Of a stretch of DNA of 64,000 nt, positions 1 to 64,000 are shown piece by piece; within the stretch, counting starts at the first letter, position 1, and every line of letters begins with the position of its first letter. The notes beneath the pieces were generated by a model, which saw nothing but the letters and a program-made list of their open reading frames with translations, was not told where the DNA came from and searched no databases. The DNA comes from Thiocapsa marina 5811 (GTDB lineage Bacteria > Pseudomonadota > Gammaproteobacteria > Chromatiales > Chromatiaceae), in assembly GCF_000223985.1 (NCBI RefSeq), contig NZ_AFWV01000004.1:62001-126000 (forward strand). The letters are read 5' to 3'. The position numbers and the translations under genes were made by a program.

Positions 1-16
1 CAGGGCAAGCCGCCCG

Positions 17-769
17 TCACGCCGCCCCGAGCCTCTCCAAGAGGGTCTGCACGGCGTGCAGGACGTGCCCGGCGATCAGGGTGATGAAGTCGGTTTTGTC
101 GGCCTCCAGGTTGGCCTTCTCCAGGGCATCGTAGTAAGCGCGACGGCTTTCGGTGTCGCCGGGGATATTGGCGATGCAGTAGCCGTCGGCCAGCAGGCCC
201 AGGTTCATGACCAATCGCGCCGTTCGGCCATTGCCGTCGAGAAATGGATGGATCGTCACGAGCCGCTCGTGGGCCTCGGCGGCGCGCACCACTGGATGCA
301 GGTCCAAGGATTGGTCGGTAAGCCACCGCCCGTAGTCCTCCATCAGCTTGGGCACGGCCCAAGGCTGCGGCGGCAGATGGCGGCTACCGGAGATCATCAC
401 CGGCAGGTTGCGGTAGCGTCCGGCGTTGTCGCGGTCGATGCCGCGCAGCACCAGCGCATGAATGTTGCGCACCTCCGCTTCATTCAGCGCCGCGCCGCGG
501 GCTGCCAGCTGGCGGATATAGAGGATGGCCTCGTAATGGTTGATCGCCTCGAGATGCTCGCGAAGGGGTTTGCCGCCGATCGTGAGGCCCTTGTTGACCA
601 CCAGATCGGTCTCGCGCAGGGTGAGGGTGCTGCCCTCGATACGGTTGCTTTCGTAGGTGTACTCGATATCCAGCGCCTGTTGCAGTTGTGCGCTGGTCAG
701 TGGCCGAGCGGCATCGAGCCGGGTCTTCAGACCGTCGATCTGCTTGAGTAGGGTCTCGAGGTCAGCCAT
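17..769 (-). CDS. Fic family protein (putative AMPylase)
   Basis: The 250-aa protein carries a complete Fic core, HPFLDGNGRTAR, at residues 174-185, including the catalytic His and the anion-binding Gly-Asn-Gly. An inhibitory-helix motif, SNRIEG, lies at residues 41-46 and matches the (S/T)xxxE(G/N) pattern, so the autoinhibitory segment precedes the Fic core within the same chain (class II layout). Family members usually transfer AMP to hydroxyl side chains of target proteins; the target here is unknown. It lies 18 bp downstream of the PPK2 gene on the same strand, so the two are probably cotranscribed. All key residues are present, so activity is expected. Confidence 0.92.
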   Translation of the reverse strand: MADLETLLKQIDGLKTRLDAARPLTSAQLQQALDIEYTYESNRIEGSTLTLRETDLVVNKGLTIGGKPLREHLEAINHYEAILYIRQLAARGAALNEAEVRNIHALVLRGIDRDNAGRYRNLPVMISGSRHLPPQPWAVPKLMEDYGRWLTDQSLDLHPVVRAAEAHERLVTIHPFLDGNGRTARLVMNLGLLADGYCIANIPGDTESRRAYYDALEKANLEADKTDFITLIAGHVLHAVQTLLERLGAA

Positions 770-787
770 CGTCGTGGTCTCGGTGTA

Positions 788-1636
788 TCACCAATGCTCG
801 GGGATCCATCGCCGATCGACCATCGACGCTTGGTCGTCGTAGGCGTCTTTCATGTCGCGATCCGGCAGCTTCACCTTGGTCTTGGGGAGCGGGTCGTACG
901 GGAATTGGCTGAGCAGGTGGCGGATCACGTTGAGGCGCGCCCGCTTCTTGTCGTCGGAGCGTACGATCGACCAAGGGGCCGCATCCGTGTCGGTGGCGCT
1001 CAACATGCGGTCGCGTGCGCGCGAGTAGTCGTACCAGCGCTTGCGGGACTCCAAGTCCATCGGCGAGAGCTTCCACTGCCGCACGGGGTCTTCGATGCGG
1101 GCGCGGAAACGCCGCTCCTGCTCGGCGTCGCCGACCTCGAGCCAGTATTTGATGAGCGTGATGCCTTGCTCGACCAGGTTGTTCTCGAACCAGGGCGCCG
1201 CCGTTAGGAAGTGATCGCGCTCGTCCTCGGTGCAGAACCCCATCACGATCTCGACCCCGGCGCGGTTGTACCAGCTGCGGTCGAAGATCACGACCTCGCC
1301 GGCGGCCGGGAAATGTTGCAGATAACGCTGCATGTAGAGCTGTGTCTTCTCGCGGTCGGAGGGCGCCGGCAGCGCGACGACCTGGAAGACGCGTGGGCTC
1401 AGGCGCTCGGTGATCGCGCGAATGGTGCCGCCCTTGCCGGCGGCATCGCGTCCCTCGAAGACGATGACCACGCGCTGTCCGGTGCGCTTGATCCATGCCT
1501 GGAGGGCGCTGAGCTCGATCTGGAGCGCGCCGAGCTCGCGCTCGTAGTCCTTGCGGCGCATCTTCTCTCGGGGGGCGGCCGTTTCCGGAGCCGTCTCCGC
1601 GTGCTTCCCTTTCTTCTTCCCGTCGTGTTTCGACAT
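788..1636 (-). CDS. ppk2: Polyphosphate kinase 2 (PPK2 family)
   Basis: The 282-aa protein has Walker A GRDAAGKGG at residues 62-70 and Walker B-type VVIFDRSWYNR at 115-125, both diagnostic of PPK2. PPK2 enzymes transfer phosphate between polyphosphate and nucleoside di- or monophosphates in the cytoplasm. The size fits a one-domain PPK2. The Lys-rich N-terminus, about 30 residues, is outside the conserved fold. It is the first gene of a likely two-gene unit with the Fic gene. Whether it prefers GDP/ADP or AMP cannot be told from the sequence by eye. Confidence 0.93.
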   Translation of the reverse strand: MSKHDGKKKGKHAETAPETAAPREKMRRKDYERELGALQIELSALQAWIKRTGQRVVIVFEGRDAAGKGGTIRAITERLSPRVFQVVALPAPSDREKTQLYMQRYLQHFPAAGEVVIFDRSWYNRAGVEIVMGFCTEDERDHFLTAAPWFENNLVEQGITLIKYWLEVGDAEQERRFRARIEDPVRQWKLSPMDLESRKRWYDYSRARDRMLSATDTDAAPWSIVRSDDKKRARLNVIRHLLSQFPYDPLPKTKVKLPDRDMKDAYDDQASMVDRRWIPEHW

Positions 1637-1700
1637 GCGCTCGCCTCCTCGTCGTGATTAACCTCGCCCGGAAATCCGTCCACGTCGCTGCAGAGCGGTC

Positions 1701-1839
1701 GGGTGGACAAGCGCTGTAGGGTGGACAAGCGCTGTAGGGTGGACAAGCGCTGTAGGGTGGACAAGCGAAGCGCAGTCCACCCATGCACCGGCGTCGTCGC
1801 AGGGTTCGGTGGACTTCGCTCTCGCTCGTCCACCCTACG
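1701..1839 (-). repeat. REP-like double-hairpin element, copy 1, with amplified tail
   Basis: Two hairpins built on GGTGGAC/GTCCACC arms sit head to tail. Relative to the copies near 31.4 and 54.4 kb this one is inverted. Its tail is expanded: an 18-bp unit (GGGTGGACAAGCGCTGTA) occurs at 1701-1718, 1719-1736 and 1737-1754, followed by a partial fourth unit. It lies between the divergent PPK2 gene and element copy 1878-1961. Confidence 0.85.
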
Positions 1840-1877
1840 TGGTCTGCAGCGTCGTCGGTCCTGCCCGGAAATGACCT

Positions 1878-1961
1878 TAAACCGCGCCGGCTCCGGCGGT
1901 CCTCAGGTCTGCCGGGGCCGATCCCATCCAAAAACTCGCATACCGTGCCGGGCGCGGTTTA
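1878..1961. repeat. 84-bp terminal-inverted-repeat element (copy 1)
   Basis: The ends are TAAACCGCG and CGCGGTTTA. The right end contains the TAA stop codon of the Anbu gene (1959-1961, minus strand). The interior resembles the right half of the decayed copy at 3106-3189. Confidence 0.9.
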
Positions 1962-2768
1962 ACTCTGCATCTGATGTGGACCCTCGGCCTCGGGGCCACT
2001 TGCCGTGCTCGGTTGTTCCCACGGGAAGTGGGGGAGGCCGAAGAAGGCATGGCGCAAACTCTCCATCCAATCACGCGTCATTGTTTCCAGCTCGGCGGAC
2101 TGCTCCTCGAGCCGGAGGCGTTGCGACGGCGCCAAGGCATCTTTCGGGCAGATGGCCACCTCGAAGGGCGGTCCGACGGTCAGGTTTGAGCGCGCTGTTC
2201 CGGCAAGCGAGACCAGACACACGCGTGCTCCGTCGTTGAGGGAGAGGTCCGGCGTCACGATCTGATCCAGGATCGGTTTGCCGTACTTGCTCTCGCCGAT
2301 CTGCAAAAAGGGTGTCTCGGGGGTCGCGGCGATGCTGTTTCCTTGAGGGTAGATCATGAAGAGTCCGTGCGGTTGACCGGCGATCTGTCCACCCAGGATA
2401 AAGGTGGCTTCCACGCTCGCGCCGATCTGCCGCAGCGCCGGACCATGCTCGTTCTGGACCGCCAGGTTGACTTGGCCGATATAGTTTGCCGCCTCGAACA
2501 GGTAGTTCACGCTCGCGAGCGTGACGGCGGGGCCCGGGTCGGTTTGATTCGGATTTGCCGCTTGATCGAGATCGCGGCGGATCCTGTTCAATACCTCTTG
2601 AGTCGTCGCCAAGTTCCCGGCTGCGAGCAGGACAAACATCCGATCGGGCGCGGGCTGGAAGAGATGCAGCTTGCTGTACGAGGAGATGTAATCCACGCCC
2701 GCATTGGTGCGGGAGTCGGATGCCATGACGAGCCCCTGGTCGAGACAGAGTCCAACGCAATAGGTCAT
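1959..2768 (-). CDS. Anbu-type proteasome homologue (Ntn hydrolase)
   Basis: Residues 1-22 (MTYCVGLCLD then QGLVMASDSRTN) match the start of the Anbu/ancestral beta-subunit family. After removal of Met, Thr2 would be the N-terminal nucleophile. The open frame extends to 3017, but the ATG at 2766-2768 is chosen because the nucleophile must be exposed at the N-terminus. The product is 269 aa, slightly longer than typical Anbu, with a proline- and glutamate-rich tail. Known Anbu genes often sit with transglutaminase, alpha-E and ATP-grasp genes; none is present here. The stop codon lies inside a repeat element. Confidence 0.85.
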   Translation of the reverse strand: MTYCVGLCLDQGLVMASDSRTNAGVDYISSYSKLHLFQPAPDRMFVLLAAGNLATTQEVLNRIRRDLDQAANPNQTDPGPAVTLASVNYLFEAANYIGQVNLAVQNEHGPALRQIGASVEATFILGGQIAGQPHGLFMIYPQGNSIAATPETPFLQIGESKYGKPILDQIVTPDLSLNDGARVCLVSLAGTARSNLTVGPPFEVAICPKDALAPSQRLRLEEQSAELETMTRDWMESLRHAFFGLPHFPWEQPSTASGPEAEGPHQMQS

Positions 2769-2995
2769 TCGGGTGAGTCTCCGAGGAGTGGACGTCGACT
2801 CGGGTGACGCGGAGCGACGAAAGACACCGTTCCACCCGAGCGGAATTACGAGAGCCAGAGCAGCATCGAACTTCATCCGGGCGCCGTCAAGATGCGCCAC
2901 GCAGAACGTCACGTCGGTTGGCGAGGCTTGGGCGGGATTGTCATCGCGCCTTGCGCGCGCGGACAATGCAGACGACGGTCGGGTCATCCGGCAGC

Positions 2996-3078
2996 TCAAC
3001 CGTGTCCAGAATGACATGCGTCATGATCATGGTGTCCGGGGCTCAAGGGCTTTTCCGAACTTTGTGGGGGTTTCGTTG
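2996..3078. repeat. Decayed terminal-inverted-repeat element
   Basis: The left end and interior closely follow the copy at 26627-26709, sharing the ATGCGTCAT core and the CTTTTCCGA-like segment. The right end has degenerated to GGGGGTTTCG. It is followed by an AT-rich spacer and a second decayed copy, as in the tandem pairs elsewhere in the window. Confidence 0.6.
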
Positions 3079-3105
3079 AAAAGTTTTATTTTTTAATATT
3101 TTAGC

Positions 3106-3189
3106 TCATTTCGGGTCCGACGGTTATCGGAGCTGGCGCGGCCGAGCCGCTCCACAACATACGACGCATACCGCACCGGGCGCGGTTTA
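3106..3189. repeat. Terminal-inverted-repeat element with degenerate left end
   Basis: The right half ends in GGGCGCGGTTTA and its interior GCATACCG matches copy 1878-1961. The left end is no longer recognisable. It lies just upstream of the ribosome-binding site of the flavoprotein gene at 3206. Confidence 0.55.
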
Positions 3190-3205
3190 ATCCGAGGAGA
3201 ATCAG

Positions 3206-4630
3206 GTGAAAGAACGCAACGTCGACGTCGCCATCATCGGCTCCGGCAGCGCCGGACTGAACGCCATGGGGCAGGTCCGCCGGGCGGGCAAGAGCTTCGT
3301 GCTGATCAACGGGGGCGAGCCGGGGACCACCTGTGCACGGGTCGGCTGCATGCCGTCGAAGGCCATGATCCAGATCGCCGAGGATTATCATCGGCGCACG
3401 CATCTGGGCAAGTTCGGCATCGACGGTCACGAGGAGATGACCCTGGACATCCCCGAGGCGCTGGAGCATGTCCAGGACCTGCGCGACACCTTCGTGGATC
3501 GTGTCCTCGGCAGCAGCACCGACGACATGCCGGAGGATCTCTTTGTCCAGGACTACGCCCGCTTCATCGAGCCGACCCTGATCGAGGTCGCCGGTCAGCG
3601 GATCCGCGCGAAGGCGGTCGTCATCGCGACCGGCTCGCGACCCTTGGTACCCGAGCTCTGGAAGGCGTTCGGCGACCGCGTCATCACCACCGACGAGATC
3701 TTCGAGCTCGAGGATCTACCCGCCGCCATGGCCGTGATCGGACTCGGGACCATCGGTTTGGAGATCGGTCAAAGCCTGGCCCGGATGGGGGTGAAGATCA
3801 CCGGGTTCGATGCAGTCGATCACATTGCCGGGGCTCAAGACCCGGAGGTCAACCAGTCGGCCATCGAGCTGCTCGGCAAGGAGTTTCCCATCCATCTGGG
3901 CGCACCGGCCGAGATCGCAGCGGAGGGCGATCGGTTGCGCGTCACCGCGGGCGAGCAGAGTGTTTTGGTCGACAAGGTGCTGTGCAGTATCGGGCGCGTG
4001 CCCAACGTGGAGGGCCTTGGTCTGGAGATCCTCGGGGTTCCCCTGGACGCTCGCGGTATCCCGTCCTTCGATCCGAACAGCATGCAGGTCGGCGATCTGC
4101 CGGTCTTCATCGCGGGGGACGTCTCCGGGTACCGGCCCATCCTCCACGAGGCCGGCGACGAGGGCAAGATCGCGGGCTACAACGCGGCCCGCATCGACAG
4201 CGGCGCCGCGCCCGCGCGTTTCCGCCGCAAGGTGCCGCTCTTCATCAACTTCTGCGACCCGAACATCTGCGCCGTCGGGACGCGCTGGAACGCGCTCGAC
4301 CCCGAGACGGCCGCGGTCGGGCAGATCAAGCTGGCCCCGGTCGGACGCGCGCTCATCATGGGCAAGAACAAAGGGGTCATCCGCGTCTATGCGGACAAGG
4401 CGACCGGCCGCATCCTCGGCAGCGAGATGATCGGACCCAAAGGCGAGAACCTCGCCCACCTGCTCTGTTGGGCAATCGAGCAGGGCTTGACCGTCGGCGA
4501 GCTGCTGCGCATGCCCTTTTATCACCCGGTGATCGAAGAGGCCCTGCAGGCCGCACTCTACGACCTCTATTCAAAGGTCGAGGCCAAGAACAGCGGAGGG
4601 ATTACGGAGCTGGAGCCTCTGGCGGATTGA
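3206..4630 (+). CDS. Dihydrolipoamide dehydrogenase-like flavoprotein disulfide reductase
   Basis: The 474-aa protein has an N-terminal FAD-binding motif IGSGSAG (11-17), the redox pair Cys43/Cys48 in TTCARVGCMPSK, a second Rossmann motif GLGTIG for NAD(P)H, an AGD FAD-binding motif, and the C-terminal active-site pair His440/Glu445 (YHPVIEE). This is the class I pyridine-nucleotide disulfide oxidoreductase layout, closest in style to dihydrolipoyl dehydrogenases. There is no lipoyl domain and no neighbouring 2-oxoacid dehydrogenase genes, so it may serve another disulfide substrate. Start GTG at 3206 follows a GAGGAG site. Confidence 0.85.
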   Translation: MKERNVDVAIIGSGSAGLNAMGQVRRAGKSFVLINGGEPGTTCARVGCMPSKAMIQIAEDYHRRTHLGKFGIDGHEEMTLDIPEALEHVQDLRDTFVDRVLGSSTDDMPEDLFVQDYARFIEPTLIEVAGQRIRAKAVVIATGSRPLVPELWKAFGDRVITTDEIFELEDLPAAMAVIGLGTIGLEIGQSLARMGVKITGFDAVDHIAGAQDPEVNQSAIELLGKEFPIHLGAPAEIAAEGDRLRVTAGEQSVLVDKVLCSIGRVPNVEGLGLEILGVPLDARGIPSFDPNSMQVGDLPVFIAGDVSGYRPILHEAGDEGKIAGYNAARIDSGAAPARFRRKVPLFINFCDPNICAVGTRWNALDPETAAVGQIKLAPVGRALIMGKNKGVIRVYADKATGRILGSEMIGPKGENLAHLLCWAIEQGLTVGELLRMPFYHPVIEEALQAALYDLYSKVEAKNSGGITELEPLAD

Positions 4631-4750
4631 GACGACGGCGGCATGATCGGCTCGCTTTCTCCTCGGCGAGCTGATCGGAAGCACCCTGTTGTATATCGTC
4701 GCTGTAAGATGCAGTCTTTTCCCTGGGATGTTCCATCCGCGAGGTCCAAC

Positions 4751-5041
4751 GTGAGCCCCAAAAACCTGCCTGTCCTGACCATTGGCCCTCTGCTGTTGGC
4801 GATCGCGCTTGCCGCCTCCGCTGAAGAGGAGGTCAGCACAGATGGGATCGACGTGGACGTCCGTCAGTCTATCGATGAGAATCCCCAAGGCCGAACTTAC
4901 CCGGGCATCGACGATGTCCAGGATCTGGGCGATGGAATCACGGACGAGGGCGGATTCCCCGACGTTCTTGTCGACCCGCGGGACGCCGCACTCGAGGACG
5001 AGAAGAACCTGGGCCCAAACGCCCCGGGCTACATCCCGTAA
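4751..5041 (+). CDS. Small exported acidic protein, function unknown
   Basis: Starting from GTG at 4751, preceded by GAGG, the 96-aa product has a short charged N-terminus, a hydrophobic core (LTIGPLLLAIALAASA) and a plausible signal-peptidase site at ASA-EEE. The mature part is rich in Asp, Glu, Gly and Pro with no cysteines and no domain I recognise. An in-frame ATG at 4709 is an alternative start. It lies between the flavoprotein and symporter genes, with no evident operon link. Confidence 0.55.
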   Translation: MSPKNLPVLTIGPLLLAIALAASAEEEVSTDGIDVDVRQSIDENPQGRTYPGIDDVQDLGDGITDEGGFPDVLVDPRDAALEDEKNLGPNAPGYIP

Positions 5042-5274
5042 GGGGATGAATCCGTCGGCGATGCCGTGTATTTTGACACTCCCGCCCCTTCGGTGAAGGG
5101 CGGCTGAATACTTGCGGGATCTCAACTGCGCTGGTGCGTGGCGCGCGAGCCGACGGTGGTTGGTGCCGTGCTTCAGCTCTTCCTGCGCGTCATCGAGCAC
5201 CCGCAAGCACAAGGCGGATAGACACGAAGCCGCGCTTTCGCTTGTGCGTTCCCCAACAATCACGAGGCACGACT

Positions 5275-6507
5275 ATGGAGCTGTTGGACGGCATCATCCG
5301 GATCGAGTCATTCCTTGCCGTGACGATCGGTATCATCGTGCTGTTCGTCGGCAAGCTGTTGAATACCAAGATCGGGTTTCTGCGCGAGTTCAGCATCCCC
5401 GAGCCGGTGACCGGCGGCCTGCTCTTCTCTGTCCTCTTCGGGCTGCTCTATGTTGCCTCGGGGCACGCGATCGAGTTCGAGCTGCGTGCACGCGACGTCC
5501 TGTTGGTCTACTTCTTCACCACCATCGGCATCAACGCGAGCGCGCGCGATCTGCTGGCCGGCGGCCGGCCCCTCTTGATCCTGCTGACGATCACGATCGC
5601 CTTCATGTTTGCGCAGAATCTCACCGGGATCGGGGTGGCCTCGCTGTTCGATCTGCCTGCGGCGGTCGGTGTGGTCGGGGGCAGCATGTCCTTGATCGGC
5701 GGACACGGTACGACCATCGCCTGGGCGCCCTCGATTGCCGAGAACTTCGGCATCTCCAATGCGATGGAGATCGGCATCGCCAGCGCGACCTTCGGCTTGA
5801 TCCTCGCCAGCATCATGGGCGGGCCCATCGCCAAGTTCCTGATTACGCGGCACAAGCTCACGCCCGCGCCGCAGGTCATCGAAGAGGTTCAGGACGTGGG
5901 GCTGACCGAGAAGCAGCGCAAGGTCGGCGTCGATCACATGGATTTTCTGGGCGCCGTGCTTGCCATCCATATCTGCATCATCATCGGGTACGCGCTGAAC
6001 GAGGCGATCGCGGAGGCTGGTCTCATGCTGCCGCTCTTCGTCACCTGCCTCTTCGCGGGCATCCTGATCACCAATCTGGTGCCCAAGAACTTCTCCAAAT
6101 GGAGCGGGGTCACTTGGCCGACACGCACACCTGCGGTCGCGCTGATCGCGGACATCTCGCTCGGTGCCTTTCTCGCCATGTCCCTGATGAGCATGCAGCT
6201 CTGGACCCTGATCGATCTGGCCGGACCCATCTTCACCATCCTGGCGGCTCAGTTCGTCCTGGCGGTGACGGTCACGATCTTTGTTCTGTTCCCGTTGATG
6301 GGCAAGAACTACGATGCGGCGGTCGTCTCGGCAGGGTTCGGCGGTGTGACGCTCGGCTCGACGCCGACGGCCATGGCCAACATGGCGGCGGTGACCCAGC
6401 GCTTCGGTCCATCGCACCGGGCCTTCATTATCGTCCCGCTGGTCTCGGCCTTCTTCATCGACCTGACCAATGCGATGGTGATTCCCTTCTTCCTGAGGAC
6501 CTTTTAG
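5275..6507 (+). CDS. GltS-type sodium:glutamate symporter
   Basis: The ATG at 5275 gives a 410-aa, strongly hydrophobic protein of about ten to eleven membrane segments. Two inverted halves carry glycine-rich re-entrant motifs, GGSMSLIGGHGTTIAW in the first and GFGGVTLGSTPTAMANM in the second, typical of the GltS/ESS family of Na+-coupled glutamate carriers. The frame is open further upstream, but this ATG follows a GAGG site and begins the first membrane segment. Substrate glutamate is inferred from the family. The gene stands alone and converges with the SLC13 gene. Confidence 0.82.
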   Translation: MELLDGIIRIESFLAVTIGIIVLFVGKLLNTKIGFLREFSIPEPVTGGLLFSVLFGLLYVASGHAIEFELRARDVLLVYFFTTIGINASARDLLAGGRPLLILLTITIAFMFAQNLTGIGVASLFDLPAAVGVVGGSMSLIGGHGTTIAWAPSIAENFGISNAMEIGIASATFGLILASIMGGPIAKFLITRHKLTPAPQVIEEVQDVGLTEKQRKVGVDHMDFLGAVLAIHICIIIGYALNEAIAEAGLMLPLFVTCLFAGILITNLVPKNFSKWSGVTWPTRTPAVALIADISLGAFLAMSLMSMQLWTLIDLAGPIFTILAAQFVLAVTVTIFVLFPLMGKNYDAAVVSAGFGGVTLGSTPTAMANMAAVTQRFGPSHRAFIIVPLVSAFFIDLTNAMVIPFFLRTF

Positions 6508-6577
6508 GGTTCGGTCGATTCAAGTAGCCGCCGGGGATCGAGCGATCCTCGGCGAGCTGTTCGTCTCTGTTCGCGAC

Positions 6578-6742
6578 CTACATGTCTTGAGGGATGTCGA
6601 CGTACGCGGTCGGGGCGTCGGCGCCGACGACCTTGATTGCGTTGCTTCCGAACAAGCTGCCGAGCGAGACCGTAAACCGCGCCAGCTCGGACGTTCCAAG
6701 AGCCCGGCGGGTGAGCTCTAATCCACACACGATCCATGCCAT
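6578..6742 (-). pseudogene. Possible gene tail or small ORF running out of a repeat element
   Basis: On the minus strand a 54-codon frame ends at 6578. Its last ~32 codons, outside the element, read FTVSLGSLFG then SNAIKVVGADAPTAYVDIPQDM and have the GC-rich third positions of real genes here. The first ~22 codons, including the only ATG (6740-6742), lie inside the repeat at 6673-6757. This may be the end of a gene cut by the element, or a small protein whose start the element supplied. No family recognised; chance is possible. Confidence 0.3.
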
Positions 6743-6757
6743 TCTGGACGCGGTTTA
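6673..6757. repeat. 85-bp terminal-inverted-repeat element (copy 3)
   Basis: The ends are TAAACCGCG and CGCGGTTTA. The right end supplies the TAA stop (6755-6757, minus strand) of the SLC13 gene. Confidence 0.9.
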
Positions 6758-8593
6758 ATAGAGCGGCAGCAGCCAAGGCACCAGCAGCACGCTCATGACC
6801 ATGACCAATAGCGTCAAGGGCAAACCGATGCGAATGAAATCCATAAAGGTGTAATTGCCTGCGGTCGCGACCAGTGTATTGATTGGCGAGATCGGCGTCA
6901 TGAAGGCGGATGATGCCGCGAGCGCGATGATCATCGCAAAGGGATAGGGCGATGCGCCCAAGGCTTCGGCGACGGCAAGTGCAACCGGGATCATCAGGAC
7001 CGCATTGGCCGTATTCACGATGAAAAGGCCCAGCAACACCGTGATCGCGAACAAGACGCCGAGCACCACATAGGGACCGGCACCCCCGATCCAAGCCACC
7101 AAGGCGTTCGCCGCGATGTCGACCCCGCCGGTGCGGTCCAGTGCGAGGGCAAAGGGCATCATCCCCACGATCATGACGATGCTTCTCAGCTGGATCGAGC
7201 GGTACGCCTTGTCCAGATCGATGCAGCGAAAAAGGCCCATCATGAGACAGCCGATCAGGGCGGCCTGGACGTTCGGGACGATACCGCTCGCCATCAGGGC
7301 GACCACCACGACGAGGGTCAGGACTGCATAGGGTGCGCGCTTGGCCGCCGGCAGGTACTCGTCGAATTCTCTCGGGAGGTTGAGCACGATCAGGTCCCGC
7401 GTATCCTCCTGCAGGCGGCGGATCGTCTTCCAGGGCCCGACGAGCAGCAGCGTATCGCCGACCTTCAGGGTCTCCCCGCGCAGACCGTGCGGAGCATGCG
7501 CCTCCGGGCCGCGCCGCATCCCGACTACGGTCAGCTCGGAGCGGACCATCAGCTCCGCCTCCGCGATCGTCTTGGCGGCAAAGCGCGACTCGTCCGCGAT
7601 CATGATCTCCACCATGCCGATGTCCTGCGACCGGTCGACGAAATAGCGGCCCGTCCGCGGCAGGAGATCGACCCCGTAGCGCTCGCAGAACTCGGTCACG
7701 TCGATCCGTTTCTCCTCGAGATCGACGTCGATCAAGAGGATGTCGTGCGCCTGCAGAAAGGTCAGCGACGTGCGCGGGAGTAATTGGCGTGCGCGGCCGA
7801 GACCGCGCTCGATCAGGATGATCCGCACGCCGATCTTCGCCGGCAGATCCAGCTCGCCCAGCGTCTTGCCGAGCAAGGGCGAGTCGGGTCGCACCCGCAC
7901 TCGATATTCGCGATCGGCGAGCCGGTAGCGCTCGACCCACTGCATGAGCTTCGGGCGCATCCGTGTCGTCGGTGCCTCGGGCGCCTTCGGACGCAGCCAG
8001 CGCTGCGTGATCAGCATGTAGAGGGTCGCCACCAGCAGAATCGGCAGCCCGAACGGCGTGAACGAAAAGAAATTGAACCCCTCCGCACCGGTGCGGACGA
8101 GCTCGTAGTTGATCACCAGATTGGGCGAGGTGGCGACCAAGGTCATCATGCCGCTGATCAGTGCGGCGTAGGCCATCGGCATCATCAGCTGGCTCGCCGG
8201 GATGTGACGGCGACTCGCGATTCGCAGCACCACCGGGATAAAGATGGCGACCACACCGGTCGAGCTCATGACCGAGCCCAGGAGACCGACCGACAGCATC
8301 AGCAGCACCAGAAGCCGCCAGGCGCTGTTGCCGCCTCGATGGGCCAGCCAATCGCCGATGCCGCGCGCCACCCCGGTCCGAGCCAGCGCCTCGCCGATCA
8401 CGAACATGGCCGCGATCAGGACAATGTTGGGATTGCTGAAACCGGCGAGTGCCTCCTGCATCGAGATCACGCCGGTAAAGGGCAAGGCCACCATCATGAT
8501 CAGGGCGACGGCATCCACGCGCGGCTTGTTGAGCGCGAACATCAGGATCGCGGCGCCAAGCATGAGAAGGACGATCAAAAGGTCTTGCGACAT
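6755..8593 (-). CDS. SLC13/DASS-family permease with two TrkA-C domains
   Basis: The 612-aa protein is an inner-membrane carrier. About five N-terminal membrane segments include the family signature around SVMSSTGVVAIFIPVVL. A cytosolic insert, about residues 200-390, contains two RCK/TrkA-C-like modules (TLGELDLPAKIGVRII; LRGETLKVGDTLLLVG). The C-terminal membrane block carries the matching NTANAVLMIPVALAVAEALG and TPISPINTLV. The family moves anions such as dicarboxylates or sulfate, and the TrkA-C insert is common in the putative sulfate/inorganic-anion branch. The substrate is unproven. The stop codon is provided by an adjacent repeat. Confidence 0.87.
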   Translation of the reverse strand: MSQDLLIVLLMLGAAILMFALNKPRVDAVALIMMVALPFTGVISMQEALAGFSNPNIVLIAAMFVIGEALARTGVARGIGDWLAHRGGNSAWRLLVLLMLSVGLLGSVMSSTGVVAIFIPVVLRIASRRHIPASQLMMPMAYAALISGMMTLVATSPNLVINYELVRTGAEGFNFFSFTPFGLPILLVATLYMLITQRWLRPKAPEAPTTRMRPKLMQWVERYRLADREYRVRVRPDSPLLGKTLGELDLPAKIGVRIILIERGLGRARQLLPRTSLTFLQAHDILLIDVDLEEKRIDVTEFCERYGVDLLPRTGRYFVDRSQDIGMVEIMIADESRFAAKTIAEAELMVRSELTVVGMRRGPEAHAPHGLRGETLKVGDTLLLVGPWKTIRRLQEDTRDLIVLNLPREFDEYLPAAKRAPYAVLTLVVVVALMASGIVPNVQAALIGCLMMGLFRCIDLDKAYRSIQLRSIVMIVGMMPFALALDRTGGVDIAANALVAWIGGAGPYVVLGVLFAITVLLGLFIVNTANAVLMIPVALAVAEALGASPYPFAMIIALAASSAFMTPISPINTLVATAGNYTFMDFIRIGLPLTLLVMVMSVLLVPWLLPLY

Positions 8594-8782
8594 GCCCTTT
8601 CCTCCGTGGCGCTGCGACCCGTGACCGGCCCGGCGCGTTGGCCCTCGGGTCCGGAGCCCCGCGCTCCGACCCGAAACGGGTTTATCCTATCGGAAATAGC
8701 CAGGGATCTCGCACGCACTGCCGTGCGAGCATCGACGGCGATGTGCGCGGCGTGAACCGATCGACACCGGAGACCACCCCCC

Positions 8783-9397
8783 ATGTCCATGCAAGCCCGG
8801 TATCAGCAACCCGACCCGCAACCGACCCAGGACGGCATCGTCCATTTCTCCGGCGTGAGCTGGGAGGACTACGAGCGCCTGCTCGTGATGCGTGGCGATC
8901 ATTCAGCCCCGCGGATCGCCTACCTGGATGGAGAGGTCGAGATCATGAGCCCGTCGCAGACCCACGAAAGCATCAAGTCCCTGATCGGCTGCTTGGTCGA
9001 GACCTATTGCCTGGAGCGCGACATCGTCTTCTCGACCTACGGCTCATGGACACTCAAGGACAAGGCGCGCAACCGCGGTGCCGAGCCGGACGAGTGCTAT
9101 GTCTTCGGGACAGCGCCGGCCGAGCGCCCGCATCTCGCCATCGAGGTCGTTTGGACCCACGGCCGTATCGACAAGCTCGAGATCTACCGCCAGCTCGGCG
9201 TCGCCGAGGTCTGGTACTGGCGCCAGGGTCTCATCCAGCCCTACTGTCTGCGCGGCGAGCGTTACGAGCCGGTGAGCGAGAGCCAGATCCTGCCCGGCCT
9301 GGACCTGGCGCTCCTGATGCGCTTCATCGACGAGCCGACCACCTCGCATGCGATTAGGGGCTATCGCGATGCGTTGCGAGGCGATGCAAGCGGCTGA
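8783..9397 (+). CDS. Uma2-family putative restriction endonuclease (DUF820)
   Basis: The 204-aa protein has the Uma2 layout: an N-terminal WEDYERLL segment, YLDGEVEIMSPS, a central AEPDECYVF and LAIEVVWT, then IYRQLGVAEVWYW. The acidic residues of EPDE and the IEV strand form the expected PD-(D/E)XK nuclease core. Uma2 proteins are abundant in photosynthetic bacteria; their biological role is not established. The ATG at 8783 is preceded by GGAGACC. Codon use is like the surrounding genes. Confidence 0.82.
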   Translation: MSMQARYQQPDPQPTQDGIVHFSGVSWEDYERLLVMRGDHSAPRIAYLDGEVEIMSPSQTHESIKSLIGCLVETYCLERDIVFSTYGSWTLKDKARNRGAEPDECYVFGTAPAERPHLAIEVVWTHGRIDKLEIYRQLGVAEVWYWRQGLIQPYCLRGERYEPVSESQILPGLDLALLMRFIDEPTTSHAIRGYRDALRGDASG

Positions 9398-9427
9398 TCG
9401 CCGAAAGACTCAACAACGGCCGCCCCC

Positions 9428-9450
9428 GGGATAGTCGACTTGCAGTCGAC
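9428..9450. repeat. Half of the GTCGAC palindromic element
   Basis: A GGATAGTCGAC...GTCGAC arm is identical to the left arm at 31584. It is followed, as there, by GACGGCCAG-like sequence, but the matching right arm is missing. Confidence 0.65.
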
Positions 9451-9523
9451 CTCTTCCGCAGACCCGACGGCCAGGCGATCCAGCTCAAGGCTGGCATTCG
9501 TGATCCGGCGTGAAGTCCGCCTC

Positions 9524-9555
9524 CCCGGGTGCCGACTGACGTCGGCTTACCCGGG
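9524..9555. terminator. Strong GC hairpin between convergent genes
   Basis: CCCGGGT and ACCCGGG arms, extended by CCGAC/GTCGG, can form a long stem between the convergent Uma2 and helicase genes. No run of T follows on either strand, so termination is only an inference. Confidence 0.4.
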
Positions 9556-9636
9556 CGCGCGCCTCGAGTCGCGCGACCGGTCGGGGAACCCAAGATGTCT
9601 GGACGAAAGGATGACCACGGCCCCTCGGGGCCGTGA

Positions 9637-12366
9637 TCAGGACAACAGCGGATCGATCCAATCCCAGCGCTTATCCTTGACCATCACGAATCTGCAACGG
9701 CCCTCCGAGAGGTCGGCCCAAAGGCCACCGATCAGACGGTCGTCTTCCGACGCCTTCCAGCGGTCCGCCCCCTTGTATTCGACCGCGAGGGTCGGTCCCG
9801 GCTCGTCCTCCGATCCGGGCAGGCGACACAGGAAGTCCGGGTAGAAGCGCCCGTCGGCCTTCTGCAGAAAAAAAGCGCTGCCTTCACGTCTGACAAGATT
9901 GCGAACCCAGAACAGGATGCGGCCTTTTTGCGCCTGTATATCTAGCCAGCAGGCGCATTCGAATTCCTCCTTGCTGTCGAAATCGCCGATTCGCCCGTAG
10001 AAGTGCTTGCGAAACTCGAAGGAGCCGTGAGGCGATGTCCGCGGATCGTAGTCGCGGCTCGGCGCATAGGCTTGGTTGTGGAATTCGAAGGGGTCTTGGT
10101 CGCTGACCGACACCCGTGATTCGACATCGTCGCCGAACAAGGTGTGTTGGAACGCCTGACCGATCGCTGTCTTACGCAGGTTCCGGATCCGTGCCTCGAT
10201 ACGCTCTCGGATCAGGAACTTCTGTAGATTCGCTCGGGCGAGATTGAAGCCATCTCGCTCCAGGAGATCGCTCAGCCATGCGGCGACATAGGACCGTTTG
10301 GCGGCATGTGTCAGGGATTGCTCCGGCAGATTGCGGCACAGCCACGTCGCCAGTCGGATCGCGTCCCAATGCTCGGGCTGGTAGACCAACCCAAGATCCC
10401 GCTGCAGGTCCGGCAGAAAGCGGGACACCATCTTGCCGCTTGCATTGTCGACATCGATCTCGCCGCCCTCGGACACTTGAAGAGCGGCGCCCAAAGCAGC
10501 GATGTCGTCGGCCGTTGGCGCCGCATCGTGAAGCGAAAGATTCCAGGAGTATTCGAGCACCTCCGGGTCGTCGAACAATCGCAACTGCTCCGATCCGTCC
10601 GCGGCACGCACTCGCAAGGCCAGTTGCGGAATCCGAAAGCATTCGCCCGACTCGGCGGGTGTTTGGAAGATTGCGAGGGCGGATGTTCGACTGGTCTCTG
10701 CGGCAACGGCGATCGCCGCCGCAGCGGATAGACTCTCGACCGATGCCTTGAGCAGCTCGGTCTCGTCTTCCGCCAAGGGGGCATTGATGGTCAGCGTATT
10801 GCGCTTGCCGTCCCAGCTCACCTTGTCACGGATGGCTTTGGGGACACTCTTCAGATCGGGCTTCTCGGTGAGAGGCGTCGACACCGGTTGCATGACCACA
10901 CGTCCGGCATGGCCGGCAAGATCCAGGCGTCCTTGGTCGGGTTTGGCCGCCGTCACGAAATCGCTCACTTCGCGCCGCTCGAAACCGGCGCCGGCGACCA
11001 AGCGGTCGCGAAGCGTGCCCGCGGTCTCGGCGAAATGGCGCGAGACGACGAACGCGTAAGACTGATTCAGCTCCCGTGCGTGTCGATGACTCGCCTCGGG
11101 CTGGCGCAGCACGCGCCCGAGCAACTGCTCCACTGCCGTGGCCGAGGAGAGCGAGGCCATGCTGACCAGAATGTAGGCGAACGGGCAGTCCCAACCCTCC
11201 GCCAATGCTTTCTGAGTGATGATGAATCGCACCGGACAGGCCGGGTCCGCCAAGCCGAGCCTGTATTCGGATTCGACCTTTTCCAGCCCTCTTTCTTCGC
11301 CGGTAGCGACCAGGATTGCCTCGGGCGGGATGCGATGATTCGTGATCAGCTCCTGTCGTACACGATCGAAGTCGAGTGTCTCGACCCCGGCACGGCGCGG
11401 CTCGGACTGAATCAACACAATCGGCCGTAGATAGGCGGCCCCTGTGCGGTGCTCGTCATCCGCCAGCCTGTGCAGCTCCTCGCGTCGGCCGATGGCGTCG
11501 GCAAGACACTGTTGCCAGTCCGGCTCGGTTTGCAGCACCACCGGCAGCTTGATCATTTCTTCCGCTTTCAGCTCTGCGGCAGAGACGCTGTGCAGCACGT
11601 TGCTCGGGGTGCGCTCCAGATCCGGAGTGGCCGTCAACTCCATCACGCCGCTCGGGCGCAAGCGCGCCAGCATATCGAAGGCGAGCTCCGTGCGGCTGTT
11701 GTGCGCCTCGTCGACAATCACGAAGGGGCGGCGCAGACGCAGCACATTGGCCAGCGAGCAGGGCGGAGTGCGCTCCGGTCCGGTGTCGTCGGTTAACAAC
11801 GCGTCACGCTGCACCGGCGACAGGTTGTCGAAGTGATGCATCAGTGCCCCGCTGGACTGATACACCTTGCGACATTCCTCGTCCTCCACCTGGAATGCCT
11901 GTCGGGTCGCCACGATGACGGTCGTCGCGGTATCGAGCGTCGAGCGGGTCAGGCTCTTGGCTTCATCCAGATCCATCACCGCGATCGGACCGGTCTCGCG
12001 CAACGCGGTGTAATAGGGGTGGCGCCGGTTCCGCAACGCCCTCAAGGTCTGTTCGCGGATCGGTTTGCTCGGAACCAGCCAGAGAATCACGCTGTGCTCG
12101 CAACGCAAGAGATCCCGGTTGACCAGCGCGACGCTCTTCGCCGCCAGCCAGGTCTTGCCGCCGCCCGTGGGAACGCGCAGACAGAAATAAGGCATGTCCG
12201 GCGGGAAGCCGGACAGCGGGTGATAGGACAGACTCCGTCCCCATAGACGCTCTGTCGTGGCGCTGAAGGCAAGCGACGGCGATGGTTGCGCGTGACACGC
12301 TTGGAAATAGGTCTCCAGGGTTTCGAGCAGCTGCGATTGGTAGCCTTTTGGCGTGAACGTGGTCAT
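9637..12366 (-). CDS. SF2 helicase with C-terminal nuclease domain (type III Res-like)
   Basis: The 909-aa protein has Walker A VPTGGGKT (65-72), a DEAH box (219-222), ELTATPDLERTP (motif III region) and motif VI QLLGRVLRQP, the DEAD/DEAH core of type III restriction Res subunits. The last ~120 residues hold a PD-(D/E)XK-like set: SKEEFECACWLD, FYPDFLCRL and LAVEYKG. No Mod methyltransferase gene lies nearby, so it is not an ordinary type III system. Its ATG (12364-12366) overlaps the stop of the ParE-like reading frame by three bases, so it probably belongs to the antitoxin operon. It may be a solitary defence nuclease. Confidence 0.85.
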   Translation of the reverse strand: MTTFTPKGYQSQLLETLETYFQACHAQPSPSLAFSATTERLWGRSLSYHPLSGFPPDMPYFCLRVPTGGGKTWLAAKSVALVNRDLLRCEHSVILWLVPSKPIREQTLRALRNRRHPYYTALRETGPIAVMDLDEAKSLTRSTLDTATTVIVATRQAFQVEDEECRKVYQSSGALMHHFDNLSPVQRDALLTDDTGPERTPPCSLANVLRLRRPFVIVDEAHNSRTELAFDMLARLRPSGVMELTATPDLERTPSNVLHSVSAAELKAEEMIKLPVVLQTEPDWQQCLADAIGRREELHRLADDEHRTGAAYLRPIVLIQSEPRRAGVETLDFDRVRQELITNHRIPPEAILVATGEERGLEKVESEYRLGLADPACPVRFIITQKALAEGWDCPFAYILVSMASLSSATAVEQLLGRVLRQPEASHRHARELNQSYAFVVSRHFAETAGTLRDRLVAGAGFERREVSDFVTAAKPDQGRLDLAGHAGRVVMQPVSTPLTEKPDLKSVPKAIRDKVSWDGKRNTLTINAPLAEDETELLKASVESLSAAAAIAVAAETSRTSALAIFQTPAESGECFRIPQLALRVRAADGSEQLRLFDDPEVLEYSWNLSLHDAAPTADDIAALGAALQVSEGGEIDVDNASGKMVSRFLPDLQRDLGLVYQPEHWDAIRLATWLCRNLPEQSLTHAAKRSYVAAWLSDLLERDGFNLARANLQKFLIRERIEARIRNLRKTAIGQAFQHTLFGDDVESRVSVSDQDPFEFHNQAYAPSRDYDPRTSPHGSFEFRKHFYGRIGDFDSKEEFECACWLDIQAQKGRILFWVRNLVRREGSAFFLQKADGRFYPDFLCRLPGSEDEPGPTLAVEYKGADRWKASEDDRLIGGLWADLSEGRCRFVMVKDKRWDWIDPLLS

Positions 12367-12659
12367 GACTGATTGCGCCCGACCCAGTATTCCGGGGCAC
12401 GGTGCGTGTGGGCCACGGCAACGATGTAAATGCGATCCGCCTCGATCGCGTAGAGAAGCTTGTAAGGGAAGCGGCTGAGGAGCAAGCGGCGTATCTCGCC
12501 GCGCTCGACTTGGGCCGCAAGCGGCCAGTGTCGTAGGCGTACCAGTGCGTCTCGGACATCCGAGCGAAACTTTCGGCCAAGCCCCGGCACCTGCCGCTCG
12601 TGATAGCGAACGCCGTCTTCCTACTCAGCCTTCGCCTCGGGTGAGAATTCGAAACGCAT
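12363..12659 (-). pseudogene. ParE/RelE-family toxin, broken by an in-frame TAG
   Basis: The ATG at 12657-12659 overlaps the antitoxin stop as ATGA. The frame reads MRFEFSPEAKAE, stop, EDGVRYHERQVPGLGRKF and continues to IYIVAVAHTHRAPEYWV, which is a complete ParE-like fold. Codon 13 is TAG (12621-12623), where a Tyr or Leu codon would be expected in this family. GTG at 12588-12590 could restart a 75-aa fragment lacking the first helix. The toxin is probably inactive unless the stop is read through or the base is a sequencing error. Confidence 0.75.
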
Positions 12660-12865
12660 CAAAATTCCCCCAGAACGTCCTCCGCGGGAATCCCCTTGAC
12701 CTGACCGGAGCGATAAGCTGCGAGACGCCGCTCGGCTTCCTCGATCCAGAGACGGTCGATTTCCGGATCAGGACGGTCCAGGCTGTGCAAGAGCTCGTCA
12801 ATCAGCTCAAAGCGCTCGGCAGAGGAGAGTTTCAGAGCCGAATCGATCAGCGCCTTCGCGTTCAT
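12659..12865 (-). CDS. Addiction-module antitoxin (RelB/ParD-like, TIGR02574 type)
   Basis: Starting at ATG 12863-12865, preceded by GAGG, the 68-aa product begins MNAKALIDSALKLSSAERFE and ends in IPAEDVLGEF. The pattern (LSSAER-ELIDELLHSLD, then W--EAERRLAAYRSG) is that of small antitoxin components paired with ParE-like toxins. The frame stays open up to 12922, but the internal Met fits the family start. Its stop overlaps the toxin start (ATGA), giving a chain antitoxin, toxin relic, helicase-nuclease. Confidence 0.75.
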   Translation of the reverse strand: MNAKALIDSALKLSSAERFELIDELLHSLDRPDPEIDRLWIEEAERRLAAYRSGQVKGIPAEDVLGEF

Positions 12866-13244
12866 GGTTTCATCGACCTCTTGGGATTTGATTGCACGAT
12901 CTGCCGATGACGCAGTTACCAACCTTTCCGATATCCTCGCCCTCGGGCCTCACATATTCAATGGCGCAGGCTCGGATGATCACGAGTGTGGTGTCCGTTC
13001 TCGCTGAATTCTCCTATGCACGAAGGGCGGCGCGTTTCAGCACGATCCAGAAGAGCCGCAGATCGGCATCACACGCGTTTTCAATTAGTGATGCTTGATT
13101 TCTCAACCGTATCATTTCAGGTCGTGCGCGGGGGTGGTAAGGTCGTCACGGTAAGCATTATTAAAAGCGCCAGTTACGCGTGGACTCTAAACGCATCCGC
13201 CCCAATTCTTGCGCGCGATACCTGCATCGATATGATTGCAGGTG
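12866..13244. other. Intergenic stretch, no gene seen
   Basis: About 380 bp between the antitoxin promoter side and the end of the Mrr gene. It is visibly AT-richer than most of the window. Short open frames exist on both strands but none has a ribosome-binding site plus a recognisable product. It should hold the promoter of the antitoxin-helicase operon. Confidence 0.5.
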
Positions 13245-14156
13245 CTATATGTCTTCCTCAAAAAAATCGGAGTCTATTTTCTTGAGTTCGAATACGTCCA
13301 TAACGGATACTCCAACACCGTAGTCAATCATGTACTTCGCGAGTTGACTCCCGTCGATTAAAACGATGCGAGAAGTATAATCTTTCAAAGATGCCTGAGC
13401 GTCTTTTGTAAACGTTGATGTCGTTATGAAAATGCCTTTTGTCGCCTTTTTCTTCGAGAGGGCTCCGGAAAACTGATCGAGATCCGGACTGCCAACGGGC
13501 TTGTCAACCCAGCGTTTTGCTTGGATGTAGATGTTGTCAAGACCCAGCTTGTCTTCTCTGATGACTCCGTCTATCCCACCGTCCCCGGTTTTCCCGAGAG
13601 CCGCTCCGGCATCCTTGAATGAGCCACCGTACCCCATCTTTAAAAGAACGTGAATGACAAGGCGTTCAAAAAATTGAGGCGAGCATTTCTTGACTCGATC
13701 AAGCAACTCCGTTGCGAGTGCTTCTCGAAACTGTTCGTAAAATGAGGATATGGATTCAATCGGTGTCTCTTTCGAGTGGTCTCCGGACTCCACTTTAGGC
13801 GATTTCTTTTTGCCCTGAAAAGCCGCGAACTCTGGAAACTGCGACAAAATTTTGTTGTCGATTTTGACGGGAGATTGCTTGAGTATTCTTATGCCTCGCT
13901 GAGTGAGTCGAAAGTAGCCTCGCTTCGGGGCTTCGAGTAACCCAGCTTTCTGCAGATAGGTGCGGGCCCAGGACGCTCGAGAGGAGAACTTAAAGGTGCC
14001 TCCGCTCGGCAACAACTCCGTTCTCTCACTCTCGCTCAACTTGAATCGTGAGGCTAGCTGATCAACTGCATCGGATAGCTTGACGTCTTGACCCTGGGCT
14101 GAGGCTGCGATTTCAAGTAACGGCAACATCAATGTTTCGTAATCCGGTATAGGCAT
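13245..14156 (-). CDS. mrr: Mrr-family restriction endonuclease (type IV-like)
   Basis: The 303-aa protein has an N-terminal winged-helix domain (about 1-95: MPIPDYETLMLPLL... GYFRLTQRGIRIL) and a C-terminal Mrr catalytic domain (about 150-290). The latter has FFERLVIHVLLKMGYGG, the catalytic GDGGIDGVI and IYIQAKRW (PD-(D/E)XK in the D...QxK form). Mrr cleaves DNA carrying methylated bases. The size matches E. coli Mrr. The gene is clearly AT-richer than its neighbours, with many A/T-ending codons, which suggests recent acquisition. No partner methylase is present, as expected for type IV. Confidence 0.88.
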   Translation of the reverse strand: MPIPDYETLMLPLLEIAASAQGQDVKLSDAVDQLASRFKLSESERTELLPSGGTFKFSSRASWARTYLQKAGLLEAPKRGYFRLTQRGIRILKQSPVKIDNKILSQFPEFAAFQGKKKSPKVESGDHSKETPIESISSFYEQFREALATELLDRVKKCSPQFFERLVIHVLLKMGYGGSFKDAGAALGKTGDGGIDGVIREDKLGLDNIYIQAKRWVDKPVGSPDLDQFSGALSKKKATKGIFITTSTFTKDAQASLKDYTSRIVLIDGSQLAKYMIDYGVGVSVMDVFELKKIDSDFFEEDI

Positions 14157-14468
14157 GAGTTCGGCGAGAGCTTTTGAGGTGTGATTCGGGAGTTTATTGG
14201 GGTCTCTCTCAAGGTGGTGGCAGCCAAACCATTCTTGTGGGTATCCATTTGTGGGCGGATGGCTTCTTTGATCTAAGCGCGCCGAACCTCAAGGTCGCGT
14301 TGATTGAAATGCTCATCGCCTCTGTCCGGCACGTCAAGTCGTGTATGTGGATTCGACTTGAGCACTATCTCGACGTTTATTGAGTATCGATGCTTGACTC
14401 CTGATCTGGTGTGAATGGGCTGCACGATGCGACTGATCTAGCACGTCAAGCCTAAATCCCCGATCTCC
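14157..14468. other. Intergenic stretch, no gene seen
   Basis: About 310 bp upstream of mrr. It shares the lower GC of the mrr region in its first half. The only longer frame (14174-14383, plus strand) has no ribosome-binding site and no recognisable features. Confidence 0.45.
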
Positions 14469-14552
14469 TAAACCGCGTCCCCGCAAAGGCGCCAAGAACC
14501 CGCAAGCCTCGACCCGGACGCCAGCAGCGCTCATCCCGGATGACGCGGTTTA
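14469..14552. repeat. 84-bp terminal-inverted-repeat element (copy 4)
   Basis: The ends are TAAACCGCG and CGCGGTTTA. It lies 3 bp beyond the stop codon of the outer-membrane protein gene (minus strand). Confidence 0.9.
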
Positions 14553-14555
14553 GTG

Positions 14556-15467
14556 CTAGAAACGCCCGATCAAAGACACCCCCAGCATCGCCGCCGGATC
14601 CTGATCCTCCTCGTACAGACGCCGACCCTTCTCGTCCTCGACCCTCAACCGGGTCTCCATTGCAGCACCGGCGTAGAGATTGATTCTCAGGTTCTCCGTC
14701 AGGTCACGCCCGACCTGGACGAAGACGGGGATGAATCTGTGCTCGCCGACGCCGTCCGGGAAGGGACCGTCGGAGTCGAGTCGAAAGCGATAAGATCGGT
14801 AGGCCGCGCCCGCGCCTGCGGTCCAGCCCGAATCGAGCGTATAGGACAGCTCCAACCCCGCCGGACCGGCCGGGCCAGCCGGGAAGGGGTTGGTGAGTCG
14901 CAAGCGATCGTTGATCCGCCAGTCGATGATCAGGAAGGGGAAGGCGCTCGTCTCCTCGATGCGCTCGAAGACGCCGACGCCCAACCCGAGGGTCAGATCA
15001 GGCCGCACGGCGCGCGACACGGAGGCCGTGGCGCCGTATTCGAGCGTCTCCGAGAAGTTGGCGCCGGATTCCCCCGAGGACTCGATCGTCGGGTTTAGCC
15101 CCAACCGCCAGCCGCTCTCGGTCGTAAAGCCGTAGGGTACGGAGATGCCGGCTCGGTAGAGCCTGTCCCAGGGCTGCTCGCCGCCGAATCCGAGTGGCTT
15201 GTCGAAGTCCCAGTCCTCGTAGTCGAGGCGCAGGCGCACCCCGAGAGACGATCGCTCGTCGATTCTCCAGCTTGTTCCGAGCGATGTGAGGATCGCGGCA
15301 TATGCGGCATCGCCGCCGGAGTCCAGGTCGCTGTCGAATTGAACGAGGGGGGCGATCGAGAAGCTGGCGCCCGGCGGCGATTGCGCCATCGAGACCGCGG
15401 CGATCCCGGTCGACAATACGATGGTACCGGCGACACGAGCGAGGCAAGGCGCTGGCATCGGAGACAC
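14556..15467 (-). CDS. Outer-membrane beta-barrel protein, function unknown
   Basis: The 303-aa protein has an N-terminal signal peptide (about 1-29, ending in AVSMAQS) and alternating amphipathic strands throughout. It ends in SLIGRF with a terminal Phe, the signature recognised by the BAM complex. There are few cysteines and many Gly, Asp and aromatic residues. The style resembles the DUF6268/transporter-like barrel proteins, without a known substrate. It is divergent from the phospholipase gene across a 349-bp gap. Confidence 0.65.
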   Translation of the reverse strand: MSPMPAPCLARVAGTIVLSTGIAAVSMAQSPPGASFSIAPLVQFDSDLDSGGDAAYAAILTSLGTSWRIDERSSLGVRLRLDYEDWDFDKPLGFGGEQPWDRLYRAGISVPYGFTTESGWRLGLNPTIESSGESGANFSETLEYGATASVSRAVRPDLTLGLGVGVFERIEETSAFPFLIIDWRINDRLRLTNPFPAGPAGPAGLELSYTLDSGWTAGAGAAYRSYRFRLDSDGPFPDGVGEHRFIPVFVQVGRDLTENLRINLYAGAAMETRLRVEDEKGRRLYEEDQDPAAMLGVSLIGRF

Positions 15468-15816
15468 TCCTTAAAGTTAGAAGTCAGCAGTGATGAAGAT
15501 GGGTGGCTGAAGCGCCGTGACCATAGCATCCCGAGATCGAGCAGGACCAGCACCGGCGCCGGCCATCCGAGCCGGGTTGCGTTGCGCGTCCGCTTCGAGG
15601 ACGATTTCCGGCGATTCGCGACATGGCCACACGCGCATCCGGCGGCGGATCGATCACCCCCGCGGCTGCGACGGCCTGCGTCGGTTTCTCGGAGGTTGCC
15701 CGGATCGCGCACGCCGAGGGATCCGAGTCATCGACGAACAAAGCGCAAATCAGGGCAGAGAACCCGGATTGTAAGGTGACCGCGATAAGGCCCGCGACGT
15801 TTCAGAGGAGGACCGA
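15468..15816. other. Divergent intergenic region, no gene seen
   Basis: About 350 bp between two divergent outer-membrane protein genes. It should contain both promoters. Short frames on both strands lack ribosome-binding sites and recognisable products. Confidence 0.45.
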
Positions 15817-16908
15817 ATGACGCTGTTTCAGCAGCTCAAGGGGCTCGGCGCAACGGCGCTGATGGCGGCGACCCTGATGCAGGGCGGTCCGGTTCGCGCC
15901 GATGCCCCATTGCCGAGCATCGCTGAATGCGCGGGGATTCAGGCGGATCAGGCGCGGCTTGCCTGTTACGACCGCGCCAGCGGGCGTCTTCCCGTCGCCG
16001 TGCAGGCATCGCGCGACGCGGCCCCGGAGCGAGCCGCGATGGTCGCGCCCTCGGCACCCGCGTCGGGCGGTGTCGCGCCGGGTCCGAGCGAGAGCCGAAC
16101 CCCTGGGGAGACCTCGTCGATCGACAAGGCATGGGCCTTCGATCCGGGATCGAGCCCTTACGATATCAGCTTCTACAACCCCAACTATCTGCTGGTCGGC
16201 AACTATACCGACCGCATCAACAACCGGCCTTTCTCGCCGCTCTTCGATGCCCTCGAAGTCGACGAGCAAGACCTTGACAACACCGAGGCGCGTTTTCAGC
16301 TCAGCTTCAAATTCCGGGTGTGGACGACGGATGATCGACGCTGGGGGGTGTGGGCCGCCTACTCGCAGATGAGCCAGTGGCAGGTCTACAACGACAGGAT
16401 CTCGCGCCCCTTTCGCGAGACCAACTTCATGCCCGAGTTAATGGTCAGCTTCAGACCGGACATCAGTTTCGGCGGTTTCGATTGGCGCCTGCTCAACGTC
16501 GGCTACAATCACCAATCCAACGGCCGATCCGATCCCATCTCGCGCAGCTGGGACCGCCTCGTCGCCTCGATCGGTATCGAAAGGGGCAACTTCGCGTTGG
16601 TGTTGCGGCCCTGGGTGCGCATCGATGACGGCGATGCCGACGACGACAACCCCGACATCACGGACTACTACGGCTACGGCGATATCACGGCCTTCTATAA
16701 ATGGCGCGATCACAGCTTCACGCTCATGGGCCGCGGCAATCCGAGCACCGATAAGGGTGCCGCGCAGTTCACTTGGATGTTGCCGCAAGTCCTCGGGCCC
16801 TTGCGCGTCTATGTCCGCGCCTTTACCGGCTACGGCGACAGCCTGATCGACTACAACTGGAAGCAGAATACGATCGGGATCGGCATGGCATTGAACGACA
16901 TCCTCTGA
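15817..16908 (+). CDS. Outer-membrane phospholipase A-like protein (PldA family)
   Basis: The 363-aa protein has a signal peptide (about 1-29, ending VRADA), a linker of ~80 residues rich in Ala and Pro with a CYDRASG motif, then a PldA barrel from about residue 110. The family signature YNHQSNGRSDP is intact with catalytic-type His232 and Ser234. The third catalytic position, Asn156 of E. coli OMPLA within SRSWNR, is Asp246 here (SRSWDR). FRETNFMPEL, the conserved strand before the active site, is present. The function is calcium-dependent hydrolysis of outer-membrane phospholipids if the substitution is tolerated. The start follows GAGGAGG. Confidence 0.85.
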   Translation: MTLFQQLKGLGATALMAATLMQGGPVRADAPLPSIAECAGIQADQARLACYDRASGRLPVAVQASRDAAPERAAMVAPSAPASGGVAPGPSESRTPGETSSIDKAWAFDPGSSPYDISFYNPNYLLVGNYTDRINNRPFSPLFDALEVDEQDLDNTEARFQLSFKFRVWTTDDRRWGVWAAYSQMSQWQVYNDRISRPFRETNFMPELMVSFRPDISFGGFDWRLLNVGYNHQSNGRSDPISRSWDRLVASIGIERGNFALVLRPWVRIDDGDADDDNPDITDYYGYGDITAFYKWRDHSFTLMGRGNPSTDKGAAQFTWMLPQVLGPLRVYVRAFTGYGDSLIDYNWKQNTIGIGMALNDIL

Positions 16909-17093
16909 TGGGTTTGAAGTAGGGAAATACGGCATCTGCGGGATCGAAGCCGGTGTCGCCGTCGCTTGCTGCGACCTCCGACCGCCGTTACCATCCAGGC
17001 ACACCGCACGCCATTCCATATCCTGTGTGGCCGACGTCCCCGGGATCCCCCGCCCGCTCGGCTCGAGACATGCAGCACCCATCGGGAGTCACC

Positions 17094-18206
17094 ATGCAAC
17101 GCATTCCGGGAACCATTGTCACGATGTTTGCACTGGCCCTCGCCGGTTGCGAGCAAGGCGCCGTGACGGTACCGGTCGCGGGTCCGCCGCCTTCGGTCGG
17201 CGTCGCCGCGGCAACCGTGCGCGAGGTGACGCCCTCGATGGAGTTCGTTGCCCGCGTGGAGGCGACGGATTCGGTCGATCTGATCGCCCGCGTCAACGGG
17301 TTCCTTTCCGCGCGCGAGTTCGAAGAGGGCGCGAGCGTCGAGGCAGGTCAGCTCCTGTTCCGCATCGAGCGCGAGCCCTTCGAGGCGATCGTGGCGGCGC
17401 GCCGCGCGGATGTGGAGCGTGCGGAGGCGACACTCCTCAATGCCCGACTGCAGCGCGAACGCATCGAGCCGCTGGTGGCGCGCAATTCCGCATCCCAGTC
17501 CGAGCTCGATCAATCGGTTGCCGCCCAGCAGGAGGCGGACGCGGCTCGCAGCGCCGCCCTGGCAGCGCTGCAAAGCGCCGAGATCGACCTCGGCTACACC
17601 GAGATCCGCGCCCCCTTCGAGGGCACCATCGGTCGCGCCAACTTCGCCGAGGGTGCCGTGGTCGGTCCCGCGGCCGGGCCGCTGGCGCGTCTGGTTCGGC
17701 TCGATCCCATCTTCGTGACCATTCCCGTCACCGATCGCGCCATGTTGGCCGTGCGCCAAGCGCAGACATCGAACGACTTCGCGCCCTATCTGCGTCTCGC
17801 CGATGGGACCATGCTCGAGGAGCCCGGCGAGTTTCAGTTCTTCGACCCCGAGGTGAACGCGACCACGGATACCGTGCGGGTCCGGGCGCTCTTCGACAAT
17901 CCCGGCGGGGTGTTGTTGCCGGGCCAGTTCGTCACCGTGAAGGCGCGCGCACTGCAACCCGAGCAGGCCCTGGTGATCCCGCAGGTGGCGGTTCAACAGG
18001 ATCAGGCCGGCCGGCTGGTGCTGACCCTGACCGATGACGAGCGCGTGCAGGTGACCCGGGTCACGCTCGGCGATCGCATCGAGACCGATTGGGTCGTACT
18101 CTCCGGCCTCGAGCCGGGCCAGCGGGTGATCGTCGACGGCATCCAGAAGGCCCGGCCGGGCATGATCGTGCAGCCGGTCTCGTCCGAGCTCTACAGCGGA
18201 GACTGA
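17094..18206 (+). CDS. RND efflux periplasmic adaptor (membrane fusion lipoprotein)
   Basis: From the ATG at 17094, preceded by GGGAG, the 370-aa product begins with a lipoprotein signal, lipobox LAGC with Cys19 or so. Then come the lipoyl/barrel-sandwich halves (VDLIARVNGFL...EGASVEAGQLLFRIE; APFEGTIGRANFAEGAVV) around a helical hairpin rich in Ala and Arg (about 90-150), a beta-barrel domain, and a membrane-proximal domain ending near QKARPGMIVQP. It links the inner-membrane pump encoded 4 bp downstream to an outer-membrane channel. No TolC-type gene is in the window. Confidence 0.9.
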   Translation: MQRIPGTIVTMFALALAGCEQGAVTVPVAGPPPSVGVAAATVREVTPSMEFVARVEATDSVDLIARVNGFLSAREFEEGASVEAGQLLFRIEREPFEAIVAARRADVERAEATLLNARLQRERIEPLVARNSASQSELDQSVAAQQEADAARSAALAALQSAEIDLGYTEIRAPFEGTIGRANFAEGAVVGPAAGPLARLVRLDPIFVTIPVTDRAMLAVRQAQTSNDFAPYLRLADGTMLEEPGEFQFFDPEVNATTDTVRVRALFDNPGGVLLPGQFVTVKARALQPEQALVIPQVAVQQDQAGRLVLTLTDDERVQVTRVTLGDRIETDWVVLSGLEPGQRVIVDGIQKARPGMIVQPVSSELYSGD

Positions 18207-18210
18207 CCCC

Positions 18211-21200
18211 ATGTTCTCCGCCTTCTTCATCTCCCGCGCCCGCTTCGCGATGGTGATCTCGCTCGTCATCATCATCGCGGGGGTCATCGCCATCCGCGTA
18301 CTGCCGGTCGCGCAGTTCCCGGACATCGTTCCGCCGCAGGTCTCGGTGCAGGCCTTCTATCCCGGCGCCAGCTCCGAGATCGTTGCCGAGACGGTCGCCG
18401 CACCGATCGAGGCCGAGGTCAACGGCGTCGACGACATGCTCTACATGACCTCGACCACCGACAGCTCGGGTGGTTACCGGCTCGACGTCACCTTCGCCGT
18501 CGGCACCGACCCGGACATCGCCGCGGTCAACGTGCAGAACCGCGTGGGTCTGGCGCTGCCGACTCTGCCGAACGAGGTGACCCAGCAGGGCGTGTCGGTG
18601 CGCAAGCAGTCGACCAGCATGCTGCTGACGGTAAACCTGCTCTCGCCCGAGGGGACATTCGACCGGCTCTTCCTCTCCAACTACATGGAGATCAACATCC
18701 GCGATGCCTTGGCGCGTCTGCCCGGCGTCGGCGAGGCGAGCCAGTTCGGCGCGCTCGACTACGCGATGCGCATCTGGCTCGACCCGCAGGTGATGACCTC
18801 CCTCGGGGTCAGCGAGGCGGAGGTGGCCGATGCGATCCGTCGCCAGAACCTCCAGGCCGCTGCCGGTCGGCTCGGGGCACCGCCGGACAACGAAGGGCGC
18901 GCCTTCACCTACACGCTCCAGGCCAAGGGGCGGTTGACGACACCCGAGGAGTTCGACCGCATCCTGGTTCGCGCCAACCCGGACGGCTCGGTGATCCGCC
19001 TTGCCGACGTCGCGCGCATCGAGCTCGGCGCCCAGACCTACGACTCGAACGCCTGGATCGACGGGGTGCCGACCGCCGCGCTCGGGATCTATCTCGCCCC
19101 GGGCGCCAATGCGCTCGAGACCGCCGATCGGGTCTACGCGACCCTGGACCAGCTCGCGGAGCGCTTCCCGGACGACCTCGAATACGACATCTACTACGAC
19201 ACCACCGACTTCGTACGCATCAGCATGCGCAACGTGGTCATCACCCTCCTGCAGGCGCTCTCGCTGGTCATCCTGGTGACCTACGCCTTTCTCGGCGACT
19301 GGCGTGCGACCCTGGTGCCGGTGCTGGCGATCCCGGGCTCCATCATCGGGACCTTCGCGGTCCTGTTGGCCGCGGGCCTGTCGATCAACACCGTCTCGAT
19401 GTTCGCCGTCATCCTTGCGATCGGCATCGTCGTGGACGACGCCATCGTCGTGGTCGAGAATACCCAGCGCCTGATCGACGAGGAAAAATTGAGCGCGAAG
19501 GAGGCGGCCAAGCGTGCGATGCAGCAGGTGACGGGCCCCGTCATCGCAACGACCCTTGTCCTCTACGCGGTCTTCGTGCCGACCGCCTTCCTGCCCGGCA
19601 TCACCGGCCAGCTCTATCTGCAATTCGCGGTCACCATCTCGGTCGCGGTGACCCTGTCCTCGCTCATCGCGCTGACCCTGAGTCCGGCACTCTGCGGTCT
19701 GCTGCTGCGTCCCTCGCGCGAGCCGCGGGGCCCGCTGCGCTGGTTCTTCAATGCCCTGGACTGGAGCCGCGACGGCTATGCACGCGGGGTCGCCTCGCTC
19801 GGGCGGCGCTCGTTCGTTGCCGTGCTCATCATCGCCGCCTCCATGGCCGGCACCGTCTGGCTCTTCGAGAAGGTGCCGACCGGCTTCATCCCGACCGAGG
19901 ACACCGGCTACTTCTTTATCGACGTCTCCCTGCCGGACGCCTCCTCCGTCGACCGCACGGGTGCGGTCCTGCAGGAGGTCCAGCAACTCCTCGCCGCCGA
20001 GGAGGAGATCGATCACGTGATGACCGTCGCGGGCTTCAGTCTGCTCGCCGGGGTGCGCTCGAGCGGCGGTATGGCCATCGCCGTCCTGAAGAGCTGGGAC
20101 GACCGACCGGGTGCGCAAAGTACGTCCGACGCGGTGCTCGCCCGTGTTCAGCCGAAGCTCTTGGCGCTGCCGCAAGCGACCGTCTTCGCCTTCGCCGCCC
20201 CGCCGATCCAGGGTCTGGGCACCGCGGGCGGTATCGAGATGGAGCTCTTGGACCTGGCCGGGCGTTCGCCGGATGAGCTGGCGCAGGCGCTGCAGGGCTT
20301 CATCATCAACACCAACGAGAACCCCGAGATTCAACGCGCCTTCTCGACCTTCAGCGCCCAGACGCCGCAGTTGTTCCTCGACATCGACCGTGAAAAGGCC
20401 GAGACCCTGGGCGTGCGCCTGTCCGATCTCTTCGTGACCCTGCAGGCCAACCTCGGCTCGCTCTACGTCAACGACTTCAACCTCTTCGGGCGAACCTACC
20501 GCGTCTTCCTGCAGGCCGATGCGCCCTTCCGGATGACGCCGGAGGATCTGAACCGGCTGCACGTGCGCAACACTCTCGGCGAGATGGTCCCGATCCAATC
20601 CCTGGTGACGGTCGAGCCGGTGCTCGGCCCCGAGAGTACGCGGCGCTTCAACATGTTCCGCGCCGCCAGCGTCAACGTCACCCCGGTCGGCAGTACCGGC
20701 GAGGGCATCGAGGCCTTGCGCGAGATCGAGCGCAACACCCTGCCGCCCGGTTTCGCCGTCGACTGGAGCGGCACGACCTTCCAAGAGGTGCAGGCCGGCG
20801 GCGAGGCCGCCGTGGTATTGATGCTGGCCCTGCTCTTCGTCTATCTCTTCCTGGTCGCCCAATACGAGAGCTGGACGGTACCGACCGCGGTCATCCTGTC
20901 GGTCGTCATCGCGGCCCTCGGGGGGTTGGCCGCGACTTGGCTCACCGGGCTCGACAACAACGTCTATACCCAGATCGGGTTGGTCATGCTGATCGGGCTC
21001 GCCAGCAAGAACGCGATCCTCATCGTCGAGTTCGCCAAACAGTTGCGCGAGGAGGGCCGCTCCATCCAACAAGCCGCCGCCGACGCTGCACGCATCCGCT
21101 ATCGCGCGGTGCTCATGACCGCCGTGAGCTTCATCCTCGGGATGCTGCCGCTGGTGCTGGTGACCGGCGCCGGTGCCGCGAGCCAACTCTCGCTCGGTGT

Positions 21201-21339
21201 CGTGGTCCTGGGCGGCATGAGTGCCGCGACATTTCTCGGCATCTTCGTCATCCCGCCGCTCTATGTCTTCGTGCAAGGTCTGCGCGAGAGGGTGCAAGGC
21301 AGCCCGGCACCCGTTGTTGAAAAGCCGGCGGATTCATAG
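18211..21339 (+). CDS. RND multidrug efflux transporter, HAE1 (AcrB-like)
   Basis: The 1042-aa protein has the full AcrB layout: TM1 at residues 11-28, a large porter domain, TM2-6 including the proton-relay Asp pair in VVDDAIVVVENTQR, a second porter domain, and TM7-12 with GLASKNAILIVEFA. PGASSEIVAETVA and FIPTEDTGYFFIDVSLP are typical of HAE1 pumps. It takes substrates from the periplasm and outer leaflet by proton antiport. It forms an operon with the adaptor. Drug specificity is not predictable. The very long frame on the opposite strand is a shadow. Confidence 0.95.
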   Translation: MFSAFFISRARFAMVISLVIIIAGVIAIRVLPVAQFPDIVPPQVSVQAFYPGASSEIVAETVAAPIEAEVNGVDDMLYMTSTTDSSGGYRLDVTFAVGTDPDIAAVNVQNRVGLALPTLPNEVTQQGVSVRKQSTSMLLTVNLLSPEGTFDRLFLSNYMEINIRDALARLPGVGEASQFGALDYAMRIWLDPQVMTSLGVSEAEVADAIRRQNLQAAAGRLGAPPDNEGRAFTYTLQAKGRLTTPEEFDRILVRANPDGSVIRLADVARIELGAQTYDSNAWIDGVPTAALGIYLAPGANALETADRVYATLDQLAERFPDDLEYDIYYDTTDFVRISMRNVVITLLQALSLVILVTYAFLGDWRATLVPVLAIPGSIIGTFAVLLAAGLSINTVSMFAVILAIGIVVDDAIVVVENTQRLIDEEKLSAKEAAKRAMQQVTGPVIATTLVLYAVFVPTAFLPGITGQLYLQFAVTISVAVTLSSLIALTLSPALCGLLLRPSREPRGPLRWFFNALDWSRDGYARGVASLGRRSFVAVLIIAASMAGTVWLFEKVPTGFIPTEDTGYFFIDVSLPDASSVDRTGAVLQEVQQLLAAEEEIDHVMTVAGFSLLAGVRSSGGMAIAVLKSWDDRPGAQSTSDAVLARVQPKLLALPQATVFAFAAPPIQGLGTAGGIEMELLDLAGRSPDELAQALQGFIINTNENPEIQRAFSTFSAQTPQLFLDIDREKAETLGVRLSDLFVTLQANLGSLYVNDFNLFGRTYRVFLQADAPFRMTPEDLNRLHVRNTLGEMVPIQSLVTVEPVLGPESTRRFNMFRAASVNVTPVGSTGEGIEALREIERNTLPPGFAVDWSGTTFQEVQAGGEAAVVLMLALLFVYLFLVAQYESWTVPTAVILSVVIAALGGLAATWLTGLDNNVYTQIGLVMLIGLASKNAILIVEFAKQLREEGRSIQQAAADAARIRYRAVLMTAVSFILGMLPLVLVTGAGAASQLSLGVVVLGGMSAATFLGIFVIPPLYVFVQGLRERVQGSPAPVVEKPADS

Positions 21340-21371
21340 CCCACCGGGGATCATCACGTCGAGCTCGACCT

Positions 21372-21493
21372 GCTCGCCGACAGGCGAGCATGAGGCCGGG
21401 GTGCCGTTCATTCGTCGGACCGGCCACCTAAACCTTAAGGGACTCGTGACACCCGCTCCGCGGTGTCACGCATGCTGTGGCGCTCTGCGCCAC
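21372..21493. terminator. Three consecutive hairpins after the efflux operon
   Basis: There are perfect GCTCGCC/GGCGAGC arms (21372-21389), GTGACACC/GGTGTCAC arms (21446-21469) and GTGGCGC/GCGCCAC arms (21477-21493). None is followed by a T run. Together they may end or stabilise the efflux transcript. Confidence 0.4.
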
Positions 21494-21583
21494 GAGCCGT
21501 ATTGGCCGGCGCTCGAGCAACCCCATCATCCCGCACCTGTCCAAACCCTCGACGACGGGCCGGATCAAGAACACAATCCCGAG

Positions 21584-21976
21584 ATGTCCGCCCGATCAAG
21601 CCTTTTTGCCCCGATCAATTGCCCCGCAGGCACACCCTTTACGCCGGGGGAGCAGCAACTGTTGGCGATCTTTGTCACAAACAGTCTGCACCGGTTCGAC
21701 AGCACCGCCATCGAGCGCATCCTGGTGTTCGGCAGCCGCGCTCGGGGCGAGGGTGGCGAGGATTCCGACCTGGATCTCGCGGTCTTCGTCTCGGGCGCCG
21801 CGGACCGGTCGATCGCGCGAGACCTATCCGACATCGCGGAGTCCGCTCAAGAGGGCTGGGAGGATCTCCCGCACCTACGGCCCATCGTCATCCGCGACGG
21901 TGACGGGACGAGCCGCCGACTGCTGGACGACATCATGCAAGACGGGATCGAGCTATGGGCGAAGACGAGCGCTTAA
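21584..21976 (+). CDS. MNT-type nucleotidyltransferase antitoxin
   Basis: From ATG 21584 the 130-aa product carries the minimal nucleotidyltransferase signature: Gly50-Ser51 followed by Asp62 and Asp64 (VFGSRARGEGGEDSDLDLAVF). In MntA-like antitoxins this domain AMPylates and silences the partner HEPN toxin. The frame is open for 360 bp upstream, but this ATG matches family length. It overlaps the HEPN gene by 22 bp in another frame, strong evidence for a two-gene unit. Confidence 0.82.
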   Translation: MSARSSLFAPINCPAGTPFTPGEQQLLAIFVTNSLHRFDSTAIERILVFGSRARGEGGEDSDLDLAVFVSGAADRSIARDLSDIAESAQEGWEDLPHLRPIVIRDGDGTSRRLLDDIMQDGIELWAKTSA

Positions 21977-22410
21977 GTGCAGTGACCGATGAGCTGGGGC
22001 TGCTGCTCGACGAGTTGCGCAGCTTCCGCGCGAATCGTCAGGTCGGCGTCCATCGCAAGTGCATCTCCAACCTCTATTACGCCGCGTTTCATGCGGTCCG
22101 CGCGCTCTTGTTCAGCCATGGGTTGGAGACGAAGACCCATGAAGGGACTCAGCGGCTTTTCGCGGCCCACTTCGTCCGATCCGGGGCCTTCGATCGGCAG
22201 CACTTGAAGACGCTCGGGCAGCTCGAGGCCGACCGACTTCGCGCGGACTACCAAGGCTTCCACCAATTCGATGCCGAGGACGTTGCCCGCGCGCACGCGC
22301 CTGTCATGGCGCTGGTCGCCGCCGCGATGGACGATCTCGAGGTTCGTGTACCCGCATCGATCGAAACGATAGCGCCGTCGATTCGTGCCGAGATCGCCCG
22401 CGACGGTTGA
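21955..22410 (+). CDS. HEPN-domain protein (toxin partner of MNT)
   Basis: The 151-aa helical protein has CISNLYYAAFHAVRALL, the hallmark helix of the HEPN/UPF0332 family, and LRADYQGFHQF, which contains an R-x6-H arrangement compatible with a HEPN RNase active site. HEPN toxins are usually RNases that act on RNA and are neutralised by the co-encoded MNT protein. The gene starts inside the MNT gene (22-bp overlap). An alternative is the HEPN/NT pair acting in a non-toxin role. Confidence 0.8.
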   Translation: MGEDERLSAVTDELGLLLDELRSFRANRQVGVHRKCISNLYYAAFHAVRALLFSHGLETKTHEGTQRLFAAHFVRSGAFDRQHLKTLGQLEADRLRADYQGFHQFDAEDVARAHAPVMALVAAAMDDLEVRVPASIETIAPSIRAEIARDG

Positions 22411-22539
22411 TGGACAGAGGCCGTCGAGTCGCGTCGGCTGCTTGTCCAAGCAGACATTGCGGGGTATGTTCAGTCCCCAGTTGCGATCCGCGTGCGCTCT
22501 CGTTCGAGCGTAGTTTCGGTCCGGACCCGGAGTCCAATC

Positions 22540-23124
22540 ATGTCTATTCAGCCCAAACACCACCTTGATTTTGCAGACTGGCTCGCCGCCGAACGTACAT
22601 TGGATCAGGGACGTACCGAATATTTGAATGGCGAGGTCTTCGCCATGGCGGGCGGCTCCGAGGGACACAACCTAATCTGCGGAAACGTCCTGCGGGAGCT
22701 AGGGAATCATTTCAAGGGCCGCCCTTGCTATGTCTACACCAGCGATATGAAGGTCCGCGTCGAGTCCGCCAAACTGGGCGCTTATCCGGACGTGATGGCG
22801 ACCTGCGGAGAGCGGCAATTTCTGGATGACCGCCGCGACGTCATCACAAACCCGGCACTCATCGTCGAGGTCCTCTCCGACAGCACCGAGGCCTATGACC
22901 GGGGAGATAAATTCGCCTACTACAGGTCCATCCCCAGCCTACGCGCCTATCTGCTCCTGTCCCAGCAACGGGTGAGCGCCGAGCTCTTCCTGCGCCAACC
23001 GAGCGGCGATTGGCTACTTTCCGTCTACACCGACCCGAGCGACCTCATCCCCTTGGCGGCGCTCGACACCGAGCTGTCGCTGGCCGAGGTTTACGACAAG
23101 GTCGAATTCGCCGCCGATCATTAG
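22540..23124 (+). CDS. Uma2-family putative restriction endonuclease
   Basis: The ATG at 22540 gives 194 aa. It has FADWLAAERT, RTEYLNGEVFAMAGGS, LGAYPDVMATC and ITNPALIVEVLSDSTE followed by DRGDKFAYYRSIPSL. PDV, VEV and the later KF/Y residues are the PD-(D/E)XK core of this family. It is distinct in sequence from the Uma2 protein at 8783, so the two are not a recent duplication. The in-frame ATG at 22492 is less likely because the family starts close to the LDFADWL segment. Confidence 0.85.
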   Translation: MSIQPKHHLDFADWLAAERTLDQGRTEYLNGEVFAMAGGSEGHNLICGNVLRELGNHFKGRPCYVYTSDMKVRVESAKLGAYPDVMATCGERQFLDDRRDVITNPALIVEVLSDSTEAYDRGDKFAYYRSIPSLRAYLLLSQQRVSAELFLRQPSGDWLLSVYTDPSDLIPLAALDTELSLAEVYDKVEFAADH

Positions 23125-23161
23125 CGTGTACATCGCGTGTTGACCGATTCGTGTCGAGCAA

Positions 23162-24106
23162 TCAGCTCTCGATCGATCCCTCCGGCCGAGCTGCATCGAC
23201 CAATATGAAGCGCTGATTCGTCCGCACCGAAACAACTCTGAAGGTCAATCGGGCTTTCTTGTTCTCCCAGTTCGCCTCGAATGCTCCTAGGTTTTCCAAG
23301 TCACGGTCGACCCGTCCCGTGATCAGTTGGCCCTCGTCCAGCCGACACTCGAAGCGCCGTGACTCAGGAAGGATCCCCATCAATACGCCGGAGTGCTCTT
23401 CGGTCCGCTCGGCAATGTCTTCGTCCTTGAGTGCGTCGAGGACATGCTCGACCTCGATTCCCCGGTTCAAATGCACGCTCTTGCCGTCGAACTCGGCGGC
23501 GAATCCGGCATCGTGATCGGACAGCACCTTGGCGAAGGCGCGCACCTTGGCCGCCGCACGCGGATGGATCTCCGCTATCAGGTCCGACATCCCCACGTCA
23601 TCCGATGAGGCTGCATCTTTGATCAGCTCGAAGGTTCTTTCGATGGCCTGAGCATAGGGGTCCTGCGCCTCGCCCGGGATCGGCGGCGGGATTTGTGCCG
23701 GATCCGTGACCGGCGGAGGGAGCTCCAGCTCGAAACCGAACGAGCCTTGTGCGGTGTCGATGATTCGCAAGGAGCGGCTTGCACTAGGGAGTCGACCGCG
23801 GCCCTTAAGCCCTTCCGATGTCAGACTGGCCGCCACCGTATCGGTTGCCTCGATAAACGCCCTGAGTGCCGCGGCCGCAAAGCCGGCAGCGATCGAACGT
23901 GTGCCCTCGACCGGCGCACCGCGGAACGTGATGGGCAGCGCCTTGGCCAAGGGGCTGGCCTCGAGCACGGCGAGCCGCTCTTGGGCTTGCCTCGAGCGCT
24001 CCTCGAATCCGATACGCTCGATGATTCTGTCTTCCGGCAGGTTGCCGAGGAGTCCCTCGAGTGTCGTGACTTCGGACCGTAGGAACTCGCGTTCTTTAGT
24101 GCTCAT
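23162..24106 (-). CDS. Hypothetical protein, 314 aa, in accessory block
   Basis: Starting at ATG 24104-24106, preceded by GAGGGAC, the product has an N-terminal coiled-coil-like part (MSTKEREFLRSEV, about 1-50), a small Ala-rich region, a proline segment PPPVTDPAQIPPPIPGE near residue 145, and a C-terminal mixed domain. The sequence suggests a soluble cytosolic protein with no membrane segment. I do not recognise a family. It is divergent from, and within 25 bp of, a type III restriction relic, so it may belong to the same former defence island. Confidence 0.6.
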   Translation of the reverse strand: MSTKEREFLRSEVTTLEGLLGNLPEDRIIERIGFEERSRQAQERLAVLEASPLAKALPITFRGAPVEGTRSIAAGFAAAALRAFIEATDTVAASLTSEGLKGRGRLPSASRSLRIIDTAQGSFGFELELPPPVTDPAQIPPPIPGEAQDPYAQAIERTFELIKDAASSDDVGMSDLIAEIHPRAAAKVRAFAKVLSDHDAGFAAEFDGKSVHLNRGIEVEHVLDALKDEDIAERTEEHSGVLMGILPESRRFECRLDEGQLITGRVDRDLENLGAFEANWENKKARLTFRVVSVRTNQRFILVDAARPEGSIES

Positions 24107-24109
24107 CGC

Positions 24110-24433
24110 TCGTCCCTCCGTCTTGTCATCGTGCGCCGGGCGACCGAGGGCGAGGGATTCCGGTTCGACATCCTGGAGCCCCACGACCCGAGCCTCGGCG
24201 ACAATGTCGAGAAGGCCGTCGGGCTGGCGCGTTTCGCCGAGCGCCACGGGCATCTGTTCGGGCGGATCCAGTTGATCCGCCGCCGGCATTCGCCGGCGGG
24301 CGGGGACGCATTCTTCCGGCTCGAGATCAACCGGACAGCGATGCAGAAAAAGCTGCTGTTGGTGACGACCAATCCGCAGCTCGACGCCTTGTTTGCTGCG
24401 GAAGCGATGAGCGTCGGCTCGAGTGGAGGGTAG
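24110..24433 (+). pseudogene. C-terminal relic of a type III restriction (Res) subunit
   Basis: The frame reads LVIVRRATEGEGFRFDILEP, then HDPSLGDNVEKAVGLARFAE, RHGHLFGRIQLIRR and TTNPQLDALFAAEAM. This resembles the end of Res/DEAH helicase-like type III subunits, with the conserved EPHDPS...KAVGLA-FAE-HG--FGRI-LI run. No helicase or nuclease upstream remains, and the region before it is occupied by the oppositely oriented 314-aa gene. Without a plausible start it is treated as a remnant. The family call is from memory of the motif, so moderately sure. Confidence 0.5.
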
Positions 24434-24622
24434 CCAGCAGCAGTCCAGGGTGCGCTATTTCTCCTTCGCGTAAGGCCAAGCGACAACCGCTGTCGCACGA
24501 CTGCGCAATTTTTTTGCCTAACCGCTCGTGGACAAACGGCACGTCCGAGCATCAATTGAAGCTACGGACATCCGTCGCTGTGTGCGCACGGGACCGAGCC
24601 AACCCCAACCGAGAAGACGCCC

Positions 24623-25564
24623 ATGACCCAAACCGACGACAACGCGACCTTTGCCGATCGCGCCCGTGCGGCGCTGTTCGCCCACGCGTGCGGCGATCGC
24701 TTCGGTGCCCCGCTCGAGTTCGTAAAGGACGCGAGCGTGCGCACCCGTCCGGTCCACCTGGGCCATTGGACCGACGACACCCACATGTCGCTGTATCTGG
24801 GCGAGGCGATCCTGGAGCATGGACCGGGGACGCTCGATCCCGACCGTTTCGGCACGCTGGTCGGCGAGGCCTTCGTGCGCTGGAGCCATGACCCGCTGAC
24901 CCCGTCGACCGCGCCGGGCAATACCTGCCTGACCGGGGCTGCCCGCTTCGAGCGCGACCGTGATTGGACCACCAGCGGGGTGCGCGCGTCCGACGGCTGC
25001 GGGGCGGTGATGCGGATCGTGCCCTTGGCGCTGGTCTATCGGGGTGACGAGTTGATCGAGGCCGCGCGCATCTCGGCGCTGCTCACACACGCCCATCCGA
25101 ACGCGGTCGAGGCGGCGATCGCTGGGGCCTGGCTGGTGCGGGCGATCCTGGAGACGGGATGCTGGGACACGACGTTGGTGGAGGAGGCGATCCGAGGGCT
25201 CGACGGGCCTTGGCACCAAGGCGGCGAGGTCGCGTCAAGCCTGCGCGCGGCCATCGCTTGGGCTGAGCGCGGCGAGGACTGGCTCGACGAGGAAGCCATC
25301 CCGCCCGGCGACGGCGGTTGGCGCTCCGGCAGTGCGTTGGGCCTTGCGGTCGCCGCGGCGCTGCGCTGGCCGGAGGATCTGGGTTTGGCGGTCGAGAAGG
25401 CTGCGCGGATCCGAGGTGATTCCGATTCGGTTGCCTGCCTCGCCGGGGCTCTTCTGGGCGCGGCGCTGGGCACGGCGGCGATCCCTACGGAATGGCTCGA
25501 CACCCTGCCGCAGCGCGACGAGATCGCCGGGCTTGCGGATCGCCTGCTCGGGCTCGCAGCATGA
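24623..25564 (+). CDS. ADP-ribosylglycohydrolase family protein
   Basis: The 313-aa protein has the metal-binding set of the family: GD at 24-25, HWTDDTHMSL (48-57, Thr50-Asp51-Asp52) and the C-terminal GDSDSVACLAGALLGA. These bind two Mg2+ and hydrolyse ADP-ribose from proteins or related substrates such as ADP-ribosylated nucleic acid. The size is normal. The start follows an AACCGAGAAG stretch. Its stop overlaps the ATG of a truncated phosphoesterase gene (ATGA at 25561-25564). Confidence 0.88.
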   Translation: MTQTDDNATFADRARAALFAHACGDRFGAPLEFVKDASVRTRPVHLGHWTDDTHMSLYLGEAILEHGPGTLDPDRFGTLVGEAFVRWSHDPLTPSTAPGNTCLTGAARFERDRDWTTSGVRASDGCGAVMRIVPLALVYRGDELIEAARISALLTHAHPNAVEAAIAGAWLVRAILETGCWDTTLVEEAIRGLDGPWHQGGEVASSLRAAIAWAERGEDWLDEEAIPPGDGGWRSGSALGLAVAAALRWPEDLGLAVEKAARIRGDSDSVACLAGALLGAALGTAAIPTEWLDTLPQRDEIAGLADRLLGLAA

Positions 25565-25689
25565 CGGCTACACGTCCGCCGCTGGTGGGGATCGGCGATC
25601 TGCACGGCCATCTGGATCTGTTCGAGCTCCCGAGACGCGCAGGCCTTGGTGACATATCCGAGCGATCGCGGCATCGCGGCTCGTCGTGA
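25561..25689 (+). pseudogene. Truncated calcineurin-like metallophosphoesterase
   Basis: Only 42 codons remain. The first ~22 (LVGIGDLHGHLDLFE) contain the GDxHG metal motif that opens serine/threonine-phosphatase-like phosphoesterases. The frame then turns to unrelated sequence and stops at 25689. The four-base overlap with the ADP-ribosylglycohydrolase gene suggests the two once formed a coupled pair. The 3' part has been deleted, with the AEC gene now following convergently. Confidence 0.65.
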
Positions 25690-25701
25690 GCACGACGAGG
25701 C

Positions 25702-26574
25702 TCAGAGCACCAACAGCAGCACGGCCGGCAGCGTGACCAGGGCCGCGGCGTTGCCGAGGAGGACGATGGATGCGACGCGCTCGGGTTCTTGGGCGTAGCG
25801 CTCGGCGAAGATGGCGTTGAGCACCGCGGGCGGCAGGGCGGCGAAGACGATCAAGATGCTCGCCTGCTCGGGGGGTAGGACAAGCGCTAGGGTAATCGCC
25901 CAAGCCAGCAGGACACCGACGAGCGGTCGAACGATGGCGCCGAGAAGTCCGACACGCCAATCCGCGAGGTTGACATCGACGAGACGCACGCCGAGGGTGA
26001 AGAGCATGAGCGGAATCGAGACCTGACCGAGCATGTCCACGGGCCGGGCAATCAGCTCATGCAGGGAGATGCCGGAGAGGTTCACGGCGAGTCCGGCAAT
26101 GCAGGCCAGCATCACCGGGGTGCGCAGAACACCGAGGATGTCAGCATGTCGGTCGAGCATCCGGGTCCCGAGCGAGAAGTGCAGGACGTTCTCGATCAGA
26201 AAGAGCACGACCGCTGCGGGCATCGCCTGCTCGCCGAAGGCGAGGACAAGCAAGGGGATACCCATGTTGCCCGAGTTGACGAACATCATGGGCGGGACAA
26301 AGGTGCGCACCGCGATACCGCTCGATCGGGCGATCGGCCAGGCGATGAGGCCCGAACCCAGCACGAGTGCGACGCCGGCCACCGCCAGTAGCCCGTAGGC
26401 ACCGAGGTCCGCGTCCTTCGCGGCGAGCGCCGAGAAGACCAGGGCGGGCACGAAGATGTCCATATTGAGCGCGGTGGCCGCGCGCATGTCGGGGCGGTGG
26501 CGACGGGCGTAGAAAAACCCGACCGCGACCACGGCAAACAGCGGCAGGACGATGAGGAGAATGCGCTCGAGCAG
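25702..26574 (-). CDS. AEC-family transporter (auxin efflux carrier type)
   Basis: The product has about ten membrane segments with the AEC motifs NMDIFVPALVFSAL, FVNSGNMGIPLLVLAFG and the C-terminal PPAVLNAIFAERY. Family members often begin MLERILLIVLP. Here the matching frame reads LLERILLIVLPLF from CTG at 26572-26574, with GAGG seven bases upstream. No ATG, GTG or TTG exists before the first membrane helix, and the GTG at 26530-26532 would cut it. CTG is therefore the likely start (290 aa). Substrate unknown; carboxylates are common for the family. Confidence 0.75.
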   Translation of the reverse strand: MLERILLIVLPLFAVVAVGFFYARRHRPDMRAATALNMDIFVPALVFSALAAKDADLGAYGLLAVAGVALVLGSGLIAWPIARSSGIAVRTFVPPMMFVNSGNMGIPLLVLAFGEQAMPAAVVLFLIENVLHFSLGTRMLDRHADILGVLRTPVMLACIAGLAVNLSGISLHELIARPVDMLGQVSIPLMLFTLGVRLVDVNLADWRVGLLGAIVRPLVGVLLAWAITLALVLPPEQASILIVFAALPPAVLNAIFAERYAQEPERVASIVLLGNAAALVTLPAVLLLVL

Positions 26575-26626
26575 GATGCGACCTCGTCAACGCAACGAAC
26601 GAAGCTGGTTGGACACCGGACCGACC

Positions 26627-26709
26627 TAAACCGCGTCCAGAGTGAAATGCGTCATTTCATGCTGTGTCGGGCTCGAGGATTTTTCCGATCTTCGGAGTGA
26701 CGCGGTTTA
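26627..26709. repeat. 83-bp terminal-inverted-repeat element (copy 5)
   Basis: The ends are TAAACCGCG and CGCGGTTTA. The interior is nearly the same as the decayed copy at 2996-3078. It lies between the starts and ends of minus-strand genes. Confidence 0.9.
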
Positions 26710-26732
26710 GATGCGTCGCGCCACGCAGGCCA

Positions 26733-28220
26733 TCAGAAGCCTCCGCCGGTGCGAAAGCCGCCACTGCTCCCGCCGCGCCTGGCGGCGCCACCCGACCGAC
26801 CCCCGCCGCCGGGGCGTGCGGCGCTCCCGCGGCCCAAACCGCCGAAGATGTCCCCTCGGGGGCGTGAATCGCCGAGGCCGCCGCCCCAGACCGTACCGCG
26901 ACCGAAGGCGCCGGATCCGAAACCCGGGTCGGAGCGCTCCGTGCGGTAGCGCTGCTGCTCCTGCATGACGCGCCAGAGGTTGCGTCGGTCCAGGGCACCG
27001 TTCAGGAACTGCCCCAGCATCATGGCGATCATGGCCTCGTTGCCGAATTGCGAGTCGGCACGGTCGTAGCTGCTGCGTTTGAAGTCCGTCCGCAGACCCT
27101 CGACCTCGTCGAGACGTTGCCGAGCCTGCACGAGCGACTCGCGCAGCGGCTGGAGTGCGCCCTCGAGTCGGCGCCGCTCGTCCTCGCGCTCCAAGAGGCG
27201 GGCGACGATCAGGTCGTCTTCCGGGAAGGGCGTCGCGAGTGCCTCGCGACGCAGCTCCATCAGGTCATCGCGCTGCATCTCGGACGTCATGAGCTCGAGC
27301 GCCTTGGCGCTGTAGTCGTCCTGTCCGGCGGCATAGAAGGCCTTGCGTACCTCGAGGCCCTGGAGGTCGTTCTGCGCTTCGGCGATACGCGTGTCGATGG
27401 CCTCGATCGCCGCCTGTGCGTCGAGGACATCGGCTTCGAGTGCCGGGATCCCGTCCTCGATCCGTGCGGCTTCGTCGAGTGCCTTCAGGGCGGCAAGCTC
27501 GGACTCGGCGGCGCTCGCGAGCGCGGTGGCGTGCTCGCGCAGGCGCTCGGGGATTTCGTTTAAGCGGGCATAGTTCGCGCCGGCGTCGGCATAGCCGATC
27601 AGGCGGGCGACCTTGCCGTCGAGCCACCGGGTCAGCCGCCATGCCTTGTAGCCGGGCTGGCCGTAGCGGCGTTTCCAGAGATACATGAAGAGCGGATCTG
27701 CTCGGTACGAGACACCCTTTTCTTCGCGTTCCTCGTCGCTGCGGTCTGCCTTCTCGGCGGCGTGCGCGGCCTTGCGTTCGGCATCGGTCGCACGATCGAG
27801 CCGGGCCTTGTAGGCGTCGTCGTCTGCGAGCCGAGCCTGGGTACGGGCCTCGGCGGCGTCCACCGCCCCAACCGCGGCATCGACCCGATCCGCCTGCTCG
27901 CCGCGCTCGGACTCGAGGGTGCGGAGTGCTGACTCCGCAATCCGGATCTGCTCCTTCAGCAGCGTCAGCGCGGTCTCGCGTTGGGCCAGAAGCGCAGCAA
28001 CCTGCTGGTCGGATTGGTCCAGGTGCTCGAGCAACGCGGGGTCCGCAAGCAATCCGACGCGAAGCTGCGCGAGCGCCTTGTAGTCTTCGAGCTGTCCCTG
28101 GCGTTGCGCCTGCAATTCTTGCTCGGCGGACTCGACACGGGCTTCGACCGCGGCAACCCGAGCGCGTGCCTCCGCGACCGCCCGATCGATCTCGCCGAGG
28201 GCTTGTCTGCCGGACATCAT
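26733..28220 (-). CDS. Long coiled-coil protein with Gly/Arg-rich tail
   Basis: From ATG 28218-28220, preceded by GGAG, the 495-aa product is mostly predicted coiled coil (about 1-160 and 220-390), rich in Ala, Glu, Arg and Leu. A conserved-looking middle, VSYRADPLFMYLWKRRYGQ near residue 175, is the most globular part. The last ~55 residues are Gly-, Arg- and Ser-rich with FGSGAFGRG and GGGGRSGG blocks, likely disordered. It is the third gene of an operon after the TelA-like and DUF6384-like genes. Function unknown; scaffold or membrane-associated partner is plausible. Confidence 0.7.
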   Translation of the reverse strand: MMSGRQALGEIDRAVAEARARVAAVEARVESAEQELQAQRQGQLEDYKALAQLRVGLLADPALLEHLDQSDQQVAALLAQRETALTLLKEQIRIAESALRTLESERGEQADRVDAAVGAVDAAEARTQARLADDDAYKARLDRATDAERKAAHAAEKADRSDEEREEKGVSYRADPLFMYLWKRRYGQPGYKAWRLTRWLDGKVARLIGYADAGANYARLNEIPERLREHATALASAAESELAALKALDEAARIEDGIPALEADVLDAQAAIEAIDTRIAEAQNDLQGLEVRKAFYAAGQDDYSAKALELMTSEMQRDDLMELRREALATPFPEDDLIVARLLEREDERRRLEGALQPLRESLVQARQRLDEVEGLRTDFKRSSYDRADSQFGNEAMIAMMLGQFLNGALDRRNLWRVMQEQQRYRTERSDPGFGSGAFGRGTVWGGGLGDSRPRGDIFGGLGRGSAARPGGGGRSGGAARRGGSSGGFRTGGGF

Positions 28221-28305
28221 GTGCGGTCTCCAGAATAAGCGGTGTCTGTCGTGAAGGTGGGCCGAGCCGCGTCTCGGCCGGTTCCCCCAAGCGTCGGATC
28301 TGGAC

Positions 28306-29262
28306 TTACCACCGTGTGATCGCCCCGCCGGTTGTCGGCATGTCGTAGCGCGGAACCAACGCTCCGCGGCCCTTGTAGCCGAAACGGTCCCGCTCGATGA
28401 TGCCGTCGTCGCGTTTGTCGCGCGCAACCGCATTGAAGGTCTGCTCGTCTACGCGCAGCCCCCAGATGGCGACGGTCTCCGTCTCGCGGGTCTCCTCGTT
28501 GCGAATCGGCACGCGGAGCACCCGCCCGGTCGGATCCACGGCCTCGACCAGGATGTAATAGTTGCGCGCGTTCGTGTTCAGGTCAGGGACGCGCCAAACG
28601 CCGGTCTGCTCGCCCGGACGGTTGACGATGCGCAGGTTGTATTCCTGCTCCAAGGTCGTCAGGGCTGTTTCAAGCTCGCGCAGCGCAAGGCGGGCGCCCG
28701 GGGTGTCGTCGTTGCGCAGCGCGGACCGACCTGCATCGAGATAGCGCTGGAGGGTTTCGCGCGCTTGGTCGTTCTCGGCCAGCGCGATCGCCTCGGAATG
28801 GACGCGCGCCAAGTCCTCCGGCAACTCGGCATCCGGGGCCACGAAGGAGACATAGTGGATGACGGCGGCGAGGATCATGACGCCCAGGATCCCGCCGACC
28901 CACTTGCCCCAATTGCCGCGGTTCACGTAGATGCGGGCAAGTCGGGTCGTCAGCGATCGAGGTGGCGGGGCATAGGTGAAGCGGCCTTCCTCGAGGGCCG
29001 CCACGCCTTGCTCGATGACATGGTCCGGCACATCGATCCCCTGGGCTGCGTAGATCTTGCGCAGCCGCTCCTTGAGATCCTCCTTGCGATCCAGGTCGTC
29101 GAGCTCGGCCGTGACGAGGCGCTCCCGGCGTCTGAGCGTATCCACGACGTCCATCGCGAGCATGACCTCGTCGAGCGGATGGCTGCTGCCCGCGATCATG
29201 GCGGGCGCCGCCGTTTCGCCGACGGGTCCCGCCCCGGTGTCCGCGGCGGCTTCCGTGCTCAT
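28306..29262 (-). CDS. DUF6384-like single-pass membrane protein
   Basis: The 318-aa protein has a cytosolic N-terminus with LDEVMLAMDVVDTLRRRE (about 29-48), a basic helix LKERLRKIYAAQGIDVPD, one membrane segment at about 121-141, then an extracytoplasmic helical part and a beta-rich C-terminal domain (about 210-318: YILVEAVDPTGRVLRVPI). It matches the layout of DUF6384 proteins. Its start codon overlaps the stop of the TelA-like gene (ATGA at 29259-29262), so translation is coupled. It is followed by the coiled-coil gene 85 bp later. Confidence 0.65.
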   Translation of the reverse strand: MSTEAAADTGAGPVGETAAPAMIAGSSHPLDEVMLAMDVVDTLRRRERLVTAELDDLDRKEDLKERLRKIYAAQGIDVPDHVIEQGVAALEEGRFTYAPPPRSLTTRLARIYVNRGNWGKWVGGILGVMILAAVIHYVSFVAPDAELPEDLARVHSEAIALAENDQARETLQRYLDAGRSALRNDDTPGARLALRELETALTTLEQEYNLRIVNRPGEQTGVWRVPDLNTNARNYYILVEAVDPTGRVLRVPIRNEETRETETVAIWGLRVDEQTFNAVARDKRDDGIIERDRFGYKGRGALVPRYDMPTTGGAITRW

Positions 29263-30458
29263 GCGTCGACCTTGAGCTCGAGTCCCTTGCCCTCCTCGGC
29301 GAGGCGTGCGAGCTTGCGTTTGCCCTCTTCGACCGCGTCGCGGATCTCCTCGGCGTTGCGGGTGCTTTGGGTGCGCATCTCCTCGATGATCTCGTGCGAT
29401 CGGGTCTGCCAGGTCACGACGGAGTCGACCAGCTTCTTGACCGCATCGGCGCGCACGGTCGGTCCGTAACCCGCCCGAACCGCCGCTTCCTGGACCTTCC
29501 CGCCGATATCGGCCAGGACCTCGAGCGACTGGCTCACGCCCTCCTTCATCGCCTCCACCGTCTGAGTGGCCTCGTGCAGCCCGAACATCCCGGTGAATGA
29601 GGCCGTGAGTGCGGTGAGGACCACCTCGTTGGTGCTGAAGAAGCTCACGGCCTGCGCATAGACGCGCTCCTTGGCGTTCGTCGTCTGGAGCAGACGCGCC
29701 ATCACCACCTCGGAGGTGTTGTACGAGATGGTCAGGTTGTCGGAGAGATCCTTGGCGATCTGATAGCGCTTCTCTTCGAGCTGCAGGGCGCGGACTTGCT
29801 CGTCGCGGGCCAGCTCGAGGCGCGCGCGCTCGGCCGGCTCGCCCGAGGTGTTCGCCTCGACCTGCTTCATCGCCGCGTCCAGCGACGCCTTCGCCGCGTC
29901 CAGCCGACCCTGCGCGGTCGCGAGAACCTCGAGCGCCAACACCTCGGACTGTTTCAGGGCACCGCGAAAGTCTTGATAGGCCTCGAGGATCTGGTGCTCG
30001 CGCCGAATCTGGTCGTCGGTGGCGGAGGTGACGTCCAGATAGGTTGTCTTGATCGTGTCGAAACGCGCGGCGATGTCGCCGCGCGTGACCTTCATCCAGA
30101 CGTTGCTCATGCGCTCGAAGGTGTCGAGCTTGCCGTCCTCGATCTGATCCACCATCGTCTTGGCATCGTCGCGGATGCTGTTGAAGGCGTTGGTGATGTC
30201 CTCGTAGCGACTGCCGATCTCCATGGCCTGGACCTGCTGGCGGACCACGTCGTTGAAGAGCGACGCTTGGCTCAGGGTGCGCGCGATGGCGGTCACGCGG
30301 CCTTCGTCGAGGGTCGAGATCTGATTCAGAAGCGCGATGATCGGATCGGCTTGCCGATCGGCTTCGGTCGGGAGCAGGCCCAGATCGTCAAGGCCGTTCA
30401 TGGCCTTGTCCAGATACTGCATGGGGGTCACGGTTGCGACGGCAGTGGTGTCGGTCAT
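29259..30458 (-). CDS. TelA-like helical protein
   Basis: From ATG 30456-30458 the product is 399 aa, almost wholly alpha-helical. It contains ISYNTSEVVMARLLQTTNAK, ERVYAQAVSFFSTNEVVLTA and FGLHEATQTVEAMKEG, resembling the TelA (toxic anion resistance) superfamily. The role is not known for this branch; TelA proteins have been linked to tellurite and antibiotic tolerance. It is the promoter-proximal gene of the three-gene operon. A ~150-bp stretch and a repeat element precede it. Confidence 0.7.
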   Translation of the reverse strand: MTDTTAVATVTPMQYLDKAMNGLDDLGLLPTEADRQADPIIALLNQISTLDEGRVTAIARTLSQASLFNDVVRQQVQAMEIGSRYEDITNAFNSIRDDAKTMVDQIEDGKLDTFERMSNVWMKVTRGDIAARFDTIKTTYLDVTSATDDQIRREHQILEAYQDFRGALKQSEVLALEVLATAQGRLDAAKASLDAAMKQVEANTSGEPAERARLELARDEQVRALQLEEKRYQIAKDLSDNLTISYNTSEVVMARLLQTTNAKERVYAQAVSFFSTNEVVLTALTASFTGMFGLHEATQTVEAMKEGVSQSLEVLADIGGKVQEAAVRAGYGPTVRADAVKKLVDSVVTWQTRSHEIIEEMRTQSTRNAEEIRDAVEEGKRKLARLAEEGKGLELKVDA

Positions 30459-30606
30459 GCTCAGGCTCTCCTCCCGGCGGACCGCCCTGGTCGGTCCGCT
30501 TATGCTTGTTGTGGACGGTCTCGGGTCGGGGTTGCCCCTGAGAGAGGCAGCCCATCGCACGCGGTCGATCCCGGATCCGGATCGGCGACCCGGGCAGTGA
30601 CCCGGC

Positions 30607-30691
30607 TAAACCGCGCCCAGCGCGGCATGCGATGTTTTTAACTGGGATCAGCCCCGGCAGACGTGACGACCGCTGGAGCCGGCGCGGTTTA
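30607..30691. repeat. 85-bp terminal-inverted-repeat element (copy 6)
   Basis: The ends are TAAACCGCG and CGCGGTTTA. It forms a tandem pair with the decayed copy at 30715 across an AT-rich 23-bp spacer. Confidence 0.9.
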
Positions 30692-30714
30692 GGATACTAA
30701 AAAATCGATCATGT

Positions 30715-30798
30715 TGAAGCGCGTGTCCGGTGAGGGTTTTGGATGCACCGAACGTCGAGCTCGCTCGAAAACGAGCCTCTCGCTCTGGACGTGCTTTA
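30715..30798. repeat. Diverged terminal-inverted-repeat element
   Basis: The left end is TGAAGCGCGTCC and the right end GGACGTGCTTTA. Both ends carry the same change from the consensus (AAGC for AACC), keeping the stem paired. The interior resembles copy 49994-50077 (ACGTCGAGCTC and CGCTCTGGACG). Confidence 0.7.
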
Positions 30799-30866
30799 CG
30801 TCAATATCGCGATTGTGCGTGTCGGGCACAAGTCTTAGCCGACGGCTGACACCGCCGCGGCGGGGT

Positions 30867-30894
30867 GTTCCGCAATGGCTCGCCATTGCCGAAC
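30867..30894. promoter_or_regulatory. Hairpin upstream of the BON-LysM gene
   Basis: The arms GTTCCGCAATGGC and GCCATTGCCGAAC pair at 12 of 13 positions around a 2-base loop, 75 bp before the start codon. It could be an operator palindrome or an mRNA leader hairpin. The rest of 30459-30968 holds only the two repeat elements. Confidence 0.35.
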
Positions 30895-30968
30895 GCCGTC
30901 GCGTGTGCGAGCATTTTCGAGGCAATGCGGCACCGCGGTCTAAACCGAACACACCACCGGAGGACTCC

Positions 30969-31406
30969 ATGGGACTCTTCGATTTCGCGAAAGACATCGG
31001 CAAGAAGCTCTTCGGCAACGATGCCGAGGCAGGAGAGAAGATCAAGGCGGAGATCGAGCAGGACAATCCCGGTATCAAGGGATTGACCGTGAATTACGAC
31101 AACGGCGTGGTCTCGCTGACCGGCGAGGCCGAGAGCCCGGAGGCGATGGAGAAGGCCGTTCTCATGGCCGGCAACGTCAAGGGTGTCGCGGAGGTCAAGA
31201 TCGATCAGCTCACCGCACCGCCTCAGACCGCCGAGGTCGACTTCTATGTGATCGAGAAAGGCGACACGCTCTCGGCCATCGCCAAGAAATATTACGGCGA
31301 TGCCAACGCCTATCCCCGAATCTTCGAGGCGAACCGGGAGGTCATCAAGGACGCCAACCTCATCTACCCCGGACAGAAGATTCGGATTCCCAAGTCGGCG
31401 GGTTAG
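30969..31406 (+). CDS. BON-LysM protein (Kbp/YgaU-like)
   Basis: From ATG 30969, preceded by GGAGG, the 145-aa product has a BON domain at about 20-80 (GIKGLTVNYDNGVVSLTGEA, then VKGVAEVKID) and a LysM domain at 92-141 (YVIEKGDTLSAIAKKYYG, then NLIYPGQKIRIP). Length and order match E. coli Kbp (149 aa), a cytoplasmic K+-binding protein induced by osmotic stress. No signal peptide is seen, consistent with that location. Upstream in-frame sequence is repeat-derived and not part of the gene. Confidence 0.9.
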   Translation: MGLFDFAKDIGKKLFGNDAEAGEKIKAEIEQDNPGIKGLTVNYDNGVVSLTGEAESPEAMEKAVLMAGNVKGVAEVKIDQLTAPPQTAEVDFYVIEKGDTLSAIAKKYYGDANAYPRIFEANREVIKDANLIYPGQKIRIPKSAG

Positions 31407-31413
31407 CCGGGTC

Positions 31414-31490
31414 GGGTGGACGAGCGAGAGCGAAGTCCACCGAGCCCTGCGCCGGCGATGGTGGACTGCGCTGCGCTTGTCCACCCTACG
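31414..31490 (+). repeat. REP-like double-hairpin element, copy 2
   Basis: Two adjacent hairpins with GGTGGAC/GTCCACC arms and loops of GAGCGAGAGCGAA and TGCGCTGCGCTT type, ending CCACCCTACG. Same orientation as copy 3 at 54426, opposite to copy 1. It lies directly behind the BON-LysM gene and could act as its terminator. Confidence 0.85.
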
Positions 31491-31583
31491 GCTCCGACCC
31501 GCGACGTGGACGGAGGATATGAGCAAGGAGCGTCACTCCCCTATACGGCCACGTCGACGGGGTCGGGACCTGGCAGCCCCCCT

Positions 31584-31654
31584 GGATAGTCGACTTGCAG
31601 TCGACATCTCGCGCTGGCCTGACGGCCAGCGGGTCGACTGCAAGTCGACTATCC
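31584..31654. repeat. Long GTCGAC hairpin element
   Basis: Perfect 22-bp inverted arms (31584-31605 and 31633-31654) start with GGATAGTCGAC and each contain GTCGAC twice. The centre holds a second inverted pair, CTGGCC/GGCCAG. The left arm also occurs alone at 9428-9450. Confidence 0.85.
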
Positions 31655-31723
31655 CGGGGAACGCGCTCTTAACCGCACCCCGGAACGACACAACCGCAAT
31701 TCACAAGCCTGTTTTTATTTTCC

Positions 31724-31807
31724 TGAATCGCGTCCCCGCCGAGACCTCGCACTGCTCGGCCCTTACCCGCCACGCAAACCCTGCTGTTGACCGCAAGACG
31801 CGATTCA
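31724..31807. repeat. 84-bp terminal-inverted-repeat element (copy 7, AATC variant)
   Basis: The ends are TGAATCGCG and CGCGATTCA, changed in step so that the stem remains perfect. The right end contains the TGA stop (31805-31807, minus strand) of the SNF2 gene. Confidence 0.9.
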
Positions 31808-34800
31808 GCCGCGCACCAACGCCAGCATATCCGCGTAACTCAACCGCCCCCCGCCCTCGCTTCCTTCCAGCAACCCATCCGCTAAATCCCGCTTGGCGGC
31901 ATGCAGCGCCAGGATTCGCTCCTCGATCGTATTCTTGGCGACCAGCCGATAGACGGTGACCGGACGCTGCTGCCCGATCCGGTGGGCGCGGTCGGAGGCC
32001 TGATCCTCGACGGCCGGGTTCCACCAAGGATCCATGTGGATCACATAGTCGGCGGCAGTGAGATTCAGACCGACGCCGCCGGCGCGCAGGCTGATCAGGA
32101 AAAGGTCGCCTTCTCCGGCCTGGAAGGCGGCGACGGCGGCACGCCGCTGCGGCTCGGGGGTGGAGCCGTCGAGATACTGGTAGCGGATGCCGCGGGCGTC
32201 GAGATGGGCACGGATCAGTGCGAGATGGTCGACGAACTGGCTGAAGACGAGCGCCTTGTGGCGGTTCTCCAAGAGCTCGTCGAGGATCTCGTTGAAGGCA
32301 TCCAGCTTGGCGCTCGACAGATCGCTGTCCGGAAGCGCCAGACGCGGATGGCAGCAGGCGCGGCGTAGACGCATGATCTCGGCGAGGAGCTGGATGCGTT
32401 GCTGGCCGGGGTTGGCCGCTGCCTCCGGGTCGGACAGGCGTTCGACGGCCTGCCGGCGCATCGCCTCGTAGAGGGCCAGCTCGCCGTCGCTCAGCTCCAG
32501 CCTCAAGGTGATCTCGGTGCGCGGCGGCAGTTCGCTGAGAACCTCGCTCTTGAGCCGACGCAGGATGAAGGGGCGCAGCAGTTGGCGCAGACGCTGCCGC
32601 GCGCCCGCGTCCTTGTTCTGCTCGATCGGGGTGGCGAAGCGTCGGTTGAAAGTCTCCAGCGAGCCGAGCAGACCCGGATTGATGAAGCGGAAGAGGTTCC
32701 ACAGCTCGCCGAGATGGTTCTCGACGGGCGTGCCCGTGGTGATCATCCGAAAGCCGCCCTTGAGCCGCATGATGGCCTGCGAGCGCTTGGTCAGGGCATT
32801 CTTGAAGGACTGGGCCTCGTCCGCGACGATGGTCTCCCAGGACACCGCGGCCAGGCGCTCCCCTTCGGTCTGCAGCAGACCGTAGCTGCAGATGATCAGA
32901 TCGAAGGGGCCGGCGGCGTCGAGCATCGCGGCGCGATCGCCGGGGCCGAAGCGAAGCGGCTGCAGGGTCGGCGCGAAACGCTGCGCCTCGTCGACCCAGT
33001 TGCCGCAGACCGAGGTGGGCGCCAACACCAGGGTCGGACCCTTGGGTGCGCGCGACAGGATCAGGGTCAATGCCTGGAGGGTCTTGCCGAGACCCATGTC
33101 GTCGGCGAGACAGGCGCCGGCGCTCCAGTGCGCGAGCCGGGCGAGCCACCGGTAACCCTCGATCTGGTAGTCGCGCAACTCGGCCTGGAGCGTGGACGGG
33201 ATCTCCGGCTCCAGATCCTCGACGGCGGCGAGGCGATCGAGCAGGGACTGCCATGCCTTGTCGGCATCGAGCGTCATCCCGTCGATTGCCTCGGCGATAG
33301 CCGGTGCGGCGAGCGGGTGGAAGCGGCCGGTGTCGGTTAGACCGCGCAGGCCCTCGAGCTTGCGCCGCAACGCCTGACTGAGGACGAGAAAGTTGCGCTC
33401 GCCGAGCGGGATAAAACGTCCCTTTGCGGCAGCCGCCAGATCCAGTAGCTCCTGCATGAGGAGGATCCGACCGCTGTCGAGCCGGATCTGGCCCTGCAGG
33501 TCGAGCCAGTCGCCCTCCTGCTCGATCTTGATGCGCAGAGACGCCATCTGCATCTCGGGCGTCAGTCCGATGCGCTTGCCCTCGGGCCAATCCAGAACGA
33601 CCGCCTCGCCGAGCGCGTGGAGCTGCTCGAGCGTCGTCAACGCCGTTTCCAGGTCGTCGAGCGACCAGGTCCAAGCCTCGTTGTCGCGGAGCGCTGGACA
33701 GGCGTCGAGCACCTCGCGGGCCGCCGTTCGCTCACCCTCGAGGTCGCGGGTACAGCGTACGGCGCGCCCCTCGATCTCGGTGAGCAAGGTCGCCCGTCCC
33801 TGCCCCGGCAGGAGCTGAAGAGCGCTGTCGCCGAACGGGTGCATGCGCAGCTCCAGGCTCAGACCGGTCGCGAAGGGAATGAGATGCAGGTGGGGCCGGG
33901 CGTCGGCGGGCATGGTCTCCGCGGCGCTCTCGTCCCCGGCGATATCCGAATGGACGGTGACCATCGGGGCCACGGCAGCCAGCCCTTCGAGCAGCCGCGC
34001 CTCCGCGCCTTCGGGAACCTTGAGGCCCTCGGGTCCCAAGATGCGGGCGATCTCGCGATGGGCAGGCTCGAACCGGACCAGACGGACGCGTTTCGACGTC
34101 TCGTCGACCGGCAAGAGCGAACGGCCTTCCGGCGGGAAGGGCTCGATGGTCACCAGGATGTCCCGATTGCGCCGAACCACCGAGAGCGCGGGGTCGCCGA
34201 GCACCAGCTCCAGCGGGAGCTCGGTGACGCCGTTGCCGCCCTGCCGGCGCACCGTCAGCAGCGGGTGACCGACCGCGGCGAGCAGAGCGCGGTCCGCATC
34301 GAAGCGATAGCTCAGGCGGTCGGAGCCGCCATACCAGGACGACCCTTGCTCGCGGACGATACAGGCGCAGATCTCGCGGTCCTGCGGGGTCAGATAGCCG
34401 AAACTCTCCGGCTCTTCGACGAGCTTCTGCAGCGCCACGGCACGCCCGCTCGTCCAACCGCCCCGCTTCATGCGTTTCTGCTCGCGCGGCTCCAGCATGC
34501 CGTGCGTCTTGATGAAACCAAGCTGCCAGGCCATGCGCCGGTCGGTGCCCGCGGAGGTGTCCACCCCGGGTGCGGCATGGGCGCCGAGTCCCTTGAGCGC
34601 ATCGAGCGCGATCTCCCAGGTCGCCTTGCGCGCGAGCAGATCGGTCATCGACACCAAACCGGCGGGCCGCTTGCCGAGCTCAGGTCGCTCGCCTTCGAAA
34701 CCGAAGGCATCCAGGAGTGCGGCTGCCTCGTGGGCGTACCAGAGAAACCCGGCCTGATTCGCCTTCGCAGTCCAGCCGGCCAGGACGTCGAGCGCCTCGG

Positions 34801-35956
34801 GCGCCGGCCGCTCGCCGAGCCAATGCAGCATCAGGGACTGGAACAGGAGCACGAAGGCGCCGCGCAAACCGAGGCGTTGTTCCAGCCAGGCGCACTCGTC
34901 CACCCGTCGCTGTCCGGCCAAGACGGCCGTCAACTCGCCGAGCAGCCGATACACGGGTTCGACAGGGTCTGTCACATCGGCGCGCAGCGCGATCGCGACC
35001 TGCTGCTGAACAAATTCGAAGTCCTCCCGCTCGCCACGCCGCAGCCGCGTCAGCAAGGCCAGAACACCCGGAATTCCGGGCAGATAGACCTTGCGCTTGC
35101 GGGTCGTTTTGCGGATGGTCTCCCGTGCTGCATCGAAGACGTCGAGTGACTGCTCGTAGTGGCCGAAGAGGAACTGCAGCCAACCGCGCTGAACCAAGGC
35201 CGCTGGATCGCTGCGTCCGTCCAGCAAGGACGGAACCTCGGCAAGCCGGCCGCGCTGTAGTCTCTGCTCGATCAGTGCGTCGGCGACCTCGGGATGAGTT
35301 CCGACGAGCGGGACGAAGAGCTCTTCCATGAGGGCATAGGCGCCGGTGCGCTCGATCATGTCGCGTGCGGCCAGGCGCAACGGGGGAACGAGACCGGCGA
35401 TCTTGAGCCGCGGGTCGAGCGTTTCCAACCAGGCGCGGTCCGTCGAGGACGTCAAGACCTGCGTCAGCGGCATGACATGGGCCGCGGACAAATTGCTCAA
35501 CGACACCTGATCGCTCAAGGCGAACATCCGCAGCGCCTCCTCCTGACGCCCGGCGTACAGGGCAATACGGACCATCCGCAAACGCCGCTCGGGGCTCGGC
35601 ACGAGCCAGGTGGATGCGTTCGTGGGGACGACCGGAATGACCCGCTCGGCCGCCGCGACGATCGACTCGAAGGTCCCGTCGGCGAGCGTCTCGCGCGTCA
35701 GGGGCTCGAGCAGATCACGACGACACGCGAGTGTGCTGCGTTCCGTCTCGATCTGGCCCGCTGCGGCTAAACGTCGGTACAGCGCCTCATCGACGCGCCG
35801 ACTCAAGGGCTCTCCCGCCCGATCGCGCCAATCCAAGGCGTCCAGAATCTGGTGCAGCCGATCTCGGGCAATCGGCTCGCAGACGACCGAGAGCACACGC
35901 AGGATCCGTTGGTCCTCGATACCCAGCGCGGCGAAGGCGGTAGGTGCATCAGCCAT
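31805..35956 (-). CDS. SNF2/RapA-type DEAD/DEAH-like ATPase, 1383 aa
   Basis: A C-terminal Swi2/Snf2 engine has Walker A DMGLGKT (about residue 955), DEAQSFKN (about 1045), TGTPVENHLGELW, LVFSQFVDHL and DRAHRIGQQRPVTVYR (about 1325). The first ~550 residues are helical, repeat-like (TPR-type AGRQEEALRMFAL), and ~550-900 hold a SNF2-associated domain. Such ATPases move along DNA and remodel bound protein or polymerase. The ATG at 35954-35956 lies 8 bp inside the end of the XPB-N-like gene; an in-frame ATG at 35992 is less likely. A single-peptide nuclease or methylase is absent. The stop lies in a repeat. Confidence 0.88.
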   Translation of the reverse strand: MADAPTAFAALGIEDQRILRVLSVVCEPIARDRLHQILDALDWRDRAGEPLSRRVDEALYRRLAAAGQIETERSTLACRRDLLEPLTRETLADGTFESIVAAAERVIPVVPTNASTWLVPSPERRLRMVRIALYAGRQEEALRMFALSDQVSLSNLSAAHVMPLTQVLTSSTDRAWLETLDPRLKIAGLVPPLRLAARDMIERTGAYALMEELFVPLVGTHPEVADALIEQRLQRGRLAEVPSLLDGRSDPAALVQRGWLQFLFGHYEQSLDVFDAARETIRKTTRKRKVYLPGIPGVLALLTRLRRGEREDFEFVQQQVAIALRADVTDPVEPVYRLLGELTAVLAGQRRVDECAWLEQRLGLRGAFVLLFQSLMLHWLGERPAPEALDVLAGWTAKANQAGFLWYAHEAAALLDAFGFEGERPELGKRPAGLVSMTDLLARKATWEIALDALKGLGAHAAPGVDTSAGTDRRMAWQLGFIKTHGMLEPREQKRMKRGGWTSGRAVALQKLVEEPESFGYLTPQDREICACIVREQGSSWYGGSDRLSYRFDADRALLAAVGHPLLTVRRQGGNGVTELPLELVLGDPALSVVRRNRDILVTIEPFPPEGRSLLPVDETSKRVRLVRFEPAHREIARILGPEGLKVPEGAEARLLEGLAAVAPMVTVHSDIAGDESAAETMPADARPHLHLIPFATGLSLELRMHPFGDSALQLLPGQGRATLLTEIEGRAVRCTRDLEGERTAAREVLDACPALRDNEAWTWSLDDLETALTTLEQLHALGEAVVLDWPEGKRIGLTPEMQMASLRIKIEQEGDWLDLQGQIRLDSGRILLMQELLDLAAAAKGRFIPLGERNFLVLSQALRRKLEGLRGLTDTGRFHPLAAPAIAEAIDGMTLDADKAWQSLLDRLAAVEDLEPEIPSTLQAELRDYQIEGYRWLARLAHWSAGACLADDMGLGKTLQALTLILSRAPKGPTLVLAPTSVCGNWVDEAQRFAPTLQPLRFGPGDRAAMLDAAGPFDLIICSYGLLQTEGERLAAVSWETIVADEAQSFKNALTKRSQAIMRLKGGFRMITTGTPVENHLGELWNLFRFINPGLLGSLETFNRRFATPIEQNKDAGARQRLRQLLRPFILRRLKSEVLSELPPRTEITLRLELSDGELALYEAMRRQAVERLSDPEAAANPGQQRIQLLAEIMRLRRACCHPRLALPDSDLSSAKLDAFNEILDELLENRHKALVFSQFVDHLALIRAHLDARGIRYQYLDGSTPEPQRRAAVAAFQAGEGDLFLISLRAGGVGLNLTAADYVIHMDPWWNPAVEDQASDRAHRIGQQRPVTVYRLVAKNTIEERILALHAAKRDLADGLLEGSEGGGRLSYADMLALVRG

Positions 35957-37781
35957 TGCCGGTCTCCGGGAGCACGAAACCCAGCTTGGCAAGTCCCTTT
36001 CGGAAGGCGGCGAGCTTGGGCTCGGGGACGCATACCAAGCGCTCGCCCGCGCGGGTGCAGTGCGGCGCCGTGACGGGATCCGAGGTCAGCATGACGGCGA
36101 TGGCGGGATCACGGCATTTGACGAGCCGAGCCGCTCCTGCATCGACGAGTGCGCTCGCGCGCTCCTCGACGTCGCGCAGCAGTTGGACGACCTCGGCCGG
36201 CAGGCCTTCGTCCGTCGACGACTCGATGAACGTTCGGATGCGTCCTCGCTCGCCGGTGTCGGCGCTGTGCCGCAGCACGGCATCGGGATCCAGATGCCAA
36301 AGCCTTGGCGAGAGCGGCTTGGCAATCTGCTCCAACACCAGCCGCTCGGCCGGCTCGGGCTCGCGCTCGAGGGTCACGAGCAGATCGGCCCCGATCGAGC
36401 ACAGCGGCGGTCGTTTCGGGAGCACGGGCTCGTAGGTTTCGGCGAGTCCCAAGCAGTAGAGACCGAGCGCGTTGAGCCGGATGTACCTTAGCCCGTCGTA
36501 ACGGCTCAGAAAGGCAAACTCGTCGACCCCCCAGGCGTCGTCGTAGTCAGACCTCGCGCCGTAGGGCGAGGTGTAGGCGACATCGATCATGCCCAGTGTG
36601 GCGAGATACTCGAAGAGATAGGCAAGGATGTAGCGACCCTGGAGGATCTCGAATCCGTCGGCGCCGTTCATGCCCAAGCTGCCGTAGTTTTGTTCGACGA
36701 AATAGAGGCCCCAGGCGTTCTCGGTCACCGCGAAACGGCGGCCGCGGAACTGCATCTGTCGGAAGAGCTCGTCGATGGCCACCCAGCGACCCGGCGGACA
36801 GCAGTCCCGCAGCGCATCGGCGATGACCGCTCGGCGCTCCGACACCGCGCTGAGCCGCACCCCTTTTGCCGTCTGCCCCTTGATCAGGTCGACGCGCCGC
36901 AGCTCATCGGGTGTGCCTTTGTATTGCCAGCGCGCGAAAAGGTGCGAGACCACCTCCTCGACCGGCTGAGACAGTGCCTTGTTGCCGCGCGCAGTCAGGA
37001 CGAGCTTGCTGCCGTCGGCCTTCGCGAGCCCGCCGGCCTGCAGCAGGAGTGGCCAGGCAAAGGGGCGAATGGGCCGGATCGGACCGCCGGCCGAGCGTGG
37101 CTCGTCCAGGTCGTCGTCCGCGCTGTACCAGTCACCGCCGAGCAGGACGCTCTCCACTTTGGTCATTGAGGCGCTGCTCGGTAGACCCGTCTTGGCGCCG
37201 ACGCTGATGCGGCCCTGACCGATCAGGCGCAGCACGCCGGGCAGGTCGTGATGGATCAGGGTCTCGGTTGCGAGACGCCGCAGCGACTCGGATGCCTCCT
37301 CTTCGGGCTCCAGGATGATCGCCGAGGCCATGCGCGTCGGCAGGTCCTCGTCGGCGAAGCTTACGGTCTCGAGCGGCGTCGGCACCGCGACGATCGACGC
37401 CAGTCGTTTGCACAGATCCTCGGGGATCGAGCCGTCGTAGAAGAAGAGCGTCAGCAGCGAACGCCGCTCTTGGCGGTCACGGTCGGGCCGCGAATAGGAA
37501 TAGGCCACCGGCGGGACGAGGTTCGGAAGCGAGCCGTAGCGTGCCTTGAAGCCGGCACGGTCAAAAAAACCGCCCCAACGATGGACGCTCTCGGCAACGG
37601 CGTTTTGCTCGAGCTCGGAGAGTCTCCCCCAGTACTGGCTTAGATCCGCCGATAAGAGCTCATGGGAGATCGCCTCGACCATCTCCGCTTTCCGAGTCGA
37701 GCGGTTCCCGCTCAACAACAGGTTGCGGCGCTGTTTGAGTTGCTCGGCAGTCAGGGACCAGAGGGCCTGTTGTAGTGTCAT
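35949..37781 (-). CDS. XPB/Ssl2 N-terminal-like helicase-associated protein
   Basis: The 610-aa protein starts MTLQQALWSLTAEQLKQRRN, a SAP/rho-N-like helical head, followed by winged-helix-type segments. The C-terminal part, about 440-600 (LVTLEREPEPAERLVLEQIA, then RLWHLDPDAVLRHSADTGER and FIESSTDEGLPAEVVQLL), follows the Helicase_C_3/XPB N-terminal pattern. It has no Walker motifs, so it likely assists the SNF2 ATPase whose gene overlaps its stop by 8 bp. The start overlaps the zinc-ribbon gene by 122 bp. The domain call is from motif pattern only. Confidence 0.68.
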   Translation of the reverse strand: MTLQQALWSLTAEQLKQRRNLLLSGNRSTRKAEMVEAISHELLSADLSQYWGRLSELEQNAVAESVHRWGGFFDRAGFKARYGSLPNLVPPVAYSYSRPDRDRQERRSLLTLFFYDGSIPEDLCKRLASIVAVPTPLETVSFADEDLPTRMASAIILEPEEEASESLRRLATETLIHHDLPGVLRLIGQGRISVGAKTGLPSSASMTKVESVLLGGDWYSADDDLDEPRSAGGPIRPIRPFAWPLLLQAGGLAKADGSKLVLTARGNKALSQPVEEVVSHLFARWQYKGTPDELRRVDLIKGQTAKGVRLSAVSERRAVIADALRDCCPPGRWVAIDELFRQMQFRGRRFAVTENAWGLYFVEQNYGSLGMNGADGFEILQGRYILAYLFEYLATLGMIDVAYTSPYGARSDYDDAWGVDEFAFLSRYDGLRYIRLNALGLYCLGLAETYEPVLPKRPPLCSIGADLLVTLEREPEPAERLVLEQIAKPLSPRLWHLDPDAVLRHSADTGERGRIRTFIESSTDEGLPAEVVQLLRDVEERASALVDAGAARLVKCRDPAIAVMLTSDPVTAPHCTRAGERLVCVPEPKLAAFRKGLAKLGFVLPETGNG

Positions 37782-38037
37782 GGGCGGACTCGGCAGAGGG
37801 TGTCGAACGTGCGAAGTCGAGGAGGGCGGAGACGAAAGTGCCCCCCGACAAGGCCCGCGCCTGCTTCAGATCGCGGATGGCGCCGGTCCTGTCGTCCTCG
37901 GCGAGACGACGAATCGCGCGTGTGAGGGCGGCATCGCCGGCACGATCCACCGCGTACAGCAGATGGAGATCCAGGCCGCAGCGGCGACACTGCTCGGCGC
38001 CGTCGAGACGGGCGCGACAATTGGGGCAACGGTCCAT
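37660..38037 (-). CDS. Small zinc-ribbon protein overlapping the next gene
   Basis: From ATG 38035-38037 the 125-aa product begins MDRCPNCRARLDGAEQCRRCG, a two-knuckle zinc ribbon (CxxC...CxxC), followed by a helical stretch DAALTRAIRRLAEDDRTGAI that looks like one TPR-type hairpin. The last ~40 residues overlap the start of the XPB-N-like gene in another frame, an unusually long 122-bp overlap. The overlapped part is low in conserved-looking residues, so the functional part is probably the first 85 residues. Confidence 0.6.
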   Translation of the reverse strand: MDRCPNCRARLDGAEQCRRCGLDLHLLYAVDRAGDAALTRAIRRLAEDDRTGAIRDLKQARALSGGTFVSALLDFARSTPSAESAHDTTTGPLVPDCRATQTAPQPVVEREPLDSESGDGRGDLP

Positions 38038-38088
38038 AACCTTAACCTGGCAGAGCCGGAACCAAGAGATGTGGTCGAAGGCTTTACT

Positions 38089-38149
38089 CGTTGTCGTTAT
38101 CGTTGTCGTAATCGGATTCCGGACGAACACGACAACGACAACGACAACG
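38089..38149. repeat. CGACAA hexamer array with inverted arm (copy 1)
   Basis: TTGTCG/TTATCG units at 38091-38114 face three CGACAA units at 38130-38147, so the region can fold into a hairpin. It lies between Hsp70 and the zinc-ribbon gene, next to a truncated terminal-repeat element. Confidence 0.8.
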
Positions 38150-38169
38150 CACGTTTCTACGACGGTTTG

Positions 38170-38221
38170 TTCAAGATTTGCGGCATAAGGGACGAACGCC
38201 CAACGCGCCGCGCGCGGTTTA
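38170..38221. repeat. Right half of a terminal-inverted-repeat element
   Basis: It ends in GCGCGGTTTA and includes GCGGCATAAGG. The left part is missing; the CGACAA array lies where it would be. It contains the TAA stop (38219-38221, minus strand) of the Hsp70 gene. Confidence 0.5.
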
Positions 38222-39988
38222 GGATTCCAGATAGAAGATCAGATCGGAGAGCCCGTCCATCGCCTCGTGGATGGCGACATCATCGTGCGCCGCGACCGCG
38301 TCGCGCAGGGTCTCGATCAGGTTTACCAGGTCTTCGCGGTCCTCCGCATTGGCGGCCTCCATCAGACGCTCGGCCTTTTCGATCAGCGCCGTGGCCTGGA
38401 CGCCGTCGCGCCGCTCGGCGCTTGCTCCGACGCTCTCCCCGACGTTGTCTCGGTCCTCGTTCGGCTCGGTGCTGAAGTCGCCGTCGATGAGCGCGCCGAT
38501 GCGCGCGCGTGCGGCGGCCATGGTGTCCTGCTCGAAGCGGGCGGTGGCGTTGTCGATGACGATGCGCTGCTCGAGTCCGGTGCTCTTCTCGCGCGAGGTC
38601 ACCTTGAGGATGCCGTTCACATCCAGGGAGAAGGTGGTGACGATGACATTGCCGGCCGGCGCGTCGCTCAGCCCCTCGATGCGGAAGGCGCCGATCTCGG
38701 TGTTGTTGAGTGCGTCCGGGTCCTCGCCTTGGTAGACGCGCACGTCGATCGCGGGTTGGCCGTCCTCGATGGTGGAGAAGGCCTCGCTCTTGGTGACCGG
38801 GATCGGGGTATTCTTACGGATCAAGGGGACATACACGAAGGGGTAATAGTCGCCGTTGAGCTCGCCGAGCGCGCTGGTCCCGAAGGTGTAGGGCGTGACG
38901 TCCACCAACACGCGCGAGACGCGCTGCCCCCCGATCACGGCCGCCTGGATGGCCGCGCCGCTCGCCACGCACAGATCCGGGTCGACCTCGCTGCGCGGTT
39001 GCATCCGCAGCAGCTCTTCGAGACGCTGTTGGATCAAGGGGGTGCGGGTCGCGCCGCCGACCAACAGCACCTCGCTGAGGTCGTCGATGCCCAGACCGGC
39101 CCCTTCGAGCGCGGTGTGCACCGCGTCCATGGTCTCGTCGATATAGGGCGCGATCATCGCCTCGTAGTCGTCGCGCGAGAGCTCGAGCGAGAGATTGACC
39201 GGTTTGCCCTGATGCTCGAGGAGATATTCCTCGTCGATACGGACGTAGGGGGCGTCGCTCAGCGCGATCTTGGCTGTTTCCGCCGCGCGGGTCAGGCGCG
39301 CCATGGCGACGCGATTCGCACTCGGGTCCGTGCCCTGCTCCTTCAGATGCGCGACCAGGTGATCCAGGATCCTGCCGTCGAAGTCATCTCCGCCGAGCTG
39401 GTTGTTGCCGTGGCTCGACAGGACCTCGGTCACCTCCTTGGCCAGACGCACGACCGAGACGTCGAAGGTGCCGCCGCCCAGGTCGTAGACCAGGATGGTC
39501 TTGGGCTCATGATGATCGACCTCGTAGGCCAGTGCCGCGGCCGTGGGCTCGTTGATGATGCGCACCACCTCGAGCCCGGCCAGCTGACCGGCATCGCGGG
39601 TTGCCTGGCGCTGCGCATCGGAGAAATAGGCCGGAACCGTGATGACCGCCTTGCTCACGGGCTGGCCCAGATCGGACTCCGCCGCGCGCTTGAGCCGGCC
39701 GAGGATGAGCGCCGAGATCTCCTGCGGGCTGTAGCGTTGCGCGCCCATCTCGATGACCGTGTCTTCGCCCATACGCCGTTTGACCGAGCGGATGGTGCGC
39801 TCCGGGGCCAGGATGTATTGGTTGCGTGCGCTCTGACCGACCAGGAGGGCGCCGTCGTCCGCGATCCCGACCACGGAGGGCAGGATGGGGTTGCCGTCGA
39901 CCGGGATGAGTCGGACGCGCCCCTCCTCGACCACCGCGACCTCGGAGTTGGTGGTGCCGAGATCGATGCCGATGATGATGTCGCTCAC
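38219..39988 (-). CDS. Hsp70-family chaperone (DnaK-like, specialised)
   Basis: The 589-aa protein has the actin-type ATPase: [12 protein letters not shown] (9-20), [25 protein letters not shown] and [15 protein letters not shown] substrate-binding domain follows ([33 protein letters not shown]) and a short helical lid. It is about 50 residues shorter than housekeeping DnaK and differs in SBD signature ([11 protein letters not shown] rather than DVTPLSLGIET). It overlaps the GrpE-like gene by 4 bp (ATGA). The partners here suggest a dedicated chaperone, not the general one. Confidence 0.9.
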
Positions 39989-40662
39989 TGGGTATGGTCC
40001 TCGAATTTGTTGACGATGACGTCGGCGAGCCGCAAGAGCGACTCGCCGTGGCGGTAACCGGTGCGCAGCTCCGCGAGCACCGTGCCGATCGGCAGGGCGG
40101 GATCACGCCCGACCTCGAGTGCACGCATGATCCGCGGATCGAAGGGCCGCCCGACGGTCTCGATCGGACGCACCTCGCGCCGATCCAGGGTCTCGTCGAG
40201 CCGGCGCAGGTTCATGCTCAAGCCTTGGGTCATGCCGGCGATGAACTCGGCAGCGCCGCTGGCGTGGGCAAGCCAGTTCGGCCGATAGGCGGCGGCCTGA
40301 CCGCGGCCGTCCCGCAGCCGGTCGCGCAGCTCGATGAGCTCGAGCAGGATGTCGCGCTCGGCGTTCAGGGCGATGTCGCGGGCATCCTGCTGACGTCGGC
40401 CGAGCTCGGCGGACAGGTGCTCGTTCGCCTGCCGGAGGCTGTCGAAGAGGTCGCGAAACAGCTCGAGCGCGCTCTTCACCTGACGCGACTCGAGCTTGAC
40501 CTCGTTCTTGAGCGCGGCCAGCTCGGCAAGCAGGGTGAAGAGATCCGGCGCGTCGGTCTCGTCCGTGTCCTCGATGCCCGAATCCGAGCCCTCGCGAGAG
40601 CCCGGCTCGTCCTCCAGATAGGCCCGGAACCGCTCGAGCAACGCCGCCTTTGCGTCCTCCAT
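39985..40662 (-). CDS. GrpE-like nucleotide exchange factor
   Basis: The 225-aa protein has an acidic N-terminus (SREGSDSGIEDTDETDAPD), a long helix (LAALKNEVKLESRQVKSALE to RLRDGR) and a C-terminal beta part with RRLDETLDRREVRPIETVGR, then PFDPRIMRALEVGRDPALPI, GTVLAELRTGYRHGESLLR. The last block closely follows GrpE's beta-wing (FDP--H-A------G-V---L--GY-----LLRPA-V-V). It lies directly between the J-like and Hsp70 genes with 3-bp and overlapping junctions. Confidence 0.82.
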   Translation of the reverse strand: MEDAKAALLERFRAYLEDEPGSREGSDSGIEDTDETDAPDLFTLLAELAALKNEVKLESRQVKSALELFRDLFDSLRQANEHLSAELGRRQQDARDIALNAERDILLELIELRDRLRDGRGQAAAYRPNWLAHASGAAEFIAGMTQGLSMNLRRLDETLDRREVRPIETVGRPFDPRIMRALEVGRDPALPIGTVLAELRTGYRHGESLLRLADVIVNKFEDHTQ

Positions 40663-40665
40663 GCG

Positions 40666-40959
40666 TCAGACCTCGCCGCGCAGCAACGCGGTCAGCGTGG
40701 CCCGCTTCGGGCGTCGCGGATCGCTCAAGGGCGCGGCCTTCGCCAGGATGTCGGCGGCGGTCGGCGGTGTCTGATCGAAGAGCGCATACGCAAGCCGATC
40801 GCGACGCGTGCGGATCTTCTCGTAGGCCCCGCGCAGCGCCTCGAAACCGGCCGGATCGCGCTCGGGAGAGGCGCGGCGCAGACCGGCGAGATAGGCCGCT
40901 TCGATGGCGGCGTCGTCCGCATCGAGCGGGACGCCGAGGATGAGAAAGGGGTCGGTCAT
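40666..40959 (-). CDS. J-domain-like small protein lacking the HPD motif
   Basis: The 97-aa protein begins MTDPFLILGVPLDADDAAIE, matching the first helix of a J-domain (--DPY-ILGV---AS--EI). It then has AYLAGLRRASPERDPAGFEA and LRGAYEKIRTRRDRLAYALF, matching helices II-IV. At the loop where the HPD tripeptide should be, the sequence is SPERD. The protein could bind but not stimulate Hsp70 in the usual way. It is separated by 3 bp from the GrpE-like gene. Confidence 0.75.
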   Translation of the reverse strand: MTDPFLILGVPLDADDAAIEAAYLAGLRRASPERDPAGFEALRGAYEKIRTRRDRLAYALFDQTPPTAADILAKAAPLSDPRRPKRATLTALLRGEV

Positions 40960-40981
40960 GAGATCAGGGTCCGATGGTTGT

Positions 40982-41065
40982 TGAACCGCGTCCGGCGGAT
41001 CATGCGTTGCTGTCGTTTGGGTTCGATCTCGTGCGGGCCCGCGGGGTCGACGGGGACGCGGTTCA
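40982..41065. repeat. 84-bp terminal-inverted-repeat element (copy 9, TGAACC variant)
   Basis: The ends are TGAACCGCG and CGCGGTTCA, changed in step. It separates the TPR-like gene from the J-like/GrpE/Hsp70 part of the locus. Confidence 0.9.
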
Positions 41066-41109
41066 GAGAGTCGAGGTTCGGATGTCCCGGGGTCGCCGCG
41101 CCGGGCCGC

Positions 41110-43731
41110 TCAGCGGCGCTTTCGTTTGGCGCGAGCGCGTTTGCGTGTGCTCGGAGACGGCCCGGGGTTGAAATCGCCCGGATCCGCGAAGGGCAAATCT
41201 CTGGCATCGAGGTCGGCCGCCAAGGCATTGATCAGGACATCCAATGCCTCCTTGCCGATCTCGCGCTCCATCGCGCGCATCGATTCGCCGATCGGCCCCG
41301 GCATCTGCATCATGGAGCGAAAGCCGCTCGGCCCGAGGGTGCGAATCATGTCGGCCAAGAGCGCGATCGACCTCCCGGCCATGCCGCCGTCGTCGAACGC
41401 ATCGTCGATGTCCTCGTCCTCGTCCTCGTCATCCCACTCATCTTCGATGAATCCGCCCCCGAAGCCACCGCGCGGCGGTCCACCGAAGGGCAGCGAGGGT
41501 CCGCTCAGGATCTCGATGATCCGATGCACGAGACGGGAGTCACCGTTGTCGCGGGCGCGCTCGAGCGCCTGCTCCAAACGCAGCATTTCGCGCATCGGGA
41601 TGTTCCAGGGCACGACACCGTGGTGACGTGCCTCGAACGCATGGAGCTCGAAGACGGGCTCGCCGCGCCAGCGCTTCAAGGCGGCCTCCGCGAAGGCCAA
41701 CCGCACGTCGTGCAGATCGGTGCGGCGCAGGGTTTCGCAGATCGACTCCATCTCGCCCTGATCGAGCTTGAGCCGGGCGGTCTGCTTGAGCGGCGCCTTC
41801 AACGTGCCCCCGACCTCGCTCGGGAGCTTGGCACCCGTATCCAGATGCGCCCGAACGCGCGAGAAGAAGGCACGCAGGTCCACCACGTCGGGCGTGGGTG
41901 CCTTGGTGAGTCCGAGCTGTTTCAGCAGCCGGGCGCCGGGAATACCGCAGGCGTCGGCCTCCAGCAGGAGAATGAGGCGTGCGGCCAGCCCTTTGCCGAG
42001 ACTCTCGGCCACGGCCTGCAATCGCGCCTCGCCCTGCGGATCGAACGCGAGCAGCTCGGCCAGACCGCGCACTAGATCCAATCGTTCGCGCGTGCGCTCG
42101 GTGCGGCTCCAGTCCTCGGCCAGGGCGAGTGCACGCATCGCCAAGTCGGGCCGTTGATCTTTGAGGTTTTTGCGCGCATGGGCGAGATGCGCCTCCACCA
42201 GCCGCTCGCGCACCCCGCTGTTGATCGGATCCACCGCCAGGATGTCGGCGGCGATGGTCGCGGCCTTCTTGAAGGCCCCGCCCGCAATGGCGGTATCCAT
42301 GGCGGCGGTCAGAACGGCCTTGTCTGTCGGCCAGCGCTCTTGGGCGCGCTTGAGGATCCGGCGGGCGTCCTTGAGCGCCTTGCCGCCGCGCAGGTAGTAG
42401 GCGATCAGGCCGAGATAGGTGGCGCGGTCGTCGGGGTCGTACTCGAGGCTGGATTCCAGCTCCGCTGCAATGGTTCCCGGCAAGGACTCCGGGTCGGAAT
42501 CCGGCTCCATCCGCTGGAGGACCTGAAAGAGGGTCTCGGCGCGACGACGAACGAGCGCGATCCGCAACGCGGTCTCGCTGCCCGGCTCGACGCGATGCTC
42601 CGCGGCAGCCAACAGGAGGTCCGCGTAATCCTGCCAGTAGGTGACGACCTTCCAAGGATCGGGATCCGCCTCGCTTTCCCAGGCATCCAGCAGGTAGCCG
42701 TCGATCTTGCGCAGAGGCTTGCCGCCGACCTCGATCCACCATTTCGCGCCGGTCTGCGGCTTCGGCAAGAGCAGACGCAGCCCACGCTCGTGCACCCAGG
42801 TCTCGCCGAGTACCCGACGATGCCGAAACATCAGACGCAGAAGCTCTTTCGGTTGCGGTGAGTCGCCGAGCGTCTGAAGCTCGTTCCAGAGGACCGCGCG
42901 CTCGGCCGGCCAGCCGCGCAGAGAGAAGACCAGATCGCGTGTCGCCGGGCCGGCCTCGCGGAGCTTGGGCGCCAGCTCGATCTCCGAGAGCAGCGCCAGG
43001 CGTGCAGCATCGCGTAATCGGGCGAAGCCCGAGTCGTCGTCGATGCGGTCCAGGAGCTTGGCCGCCTCGCTACGCGCCTCCTCGGTCCAGTCCCCGCGAT
43101 GATCGCGCGCGGCAGGATCGAGACGGCTCAATGCCTTGAGGATCTGAACCAGATCGCGATAGGGCGAGCGGAACGGGATCGCCTTCAGCGCCTGCGCGAG
43201 TGCCTGATCGTTGCCGACGCAATAGGCGTCGAGGGCCTCCTCGGCGACGGTCGCTTGGACCCGTATGGGGTCCTCGGCGGGCAGGGCCTCGGCAATCCCG
43301 GCCGTGCCGGCGAGCATCTGGGCCGCCAGATGGCCGAGCAGCAGCGCTCCGGATCCCGGGTCGGCCTTCAACGAGCGATCCTCCAGCATCGGCATGACCT
43401 GCGCGACACGGCCCAGACGGAGCAGGCAGACGGCATGGTCGGGATGCGCCGGGAGGGCCCCGAGGGCAGCGCGGTTTTCCCACATCACCAACGCCTCCTT
43501 GTGCATGCCTTTGGCGCCGAGCTGCCGGGCGCGTCCCGCGTAGGCATGTGCAAGTCCGTCGCGGAGCGATTCCCGGTCTTCACCCGCCGGGGCGCTTTTC
43601 AGCAACGCCTTGAAGCCTGCCGTCGCCTCGCGAAAACGCCCCGCATCGAGATCGGCGCGCGCCGACTCGGGCGTGACCGAGCACGCCTGCTGCAGGGCCT
43701 TGACCGACGGTCGCTTCTGCTTCTTTGCCAT
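41110..43731 (-). CDS. Large TPR-like helical protein, 873 aa
   Basis: The protein is helical throughout, with TPR-like pairs (RADLDAGRFREATAGFKALL; YYLRGGKALKDARRILKRAQ; AGGAFKKAATIAADILAVDP). There is a low-complexity acidic stretch (DEWDDEDEDEDIDDAFDDGG) at about 770-790 preceded by a Gly/Pro-rich loop, and a basic C-terminus (RKRARAKRKRR). There is no signal peptide. It is the promoter-proximal gene of the chaperone/SNF2 locus and faces the LOV gene across 220 bp. It could present clients to the Hsp70; no enzymatic motif is seen. Confidence 0.7.
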   Translation of the reverse strand: MAKKQKRPSVKALQQACSVTPESARADLDAGRFREATAGFKALLKSAPAGEDRESLRDGLAHAYAGRARQLGAKGMHKEALVMWENRAALGALPAHPDHAVCLLRLGRVAQVMPMLEDRSLKADPGSGALLLGHLAAQMLAGTAGIAEALPAEDPIRVQATVAEEALDAYCVGNDQALAQALKAIPFRSPYRDLVQILKALSRLDPAARDHRGDWTEEARSEAAKLLDRIDDDSGFARLRDAARLALLSEIELAPKLREAGPATRDLVFSLRGWPAERAVLWNELQTLGDSPQPKELLRLMFRHRRVLGETWVHERGLRLLLPKPQTGAKWWIEVGGKPLRKIDGYLLDAWESEADPDPWKVVTYWQDYADLLLAAAEHRVEPGSETALRIALVRRRAETLFQVLQRMEPDSDPESLPGTIAAELESSLEYDPDDRATYLGLIAYYLRGGKALKDARRILKRAQERWPTDKAVLTAAMDTAIAGGAFKKAATIAADILAVDPINSGVRERLVEAHLAHARKNLKDQRPDLAMRALALAEDWSRTERTRERLDLVRGLAELLAFDPQGEARLQAVAESLGKGLAARLILLLEADACGIPGARLLKQLGLTKAPTPDVVDLRAFFSRVRAHLDTGAKLPSEVGGTLKAPLKQTARLKLDQGEMESICETLRRTDLHDVRLAFAEAALKRWRGEPVFELHAFEARHHGVVPWNIPMREMLRLEQALERARDNGDSRLVHRIIEILSGPSLPFGGPPRGGFGGGFIEDEWDDEDEDEDIDDAFDDGGMAGRSIALLADMIRTLGPSGFRSMMQMPGPIGESMRAMEREIGKEALDVLINALAADLDARDLPFADPGDFNPGPSPSTRKRARAKRKRR

Positions 43732-43951
43732 ATTCGGATCGAATTCAGGGGGGAGAGGTGGCTGCCGACCATGCAGTATATATCGGTTGCCCTGACGTCT
43801 TCAGCTCGAACGGACCACGCGCGTTTCGATCCCGAGGCCGCTCGGAGCGCCGGTGGCTCGGTCGGAGCTTTGAGGTCGGCGTGCAAACATTGCCGCTCAC
43901 ACGGAAAGCCTCTAACCTCTGGCGGATACGAAACAACGCAGAGAGCACGCC

Positions 43952-44413
43952 ATGGATTTCGTCGCCGACAAAGATGCGGATCTGATTCCTTTCGTGTTGT
44001 CTCAGATCCTCGATACCTCGATCAACGGCATTACACTCTCGGATCCGGATCAGGAGGACAACCCGATCGTTTACGCCAACGAGGCGTTCGAGCTGATCAC
44101 GGGCTACAGCCGCGAAGAAATCGTCGGGCACAACTGCCGCATCCTCCAGGGTCAAGACCGCGATCAGGAGGGGTTGGAGAAGGTTCGCGAGGCGATTCGC
44201 GAGCGCAAGCGGACCACGGTCACGCTGCGCAACTATCGTAAAGACGGGACGCTGTTCTACAACCGATTTTCCATTCGGCCGCTGTACGATCGGCAAGGCA
44301 AGCTGATCTATTTCCTCGGGGTCCAGTACGACGTAACCGAGCAGGTCTACGCCAGGGAAGAATTGGAGCGGCTCAAGGAGATGTTGCGCGTCGCCGACCG
44401 GGAGACCGGCTAG
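43952..44413 (+). CDS. Short LOV blue-light photoreceptor domain protein
   Basis: The 153-aa protein is one LOV-type PAS domain (about 12-132) with a short C-terminal helix. The photoactive motif GHNCRILQG has Cys62, and the flavin contacts Asn94, Asn104 and Gln125 (LRNYRKDG, FYNRFSIRPL, FLGVQYDVT) are all at canonical positions. So FMN binding and a cysteinyl adduct are expected. There is no effector domain; the ~20-residue tail (REELERLKEMLRVADRE) is a Jalpha/coiled-coil dimer helix. It is divergent from the TPR-like gene and precedes CheBR-PAS and GGDEF-EAL genes. Confidence 0.92.
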   Translation: MDFVADKDADLIPFVLSQILDTSINGITLSDPDQEDNPIVYANEAFELITGYSREEIVGHNCRILQGQDRDQEGLEKVREAIRERKRTTVTLRNYRKDGTLFYNRFSIRPLYDRQGKLIYFLGVQYDVTEQVYAREELERLKEMLRVADRETG

Positions 44414-44574
44414 TGCATCACGGGGGCCGGCTTGGCCGGTTTCTCGAGACCCTCTGTCATGGTGATGCCTTCCGCAGCCGGGCCTCGACCGGCGACGGCG
44501 AGCGTCCATGCGAACCACGCCTTGCCGTTCGAGAACGGGCAGGGAACATCGTCCGGATGCCTGATGAAGATCAC
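44410..44574 (-). CDS. Possible small protein, tail-to-tail with the LOV gene
   Basis: A GTG-started 54-codon frame reads VIFIRHPDDVPCPFSNGKAW, then FAWTLAVAGRGPAAEGITMT, EGLEKPAKPAPVMH, with GC-rich third positions typical of real genes here. Its stop overlaps the LOV stop on the other strand. There is no clear ribosome-binding site and no recognised family, so chance is possible. The rest of 44414-44742 shows nothing else. Confidence 0.3.
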   Translation of the reverse strand: MIFIRHPDDVPCPFSNGKAWFAWTLAVAGRGPAAEGITMTEGLEKPAKPAPVMH

Positions 44575-44742
44575 GGCACGAGCGGCAAGGCACGACTAAA
44601 CTCCATGGCCGTCGCGACTTGGCCTCGGCCGCTGTAGGGTCGCCTTGGAACCCCGTCGGGCCGATCTCGGCCGTCAAGCCGGTCCGGTACAGGAACGGGC
44701 GTCAGTGACCCGGCAGCGCAGGAGCCACAGGAACAATCCATC

Positions 44743-47694
44743 ATGTCGAAGGTGATCGAAACCGAGCAGCCACAGGGCGAGCGCACGCGAGCGGGGCAGT
44801 TCCACGGCTATGTGGTGGCGATCGGCGCGTCGGCCGGCGGGCTCGATGCGTTGGAGCGTTTCTTTCAGTCCTTGCCGGCCGATCTGGGCGCCGCCTACGT
44901 CGTGATCCAGCATCTCTCGCCGGATCACAAAAGCATGATGGCCAATCTGCTCGGCCGCCATACCTCGATGCCGGTCGTGACGGTCGAGCACGATATGCGT
45001 ATCGAGCCCGACCGGGTTCATCTGATCCCGCCCGCCAGCATGATGAGCGTCTCCGGCGACGCTCTGCGACTGACGCCGAAAAACCCGCGCGGGCTCACGC
45101 TGCCGATCGACCTCTTCTTCACCTCGGTGGCGAAGGAATTCGGCAAGCATGCCATCGGCGTGGTGCTCTCCGGGACCGGATCCGACGGCACACGCGGCGC
45201 GGTCGCCATCAATGATGCCGGAGGTCTGCTGCTCGCCCAAGAGCCTGAGTCCGCCAAGTTCGACGGCATGCCGCGCAGTGCGATCGCGACCGGCTTGGTC
45301 GACGCCATCCTGCCGCCGGACGAGCTGGGTCCGCGCATCGTCGAGCACATCCATCAGATCCACCGAGCCAAGGTCCAGCCCGACGGGCGCGCCCTGGGCA
45401 TCGACAAGGACGACGCCTTCGAGGAGACGATGCACCTGTTGCAGCATCAGGGCGGCATCAACTTTCGGGAATACAAGCCGGCCACCGTGATGCGCCGAAT
45501 CGAGCGGCGGATGCAGGTCCGTCACACCCCGGATCTCGCCAACTATGTCCGGCTGCTCGATAACGATCGGGGGGAGCTGGCGGTTCTGCGCCGGGAGATG
45601 CTGATCCCGGTGACCAGCTTCTTCCGGGATCCGGAGACCTTCGACATCTTGGCCGAGACGGTCGTGAAGACGATCGTCGCGGAACGGGGCGAGAACCAAC
45701 CGATCCGGGTTTGGGTGGCGGGGGCCTCTACCGGCGAAGAGGCCTACAGCCTGGCGATCTTGTTCGCCGAGGCCTTCGACCGGGCTCGGCGCTGGCCGAA
45801 CTTCAAGCTCTTCGCAACCGACGTGGAGCAGCAAAACGTCGAGGTCGGGGGGGCCGGGGTCTTCTCCGAGGCGATCACCGCGGAGCTCTCCCCGGAGCGC
45901 CTCGAGCGCTTCTTCTACAAGCGCGGCAACCACTTCGTGGTCAAGAACGAGATCCGCCAGAGCATCGTCTTTGCCAAGCACAATCTGCTCGAAGATCCGC
46001 CCTTCACGCGGATGGATCTGGTTTCGTGCCGCAATCTGCTGATCTATTTCCGTACCCAGGCCCAGGAGCGCGCGCTTCGCCGTATCCAGTACGCGCTGGC
46101 GCCCGGCGGCTTCCTCTTCCTGGGTCCGAGCGAGACCCTGGCCGAGCTCCAGTCGGATTTCACCGCCGTCAGCTCCAAGCACAAGATCTACCGCATCCTG
46201 CGCCATCTGTCGCTGCCGCTTGATCTGGCGCATACGCCGCTCGCAGCGCGCGTCGCCGGCGCCCCGGGGCGCCGGCCCGGGGGGCGCGGCCATCAGCTCG
46301 CCAGCGATGCCGCCGTCATCGATGCCGGACAGTCGATGCTGCTGCGCGGCTATGCGCCGGCCAGTCTCTTGCTCGGCAGTCGCTTCGAGCTGCTCCACGT
46401 CTTCGGCGAGGTCGGCGACTATCTGCGTATCGCCGAGGGCAATGCGACCCTGGATGTGGCCAAGCTGCTCGCGGCTCCGATCGCCCCGGTCGCCCAAGCA
46501 CTGCTGCACAAGGCGAAGCGCAGCGCTGCGCCCTTGCGCTCCGACGTCCTGACGGTCGGACTCGCGAACGGCACCTCGCAGCGGCTGCGTTTGGTGGCGC
46601 GTCCGTTGGACGTCATCCAGGGCGAGTCGCATCTGCTGCTGTCCTTCGAGTCCGAACCCGAGCCGCTGCCGATCGAGACGCTCTCGACCTCGGCCGCCAT
46701 GGAAACGATCAACATCGATCGCGAGACGATCCAGCGCATGGAGACCCTCGAGCGCGAGCTGAACGCCACGCGCGAGAGTCTGCAGGCGACGATCGAGGAG
46801 CTGGAGACCGCAAACGAAGAGCTGCAGGCGACCAACGAGGAGCTGATGGCCTCCAACGAGGAGCTTCAAAGCTCCAACGAGGAGCTCCAATCGGTCAACG
46901 AGGAGCTCTACACCGTCAACGCCGAGAACCAGGAGAAGATCGAGATCCTCAATCGGCTCAATGCCGATCTGGACAGCATGGCCAAGGCCGCCGCCATCGC
47001 CACCGTCTTTGTGGATTCGTCGCTGCGCCTGACGCGTTTCACGCCCGAGGCGACCAGCCTCTTCAAGATTCGCAACGGTGATCTCGGGCGGCCCATCGAC
47101 GATTTTGCGAATCTGCTTCAGTATCCGAGCTTCATCGAGGAGCTGCATCGCACCGTCGACAGCGGCGAGATGCTCCAGCGCGAGATCCATGCCGCCAACG
47201 GGCGCGTCTATCTCGTGCGCGTTCTGCCGTATGCGGTGCGTCCGGGGGATGCGCGCGGCGCGGTCGCGACCTTCGTCGACATCACCACGCTCTACGACAG
47301 CGAGCGCATGCAGGCCGTGCTCGACTCGCTGCCCGAGCATGTCGCCGTGCTTGATCCTAAGGGTGTCATCACGCTTGTGAATCGCGCCTGGTGCGAGTTC
47401 GCCGCAGCCAACGGCGACCCCGATCTGAAGGTCTCGGGCGTGGGATCCAACTATCTTTCGGCGTGCGATGGCGGCTTGGGCGAGGACAGCCCCGGGGGGC
47501 GGGCCGCATTGGAGGGCATCTGCGCGGTCCTCGAGGGGCGGCGCGACGGCTTCTCGATGGAGTACCCCTGCCACTCTCCGCTGGAAAAACGTTGGTTCTC
47601 CATGCACGTCGCGCCGATTCGACACGCCGGCGGCGGCGCGATCGTCAGCCATATCAATGTCAGTCAGTGGTCCGAAGGCGACAACGAAGGTTAG
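44743..47694 (+). CDS. CheB-CheR-PAS fusion sensory protein
   Basis: The 983-aa protein has a CheB methylesterase domain (about 20-200) with GASAGG (Ser30), QHLSPDH and GTGSDGTRG supplying Ser, His and Asp. A CheR methyltransferase domain follows (about 230-480) with TSFFRDPETF, VAGASTGEEAYSL, FATDVEQQN and SCRNLLIYF. Next come a coiled coil of EELxxxNEEL repeats (about 675-740) and two C-terminal PAS domains. No histidine kinase follows. The protein may methylate a receptor or itself. It is the first gene of a pair with the GGDEF-EAL gene (4-bp gap). Confidence 0.92.
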   Translation: MSKVIETEQPQGERTRAGQFHGYVVAIGASAGGLDALERFFQSLPADLGAAYVVIQHLSPDHKSMMANLLGRHTSMPVVTVEHDMRIEPDRVHLIPPASMMSVSGDALRLTPKNPRGLTLPIDLFFTSVAKEFGKHAIGVVLSGTGSDGTRGAVAINDAGGLLLAQEPESAKFDGMPRSAIATGLVDAILPPDELGPRIVEHIHQIHRAKVQPDGRALGIDKDDAFEETMHLLQHQGGINFREYKPATVMRRIERRMQVRHTPDLANYVRLLDNDRGELAVLRREMLIPVTSFFRDPETFDILAETVVKTIVAERGENQPIRVWVAGASTGEEAYSLAILFAEAFDRARRWPNFKLFATDVEQQNVEVGGAGVFSEAITAELSPERLERFFYKRGNHFVVKNEIRQSIVFAKHNLLEDPPFTRMDLVSCRNLLIYFRTQAQERALRRIQYALAPGGFLFLGPSETLAELQSDFTAVSSKHKIYRILRHLSLPLDLAHTPLAARVAGAPGRRPGGRGHQLASDAAVIDAGQSMLLRGYAPASLLLGSRFELLHVFGEVGDYLRIAEGNATLDVAKLLAAPIAPVAQALLHKAKRSAAPLRSDVLTVGLANGTSQRLRLVARPLDVIQGESHLLLSFESEPEPLPIETLSTSAAMETINIDRETIQRMETLERELNATRESLQATIEELETANEELQATNEELMASNEELQSSNEELQSVNEELYTVNAENQEKIEILNRLNADLDSMAKAAAIATVFVDSSLRLTRFTPEATSLFKIRNGDLGRPIDDFANLLQYPSFIEELHRTVDSGEMLQREIHAANGRVYLVRVLPYAVRPGDARGAVATFVDITTLYDSERMQAVLDSLPEHVAVLDPKGVITLVNRAWCEFAAANGDPDLKVSGVGSNYLSACDGGLGEDSPGGRAALEGICAVLEGRRDGFSMEYPCHSPLEKRWFSMHVAPIRHAGGGAIVSHINVSQWSEGDNEG

Positions 47695-47698
47695 CGGC

Positions 47699-49996
47699 GT
47701 GACGACGGCAGACGATCAGCCGGGAGCGGACCCCGGCCACCCGTTCGAGATCCCAGACGAGGAGCTGCGCGCGCGCGCGCTTCTCGCGCTGCGGCAGGGG
47801 CGCTTCGATCTGGCCGAAAAACTCCTCGCCGGCAAGGACGTCGACCAAGCCGCCCTGGTCGAAAGTCTGCGGATCTATCAGGCCGAGCTCGAGATCCAGA
47901 ACGAGGAGCTGCAGCACAGCCATCAGCGGACCCAAACCGCCCTGAACCGCTTCATGGCCTTCTTCGATAGCCTGCCCGTGGCGGAGCTGGTCGTCGACGG
48001 ACAGGGGCTCGTCAAGGAGGCCAACGAGGAGGCGCGACGTCTCTTCGGTCTTCGCGACACGGTCTACCACCAGTACTTCTTCGTCCGTTTGATCGAGGAA
48101 CCCGATCGGGGAGTGGCCATTCATGCGTTCGCAAATCTGCATCCCGACGCGCCGATCGATCTTCACGAGCTGAGATTCCGTACCAAGTCCGCAAAGGTCT
48201 TCATCGGCGATCTGCACATGGCTGCATTGCCGAGCGACGCGGATGAAGGGCGGCGGGTCCTCTGTGCCGTCGTGGACCGAACCGACGCTGTCCTGCAACG
48301 CGAGGCGTTGCGCGAGAGTCGCGAGCGCTATCGGGTCATCGCCGAATTCAGCTCGGACTGGGAATACTGGATCGGGCCCGACGCGCAATACCGCTACGTC
48401 TCACCCGCCTGCATGCGCCTCACCGGCTATCCGTCGGCGGCGTTCATCGCCGACCCGGACCTCTTCGCCCGCCTGCTTCATCCGGACGATCGCCACCTTT
48501 GGACGCAACACCTCGGGGCCCATCTCGGCGACGAGTCGGGCGGCATCGCGCCGCTCGAGCTGCGTATCCGCCACCTCGATGGCCATGAGTATTGGATCGA
48601 GCATTCCTGTACCCCCGTCTTCGGCGAATCGGGAGATTTTCTCGGACGCCGAGGCGTGAATCGAGACATTACGGAGCTGAAACGCTCGCGCGAGCAGCTG
48701 CACTTTCTCGCGCAGCACGATGCCCTCACGGGACTGCCGAACCGGAGTCTGTTCCGCCAGCGCTTGGAGGAGGCGATCCCCCGCACGATCCGACGCGGCG
48801 GCGAGACGGCACTCCTCTTCCTGGACTTGGACCGCTTCAAGATCGTCAACGACACGCTCGGGCACCCGGTCGGCGACCGCTTGCTCAGACAGGTCGCAGC
48901 GCGCTTGACGCAAGCCGTCCGGGCGAGCGATACCGTCGCACGCTTGGGAGGCGATGAGTTCGTCGTCATCTCCGAAGAGGTTGGAGAGCCCAACGACGCG
49001 GCGCTCCTCGCAAGACGTCTGCTCGATCTCTTCGCGACACCCTTCGACGTGGACGGTCGCGAACTCTTTCTCAGCTTAAGTATCGGCATCGGCATTTATC
49101 CGCTCGACGGAATGGATGTCGACACCTTGCTCCGACATGCCGATATCGCCATGTACCGCGCCAAGGCGGCCGGCCGCAACGGTTTCAGGTTCTTCGATCC
49201 CGAGATGTCGGAAGGTGCAGCCGAGCGCCTGCGCCTGGAGCAGGAGTTGCGAAACGCGCTCCCGCGCGACGAGCTGCTGCTCGAATATCAACCCCAGGTC
49301 GGTTTGCCCGACGGCAAGCTGTGCGGCGTCGAGGTGCTGTGCCGCTGGGACCATCCGAGGCTGGGGCTGCTGTCTCCCGCGCATTTCCTGCCCTTGGCGA
49401 ACGACATCGGGCTGATCGATCAATTGGATCTCTGGGTCCTCGAGCATGCTTGCGGTCAGGTTGCGGCATGGGATCGAGGCGGCTTTTCGGTGCCCCGGCT
49501 TGCTGTGAATCTATCGGTCCAAAGGATCCAGAGCAACGATGTCCTGGAGAAGATCAAATCGATCCTTGCCCGGACGGGTATGGATCCGCGGCGTTTGGAG
49601 CTGGAGCTGACCGAGGCATCGATCATGGATCGCCCGGCGAGCACGATCGCCAATCTGGGACAGCTCAGCGGCCTCGGTATCGGCTTGGCGGTGGACGACT
49701 TCGGTACCGGCTGTTCGTCCCTGGCATGCATCAAGCGCCTGGCGATCAGACGCCTGAAGATCGACCGCTCCTTCATCGAGCGGCTGACGACCGGCAGCGA
49801 CGATGAAGCCATCGTGCATGCGGTCATTGGTCTGGCGCGTAGTTTGGGGCTGGCCGTGCTCGCGGAAGGCGTCGAAACAGCCGGGCAGGCCGATCTGCTG
49901 ATTCGCGGCGGCTGCGACGAGGCGCAGGGCTATTTCTTCGGCAGAGCGGTCGGAGCGGCGGAGCTCGCATCGCGCTACAGCTCCGGAAAGACTTAA
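47699..49996 (+). CDS. PAS-PAS-GGDEF-EAL cyclic-di-GMP protein
   Basis: From GTG 47699, preceded by AAGG and 4 bp after the CheBR stop, the 765-aa protein has an N-terminal helix, two PAS domains (about 80-200 and 210-335), a GGDEF domain (GGDEF intact at about 418; RASD I-site five residues before it) and an EAL domain. The signature position reads EVLCRW, so EAL is EVL, but NLSVQ, ELTEASIMD, DDFGTGCSSL and AEGVET are all present. Both synthesis and hydrolysis of c-di-GMP are plausible; the Ala-to-Val change may reduce hydrolysis. The stop is given by a repeat element. Confidence 0.92.
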   Translation: MTTADDQPGADPGHPFEIPDEELRARALLALRQGRFDLAEKLLAGKDVDQAALVESLRIYQAELEIQNEELQHSHQRTQTALNRFMAFFDSLPVAELVVDGQGLVKEANEEARRLFGLRDTVYHQYFFVRLIEEPDRGVAIHAFANLHPDAPIDLHELRFRTKSAKVFIGDLHMAALPSDADEGRRVLCAVVDRTDAVLQREALRESRERYRVIAEFSSDWEYWIGPDAQYRYVSPACMRLTGYPSAAFIADPDLFARLLHPDDRHLWTQHLGAHLGDESGGIAPLELRIRHLDGHEYWIEHSCTPVFGESGDFLGRRGVNRDITELKRSREQLHFLAQHDALTGLPNRSLFRQRLEEAIPRTIRRGGETALLFLDLDRFKIVNDTLGHPVGDRLLRQVAARLTQAVRASDTVARLGGDEFVVISEEVGEPNDAALLARRLLDLFATPFDVDGRELFLSLSIGIGIYPLDGMDVDTLLRHADIAMYRAKAAGRNGFRFFDPEMSEGAAERLRLEQELRNALPRDELLLEYQPQVGLPDGKLCGVEVLCRWDHPRLGLLSPAHFLPLANDIGLIDQLDLWVLEHACGQVAAWDRGGFSVPRLAVNLSVQRIQSNDVLEKIKSILARTGMDPRRLELELTEASIMDRPASTIANLGQLSGLGIGLAVDDFGTGCSSLACIKRLAIRRLKIDRSFIERLTTGSDDEAIVHAVIGLARSLGLAVLAEGVETAGQADLLIRGGCDEAQGYFFGRAVGAAELASRYSSGKT

Positions 49997-50077
49997 ACCG
50001 CGTCCCAGCGAAGAGCCATGGATGCATTAAACGTCGAGCTCACCTGAACGTGAGCATCGCGCTCTGGACGCGGTTTG
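49994..50077. repeat. 84-bp terminal-inverted-repeat element (copy 10)
   Basis: The left end TAAACCGCG contains the TAA stop of the GGDEF-EAL gene (49994-49996). The right end is GGACGCGGTTTG. The interior resembles the diverged copy at 30715. Confidence 0.88.
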
Positions 50078-50115
50078 GAAACGTGGCAGAAATAAGCCGA
50101 GCACCGAATCGAATC

Positions 50116-50169
<54 letters not shown>

Positions 50170-50306
50170 CGTGGCAAAGGTATTTTCTCGTCGAGTCGTT
50201 TTACCTATTTCTGAACCAAGCCTTATGCGGATGTCCGCGCTTGCGGGTCCGTCAAACCGCACGCGTCGCATCTGCGGGAACGCATCGAGCTTCGCACCGA
50301 CACCGA

Positions 50307-50975
50307 TCAGGCTCGATCAACCGAGCCGCTCGAGACCTGCACCCCGCTACCGGCATGGGAGATCGAACACGCCGACCCATCCGTCACGGCAAGCCAAAGC
50401 GACTCTCCGTTCTTACGCTTCATGTCGAGCACCAGGGTCCGCGGCAGATCTCCGACATACCGAGTGATGGCATCCATGACCCAACCGTGCGTGACGGCAA
50501 GGACGTGCCCGCCCGCATTCAGGCGTGCAATCCCATGCAACGCCGCGATGACCCGATCGGCGAACTGATCCATCGATTCGCCTTCGTCGAAATGACAGGC
50601 GGGATCTCTGCGCAGGATGTCTGCATGCAGGCCCGGGTGCAGCACGGAGAGATCCTGCTTGGTCATCCCCTGAAGACGGCCGAAATTACGCTCCTTCAGG
50701 CCTTCACAGCAGATCGGCGCCGGGAGCCCCAGGAGCTCGGCGACGATCTGCGCGGTCTCCGACGCCCTGCTCAGGGGGCTCGTCCAGACACGCGAAAAGC
50801 CGGCGTCCTTGAACGCATCGGCCATCTCGAAGGCCTGCTTTCGGCCGTTGGCGTTGAGTGGAACATCGAGCCATCCCTGCAAAACCCCGGTGATGTTCCA
50901 GTCGGTTTCGCCGTGACGGGTCACGCAGATCGTCGCGGGGGCGTGCGCTGAGTCCGTGTCGGTCATGAGGGTCAT
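50307..50975 (-). CDS. Histidine phosphatase (phosphoglycerate-mutase-like)
   Basis: The protein has the TRHGETDWN motif with the phosphorylated His, Arg nearby (PLSRASETA), and the second His in VTHGWVMDAI. This is the RHG/branch-2-free phosphatase superfamily. The substrate is unknown; cobC-, gpmB- and SixA-like roles all fit. Three Met codons compete for the start (50999, 50975, 50966) and none has a clear ribosome-binding site; the middle one is given (222 aa). It is divergent from phoU. Confidence 0.8.
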   Translation of the reverse strand: MTLMTDTDSAHAPATICVTRHGETDWNITGVLQGWLDVPLNANGRKQAFEMADAFKDAGFSRVWTSPLSRASETAQIVAELLGLPAPICCEGLKERNFGRLQGMTKQDLSVLHPGLHADILRRDPACHFDEGESMDQFADRVIAALHGIARLNAGGHVLAVTHGWVMDAITRYVGDLPRTLVLDMKRKNGESLWLAVTDGSACSISHAGSGVQVSSGSVDRA

Positions 50976-51115
50976 ATCGTGTGGCGAGTCGGATCGCATC
51001 CTAGGCGGGCGGGCGTCCTTATGTTATACCGAGCGCCCACGTGCGCTCGGTTTTATCCGGCGCCGAAACCGTCGGGCGTTCGACGGCATCAACTCAAGAG
51101 ACCGGGGATGACGGG

Positions 51116-51781
51116 ATGAGCGAGAACATCAATCTGGTGCAGCGCCGACGTGCGCAGCTTCAGAGTGCGGTCGGCGGCCTTGGAAAGCTGGTCATCGCCG
51201 CCTTGAACCAATCAGTGACCTGCCTGAGCCAACATGACCTCGAGCTTGCCGAGCGCATTATCGAAGGGGACGCTCAGATCAATCAACAGCGGCGTGTGCT
51301 CGAGCAGGAATGTCTGGTGACGCTCGCGGCCTATAAGCCGGCCGGTGCCGATCTGCGCGCCATCGGCGCGTGCATGGAGCTGGTCTCGGAGCTCGAGCGC
51401 ATCGGGGATTATGCCGCGGATGTCGCTCGGATCCTGCGCAGGGCGGGGGAGACGCGGTTCCCGAGCGAATCGGTCGAGGCGATCGTCGAGGTCGCCGCGG
51501 ATGCGATCGCCATGCTCGGCGAGGCATTGGATGCCTTCACCTGCGGGAGCGACGAGCAGGGTGCCCGGGCGAGCATTGCACGCGAGGATCAGGTCGATCG
51601 CAACGAGCAAGCCGTCATGCAGCGAGTGCTCGCCATGATGCGCGCCGACCCGGATTTCGCCGCGACCGGAACCTATCTGCTCTGGATCGTGCACAACTAC
51701 GAGCGGGTCGCGGATCGGGCGACCAACGTCGCCGAGCGTGCTGTCTATGTCGCCTGCGGCGAGACGCTCGAGCTTGGCTAA
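51116..51781 (+). CDS. phoU: PhoU-like phosphate-signalling protein
   Basis: The 221-aa protein has two three-helix PhoU repeats, each with the metal-binding motif: ELERIGDYA in the first and YERVADRATN in the second. PhoU relays the state of the Pst phosphate carrier to the PhoR kinase and limits uptake. The normal pst genes are not in the window. Start ATG 51116 was chosen because the family begins MxENxxLVQRR. The stop codon (51779-51781) lies in a repeat. Confidence 0.9.
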   Translation: MSENINLVQRRRAQLQSAVGGLGKLVIAALNQSVTCLSQHDLELAERIIEGDAQINQQRRVLEQECLVTLAAYKPAGADLRAIGACMELVSELERIGDYAADVARILRRAGETRFPSESVEAIVEVAADAIAMLGEALDAFTCGSDEQGARASIAREDQVDRNEQAVMQRVLAMMRADPDFAATGTYLLWIVHNYERVADRATNVAERAVYVACGETLELG

Positions 51782-51863
51782 ACCGCGTCCGGCGCGGTAT
51801 GCACTGTTGTTGAACGGGGTCGGCCTCGGCGGACGTGACGAGCGTTGGAGTCGGCGCGGTTTC
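51779..51863. repeat. 85-bp terminal-inverted-repeat element (copy 11)
   Basis: The left end TAAACCGCG contains the phoU TAA stop. The right end is GGCGCGGTTTC. The interior is very close to copies at 30607 and 56643. Confidence 0.88.
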
Positions 51864-51903
51864 GGTCGGCACGCGACGTCGCGACCGGCGCCGGGCGTCG
51901 CGC

Positions 51904-52497
51904 TTACTTGATCGGGATCGTCATCGCATCCTTGCCGTTGCGTTTCAGCAGGGCGCGCACCTTGTCGACGGCGGCCTGATCGGCATAGGGGCCGGTGCGT
52001 ACACGATGGTAGGTCTCGCCGCTCGGGATGGTCGCTTTCTCCACGCGACTGGAGATGCCGAGGAGCGCGAGCTCCGCCTTCAGCCGCTCGGCGTCGCTCG
52101 CGCGCCTGAAGGATCCGACTTGGACGAGGAAGCCCTTGCCGTTTGTCGAGGTCGGTACCGCGGGCGGCGGCGCAGGCTGCACCGTCTCGACGGCGGCCGG
52201 AGGCTCGGGGCGCGGCGCGGCCGGCGGTGGTGGTGGGGGCGGGGCGATATCGACCTCGGTATCGCGCAGAAGGTTGGGAAACTCGAAGCTCGGAGGCGCG
52301 GCCGCCGGCCGTTCGACCTTGGCCGGCAAGGCCGCGGGCGGTGTCTGCATGGCGTCCGGGTTCTGGGTCCAATAGAGACCGACCCCGAAGGCGCCCAGCA
52401 TGCCGCCGAGCAGGAACGACCACAGACAGGAATGTCCCTGCTTGCCGCGCCGCGGCGTCGCCCGCGCGAGGCTGGCCCGCCGATAATCCTTGCTCAT
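51904..52497 (-). CDS. SPOR-domain membrane protein (FtsN-like)
   Basis: The 197-aa protein has a basic N-terminus (RRASLARATPRRGK), one membrane segment at about 25-42 (LWSFLLGGMLGAFGVGLYW), a Pro/Ala-rich linker (52-115) and a C-terminal SPOR domain (about 120-195: FLVQVGSFRRASDAERLKAE, YHRVRTGPYADQAAVDKV). SPOR domains bind denuded peptidoglycan at the division septum. It starts one base after argS stops, the usual argS-SPOR pairing in proteobacteria. Confidence 0.88.
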   Translation of the reverse strand: MSKDYRRASLARATPRRGKQGHSCLWSFLLGGMLGAFGVGLYWTQNPDAMQTPPAALPAKVERPAAAPPSFEFPNLLRDTEVDIAPPPPPPPAAPRPEPPAAVETVQPAPPPAVPTSTNGKGFLVQVGSFRRASDAERLKAELALLGISSRVEKATIPSGETYHRVRTGPYADQAAVDKVRALLKRNGKDAMTIPIK

Positions 52498-52498
52498 C

Positions 52499-54271
52499 TC
52501 ACATGGCCTCCGGGGCGGAGACGCCGAGCAGACCCAACCCGTTGCGCAGCACCTCGCGCACCGCCAGGATCAGTTTGATCCGCGCGTCGCGCAGGTCCGC
52601 ATCCGCGACCAGGAACTGGTGCGCGTTGTAGTAGGTGTGAAGCTCGTTCGCCAGCTCGCGCAGATAATGGGTGAGCAAATGCGGCTCGGCCTTGAGCGCA
52701 GCCGCCTCGACCACCTCCGGATAGCGCGCGAGGGTGCGTTGCAGCGCCAGCTCGTGCGTCTCGGTCAGTCGCTCCAGATTCTGGACATCCGGGCTGGGTT
52801 CCACCGGCATCCCCTTTTCCGCGGCCTGCCGCAGCACGCTGCACACCCGTGCGTGGGCGTATTGGACGTAGTAGACCGGGTTGTCGGAGGATTCAGACTT
52901 GGCCAGATCCAGGTCGAAATCCAGGTGTTGCTCGCAGCGACGCATGACATAGAAGAAGCGAGCGGCATCGCGCCCGACCTCCTTGCGCAACTGGCGCAGC
53001 GTCACGAACTCGCCGGAGCGGGTCGACATCTGCGCCTTCTCCCCCCCGCGGTAGAGGATCGCGAACTGGACCAGAAGGACCTCGAGACGCTCGACCTCGT
53101 CGCCCATTGCCTGGAGCGCGGCCTTTACGCGCGGCACATAGCCGTGGTGATCGGCGCCCCAGATGTCGATGACGCGCTCGAAGCCGCGCTCGAGCTTGTC
53201 CATGTGATAGGCGATGTCGGAGGCGAAATAGGTGCTCTGACCGTTCTCGCGCACCACCACCCGATCCTTCTCGTCGCCGAAGGCGCTGGAGCGGAACCAG
53301 AGTGCACCGTTGCGCTCGTAGACGTGGCCCGCCTCGCGCAGGCGCTCGATCGCGCGGGTGACGGCCCCGCTTTCGGCGAGTGTGCGCTCGGAATACCATT
53401 CCTGATATTCGACGCCGAACTGGGCCAGATCCTCGCGAATGTCGTCGAGGATGGTGTTCAGCCCCAGCTCGAAGACGTAGCGGTAGCGGTTGTCGCCCAG
53501 AAGATGCTTGGCGGCGGCGATGACCCCGTCGATATGGGCCTCCTTGTCGCCGCCGTCCTGTCCGTCGGGCAGCGCATCGGGCGGCAGACCGGCAAAGACC
53601 GCGGCGGCATCCACCCGATAGGCGTCGCCGTGCTCGCGATGCAGCGTCGCGGCGATGTCCCAGACATAGTCGCCCTTGTAGCCGTTGCTCGGAAAGGTCA
53701 GCTCCTCGCCGCACAGCTCAAGATATCTCAGCCAGACGGAGCTTGCGAGGATGTCCATCTGCCGCCCGGCATCGTTGACGTAATACTCGCGGTGGACATC
53801 GAACCCGACGGCTGCGAGCAGATCGGCGACGACCGCGCCGTAGGCGGCCCCGCGACCGTGTCCGACGTGCAGGGGCCCGGTCGGATTGGCCGAGACGAAC
53901 TCCACCTGCACGCGCCGCCCGGCACCGATTCGGCTGAGCCCGAAGGCGGGGCCGGCGCTCAGGATCTCGGGGATCAGCCTGCGGTAAGCATCTTCGGCGA
54001 GAAAGAAGTTGATGAAGCCCGGGCCTGCGATCTCTGCGCGCGCGATCAGCGGGGAGGGGGGCAGGGCGTCCAGAAGGCGTTGCGCCACCTCGCGCGGCTT
54101 GGCGCCCAGTCGCTTGGCGAGCACCATCGCGACGTTGGTCGCGAAATCGCCGTGAGACGTGTCCTTGGTTCGATCCACTTGAGGGGCGGGAAGCCCGTCG
54201 GCGTCGCCCGTCGGGGCGTCGACGAGGCTCGCCAGTGCCGTGCGGATCAGATCGGTGATGGCCTGTTTCAT
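52499..54271 (-). CDS. argS: Arginyl-tRNA synthetase
   Basis: The 590-aa class I synthetase has the N-terminal tRNA-binding Arg_tRNA_synt_N region, the HIGH-type motif within [17 protein letters not shown], the catalytic [19 protein letters not shown] and [15 protein letters not shown], an MSTRSGEF replacing KMSKS, and the C-terminal anticodon-binding DALR domain. Length is normal. The KMSKS variant is common in ArgRS. It is cotranscribed with the SPOR gene. An in-frame reading continues far upstream antisense to nothing functional; ATG 54269 is the start by family. Confidence 0.96.
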
Positions 54272-54425
54272 AGGGACTTCATTGGGTTTCGGTCGGGTCT
54301 GCAGGCAATATAGCCTGCGAGGCAGGTGGCGTGCCGCAGAGGGATGCGTCGTCGGGACGATAGAATAACCGAATCCGCCCCTCAGAGGGATCGACCGGGC
54401 GGGCGTTGATCCAAAAGACCGACCC

Positions 54426-54534
54426 GTAGGGTGGACGAGCGAGAGCGAAGTCCACCGATGCCTGCACCGGGGCTGGTGGACTGCGCTGCGCTTGTCCACC
54501 CTACGGCGTTTGTTCACCCTACGGCGCTTGTCCC
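54426..54534 (+). repeat. REP-like double-hairpin element, copy 3, with extended tail
   Basis: The same two hairpins as copy 2, followed by two degenerate repeats of the CTTGTCCACCCTACGGCG tail. It lies between argS and ureC. Confidence 0.85.
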
Positions 54535-54546
54535 TTCCGGTTCGAT

Positions 54547-54578
54547 CGGGGTGTCGACGGGCGCACCTGGACACCCCG
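54547..54578. terminator. Hairpin beyond ureC
   Basis: Perfect 9-bp arms CGGGGTGTC/GACACCCCG about 30 bp after the ureC stop (minus strand). No T run follows, so it is only a possible terminator. 54272-54606 otherwise holds the REP-like element. Confidence 0.4.
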
Positions 54579-54606
54579 ACGATCCGAGCGCCGGAGCGCG
54601 CCCCGC

Positions 54607-56306
<1,700 letters not shown>

Positions 56307-56310
<4 letters not shown>

Positions 56311-56627
56311 GACTGATCTCCGTCGAGCGCGCCCATGACTTGGGCGTTGAAGCCGTAGACGATGCGGTCGCCGGCATAGGGAATCAGGGTCACGGTGCGG
56401 GATTGACCCGGTTCGAAGCGCACGGCCGTGCCGGCGGGGATGTCGAGCCGACAGCCTCGGGTCTGCTCCCGATCGAAAGAGAGCGCCGAGTTGGTCTCGT
56501 AGAAGTGGTAGTGCGATCCGACCTGGATCGGACGGTCACCGGTGTTGGCGACCGTGATGGTCAGTCCGGGCCGGCCGGCGTTCAGCTCGATGTCGCCCGG
56601 AACCGTGATGATCTCACCTGGAATCAT
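56307..56627 (-). CDS. ureB: Urease beta subunit
   Basis: The 106-aa protein starts [20 protein letters not shown] and has the family's [19 protein letters not shown] and [20 protein letters not shown], and ends with the conserved GFNAQVMG. Length is typical. It is translationally coupled to ureC. Two repeat elements separate it from ureA. Confidence 0.95.
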
Positions 56628-56642
56628 GGGCCTACTCCTGAC

Positions 56643-56727
56643 TAAACCGCGCCCGGCGCGGTATGAGATGTTTTTGGATGAGATCGCTCCCGGCAGACTT
56701 TATGACCGTGGGAGTCGGCGCGATTTA
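56643..56727. repeat. 85-bp terminal-inverted-repeat element (copy 12)
   Basis: The ends are TAAACCGCG and CGCGATTTA. It is the first of two elements between ureB and ureA; the interior matches copies at 30607 and 51779. Confidence 0.88.
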
Positions 56728-56759
56728 GGACATTAAAGTTATCAAATCCGAAAAACACA

Positions 56760-56845
56760 TGAACCGCGTCAACGACGACGGTAGCGAGTCGCTTCAAGGT
56801 CGATCCCGAACACGGATAAGAACCTGTCCTGCCGGACGCGGCTCA
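56760..56845. repeat. 86-bp terminal-inverted-repeat element (copy 13)
   Basis: The ends are TGAACCGCG and CGCGGCTCA. It follows copy 12 after an AT-rich 32-bp spacer and abuts the ureA stop codon (56846-56848, minus strand). Confidence 0.85.
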
Positions 56846-57148
56846 TTAGACGATCGGATCGTGAACCGTGACCAGCTTGGTGCCGTCCGGGAAGGTCGCC
56901 TCCACCTGGATCTCGTCGATCATCTCCGGGATGCCGTCCATCACATCCTCGCGGGTCAAGAGGGTCCGGCCGTAGTCCATCAGCTCGGCCACGGTGCGGC
57001 CGTCGCGCGCGCCCTCCAGGATCGCGCAACTGATGTAGGCGATCGCCTCGGGATAGTTCAGCCGCACGCCTCTTGCCTTGCGCCGCTCGGCGAGCAGTCC
57101 GGCGGTAAAGAGCAGCAGCTTATCCTTCTCTCGGGGGCTAAGGTCCAT
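56846..57148 (-). CDS. ureA: Urease gamma subunit
   Basis: The 100-aa protein starts [20 protein letters not shown] and contains [40 protein letters not shown] and [18 protein letters not shown], all typical. The frame is open upstream to 57298, but this Met is the family start. The usual ureA-ureB junction of a few bases is replaced here by a 218-bp gap filled with two repeat elements. Confidence 0.95.
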
Positions 57149-57314
57149 GATCGGCTCCTGGTCGTCGCTGTCTGGATGACCAATAATATACCGAGCGTGC
57201 GGGGGTTTTTCGACGCATTGCACGCTCGGCGCACGCCGGGCCGTCCGTCCGCCTTCTCGCCTGAGTGACCGCGACGCCTCGTCGGCGCGCTCCTGCATGG
57301 TTCCCCTGTGTGGC

Positions 57315-58145
57315 TCAGGTTGCCCAAATCCGGGGCGCGCAGGCGGGCAGCCCGAGCAGGCTCGGACGCAGATCGGACCACAGAGCGACGAAAAGACGGC
57401 TCACCGGCTCGACCTCGGGGGCGAGCGCGCGGATCATCAGGAGGTCGTCGATAAGTGTCGCTCCGACCGGATATCCCGCGGAATCCGTCAGACGCCGCCG
57501 GGCGATCGCCAAGGCATCTCGGTCGGCGCCTGTCGCGAGGAAGGTCGCGGCGATCGGGAAACCGCGCAGGCCGGCCGGGCAATTAAGGCTCGCGTTGCCG
57601 GCGACCCGCAGACGCTCGGTCAAGAGCGGACGGGCGTCGCGCAGCACGGTCAGCGCGATCTCGGCGCGTCCTTCGTCGAAGCGCTCGGCGATCACCGGCC
57701 GCCCGAGACATTGAATCTCCCACCCCATGAAGCAGGCGGTCCCGGAAAGCTCGACGCGGGTGTCGAGCGTGCAGACGGCGCCGGGGAAGAGGATGTTTTC
57801 GTGCGGAAACCATTCAACGATACCGCCTGTAGCCACGCTCAGGCGCTGTCTCTGACGGCATCGGGGTCCGGCGCTTCGATAGAACTTCGTCGCCCCGGGC
57901 GACGTGACCAAGGCATGTGCCCCGCTCCCGACACGGATATCGACCTCGAGCGCGTCGCCGCCGACGACGCCGCCCGGCGGATGCAGCAGATAGAGATGGC
58001 AGGGCGCACCTTCGGGATGGAAGGCGCGTTGGATCGTCAAGGGACCGAGCTGATGCTTGCCGACGACCCGGCTGCGACCGTGACGCAGCGCGATCTCGAT
58101 CTCCAGACGGGCCTGCCAGCCGGTGCTCGCGGCGGGCTCGTGCAT
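57315..58145 (-). CDS. ureD: Urease accessory protein UreD
   Basis: The 276-aa product from ATG 58143-58145 has the family blocks [46 protein letters not shown] and [11 protein letters not shown]. UreD (UreH) binds the apo-urease and carries nickel to it together with UreF and UreG. The frame is open to 58235; the chosen start gives the usual length and has GGGA upstream. It leads the ureDABC cluster. Confidence 0.92.
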
Positions 58146-58253
58146 TCCCGCGGTCACCGAATCTGTCGCGAGAAGCGGGGCGACCGAGCGTGCCGGCGAC
58201 ACACCGCGCGTCGGTTGTCGAGCACCTCGGCACATCGTCCGGGATCGGACGGA

Positions 58254-60113
58254 TCAGTCCTCGCTGACATAGACCTCCACGCGGCGATTCTGAGCGCGCC
58301 CCGCGGTCGTCGCGTTGTCCGCGATCGGGCGCTCCGGCCCGAGGCCCTGAGCCGTCAAACGCTCGGGCGCGACGCCCCGCTCGATCAACGCCTGCTTGAC
58401 CGCCTCGGCGCGTTGCTGCGACAGGGCGAGATTGGCCGCCGCGTCACCGAGGCTGTCGGTATGACCTTCGATTCGAACATCGAGATCGGGATAGGTCTCA
58501 AGCAGTGCGGCGACGCGATCCAGGGTCGGAAAATCATCCCCGGTCAGGGTCGCCTTCGCCGGTTGAAAGGTCAGCTCCGTGTCGGCGAGCTTGAGCAGGA
58601 CGCCGCGCTCGGTGTGGGCGCCGCCAAGCTGCGAGAACCGCCGGTAGAGCTCACGCACCTCCGCCACCTTCCGATCGGCCTCCTGCCGAGCGGACGCGCG
58701 CACCCGATCGGCCTTGCTGCGTTCCTCGGCGATCCTCGCCTCGAGTGCGGCGACCCGTTCCGAGGCCTCGTCCAACGCCTTCGAGCCGGTCTGCAAGGAC
58801 GATGCTCGCACGGCCGTCAACTCGGTCTGCAGGTCGGCCAGCTCGGCTCTTGCGCCATCGAGCGCGGCATTGAGCTCGACGGCCAATGCGTCCTTCTCTT
58901 GGGCGACCTTCGCCTTCGCGGCCTGCTCGCTCCGGAGCTGTTCGGCCAGGGTGGCGACCTTCTCCTCGCTCTCCTCGATCCGACGTGCCAGGTCGTCCTT
59001 GGTCTGCGCCAGCGCGGCCTCGGCAGCTTCACTGCGCGCCTGCAGAGCCGCCAGGGCATCCGGGGCGACCGACTGTTTCAATTCTTCGGAGAGGGCTTCG
59101 ATCCGCGCCTGCGCGTCGGCCAACTGCGCGGCGGCGGTGGCCTTGGCCTCCTCCAGCGCAGCGACGGCCTCTGCTTTTGCCGTCTCGTGCTCGGCTTCGG
59201 TCTGCGCAAGCCGCTCTTGAAGCGCGCCGAGCGCTTCAGTCGACTCGGTCTGCTCGCCTGACCTGGCGAGCGCCGCCCGGGCTTCGGTCAACTCGCCTTC
59301 CAACACGGCGATCCGTTCGGACTGCTCGTCGCGGAGGGCGGAAAACTCGGCCTGCAAGGCATCGAGTGCCGTCTGAGCCGAGGCCGATGTCTCGGCCAGA
59401 TTCGTGCAGAACGCGGCCGTCTCATCATCCAAGGCGACGGCCTCGGGGAGCAAGCCGGCCTTCTGAGCAGCACGCATCAGCTCGCTGTCCTTCGGGGTGG
59501 CCTTCGCCAGTTTTACCCGTTCGTTGAGATGGCGCTCGAGCTCCTCGATCTGCGCGCGATGCTCCATCGCAGAGTCGGCGATCACCTGTTGGAGCCCTGC
59601 CAATTCGGTTTGAAGGTCCTCGGCCTTCGCGACAGACATCTCGTACTGGCCTTGCAGGGCCTTGAAGGCGGCGATTCCGCGGTCACGCTCCTCGATCGCC
59701 GCGGCAGTCCTATCCTGCTCCTCGGCGAGCGCGCGCGCATCGGTACGTCGCAGCACCTCGATGTCTTCTTCGAGCTTCGAGTTGCCCTGCTCGAGGGCCG
59801 CGATACGATCCGCCAGGTCTTGCTTTTCTTTCGAATGCAGGTCGGATAACTGCTGTTTTTCCCCGGAGTGCTGCTCGCTCAGCGCGGCGATCCGTTCCTC
59901 GAGCTGTGTGGCTTCTCGGCGAAGGTCGGAGATGCGGGCGTCTCGTTCCTGGACCTGCACGGCCGCTTCGGCGATCTGCGCGTCCTTTGCGACCAGCTGT
60001 TCCGCAAGATGGCCCGAATACCAATCGTAGAGCAGATAGATGCCGATCAGCGCTGCCAGCAGCACCCAGACAAGCGGACGCACCAACGAGGAATTGGAAC
60101 CGGGCATCGTCAT
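58254..60113 (-). CDS. OmpA-family protein with long periplasmic coiled coil
   Basis: The 619-aa protein has one N-terminal membrane anchor (about 11-29), a coiled coil of ~430 residues (40-470) rich in Glu, Ala, Leu and Gln, a short Cys-containing break (DDETAAFCTNLAE near 245), and a C-terminal OmpA/MotB domain (about 500-619) with DVRIEGHTDSLGDAAANLAL and RAQNRRVEVYV. The OmpA domain binds peptidoglycan, so the protein spans the periplasm from inner membrane to wall. It stands between ureD and ackA, with no functional link evident. Confidence 0.85.
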   Translation of the reverse strand: MTMPGSNSSLVRPLVWVLLAALIGIYLLYDWYSGHLAEQLVAKDAQIAEAAVQVQERDARISDLRREATQLEERIAALSEQHSGEKQQLSDLHSKEKQDLADRIAALEQGNSKLEEDIEVLRRTDARALAEEQDRTAAAIEERDRGIAAFKALQGQYEMSVAKAEDLQTELAGLQQVIADSAMEHRAQIEELERHLNERVKLAKATPKDSELMRAAQKAGLLPEAVALDDETAAFCTNLAETSASAQTALDALQAEFSALRDEQSERIAVLEGELTEARAALARSGEQTESTEALGALQERLAQTEAEHETAKAEAVAALEEAKATAAAQLADAQARIEALSEELKQSVAPDALAALQARSEAAEAALAQTKDDLARRIEESEEKVATLAEQLRSEQAAKAKVAQEKDALAVELNAALDGARAELADLQTELTAVRASSLQTGSKALDEASERVAALEARIAEERSKADRVRASARQEADRKVAEVRELYRRFSQLGGAHTERGVLLKLADTELTFQPAKATLTGDDFPTLDRVAALLETYPDLDVRIEGHTDSLGDAAANLALSQQRAEAVKQALIERGVAPERLTAQGLGPERPIADNATTAGRAQNRRVEVYVSED

Positions 60114-60270
60114 CTCCTAAGGCGATCATTGTTATAAGGTATTCGAGCCCGCGCGATTATCCGTGAAAGGGGCGCAGGTGGCCAGCCGCCGTCCGACGGC
60201 AACCAGCCATCGAATGGCTCGGAGGACGGCGGTTCTCGCGCGACGACGTATCGGTGTCGTCGATCCTTCT

Positions 60271-61518
60271 TCAGCCGCCGACGCGGAAGGTCTCGGACAA
60301 ACCGTCGCATGGTGCTTCCGAGGTGGCCGCGAGGGCCTGCTGAGCGATCTCCAGCTCCTCGTTGGTGGGAATCACCAGCACCTGCACGGTGCTCTCGGGC
60401 GTGCTGATGCAGCGCTCGCCGCGCCCTTCGAGCGCATAGTTGGCGGTGTCGTCCATCTTGATCCCGAGGTTCTCCAAGCCCTCGCAGGCGCGACAGCGGA
60501 TTTCGGCGGCATTCTCGCCGATGCCGCCGGTGAAGACGACGGCATCGACCCGGCCGAGCTCCGCGGAATAGGCGCCGATGTACTTTTTGATGCGATGGGC
60601 CGTGATGCCGATGGCAAGCTCCGCGGCGTCGTTGCCTTCCTCGGCAAGACGGTCGATCTCGCGCATGTCGTTCACGCCGCAGATCCCCAGGAGGCCGCTT
60701 TGGCGATTCAGGAGGTCCTCGATGGCATCGATCTCCAGGCCGAGGTTCTTGGCGAGATAAAAGTGGATCGCCGGATCGATATCGCCGCAGCGCGTGCCCA
60801 TCACCAAGCCTTCCAGCGGGGTGAGCCCCATGGAGGTGTCCACGCTCTTGCCGTCGCGGATCGCGGTCGCGCTGGATCCGTTGCCCAGATGCAGGGTGAT
60901 CAGATTGCAGGTCTCCAACGGTCGATCCAGCATGGCCGCGGCGCGTTTAGCGACGTAATAGTGCGAGGTGCCGTGGAAGCCGTAGCGGCGGATCCGGTGC
61001 TCCCGATAGAGCCACTCGGGGATCGCATAGCGGTAGGCGGTCCGCGGCATGGTCTGATGAAACGCGGTATCGAAGACCGCCACCGAGGGGACCGTCGGAA
61101 AGAGCCGGCGAGCGACCTCGATACCGGCGAGATGAGCCGGATTATGCAGCGGCGCCAAGGGGACCACGCCTTGAATCGCCTCGGCGACGGCATCGTCGAC
61201 GATGGTCGGGTGCTTGAAATGCTCGCCGCCGTGGACAACGCGATGACCGATCACGGCCAGCTCGGAGACATCGCCCAAGACCCTCGTTTCGTGCAGCGCC
61301 TTGACGATGCGGTCGATGCCGTCTTGGTGGGTCGGGATCGTCACCCGGGCGCGCCCGGATTGCCGAATCCCGGATGCATCCAACCACTCCGCCTTGATCT
61401 CGCCCTCCGGCTCTCCGATGCGCGAGACCGAGCCGGAGGCGAGCGCCACCCAATCCTCGCTGCGGAAGAGCTGATACTTGATCGAAGAGCTGCCTGAATT
61501 GAGGACGAGTACCTTCAC
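60271..61518 (-). CDS. ackA: Acetate kinase
   Basis: The 415-aa ASKHA-fold kinase has LVLNSGSSSIKYQLF near the N-terminus, FDTAFHQTMPRTAYRYAIP, LIRLITLHLGNGSSATAIRD-type GNG motif and GGIGENA near the C-terminus. It interconverts acetyl phosphate and acetate with ATP. The GTG at 61516-61518 has GGAG six bases upstream and matches the family's MKVLVLNSGSSS start; an upstream ATG at 61548 lies in the spacer. It is 13 bp downstream of pta in the same direction. Confidence 0.95.
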   Translation of the reverse strand: MKVLVLNSGSSSIKYQLFRSEDWVALASGSVSRIGEPEGEIKAEWLDASGIRQSGRARVTIPTHQDGIDRIVKALHETRVLGDVSELAVIGHRVVHGGEHFKHPTIVDDAVAEAIQGVVPLAPLHNPAHLAGIEVARRLFPTVPSVAVFDTAFHQTMPRTAYRYAIPEWLYREHRIRRYGFHGTSHYYVAKRAAAMLDRPLETCNLITLHLGNGSSATAIRDGKSVDTSMGLTPLEGLVMGTRCGDIDPAIHFYLAKNLGLEIDAIEDLLNRQSGLLGICGVNDMREIDRLAEEGNDAAELAIGITAHRIKKYIGAYSAELGRVDAVVFTGGIGENAAEIRCRACEGLENLGIKMDDTANYALEGRGERCISTPESTVQVLVIPTNEELEIAQQALAATSEAPCDGLSETFRVGG

Positions 61519-61531
61519 GTGAGTCTCCTGA

Positions 61532-63670
61532 TCAGTCCCGAGCCACATGGGTGATATCGGTGTCGGCTTGCGCCGCGGCGAGTGCGTGATCGTTCTGTGC
61601 CTGGATTGCGGTGATCGTCACCGTATTGACGATGTCGGTCACGGTGCACCCTCGGCTCAGATCGTTGACGGGTTTGTTCAGGCCCTGCAGCACCGGGCCG
61701 ATCGCAACGGCATTGGCGCTGCGCTGCACAGCCTTGTAGGTGTTGTTGCCGGTATTGAGGTCCGGGAAGACGAAGACGGTGGCGCGACCGGCGACCTCGC
61801 TCTCGGGCATCTTCGAGCGGGCGACGCCGATGTCGACCGCCGCGTCGTATTGGATCGGACCTTCCAGCTTGAGATCGGGGCGACGCTCGCGCGCGATCCG
61901 CACCGCCTCGCGCACCCGCTCCACGTCGGCGCCCTTGCCCGAGCTGCCGCTGGAATAGGAGAGCATGGCCACGCGCGGCTCGATTCCGAACGCGGCTGCC
62001 GTCCCGGCCGAGGTGATGGCGATGTCGGCGAGGTCTTCCGAGGTCGGGTTCGGGTTGACCGCGCAGTCGCCGTAGACCAGGACCCGATCGGCGAGACACA
62101 TGAAGAAGACGCTGGAAACGAGCTTCACCCCCGGCTTGGTCTTGATGATCTCGAACGCCGGACGGATGGTGTGCTGAGTTGTGTGCATTGCACCCGAGAC
62201 CATCCCGTCGGCATCACCCGTGTAGACCATCATGGTGCCGAAATAGCTCACGTCCTCCAAGGCGTCGCGCGCCATCTGCTCGGAGATGCACTTGTGCTTG
62301 CGTAACTCGAAATAGGTCTGGGCGTAGCGCTCGCGATCGGGGGCGGTCGTCGGATCGATGATGGGGATTTCGTCCAGCTTGAGCCCGAGCTCGCCGATCC
62401 GCCGGCGGATCTTTTCGGGATCGCCGAGCAGCGTGAGATCCACGACCTGGCGCAGCACGAGGATCTCAGCCGCGCGCAGGATCCGCTCGTCGGTGCCCTC
62501 GGGGAGAACGATGCGCTGACGGCGGGTCTTGGCGCGACGCACCAGCTCGTACTCGAACATGAGCGGCGTGGTGCGGTCGGAGTGTCGCACCGCGATCCGA
62601 GCCCGCAGCTCGTCCACATCCACATGGCCTTCGAAGACGCCGAGGCCGGCCGCGATCTTGCGCTCGTCGCCGGGGAGGATGGTCGCCTCGATGCCGTTGA
62701 CCCGCATGGCCGTGGTGAAGGTGTCGGTCGGTACGCGCAGGATCGAGACCTTGGTCCGGCGCAGCCCCTCGAGCAGACGCTGGACGTTCTCGGCCGGTTG
62801 CAGTCCGCCGGTCAGCAGCAGCCCGGCCACGCGCGGGAAGGACGAGGACACATCGGCCGCAAGACTCGCGAGGATGATGTCGGAGCGATCGCCCGCGGTG
62901 ATGATGAGGCAGCCGTCCTCGATGTAGCTGAGGAAGTCCGGGACCTCCATCGCCGCGATCTTGTAGTTGGAGACGACCTGGTTCATCGCATCGCCGTCGC
63001 CGCAGAGACACTCGCAGTCGAGTGCCTGTCTGATCTCGCCCACCGTCGGCATCCCGAGTGCCGCCTGGCGCGGCAGCACGTAGACGTTCTCTCGCTCGGG
63101 CAAGAGTTTACGGGCGCGGGTCTTGACCGTTTCGACGTACTCCGGGTCGACCCCGTTGATGACGCTCGCGAGGAAGTCCCCGCCGCGATTGCGCATCGAC
63201 TCGTGGGCCATGTAGAGCGCCTCGAGCGCCTCCTCCGGGCTGCGCCCGAAGCCCTTCACCACGACCACGACGTTGCAGCCGAGGTTGTTGGCCAAGTCGG
63301 CGTTGAAGTCGAACTCCAAGGAGGGCACCAGACCGTCGAAGTCGGTCCCGGCACAGACGACGAGATCGCAGCGCTCCTCGAGCATCTTGAATTTGTTCAA
63401 GATCATCTTGAGCAGCTCGTCGTACTGACCGGCCGCGACCAGATGGCTGGCGGTCTCCGCCGTGCAGCCGTACAGCATCTCCGGGGAGAAGGGCAGATCG
63501 TAACGGCTGCGGATGAGGGTGGTCAGATTGTCGTTCTCGACGCCTTTGGAGACGATCGGGCGGAAGAACCCCACCTTCCGATTGATGGCGTAGAGCATCT
63601 CCATGAAGCCCAGAACAACCACGGACTTACCGCTGCCGGAACCGGCACCGGCGATGTAGACGCTTTGCAT
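61532..63670 (-). CDS. pta: Phosphate acetyltransferase, long two-domain form
   Basis: The 712-aa protein has an N-terminal P-loop domain (AGSGSGKSVVVLGF at 7-20), a DRTGG domain (about 200-320), and a C-terminal PTA/PTB catalytic domain (about 380-712: RQRIVLPEGTDERILRAAE, AMLSYSSGSSGKG, VFPDLNTGNNTYKAVQ). This is the long Pta found in enterobacteria. It makes acetyl phosphate from acetyl-CoA, and ackA next to it completes the pathway. ATG 63668-63670 is the family start; 63671-64000 has only two repeat elements. Confidence 0.95.
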   Translation of the reverse strand: MQSVYIAGAGSGSGKSVVVLGFMEMLYAINRKVGFFRPIVSKGVENDNLTTLIRSRYDLPFSPEMLYGCTAETASHLVAAGQYDELLKMILNKFKMLEERCDLVVCAGTDFDGLVPSLEFDFNADLANNLGCNVVVVVKGFGRSPEEALEALYMAHESMRNRGGDFLASVINGVDPEYVETVKTRARKLLPERENVYVLPRQAALGMPTVGEIRQALDCECLCGDGDAMNQVVSNYKIAAMEVPDFLSYIEDGCLIITAGDRSDIILASLAADVSSSFPRVAGLLLTGGLQPAENVQRLLEGLRRTKVSILRVPTDTFTTAMRVNGIEATILPGDERKIAAGLGVFEGHVDVDELRARIAVRHSDRTTPLMFEYELVRRAKTRRQRIVLPEGTDERILRAAEILVLRQVVDLTLLGDPEKIRRRIGELGLKLDEIPIIDPTTAPDRERYAQTYFELRKHKCISEQMARDALEDVSYFGTMMVYTGDADGMVSGAMHTTQHTIRPAFEIIKTKPGVKLVSSVFFMCLADRVLVYGDCAVNPNPTSEDLADIAITSAGTAAAFGIEPRVAMLSYSSGSSGKGADVERVREAVRIARERRPDLKLEGPIQYDAAVDIGVARSKMPESEVAGRATVFVFPDLNTGNNTYKAVQRSANAVAIGPVLQGLNKPVNDLSRGCTVTDIVNTVTITAIQAQNDHALAAAQADTDITHVARD

Positions 63671-63807
63671 GGATCTTCCTCTTGCGCGAAACAGGCTGGA
63701 CGGGGTCGGGCGACCCGATCGAATGATTGGATGCTTCGGCACGACGAACGCCCCGAATGCTGCACTGCGCAAAAATACCAGATAACGCCTACCGGCCGCG
63801 ACCTCGT

Positions 63808-63892
63808 TAAGCCGCGTCCGCGCAACATGTGGATGTTGCGCTCAAGTCCGCACCCTCGAGTGCATCAAATGCGTTTTCCCTGACGCGGCTTA
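63808..63892. repeat. 85-bp terminal-inverted-repeat element (copy 14, AAGCC variant)
   Basis: The ends are TAAGCCGCG and CGCGGCTTA, changed in step. The first of a tandem pair upstream of pta. Confidence 0.9.
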
Positions 63893-63915
63893 AGTCATTA
63901 AGATTTTTATCATCT

Positions 63916-64000
63916 TGAACCGCGTCGACGTGGACGCCTGCCGGTATCCACGAGTCCGACGCAATCTTCGCGCCGTCCATGTCGCGCCGGACGCGGTTCA
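63916..64000. repeat. 85-bp terminal-inverted-repeat element (copy 15, TGAACC variant)
   Basis: The ends are TGAACCGCG and CGCGGTTCA; the window ends at its last base. A 23-bp AT-rich spacer separates it from copy 14. Confidence 0.88.

Follow-up and report, generated by a model that had tools for sequence, protein, structure and literature searches.

The seven minus-strand ORFs at positions 31805 to 43731 of the window (the whole 64,000-nucleotide stretch of Thiocapsa marina DNA analysed here) very probably form two neighbouring but separate units. Unit A (37660-43731) encodes a TPR-like protein, a J-like protein, a GrpE-like protein, an Hsp70 and a zinc-ribbon protein, which we regard with considerable confidence as one functional machine. 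Unit B (31805-37781) would consist of a p52/XPB-N-like protein and a SNF2 ATPase, and appears to be a neighbour of unit A only in Thiocapsa. As an overall explanation, which we consider about an even bet, the two units are independent, with unit A acting as a remodelling machine of five dedicated proteins built around an Hsp70 and docked through a protein tail in many species. Separating the units removes a tempting but wrong seven-gene reading.

Gene content and boundaries of the two units

The ORF list confirmed the seven genes, minor corrections aside. The features are as follows.

41110-43731, minus strand: TPR-like alpha-solenoid scaffold, unit A gene 1, 873 aa (ORF; TPR_19; alignment of 19 sequences)
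40666-40959, minus strand: J-domain-like protein, unit A gene 2, 97 aa, with SPE replacing HPD (alignment of 23 sequences; profile)
39985-40662, minus strand: GrpE-like nucleotide exchange factor, unit A gene 3, 225 aa (Pfam GrpE)
38219-39988, minus strand: Hsp70, a DnaK-like paralogue, unit A gene 4, 589 aa, GTG start (Pfam HSP70)
38088-38114 and 38129-38149, no strand: CGTTGT/ACGACA repeat tracts between the Hsp70 and zinc-ribbon genes
37660-38037 (conserved start), minus strand: zinc-ribbon protein with two CxxC motifs, unit A gene 5 (alignment of 23 sequences)
35949-37781, minus strand: Helicase_C_3-like or p52/XPB-N-like protein, unit B gene 1, 610 aa (orthologues; alignment of 17 sequences; predicted fold)
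31805-35956 (ATG start), minus strand: SNF2 family ATPase, unit B gene 2 (SNF2-rel_dom, Helicase_C)
31781-37760, no strand: segment without a DNA match in Thiocapsa genome G102, almost exactly unit B (flank alignment)
31781-37927, no strand: segment without a DNA match in Thiocapsa genome G071, unread bases included (flank alignment)

The Pfam cut-offs are passed by the GrpE-like protein (PF01025, 67.9 bits against 25.8, E 1.1e-18) and the Hsp70 (488 bits against 20.6, E 4.4e-146), and the SNF2 protein scores 213 bits against 24.9 (SNF2-rel_dom, 6.5e-63; Helicase_C, 1.1e-24). The TPR protein falls slightly short (22.9 bits against 25; TPR_19, E 1.1e-4). Clearly under the cut-offs are the J-like protein for DnaJ (16.3 bits against 27.8), the zinc ribbon for its best family (14.7 against 25) and the XPB-N-like protein for Helicase_C_3 (17.1 against 34.2). 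Profiles matched solved GrpE structures for the GrpE-like protein (E 4.1e-14) and, when built from 23 J-like sequences, solved J-domains (E 7.9e-9 and weaker). Cysteines 35, 38, 48 and 51 of the zinc ribbon, in the numbering of the longer ORF, are invariant in 23 sequences.

The spacings given by the first-pass annotation are correct for the J-like and GrpE-like genes (3 bp) and for the overlap of the zinc-ribbon and XPB-N-like genes (122 bp), as are the 8 bp at the XPB-N-like/SNF2 junction, provided that SNF2 begins at the ATG at 35956. An alternative TTG start of the SNF2 ORF at 35992 is also open. The GrpE/Hsp70 junction, formerly read as ATGA, is a 4-bp overlap that reads GTGA because the Hsp70 start is GTG, and the zinc-ribbon ORF, listed as 37660-38130, has its conserved ATG at 38037 rather than 38130 in the alignment. 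Scans of the locus for promoters (no sigma-70-like promoter) and terminators (9 terminator-like sites against 6.2 expected) were uninformative on co-transcription.

A CGACAA array had been taken to separate two halves of the locus. Two units do exist and two short tracts are present, but the array is not their boundary: 65 of 80 named loci have the zinc ribbon together with the Hsp70, and the deletion edge in relatives falls beyond or within the 3′ part of the zinc-ribbon gene. Comparison with relatives therefore places the boundary between the units after the zinc ribbon.

Unit A is a conserved five-gene set

The order TPR, J-like, GrpE-like, Hsp70, zinc ribbon was complete in those 65 of the 80 named loci, which were anchored on the GrpE-like gene, and all 65 complete loci had the genes in order on the same strand; the relatives in these counts share ancestry and are not independent events. 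A check anchored on the TPR gene over 369 genomes of the class found all five genes at 7 of 10 non-own matches, with at least two of these genomes apparently recurring among the 80 named loci. The genes mostly abut or overlap, and the 4-bp GrpE/Hsp70 overlap occurs in 12 of the 26 loci measured. Unit A was found in gamma- and betaproteobacteria and in one record titled Deltaproteobacteria.

Fifteen of the 80 named loci are incomplete, seven of them ending at contig breaks; contig ends do not account for the other eight. Hsp70 and zinc ribbon are missing at L133 and L165, TPR and J-like genes at L185, and the GrpE-like gene stands by itself at L153, L161, L172, L186 and L187 (the last cut upstream). 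Similar gaps occur among the family-level loci (L043 and L044 without Hsp70 and zinc ribbon, L061 without TPR and J-like genes) and in the TPR-anchored sample, where L216 has the TPR gene alone and L217 is without GrpE. For the five genes, the earlier proposal of a full dedicated Hsp70 cycle at this locus is supported. Among the matches listed from the open-access literature we found no description of the five-gene module; the subscription literature was largely outside the search, and novelty is uncertain.

The two units are distributed separately

The first-pass annotation had suggested that all seven genes may be one system, a proposal that does not survive the refuting check offered with it. 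Of 28 family-level stretches one has unit B next to unit A, and so does one of the 80 named loci, both in Thiocapsa. Outside Thiocapsa, 24 genomes carry both units: in 20 they are on different contigs (where contigs are short, adjacency across a contig break is possible), and in four (G028, G076, G105 and G107) one large contig carries both, at a distance of more than 1.5 Mb. The XPB-N-like gene is absent from 23 of 53 TPR-bearing genomes, and the TPR gene is present in 30 of the 34 genomes carrying the XPB-N-like gene. Unit B itself is a pair in all 20 loci read, out of 34 found.

Across 210 genomes of the order, 30 have both units, 23 only A, 4 only B and 153 neither, an association above chance (p 8.5e-18 when counted by genome and 1.1e-4 when counted by genus, with relatedness and genome size uncontrolled). 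An excess of this kind is also what a functional link would produce, and we weighed two readings in which the units cooperate. In one, A and B share a pathway without forming one complex, which would account for their distant co-occurrence and agrees with the presence of the XPB-N-like gene in 9 of the 18 genera that bear the TPR gene and in 2 of the 43 that do not. We think this unlikely: of the 34 genomes bearing the XPB-N-like gene, 32 have a size of at least 4.0 Mb, so genome size could create the association, and neither size nor relatedness was controlled for.

The other reading, that all seven genes are one machine for stripping or refolding DNA-bound proteins, with the Hsp70 working alongside the SNF2 ATPase and its partner, draws on the same strong co-occurrence and on the six pair-bearing Thiocapsa genomes, where the pair comes immediately after the zinc ribbon and the genes overlap (in G153 the zinc ribbon is the sole unit A gene on the contig of the pair). 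It is very improbable in view of the separation of the units in the 24 other genomes and the many TPR-bearing genomes that have no XPB-N-like gene, and also of the plasmid records, 13 of which carry XPB-N-like homologues and none the TPR gene. The history of the pair within Thiocapsa argues against it as well. Nine Thiocapsa genomes have the TPR gene: six have the pair, two have a deletion (G102 and G071), and in the ninth, G155, the pair has no match, but the TPR gene there is truncated by the contig end. G102 retains all five unit A genes despite the loss of the pair; in G071 unit A is incompletely seen, with no J-like gene found, broken frames and unread bases. In G151 unit B is fragmented while unit A is full length, and in G154 the first gene of the pair has a frame break. 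A single seven-gene system was accordingly rejected on the distribution of the genes and on the deletion and decay of the XPB-N-like/SNF2 pair, and we retain two separate units.

Both deletion genomes keep a 31-residue remnant that matches, at the protein level, the start of unit B gene 1 (E 1.3e-7 and 2.2e-8, both for a query of 60 residues against a very small search space). Because of this match in G102 and G071, a gain of the pair in Thiocapsa gave way to presence followed by loss in two genomes.

The J-like protein and the Hsp70 have altered contact residues

J-domain action is generally considered to require the HPD motif. The histidine of this motif is absent from all 73 J-like sequences, which have PPE (47), PPD (17), SPE (6) or PAE (3) instead. 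Hsp70 positions are given in E. coli numbering, anchored on the RIINEP motif, and the roles of the single J-contact residues are general background. All 71 Hsp70 sequences have a four-residue deletion in the J-docking hairpin of subdomain IIa, where positions 209-212 are missing, and the E206 position is changed in 70 and kept in one. The residues that contact HPD are retained: R167 in 70 of 71, N170 in all 71, and the linker Asp in 70 of 71, with one gap. In the published account, J-domain helix II sits on the sheet of the IIa hairpin and HPD points to R167 (PMC7289447). In the alignments, the sequences on both sides of the J/Hsp70 contact are changed. Ordinary J-domains should therefore dock poorly on an Hsp70 with a shortened hairpin and without E206. 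The J-like protein, with the catalytic histidine missing, would be expected to bring the Hsp70 into position and not to set off ATP hydrolysis by the usual route.

The unit A Hsp70 is also distinct from the canonical DnaK of the same genome, to which it is 44.9% identical. In lobe I of its nucleotide-binding domain, a stretch of 19 residues corresponds to 43 in the genome's own DnaK, in 71 of 71 sequences, and it scores under both NCBIfam DnaK cut-offs (539.9 against 648 for PRK00290; 525.8 against 822.55 for TIGR02350). The genome encodes an HPD-bearing DnaJ next to the canonical DnaK. This DnaJ could drive the unit A Hsp70, leaving the J-like protein as a subunit with a regulatory but no catalytic role, like that of Pam16 beside Pam18. 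Such an arrangement is a possibility to which we give roughly one chance in three; the availability of DnaJ and the retention of R167, N170 and the linker Asp are in keeping with it, and the shortened hairpin and the near-universal loss of E206 count against it. A J family in which none of the members examined has the HPD histidine, and whose partner Hsp70 is changed to match, is a natural experiment on Hsp70 triggering.

A clamp-like motif ends the TPR protein in many species

The predicted structure of the window's TPR protein has a mean pLDDT of 83.7, with residues 844-873 below 50 and predicted to be disordered; this C-terminal tail is basic and ends in KRKRR. A fold search returned generic TPR scaffolds only, among the 50 matches listed. 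In 36 of 70 relatives the C-terminus carries Qxx[LM]F, in 13 of these as strict QLxLF; the pattern was fixed after the tails had been seen (a slightly different earlier one gave 35 of 72), and the tails are related sequences, so that the counts are not independent events. Examples are QLDLF in Thiorhodococcus, QFDLF in Halochromatium, and QRNLF. The motif ends 26 of 53 gammaproteobacterial proteins excluding the Beggiatoa type, none of four of the Beggiatoa type, 6 of 9 in betaproteobacteria, the single delta record and 3 of 3 in unclassified Pseudomonadota. It occurred in none of 515 control ORFs and at most twice per 1000 shuffles. The other 34 of the 70 do not have it, and it is absent from the window's protein and from five other Thiocapsa, all six read ending in KRKRR.

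The published clamp-binding consensus is Q-L-x-L-F, usually C-terminal (PMC4549789). We consider it somewhat more probable than the contrary that, in the motif-bearing species, the TPR tail tethers to the DNA sliding clamp. More tentatively, the clamp-like C-terminus in those species suggests that unit A as a whole may act on DNA-bound complexes, which lends indirect weight to the first-pass suggestion of such an action. The TPR scaffold would bring the J-like protein, Hsp70 and GrpE-like protein to a client. Docking of the scaffold's QLxLF-type tail on the clamp would, in many species, let the Hsp70 cycle unfold or strip proteins at sites of replication or repair. In Thiocapsa, with its basic tail, DNA or another partner might replace the clamp.

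Alternatively, unit A may be a folding or assembly chaperone whose client is unrelated to DNA, with the QxxLF tail binding something else, either a client or a partner of the kind that recognises acidic/aromatic tails such as that of SSB, and the resemblance to clamp motifs incidental. The absence of the motif from half of the TPR family, the window included, the lack of a consistently recurring gene in the flanks and the generic nature of TPR solenoids as scaffolds make this a serious minority reading. It has to contend with the restriction of the motif to the last residues, in gamma, beta and delta records and in no control ORF, and with its match to the clamp consensus, leading Q included (PMC4549789).

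Comparison with known Hsp70 systems and clamp binders

Unit A resembles DnaK/DnaJ/GrpE in the retained R167, N170 and linker Asp of its Hsp70, its GrpE-type exchange factor and its J-fold partner; it differs in the missing HPD histidine, in the hairpin and lobe I deletions of the Hsp70, and in the addition of a TPR scaffold and a zinc ribbon. Two further systems can be compared through their published descriptions. E. coli HscC is an Hsp70 paralogue with a lobe I deletion, encoded near its own J genes DjlB/DjlC (PMC8215388), and the unit A Hsp70, compared with HscC by description only, likewise has a lobe I deletion and its own J-like protein nearby. In the same description, HscC is without a GrpE signature and the membrane proteins DjlB/DjlC are tail-anchored (PMC8215388), whereas in unit A, both in the window and at each of the 65 complete loci, a GrpE-like gene lies directly upstream of the Hsp70. 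Myxococcus MxDnaK2, a second DnaK that is 62% identical to E. coli DnaK, lies in an operon behind its own GrpE (MXAN_6671/6672), as does the unit A Hsp70; unlike unit A, it has no predicted J gene beside it, and the parts of its description available to us do not mention a TPR protein or zinc ribbon (PMC11019930). With beta-clamp binders the TPR proteins share the C-terminal QLxLF-type motif in just over half of the family, but the portion of the source available names no TPR co-chaperone among the binders (PMC4549789), and in the rest of the family the motif is missing.

Unit A may conceivably be a clamp-tethered Hsp70 machine of a type other than DnaK, HscA and HscC: a TPR protein docked on the clamp, together with an HPD-less J protein and a dedicated GrpE, would bring its own Hsp70 to sites of replication or repair to strip or reset clients there. 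We give this reading less than even confidence. With the J/Hsp70 contact rebuilt on both sides, such a machine would be a second way of triggering Hsp70. Most known cases of Hsp70 action at the replication fork come from the replication of phages and plasmids, and a true clamp tether would mean a bacterial chaperone machine posted at the fork.

Unit B proteins and the question of defence

The XPB-N-like protein was modelled with a pLDDT of 82.1, and its best Foldseek matches are TFIIH chains of the p52 and XPB-N type; the best row has E 5.7e-7 and probability 1.00, but a low TM-score of 0.29/0.37, and query TM-scores are only 0.18-0.29 across nine rows with E of 0.001 or less. No sequence-profile match was found in the PDB. 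The predicted fold and the pairing with a superfamily 2 type ATPase would liken unit B to p52/XPB of TFIIH, with the difference that the partner is SNF2 and not XPB. We found no description of a bacterial p52-like/SNF2 pair in the open-access literature.

A phage-defence role or defence-island setting had been raised for the locus, but nothing in the data points to phage defence, and a defence island was rejected: there is no PADLOC system or component set, no flanking gene recurs consistently beside either unit, and at E 1e-5 the TPR gene had no match in the plasmid and phage records. At E 0.1, PADLOC had no match for the TPR, J-like, zinc-ribbon or XPB-N-like proteins; GrpE and Hsp70 matched at chance level (E 0.016-0.025). 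The SNF2 protein matches several SNF2 families, sharing the SNF2 ATPase core with Dpd, DISARM and Zorya and giving strong PADLOC profile matches. Its assignment as DpdE (PADLOC E 9.4e-189) was rejected, since it failed the NCBIfam DpdE cut-off (36.3 against 500), and it also widely failed those of DISARM DrmD (92.1 against 950) and Zorya ZorD (237 against 1500). In the flanks of unit A the commonest family occurs at 21 of 80 loci, on both strands and at scattered distances, and no family is found in more than 3 of the 14 unit B loci examined. A PHROGs scan of the six proteins other than SNF2 gave matches for GrpE and Hsp70 alone; these were to families without an assigned function and, in a weak match, to a partition protein.

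Among the XPB-N-like homologues on plasmids, three of the 13 matches were opened; on a Cupriavidus plasmid, the homologue adjoins Wadjet genes.

Gene content of the locus

All seven minus-strand ORFs that the first-pass annotation had placed here were found. Its domain identities held for GrpE, Hsp70 and SNF2, which were confirmed by Pfam; those of TPR, DnaJ, zinc ribbon and Helicase_C_3 fell below the Pfam cut-offs. A profile of 23 J-like sequences matched solved J-domains (E 7.9e-9), and one of 24 GrpE-like sequences matched solved GrpE proteins (E 4.1e-14). The GrpE/Hsp70 overlap, annotated as ATGA, reads GTGA, the start of the zinc-ribbon protein is slightly corrected to 38037, and the CGACAA array is present as a repeat consisting of two short tracts. 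We refer to the genes as follows.

41110-43731, minus: TPR scaffold, the first gene of unit A, followed by HPD-less J, GrpE-like, Hsp70 and zinc ribbon (to 37660)
35949-37781, minus: XPB-N-like protein of 610 aa (unit B, "the pair")
31805-35956, minus: SNF2 ATPase (unit B)

The 5.6 Mb genome is almost certainly that of a Thiocapsa, in the Chromatiaceae, the purple sulfur bacteria. Apart from unit A it encodes a canonical DnaK, a match to GrpE and an HPD-bearing DnaJ. The GrpE-like protein is 96% and 93% identical to its closest named relatives, both Thiocapsa.

Units A and B are distributed separately

The seven genes had been proposed to form one chaperone/SNF2 system. The locus is not a seven-gene system: in 24 genomes outside Thiocapsa the units are on different contigs or far apart, and the pair has been lost in two Thiocapsa genomes. 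A GrpE-like search over 116 genomes of the family gave 44 matches, 29 of them (including the window's own genome) at E 8.2e-43 or better; the remaining 15 (about 1e-8 to 1e-5) were taken for canonical GrpE. In the stretches read from the 28 other genomes, several of which stop at contig ends, TPR, J, GrpE, Hsp70 and zinc ribbon were repeatedly found together, and the pair stood beside them once, in a Thiocapsa (L036). Hsp70 and zinc ribbon were absent from two of these stretches (L043, L044), and TPR and J from one (L061). At the level of the order, the XPB-N-like protein occurs in 34 of 210 genomes, with the SNF2 gene adjoining in all 20 of these loci that were read and the TPR gene present in 30 of the 34 genomes. 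In 20 of the 24 genomes outside Thiocapsa with both units, these are on different contigs, some short enough that the units could be adjacent across a contig break; in the other four they share a contig but are over 1.5 Mb from each other. The units are adjacent in the six Thiocapsa genomes having both (window included), as judged in G153 from the zinc ribbon alone, its TPR gene being on another contig.

Co-occurrence, however, counts against a reading as two separate units. Of the 210 genomes, both genes occur in 30, TPR alone in 23, XPB-N alone in 4 and neither in 153 (p 8.5e-18); among 61 genera the counts are 9, 9, 2 and 41 (p 1.1e-4), with overlaps counted by hand and tests that ignore genome size and relatedness. 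Genomes of 4.0 Mb or more make up 32 of the 34 XPB-N carriers. The association may stem from genome size and relatedness, or from a shared pathway.

Loss and decay of the pair in Thiocapsa

Nine Thiocapsa genomes have the TPR gene, and three of them lack an XPB-N match (G102, G071 and G155); G155 is uninformative because its TPR gene is cut. The alignment of G102 DNA with the window breaks off after 31780 and resumes at 37761; that of G071 breaks off at the same place and resumes at 37928, with a run of unread bases between. Between the aligned flanks, both retain a 31-residue remnant, 52 and 55% identical to the N-terminal end of the XPB-N-like protein, and therefore the pair was once present and later lost. 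Two further genomes carry altered copies: both pair genes are matched partially in G151 (coverage 0.56 and 0.66), and the XPB-N-like gene of G154 is split over two reading frames. Unit A is complete in G102, with all five genes; G151 has full-length TPR, J, GrpE and Hsp70 genes and, counted from the conserved start, a complete zinc ribbon. Because of these two genomes and the many outside Thiocapsa, the pair seems dispensable to unit A. Unit A of G071 was read piecemeal and gave no J match, which assembly quality may explain.

A conserved five-gene unit

The GrpE-like alignment was scanned against 84,980 species genomes, and the best 80 of 141 confirmed loci were kept. These 80 come from Chromatiaceae, Ectothiorhodospiraceae, Halomonas, Beggiatoa-type giants, betaproteobacteria (Polaromonas, Massilia and others) and one record titled Deltaproteobacteria. 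The five genes are complete in 65 of the 80, spanning 3.6 to 6.6 kb, and all 65 have them in identical order on one strand. Contig ends cut seven of the 15 incomplete loci (L126, L134, L142, L156, L159, L173, L179). The other eight have no such explanation: L133 and L165 are without Hsp70 or zinc ribbon, L185 is without TPR or J, and five are Beggiatoa-type loci (L153, L161, L172, L186, L187). In these five, the GrpE-like gene stood alone within the stretch read, that of L187 being cut upstream. When the class was sampled with TPR as the anchor, 11 of 369 genomes, the window's own among them, carried the gene. Seven of the ten other loci had the full order, L204 was cut, L217 lacked GrpE and L216 had TPR alone; the sample is not fully independent because at least two of the ten genomes are apparently among the 80 as well (L204 as L179, L210 as L193). 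As a unit, the five genes have a wide but patchy distribution. No conserved flanking genes were found, and the TPR gene was absent from plasmid and phage records at E 1e-5. We found no description of the unit in the searched open-access papers. We conclude that the five genes of unit A are a genuine, conserved Hsp70 set, with an unusual contact between J and Hsp70.

The J/Hsp70 contact

Across 73 J-like sequences, taken from 72 loci and the window, the columns of the HPD motif hold PPE in 47, PPD in 17, SPE in 6 and PAE in 3; the histidine occurs in 0/73. In canonical complexes, as described in PMC7289447, J helix II rests mainly on the subdomain IIa sheet and HPD is directed at R167. Every one of the 71 unit A Hsp70s (the window's and those of 70 loci) lacks four residues in its NBD subdomain IIa hairpin and is 24 residues shorter in lobe I; the E206 position is not E in 70. 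R167 (70/71), N170 (71/71) and the linker Asp (70/71) are retained. This pattern of changes fits a private J/Hsp70 pair. The deletions may be shared with other Hsp70s such as HscA or HscC; a lobe I deletion is also reported for HscC in PMC8215388.

The C-terminal tail of the TPR scaffold

The window TPR protein is predicted to be an alpha-solenoid (mean pLDDT 83.7) with its last 30 residues disordered; there was no specific structural relative among the matches listed. The bacterial clamp-binding consensus is Q-L-x-L-F, usually C-terminal (PMC4549789). Qxx[LM]F, a pattern chosen after the tails were seen (an earlier tally with a different one came to 35/72), falls within the last seven residues of 36 of 70 relatives with a readable C-terminus, 13 of them with strict QLxLF. 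It ends 0/515 control ORFs (long and non-overlapping, from these loci and not in every case proven genes), was found in at most 2 shuffled tails over 1000 runs, and occurs elsewhere in these TPR proteins five times in 58,440 residues. The shuffles, and likewise the Fisher value for co-occurrence of the units, overstate independence because the counts come from related sequences. A better argument is the spread of the motif over gamma, beta and delta records: with records grouped manually by title, it is found in Chromatiaceae and other gamma (24/49), Halomonas (2/4), beta (6/9), delta (1/1) and unclassified (3/3) records, and in 0/4 of the Beggiatoa type. From these tails, unit A of other species may plausibly be tied to the sliding clamp. 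In six Thiocapsa, the window among them, the tail is basic and lacks the motif; 7 of 34 motif-less tails are strongly basic, versus 16 of 515 control ORFs.

The XPB-N-like protein

The model of the 610-aa protein (pLDDT 82.1) found its best fold matches in TFIIH chains, including the p52/p8 crystal structure 6trs (best E 5.7e-7, low TM-scores). No sequence match was found among solved structures. Judged by these folds, the protein would be a p52- or XPB-N-like partner of the SNF2 ATPase, and the pair a possible bacterial counterpart of p52/XPB. Thirteen plasmid records hold an XPB-N-like homologue; no SNF2 annotation stood beside it in the three examined, whose gene tables are incomplete. On a Cupriavidus taiwanensis plasmid (L225, 7731-17075), the homologue is immediately upstream of Wadjet-type genes and also adjoins a YoeB-type toxin-antitoxin pair.

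Neighbouring genes and elements

26733-30560, minus: three-gene set (433 aa; DUF6384; 566 aa with a Gly/Arg-rich end)
30711-31406: BON+LysM gene, adjoining the three-gene set
31579-31659: inverted repeat, 27-nt arms, 96% complementary, 27-nt spacer
43952-49996, plus: signalling genes beside the TPR gene, the first encoding a PAS protein

The three-gene set and the BON+LysM gene stay next to unit A in those Thiocapsa relatives whose loci were read. The inverted repeat sits between the LysM gene and the SNF2 stop, and its stretch is conserved in two pair-less Thiocapsa genomes. The PAS protein is followed by long ORFs that resemble, by eye, a CheB/CheR hybrid and a GGDEF/EAL protein.
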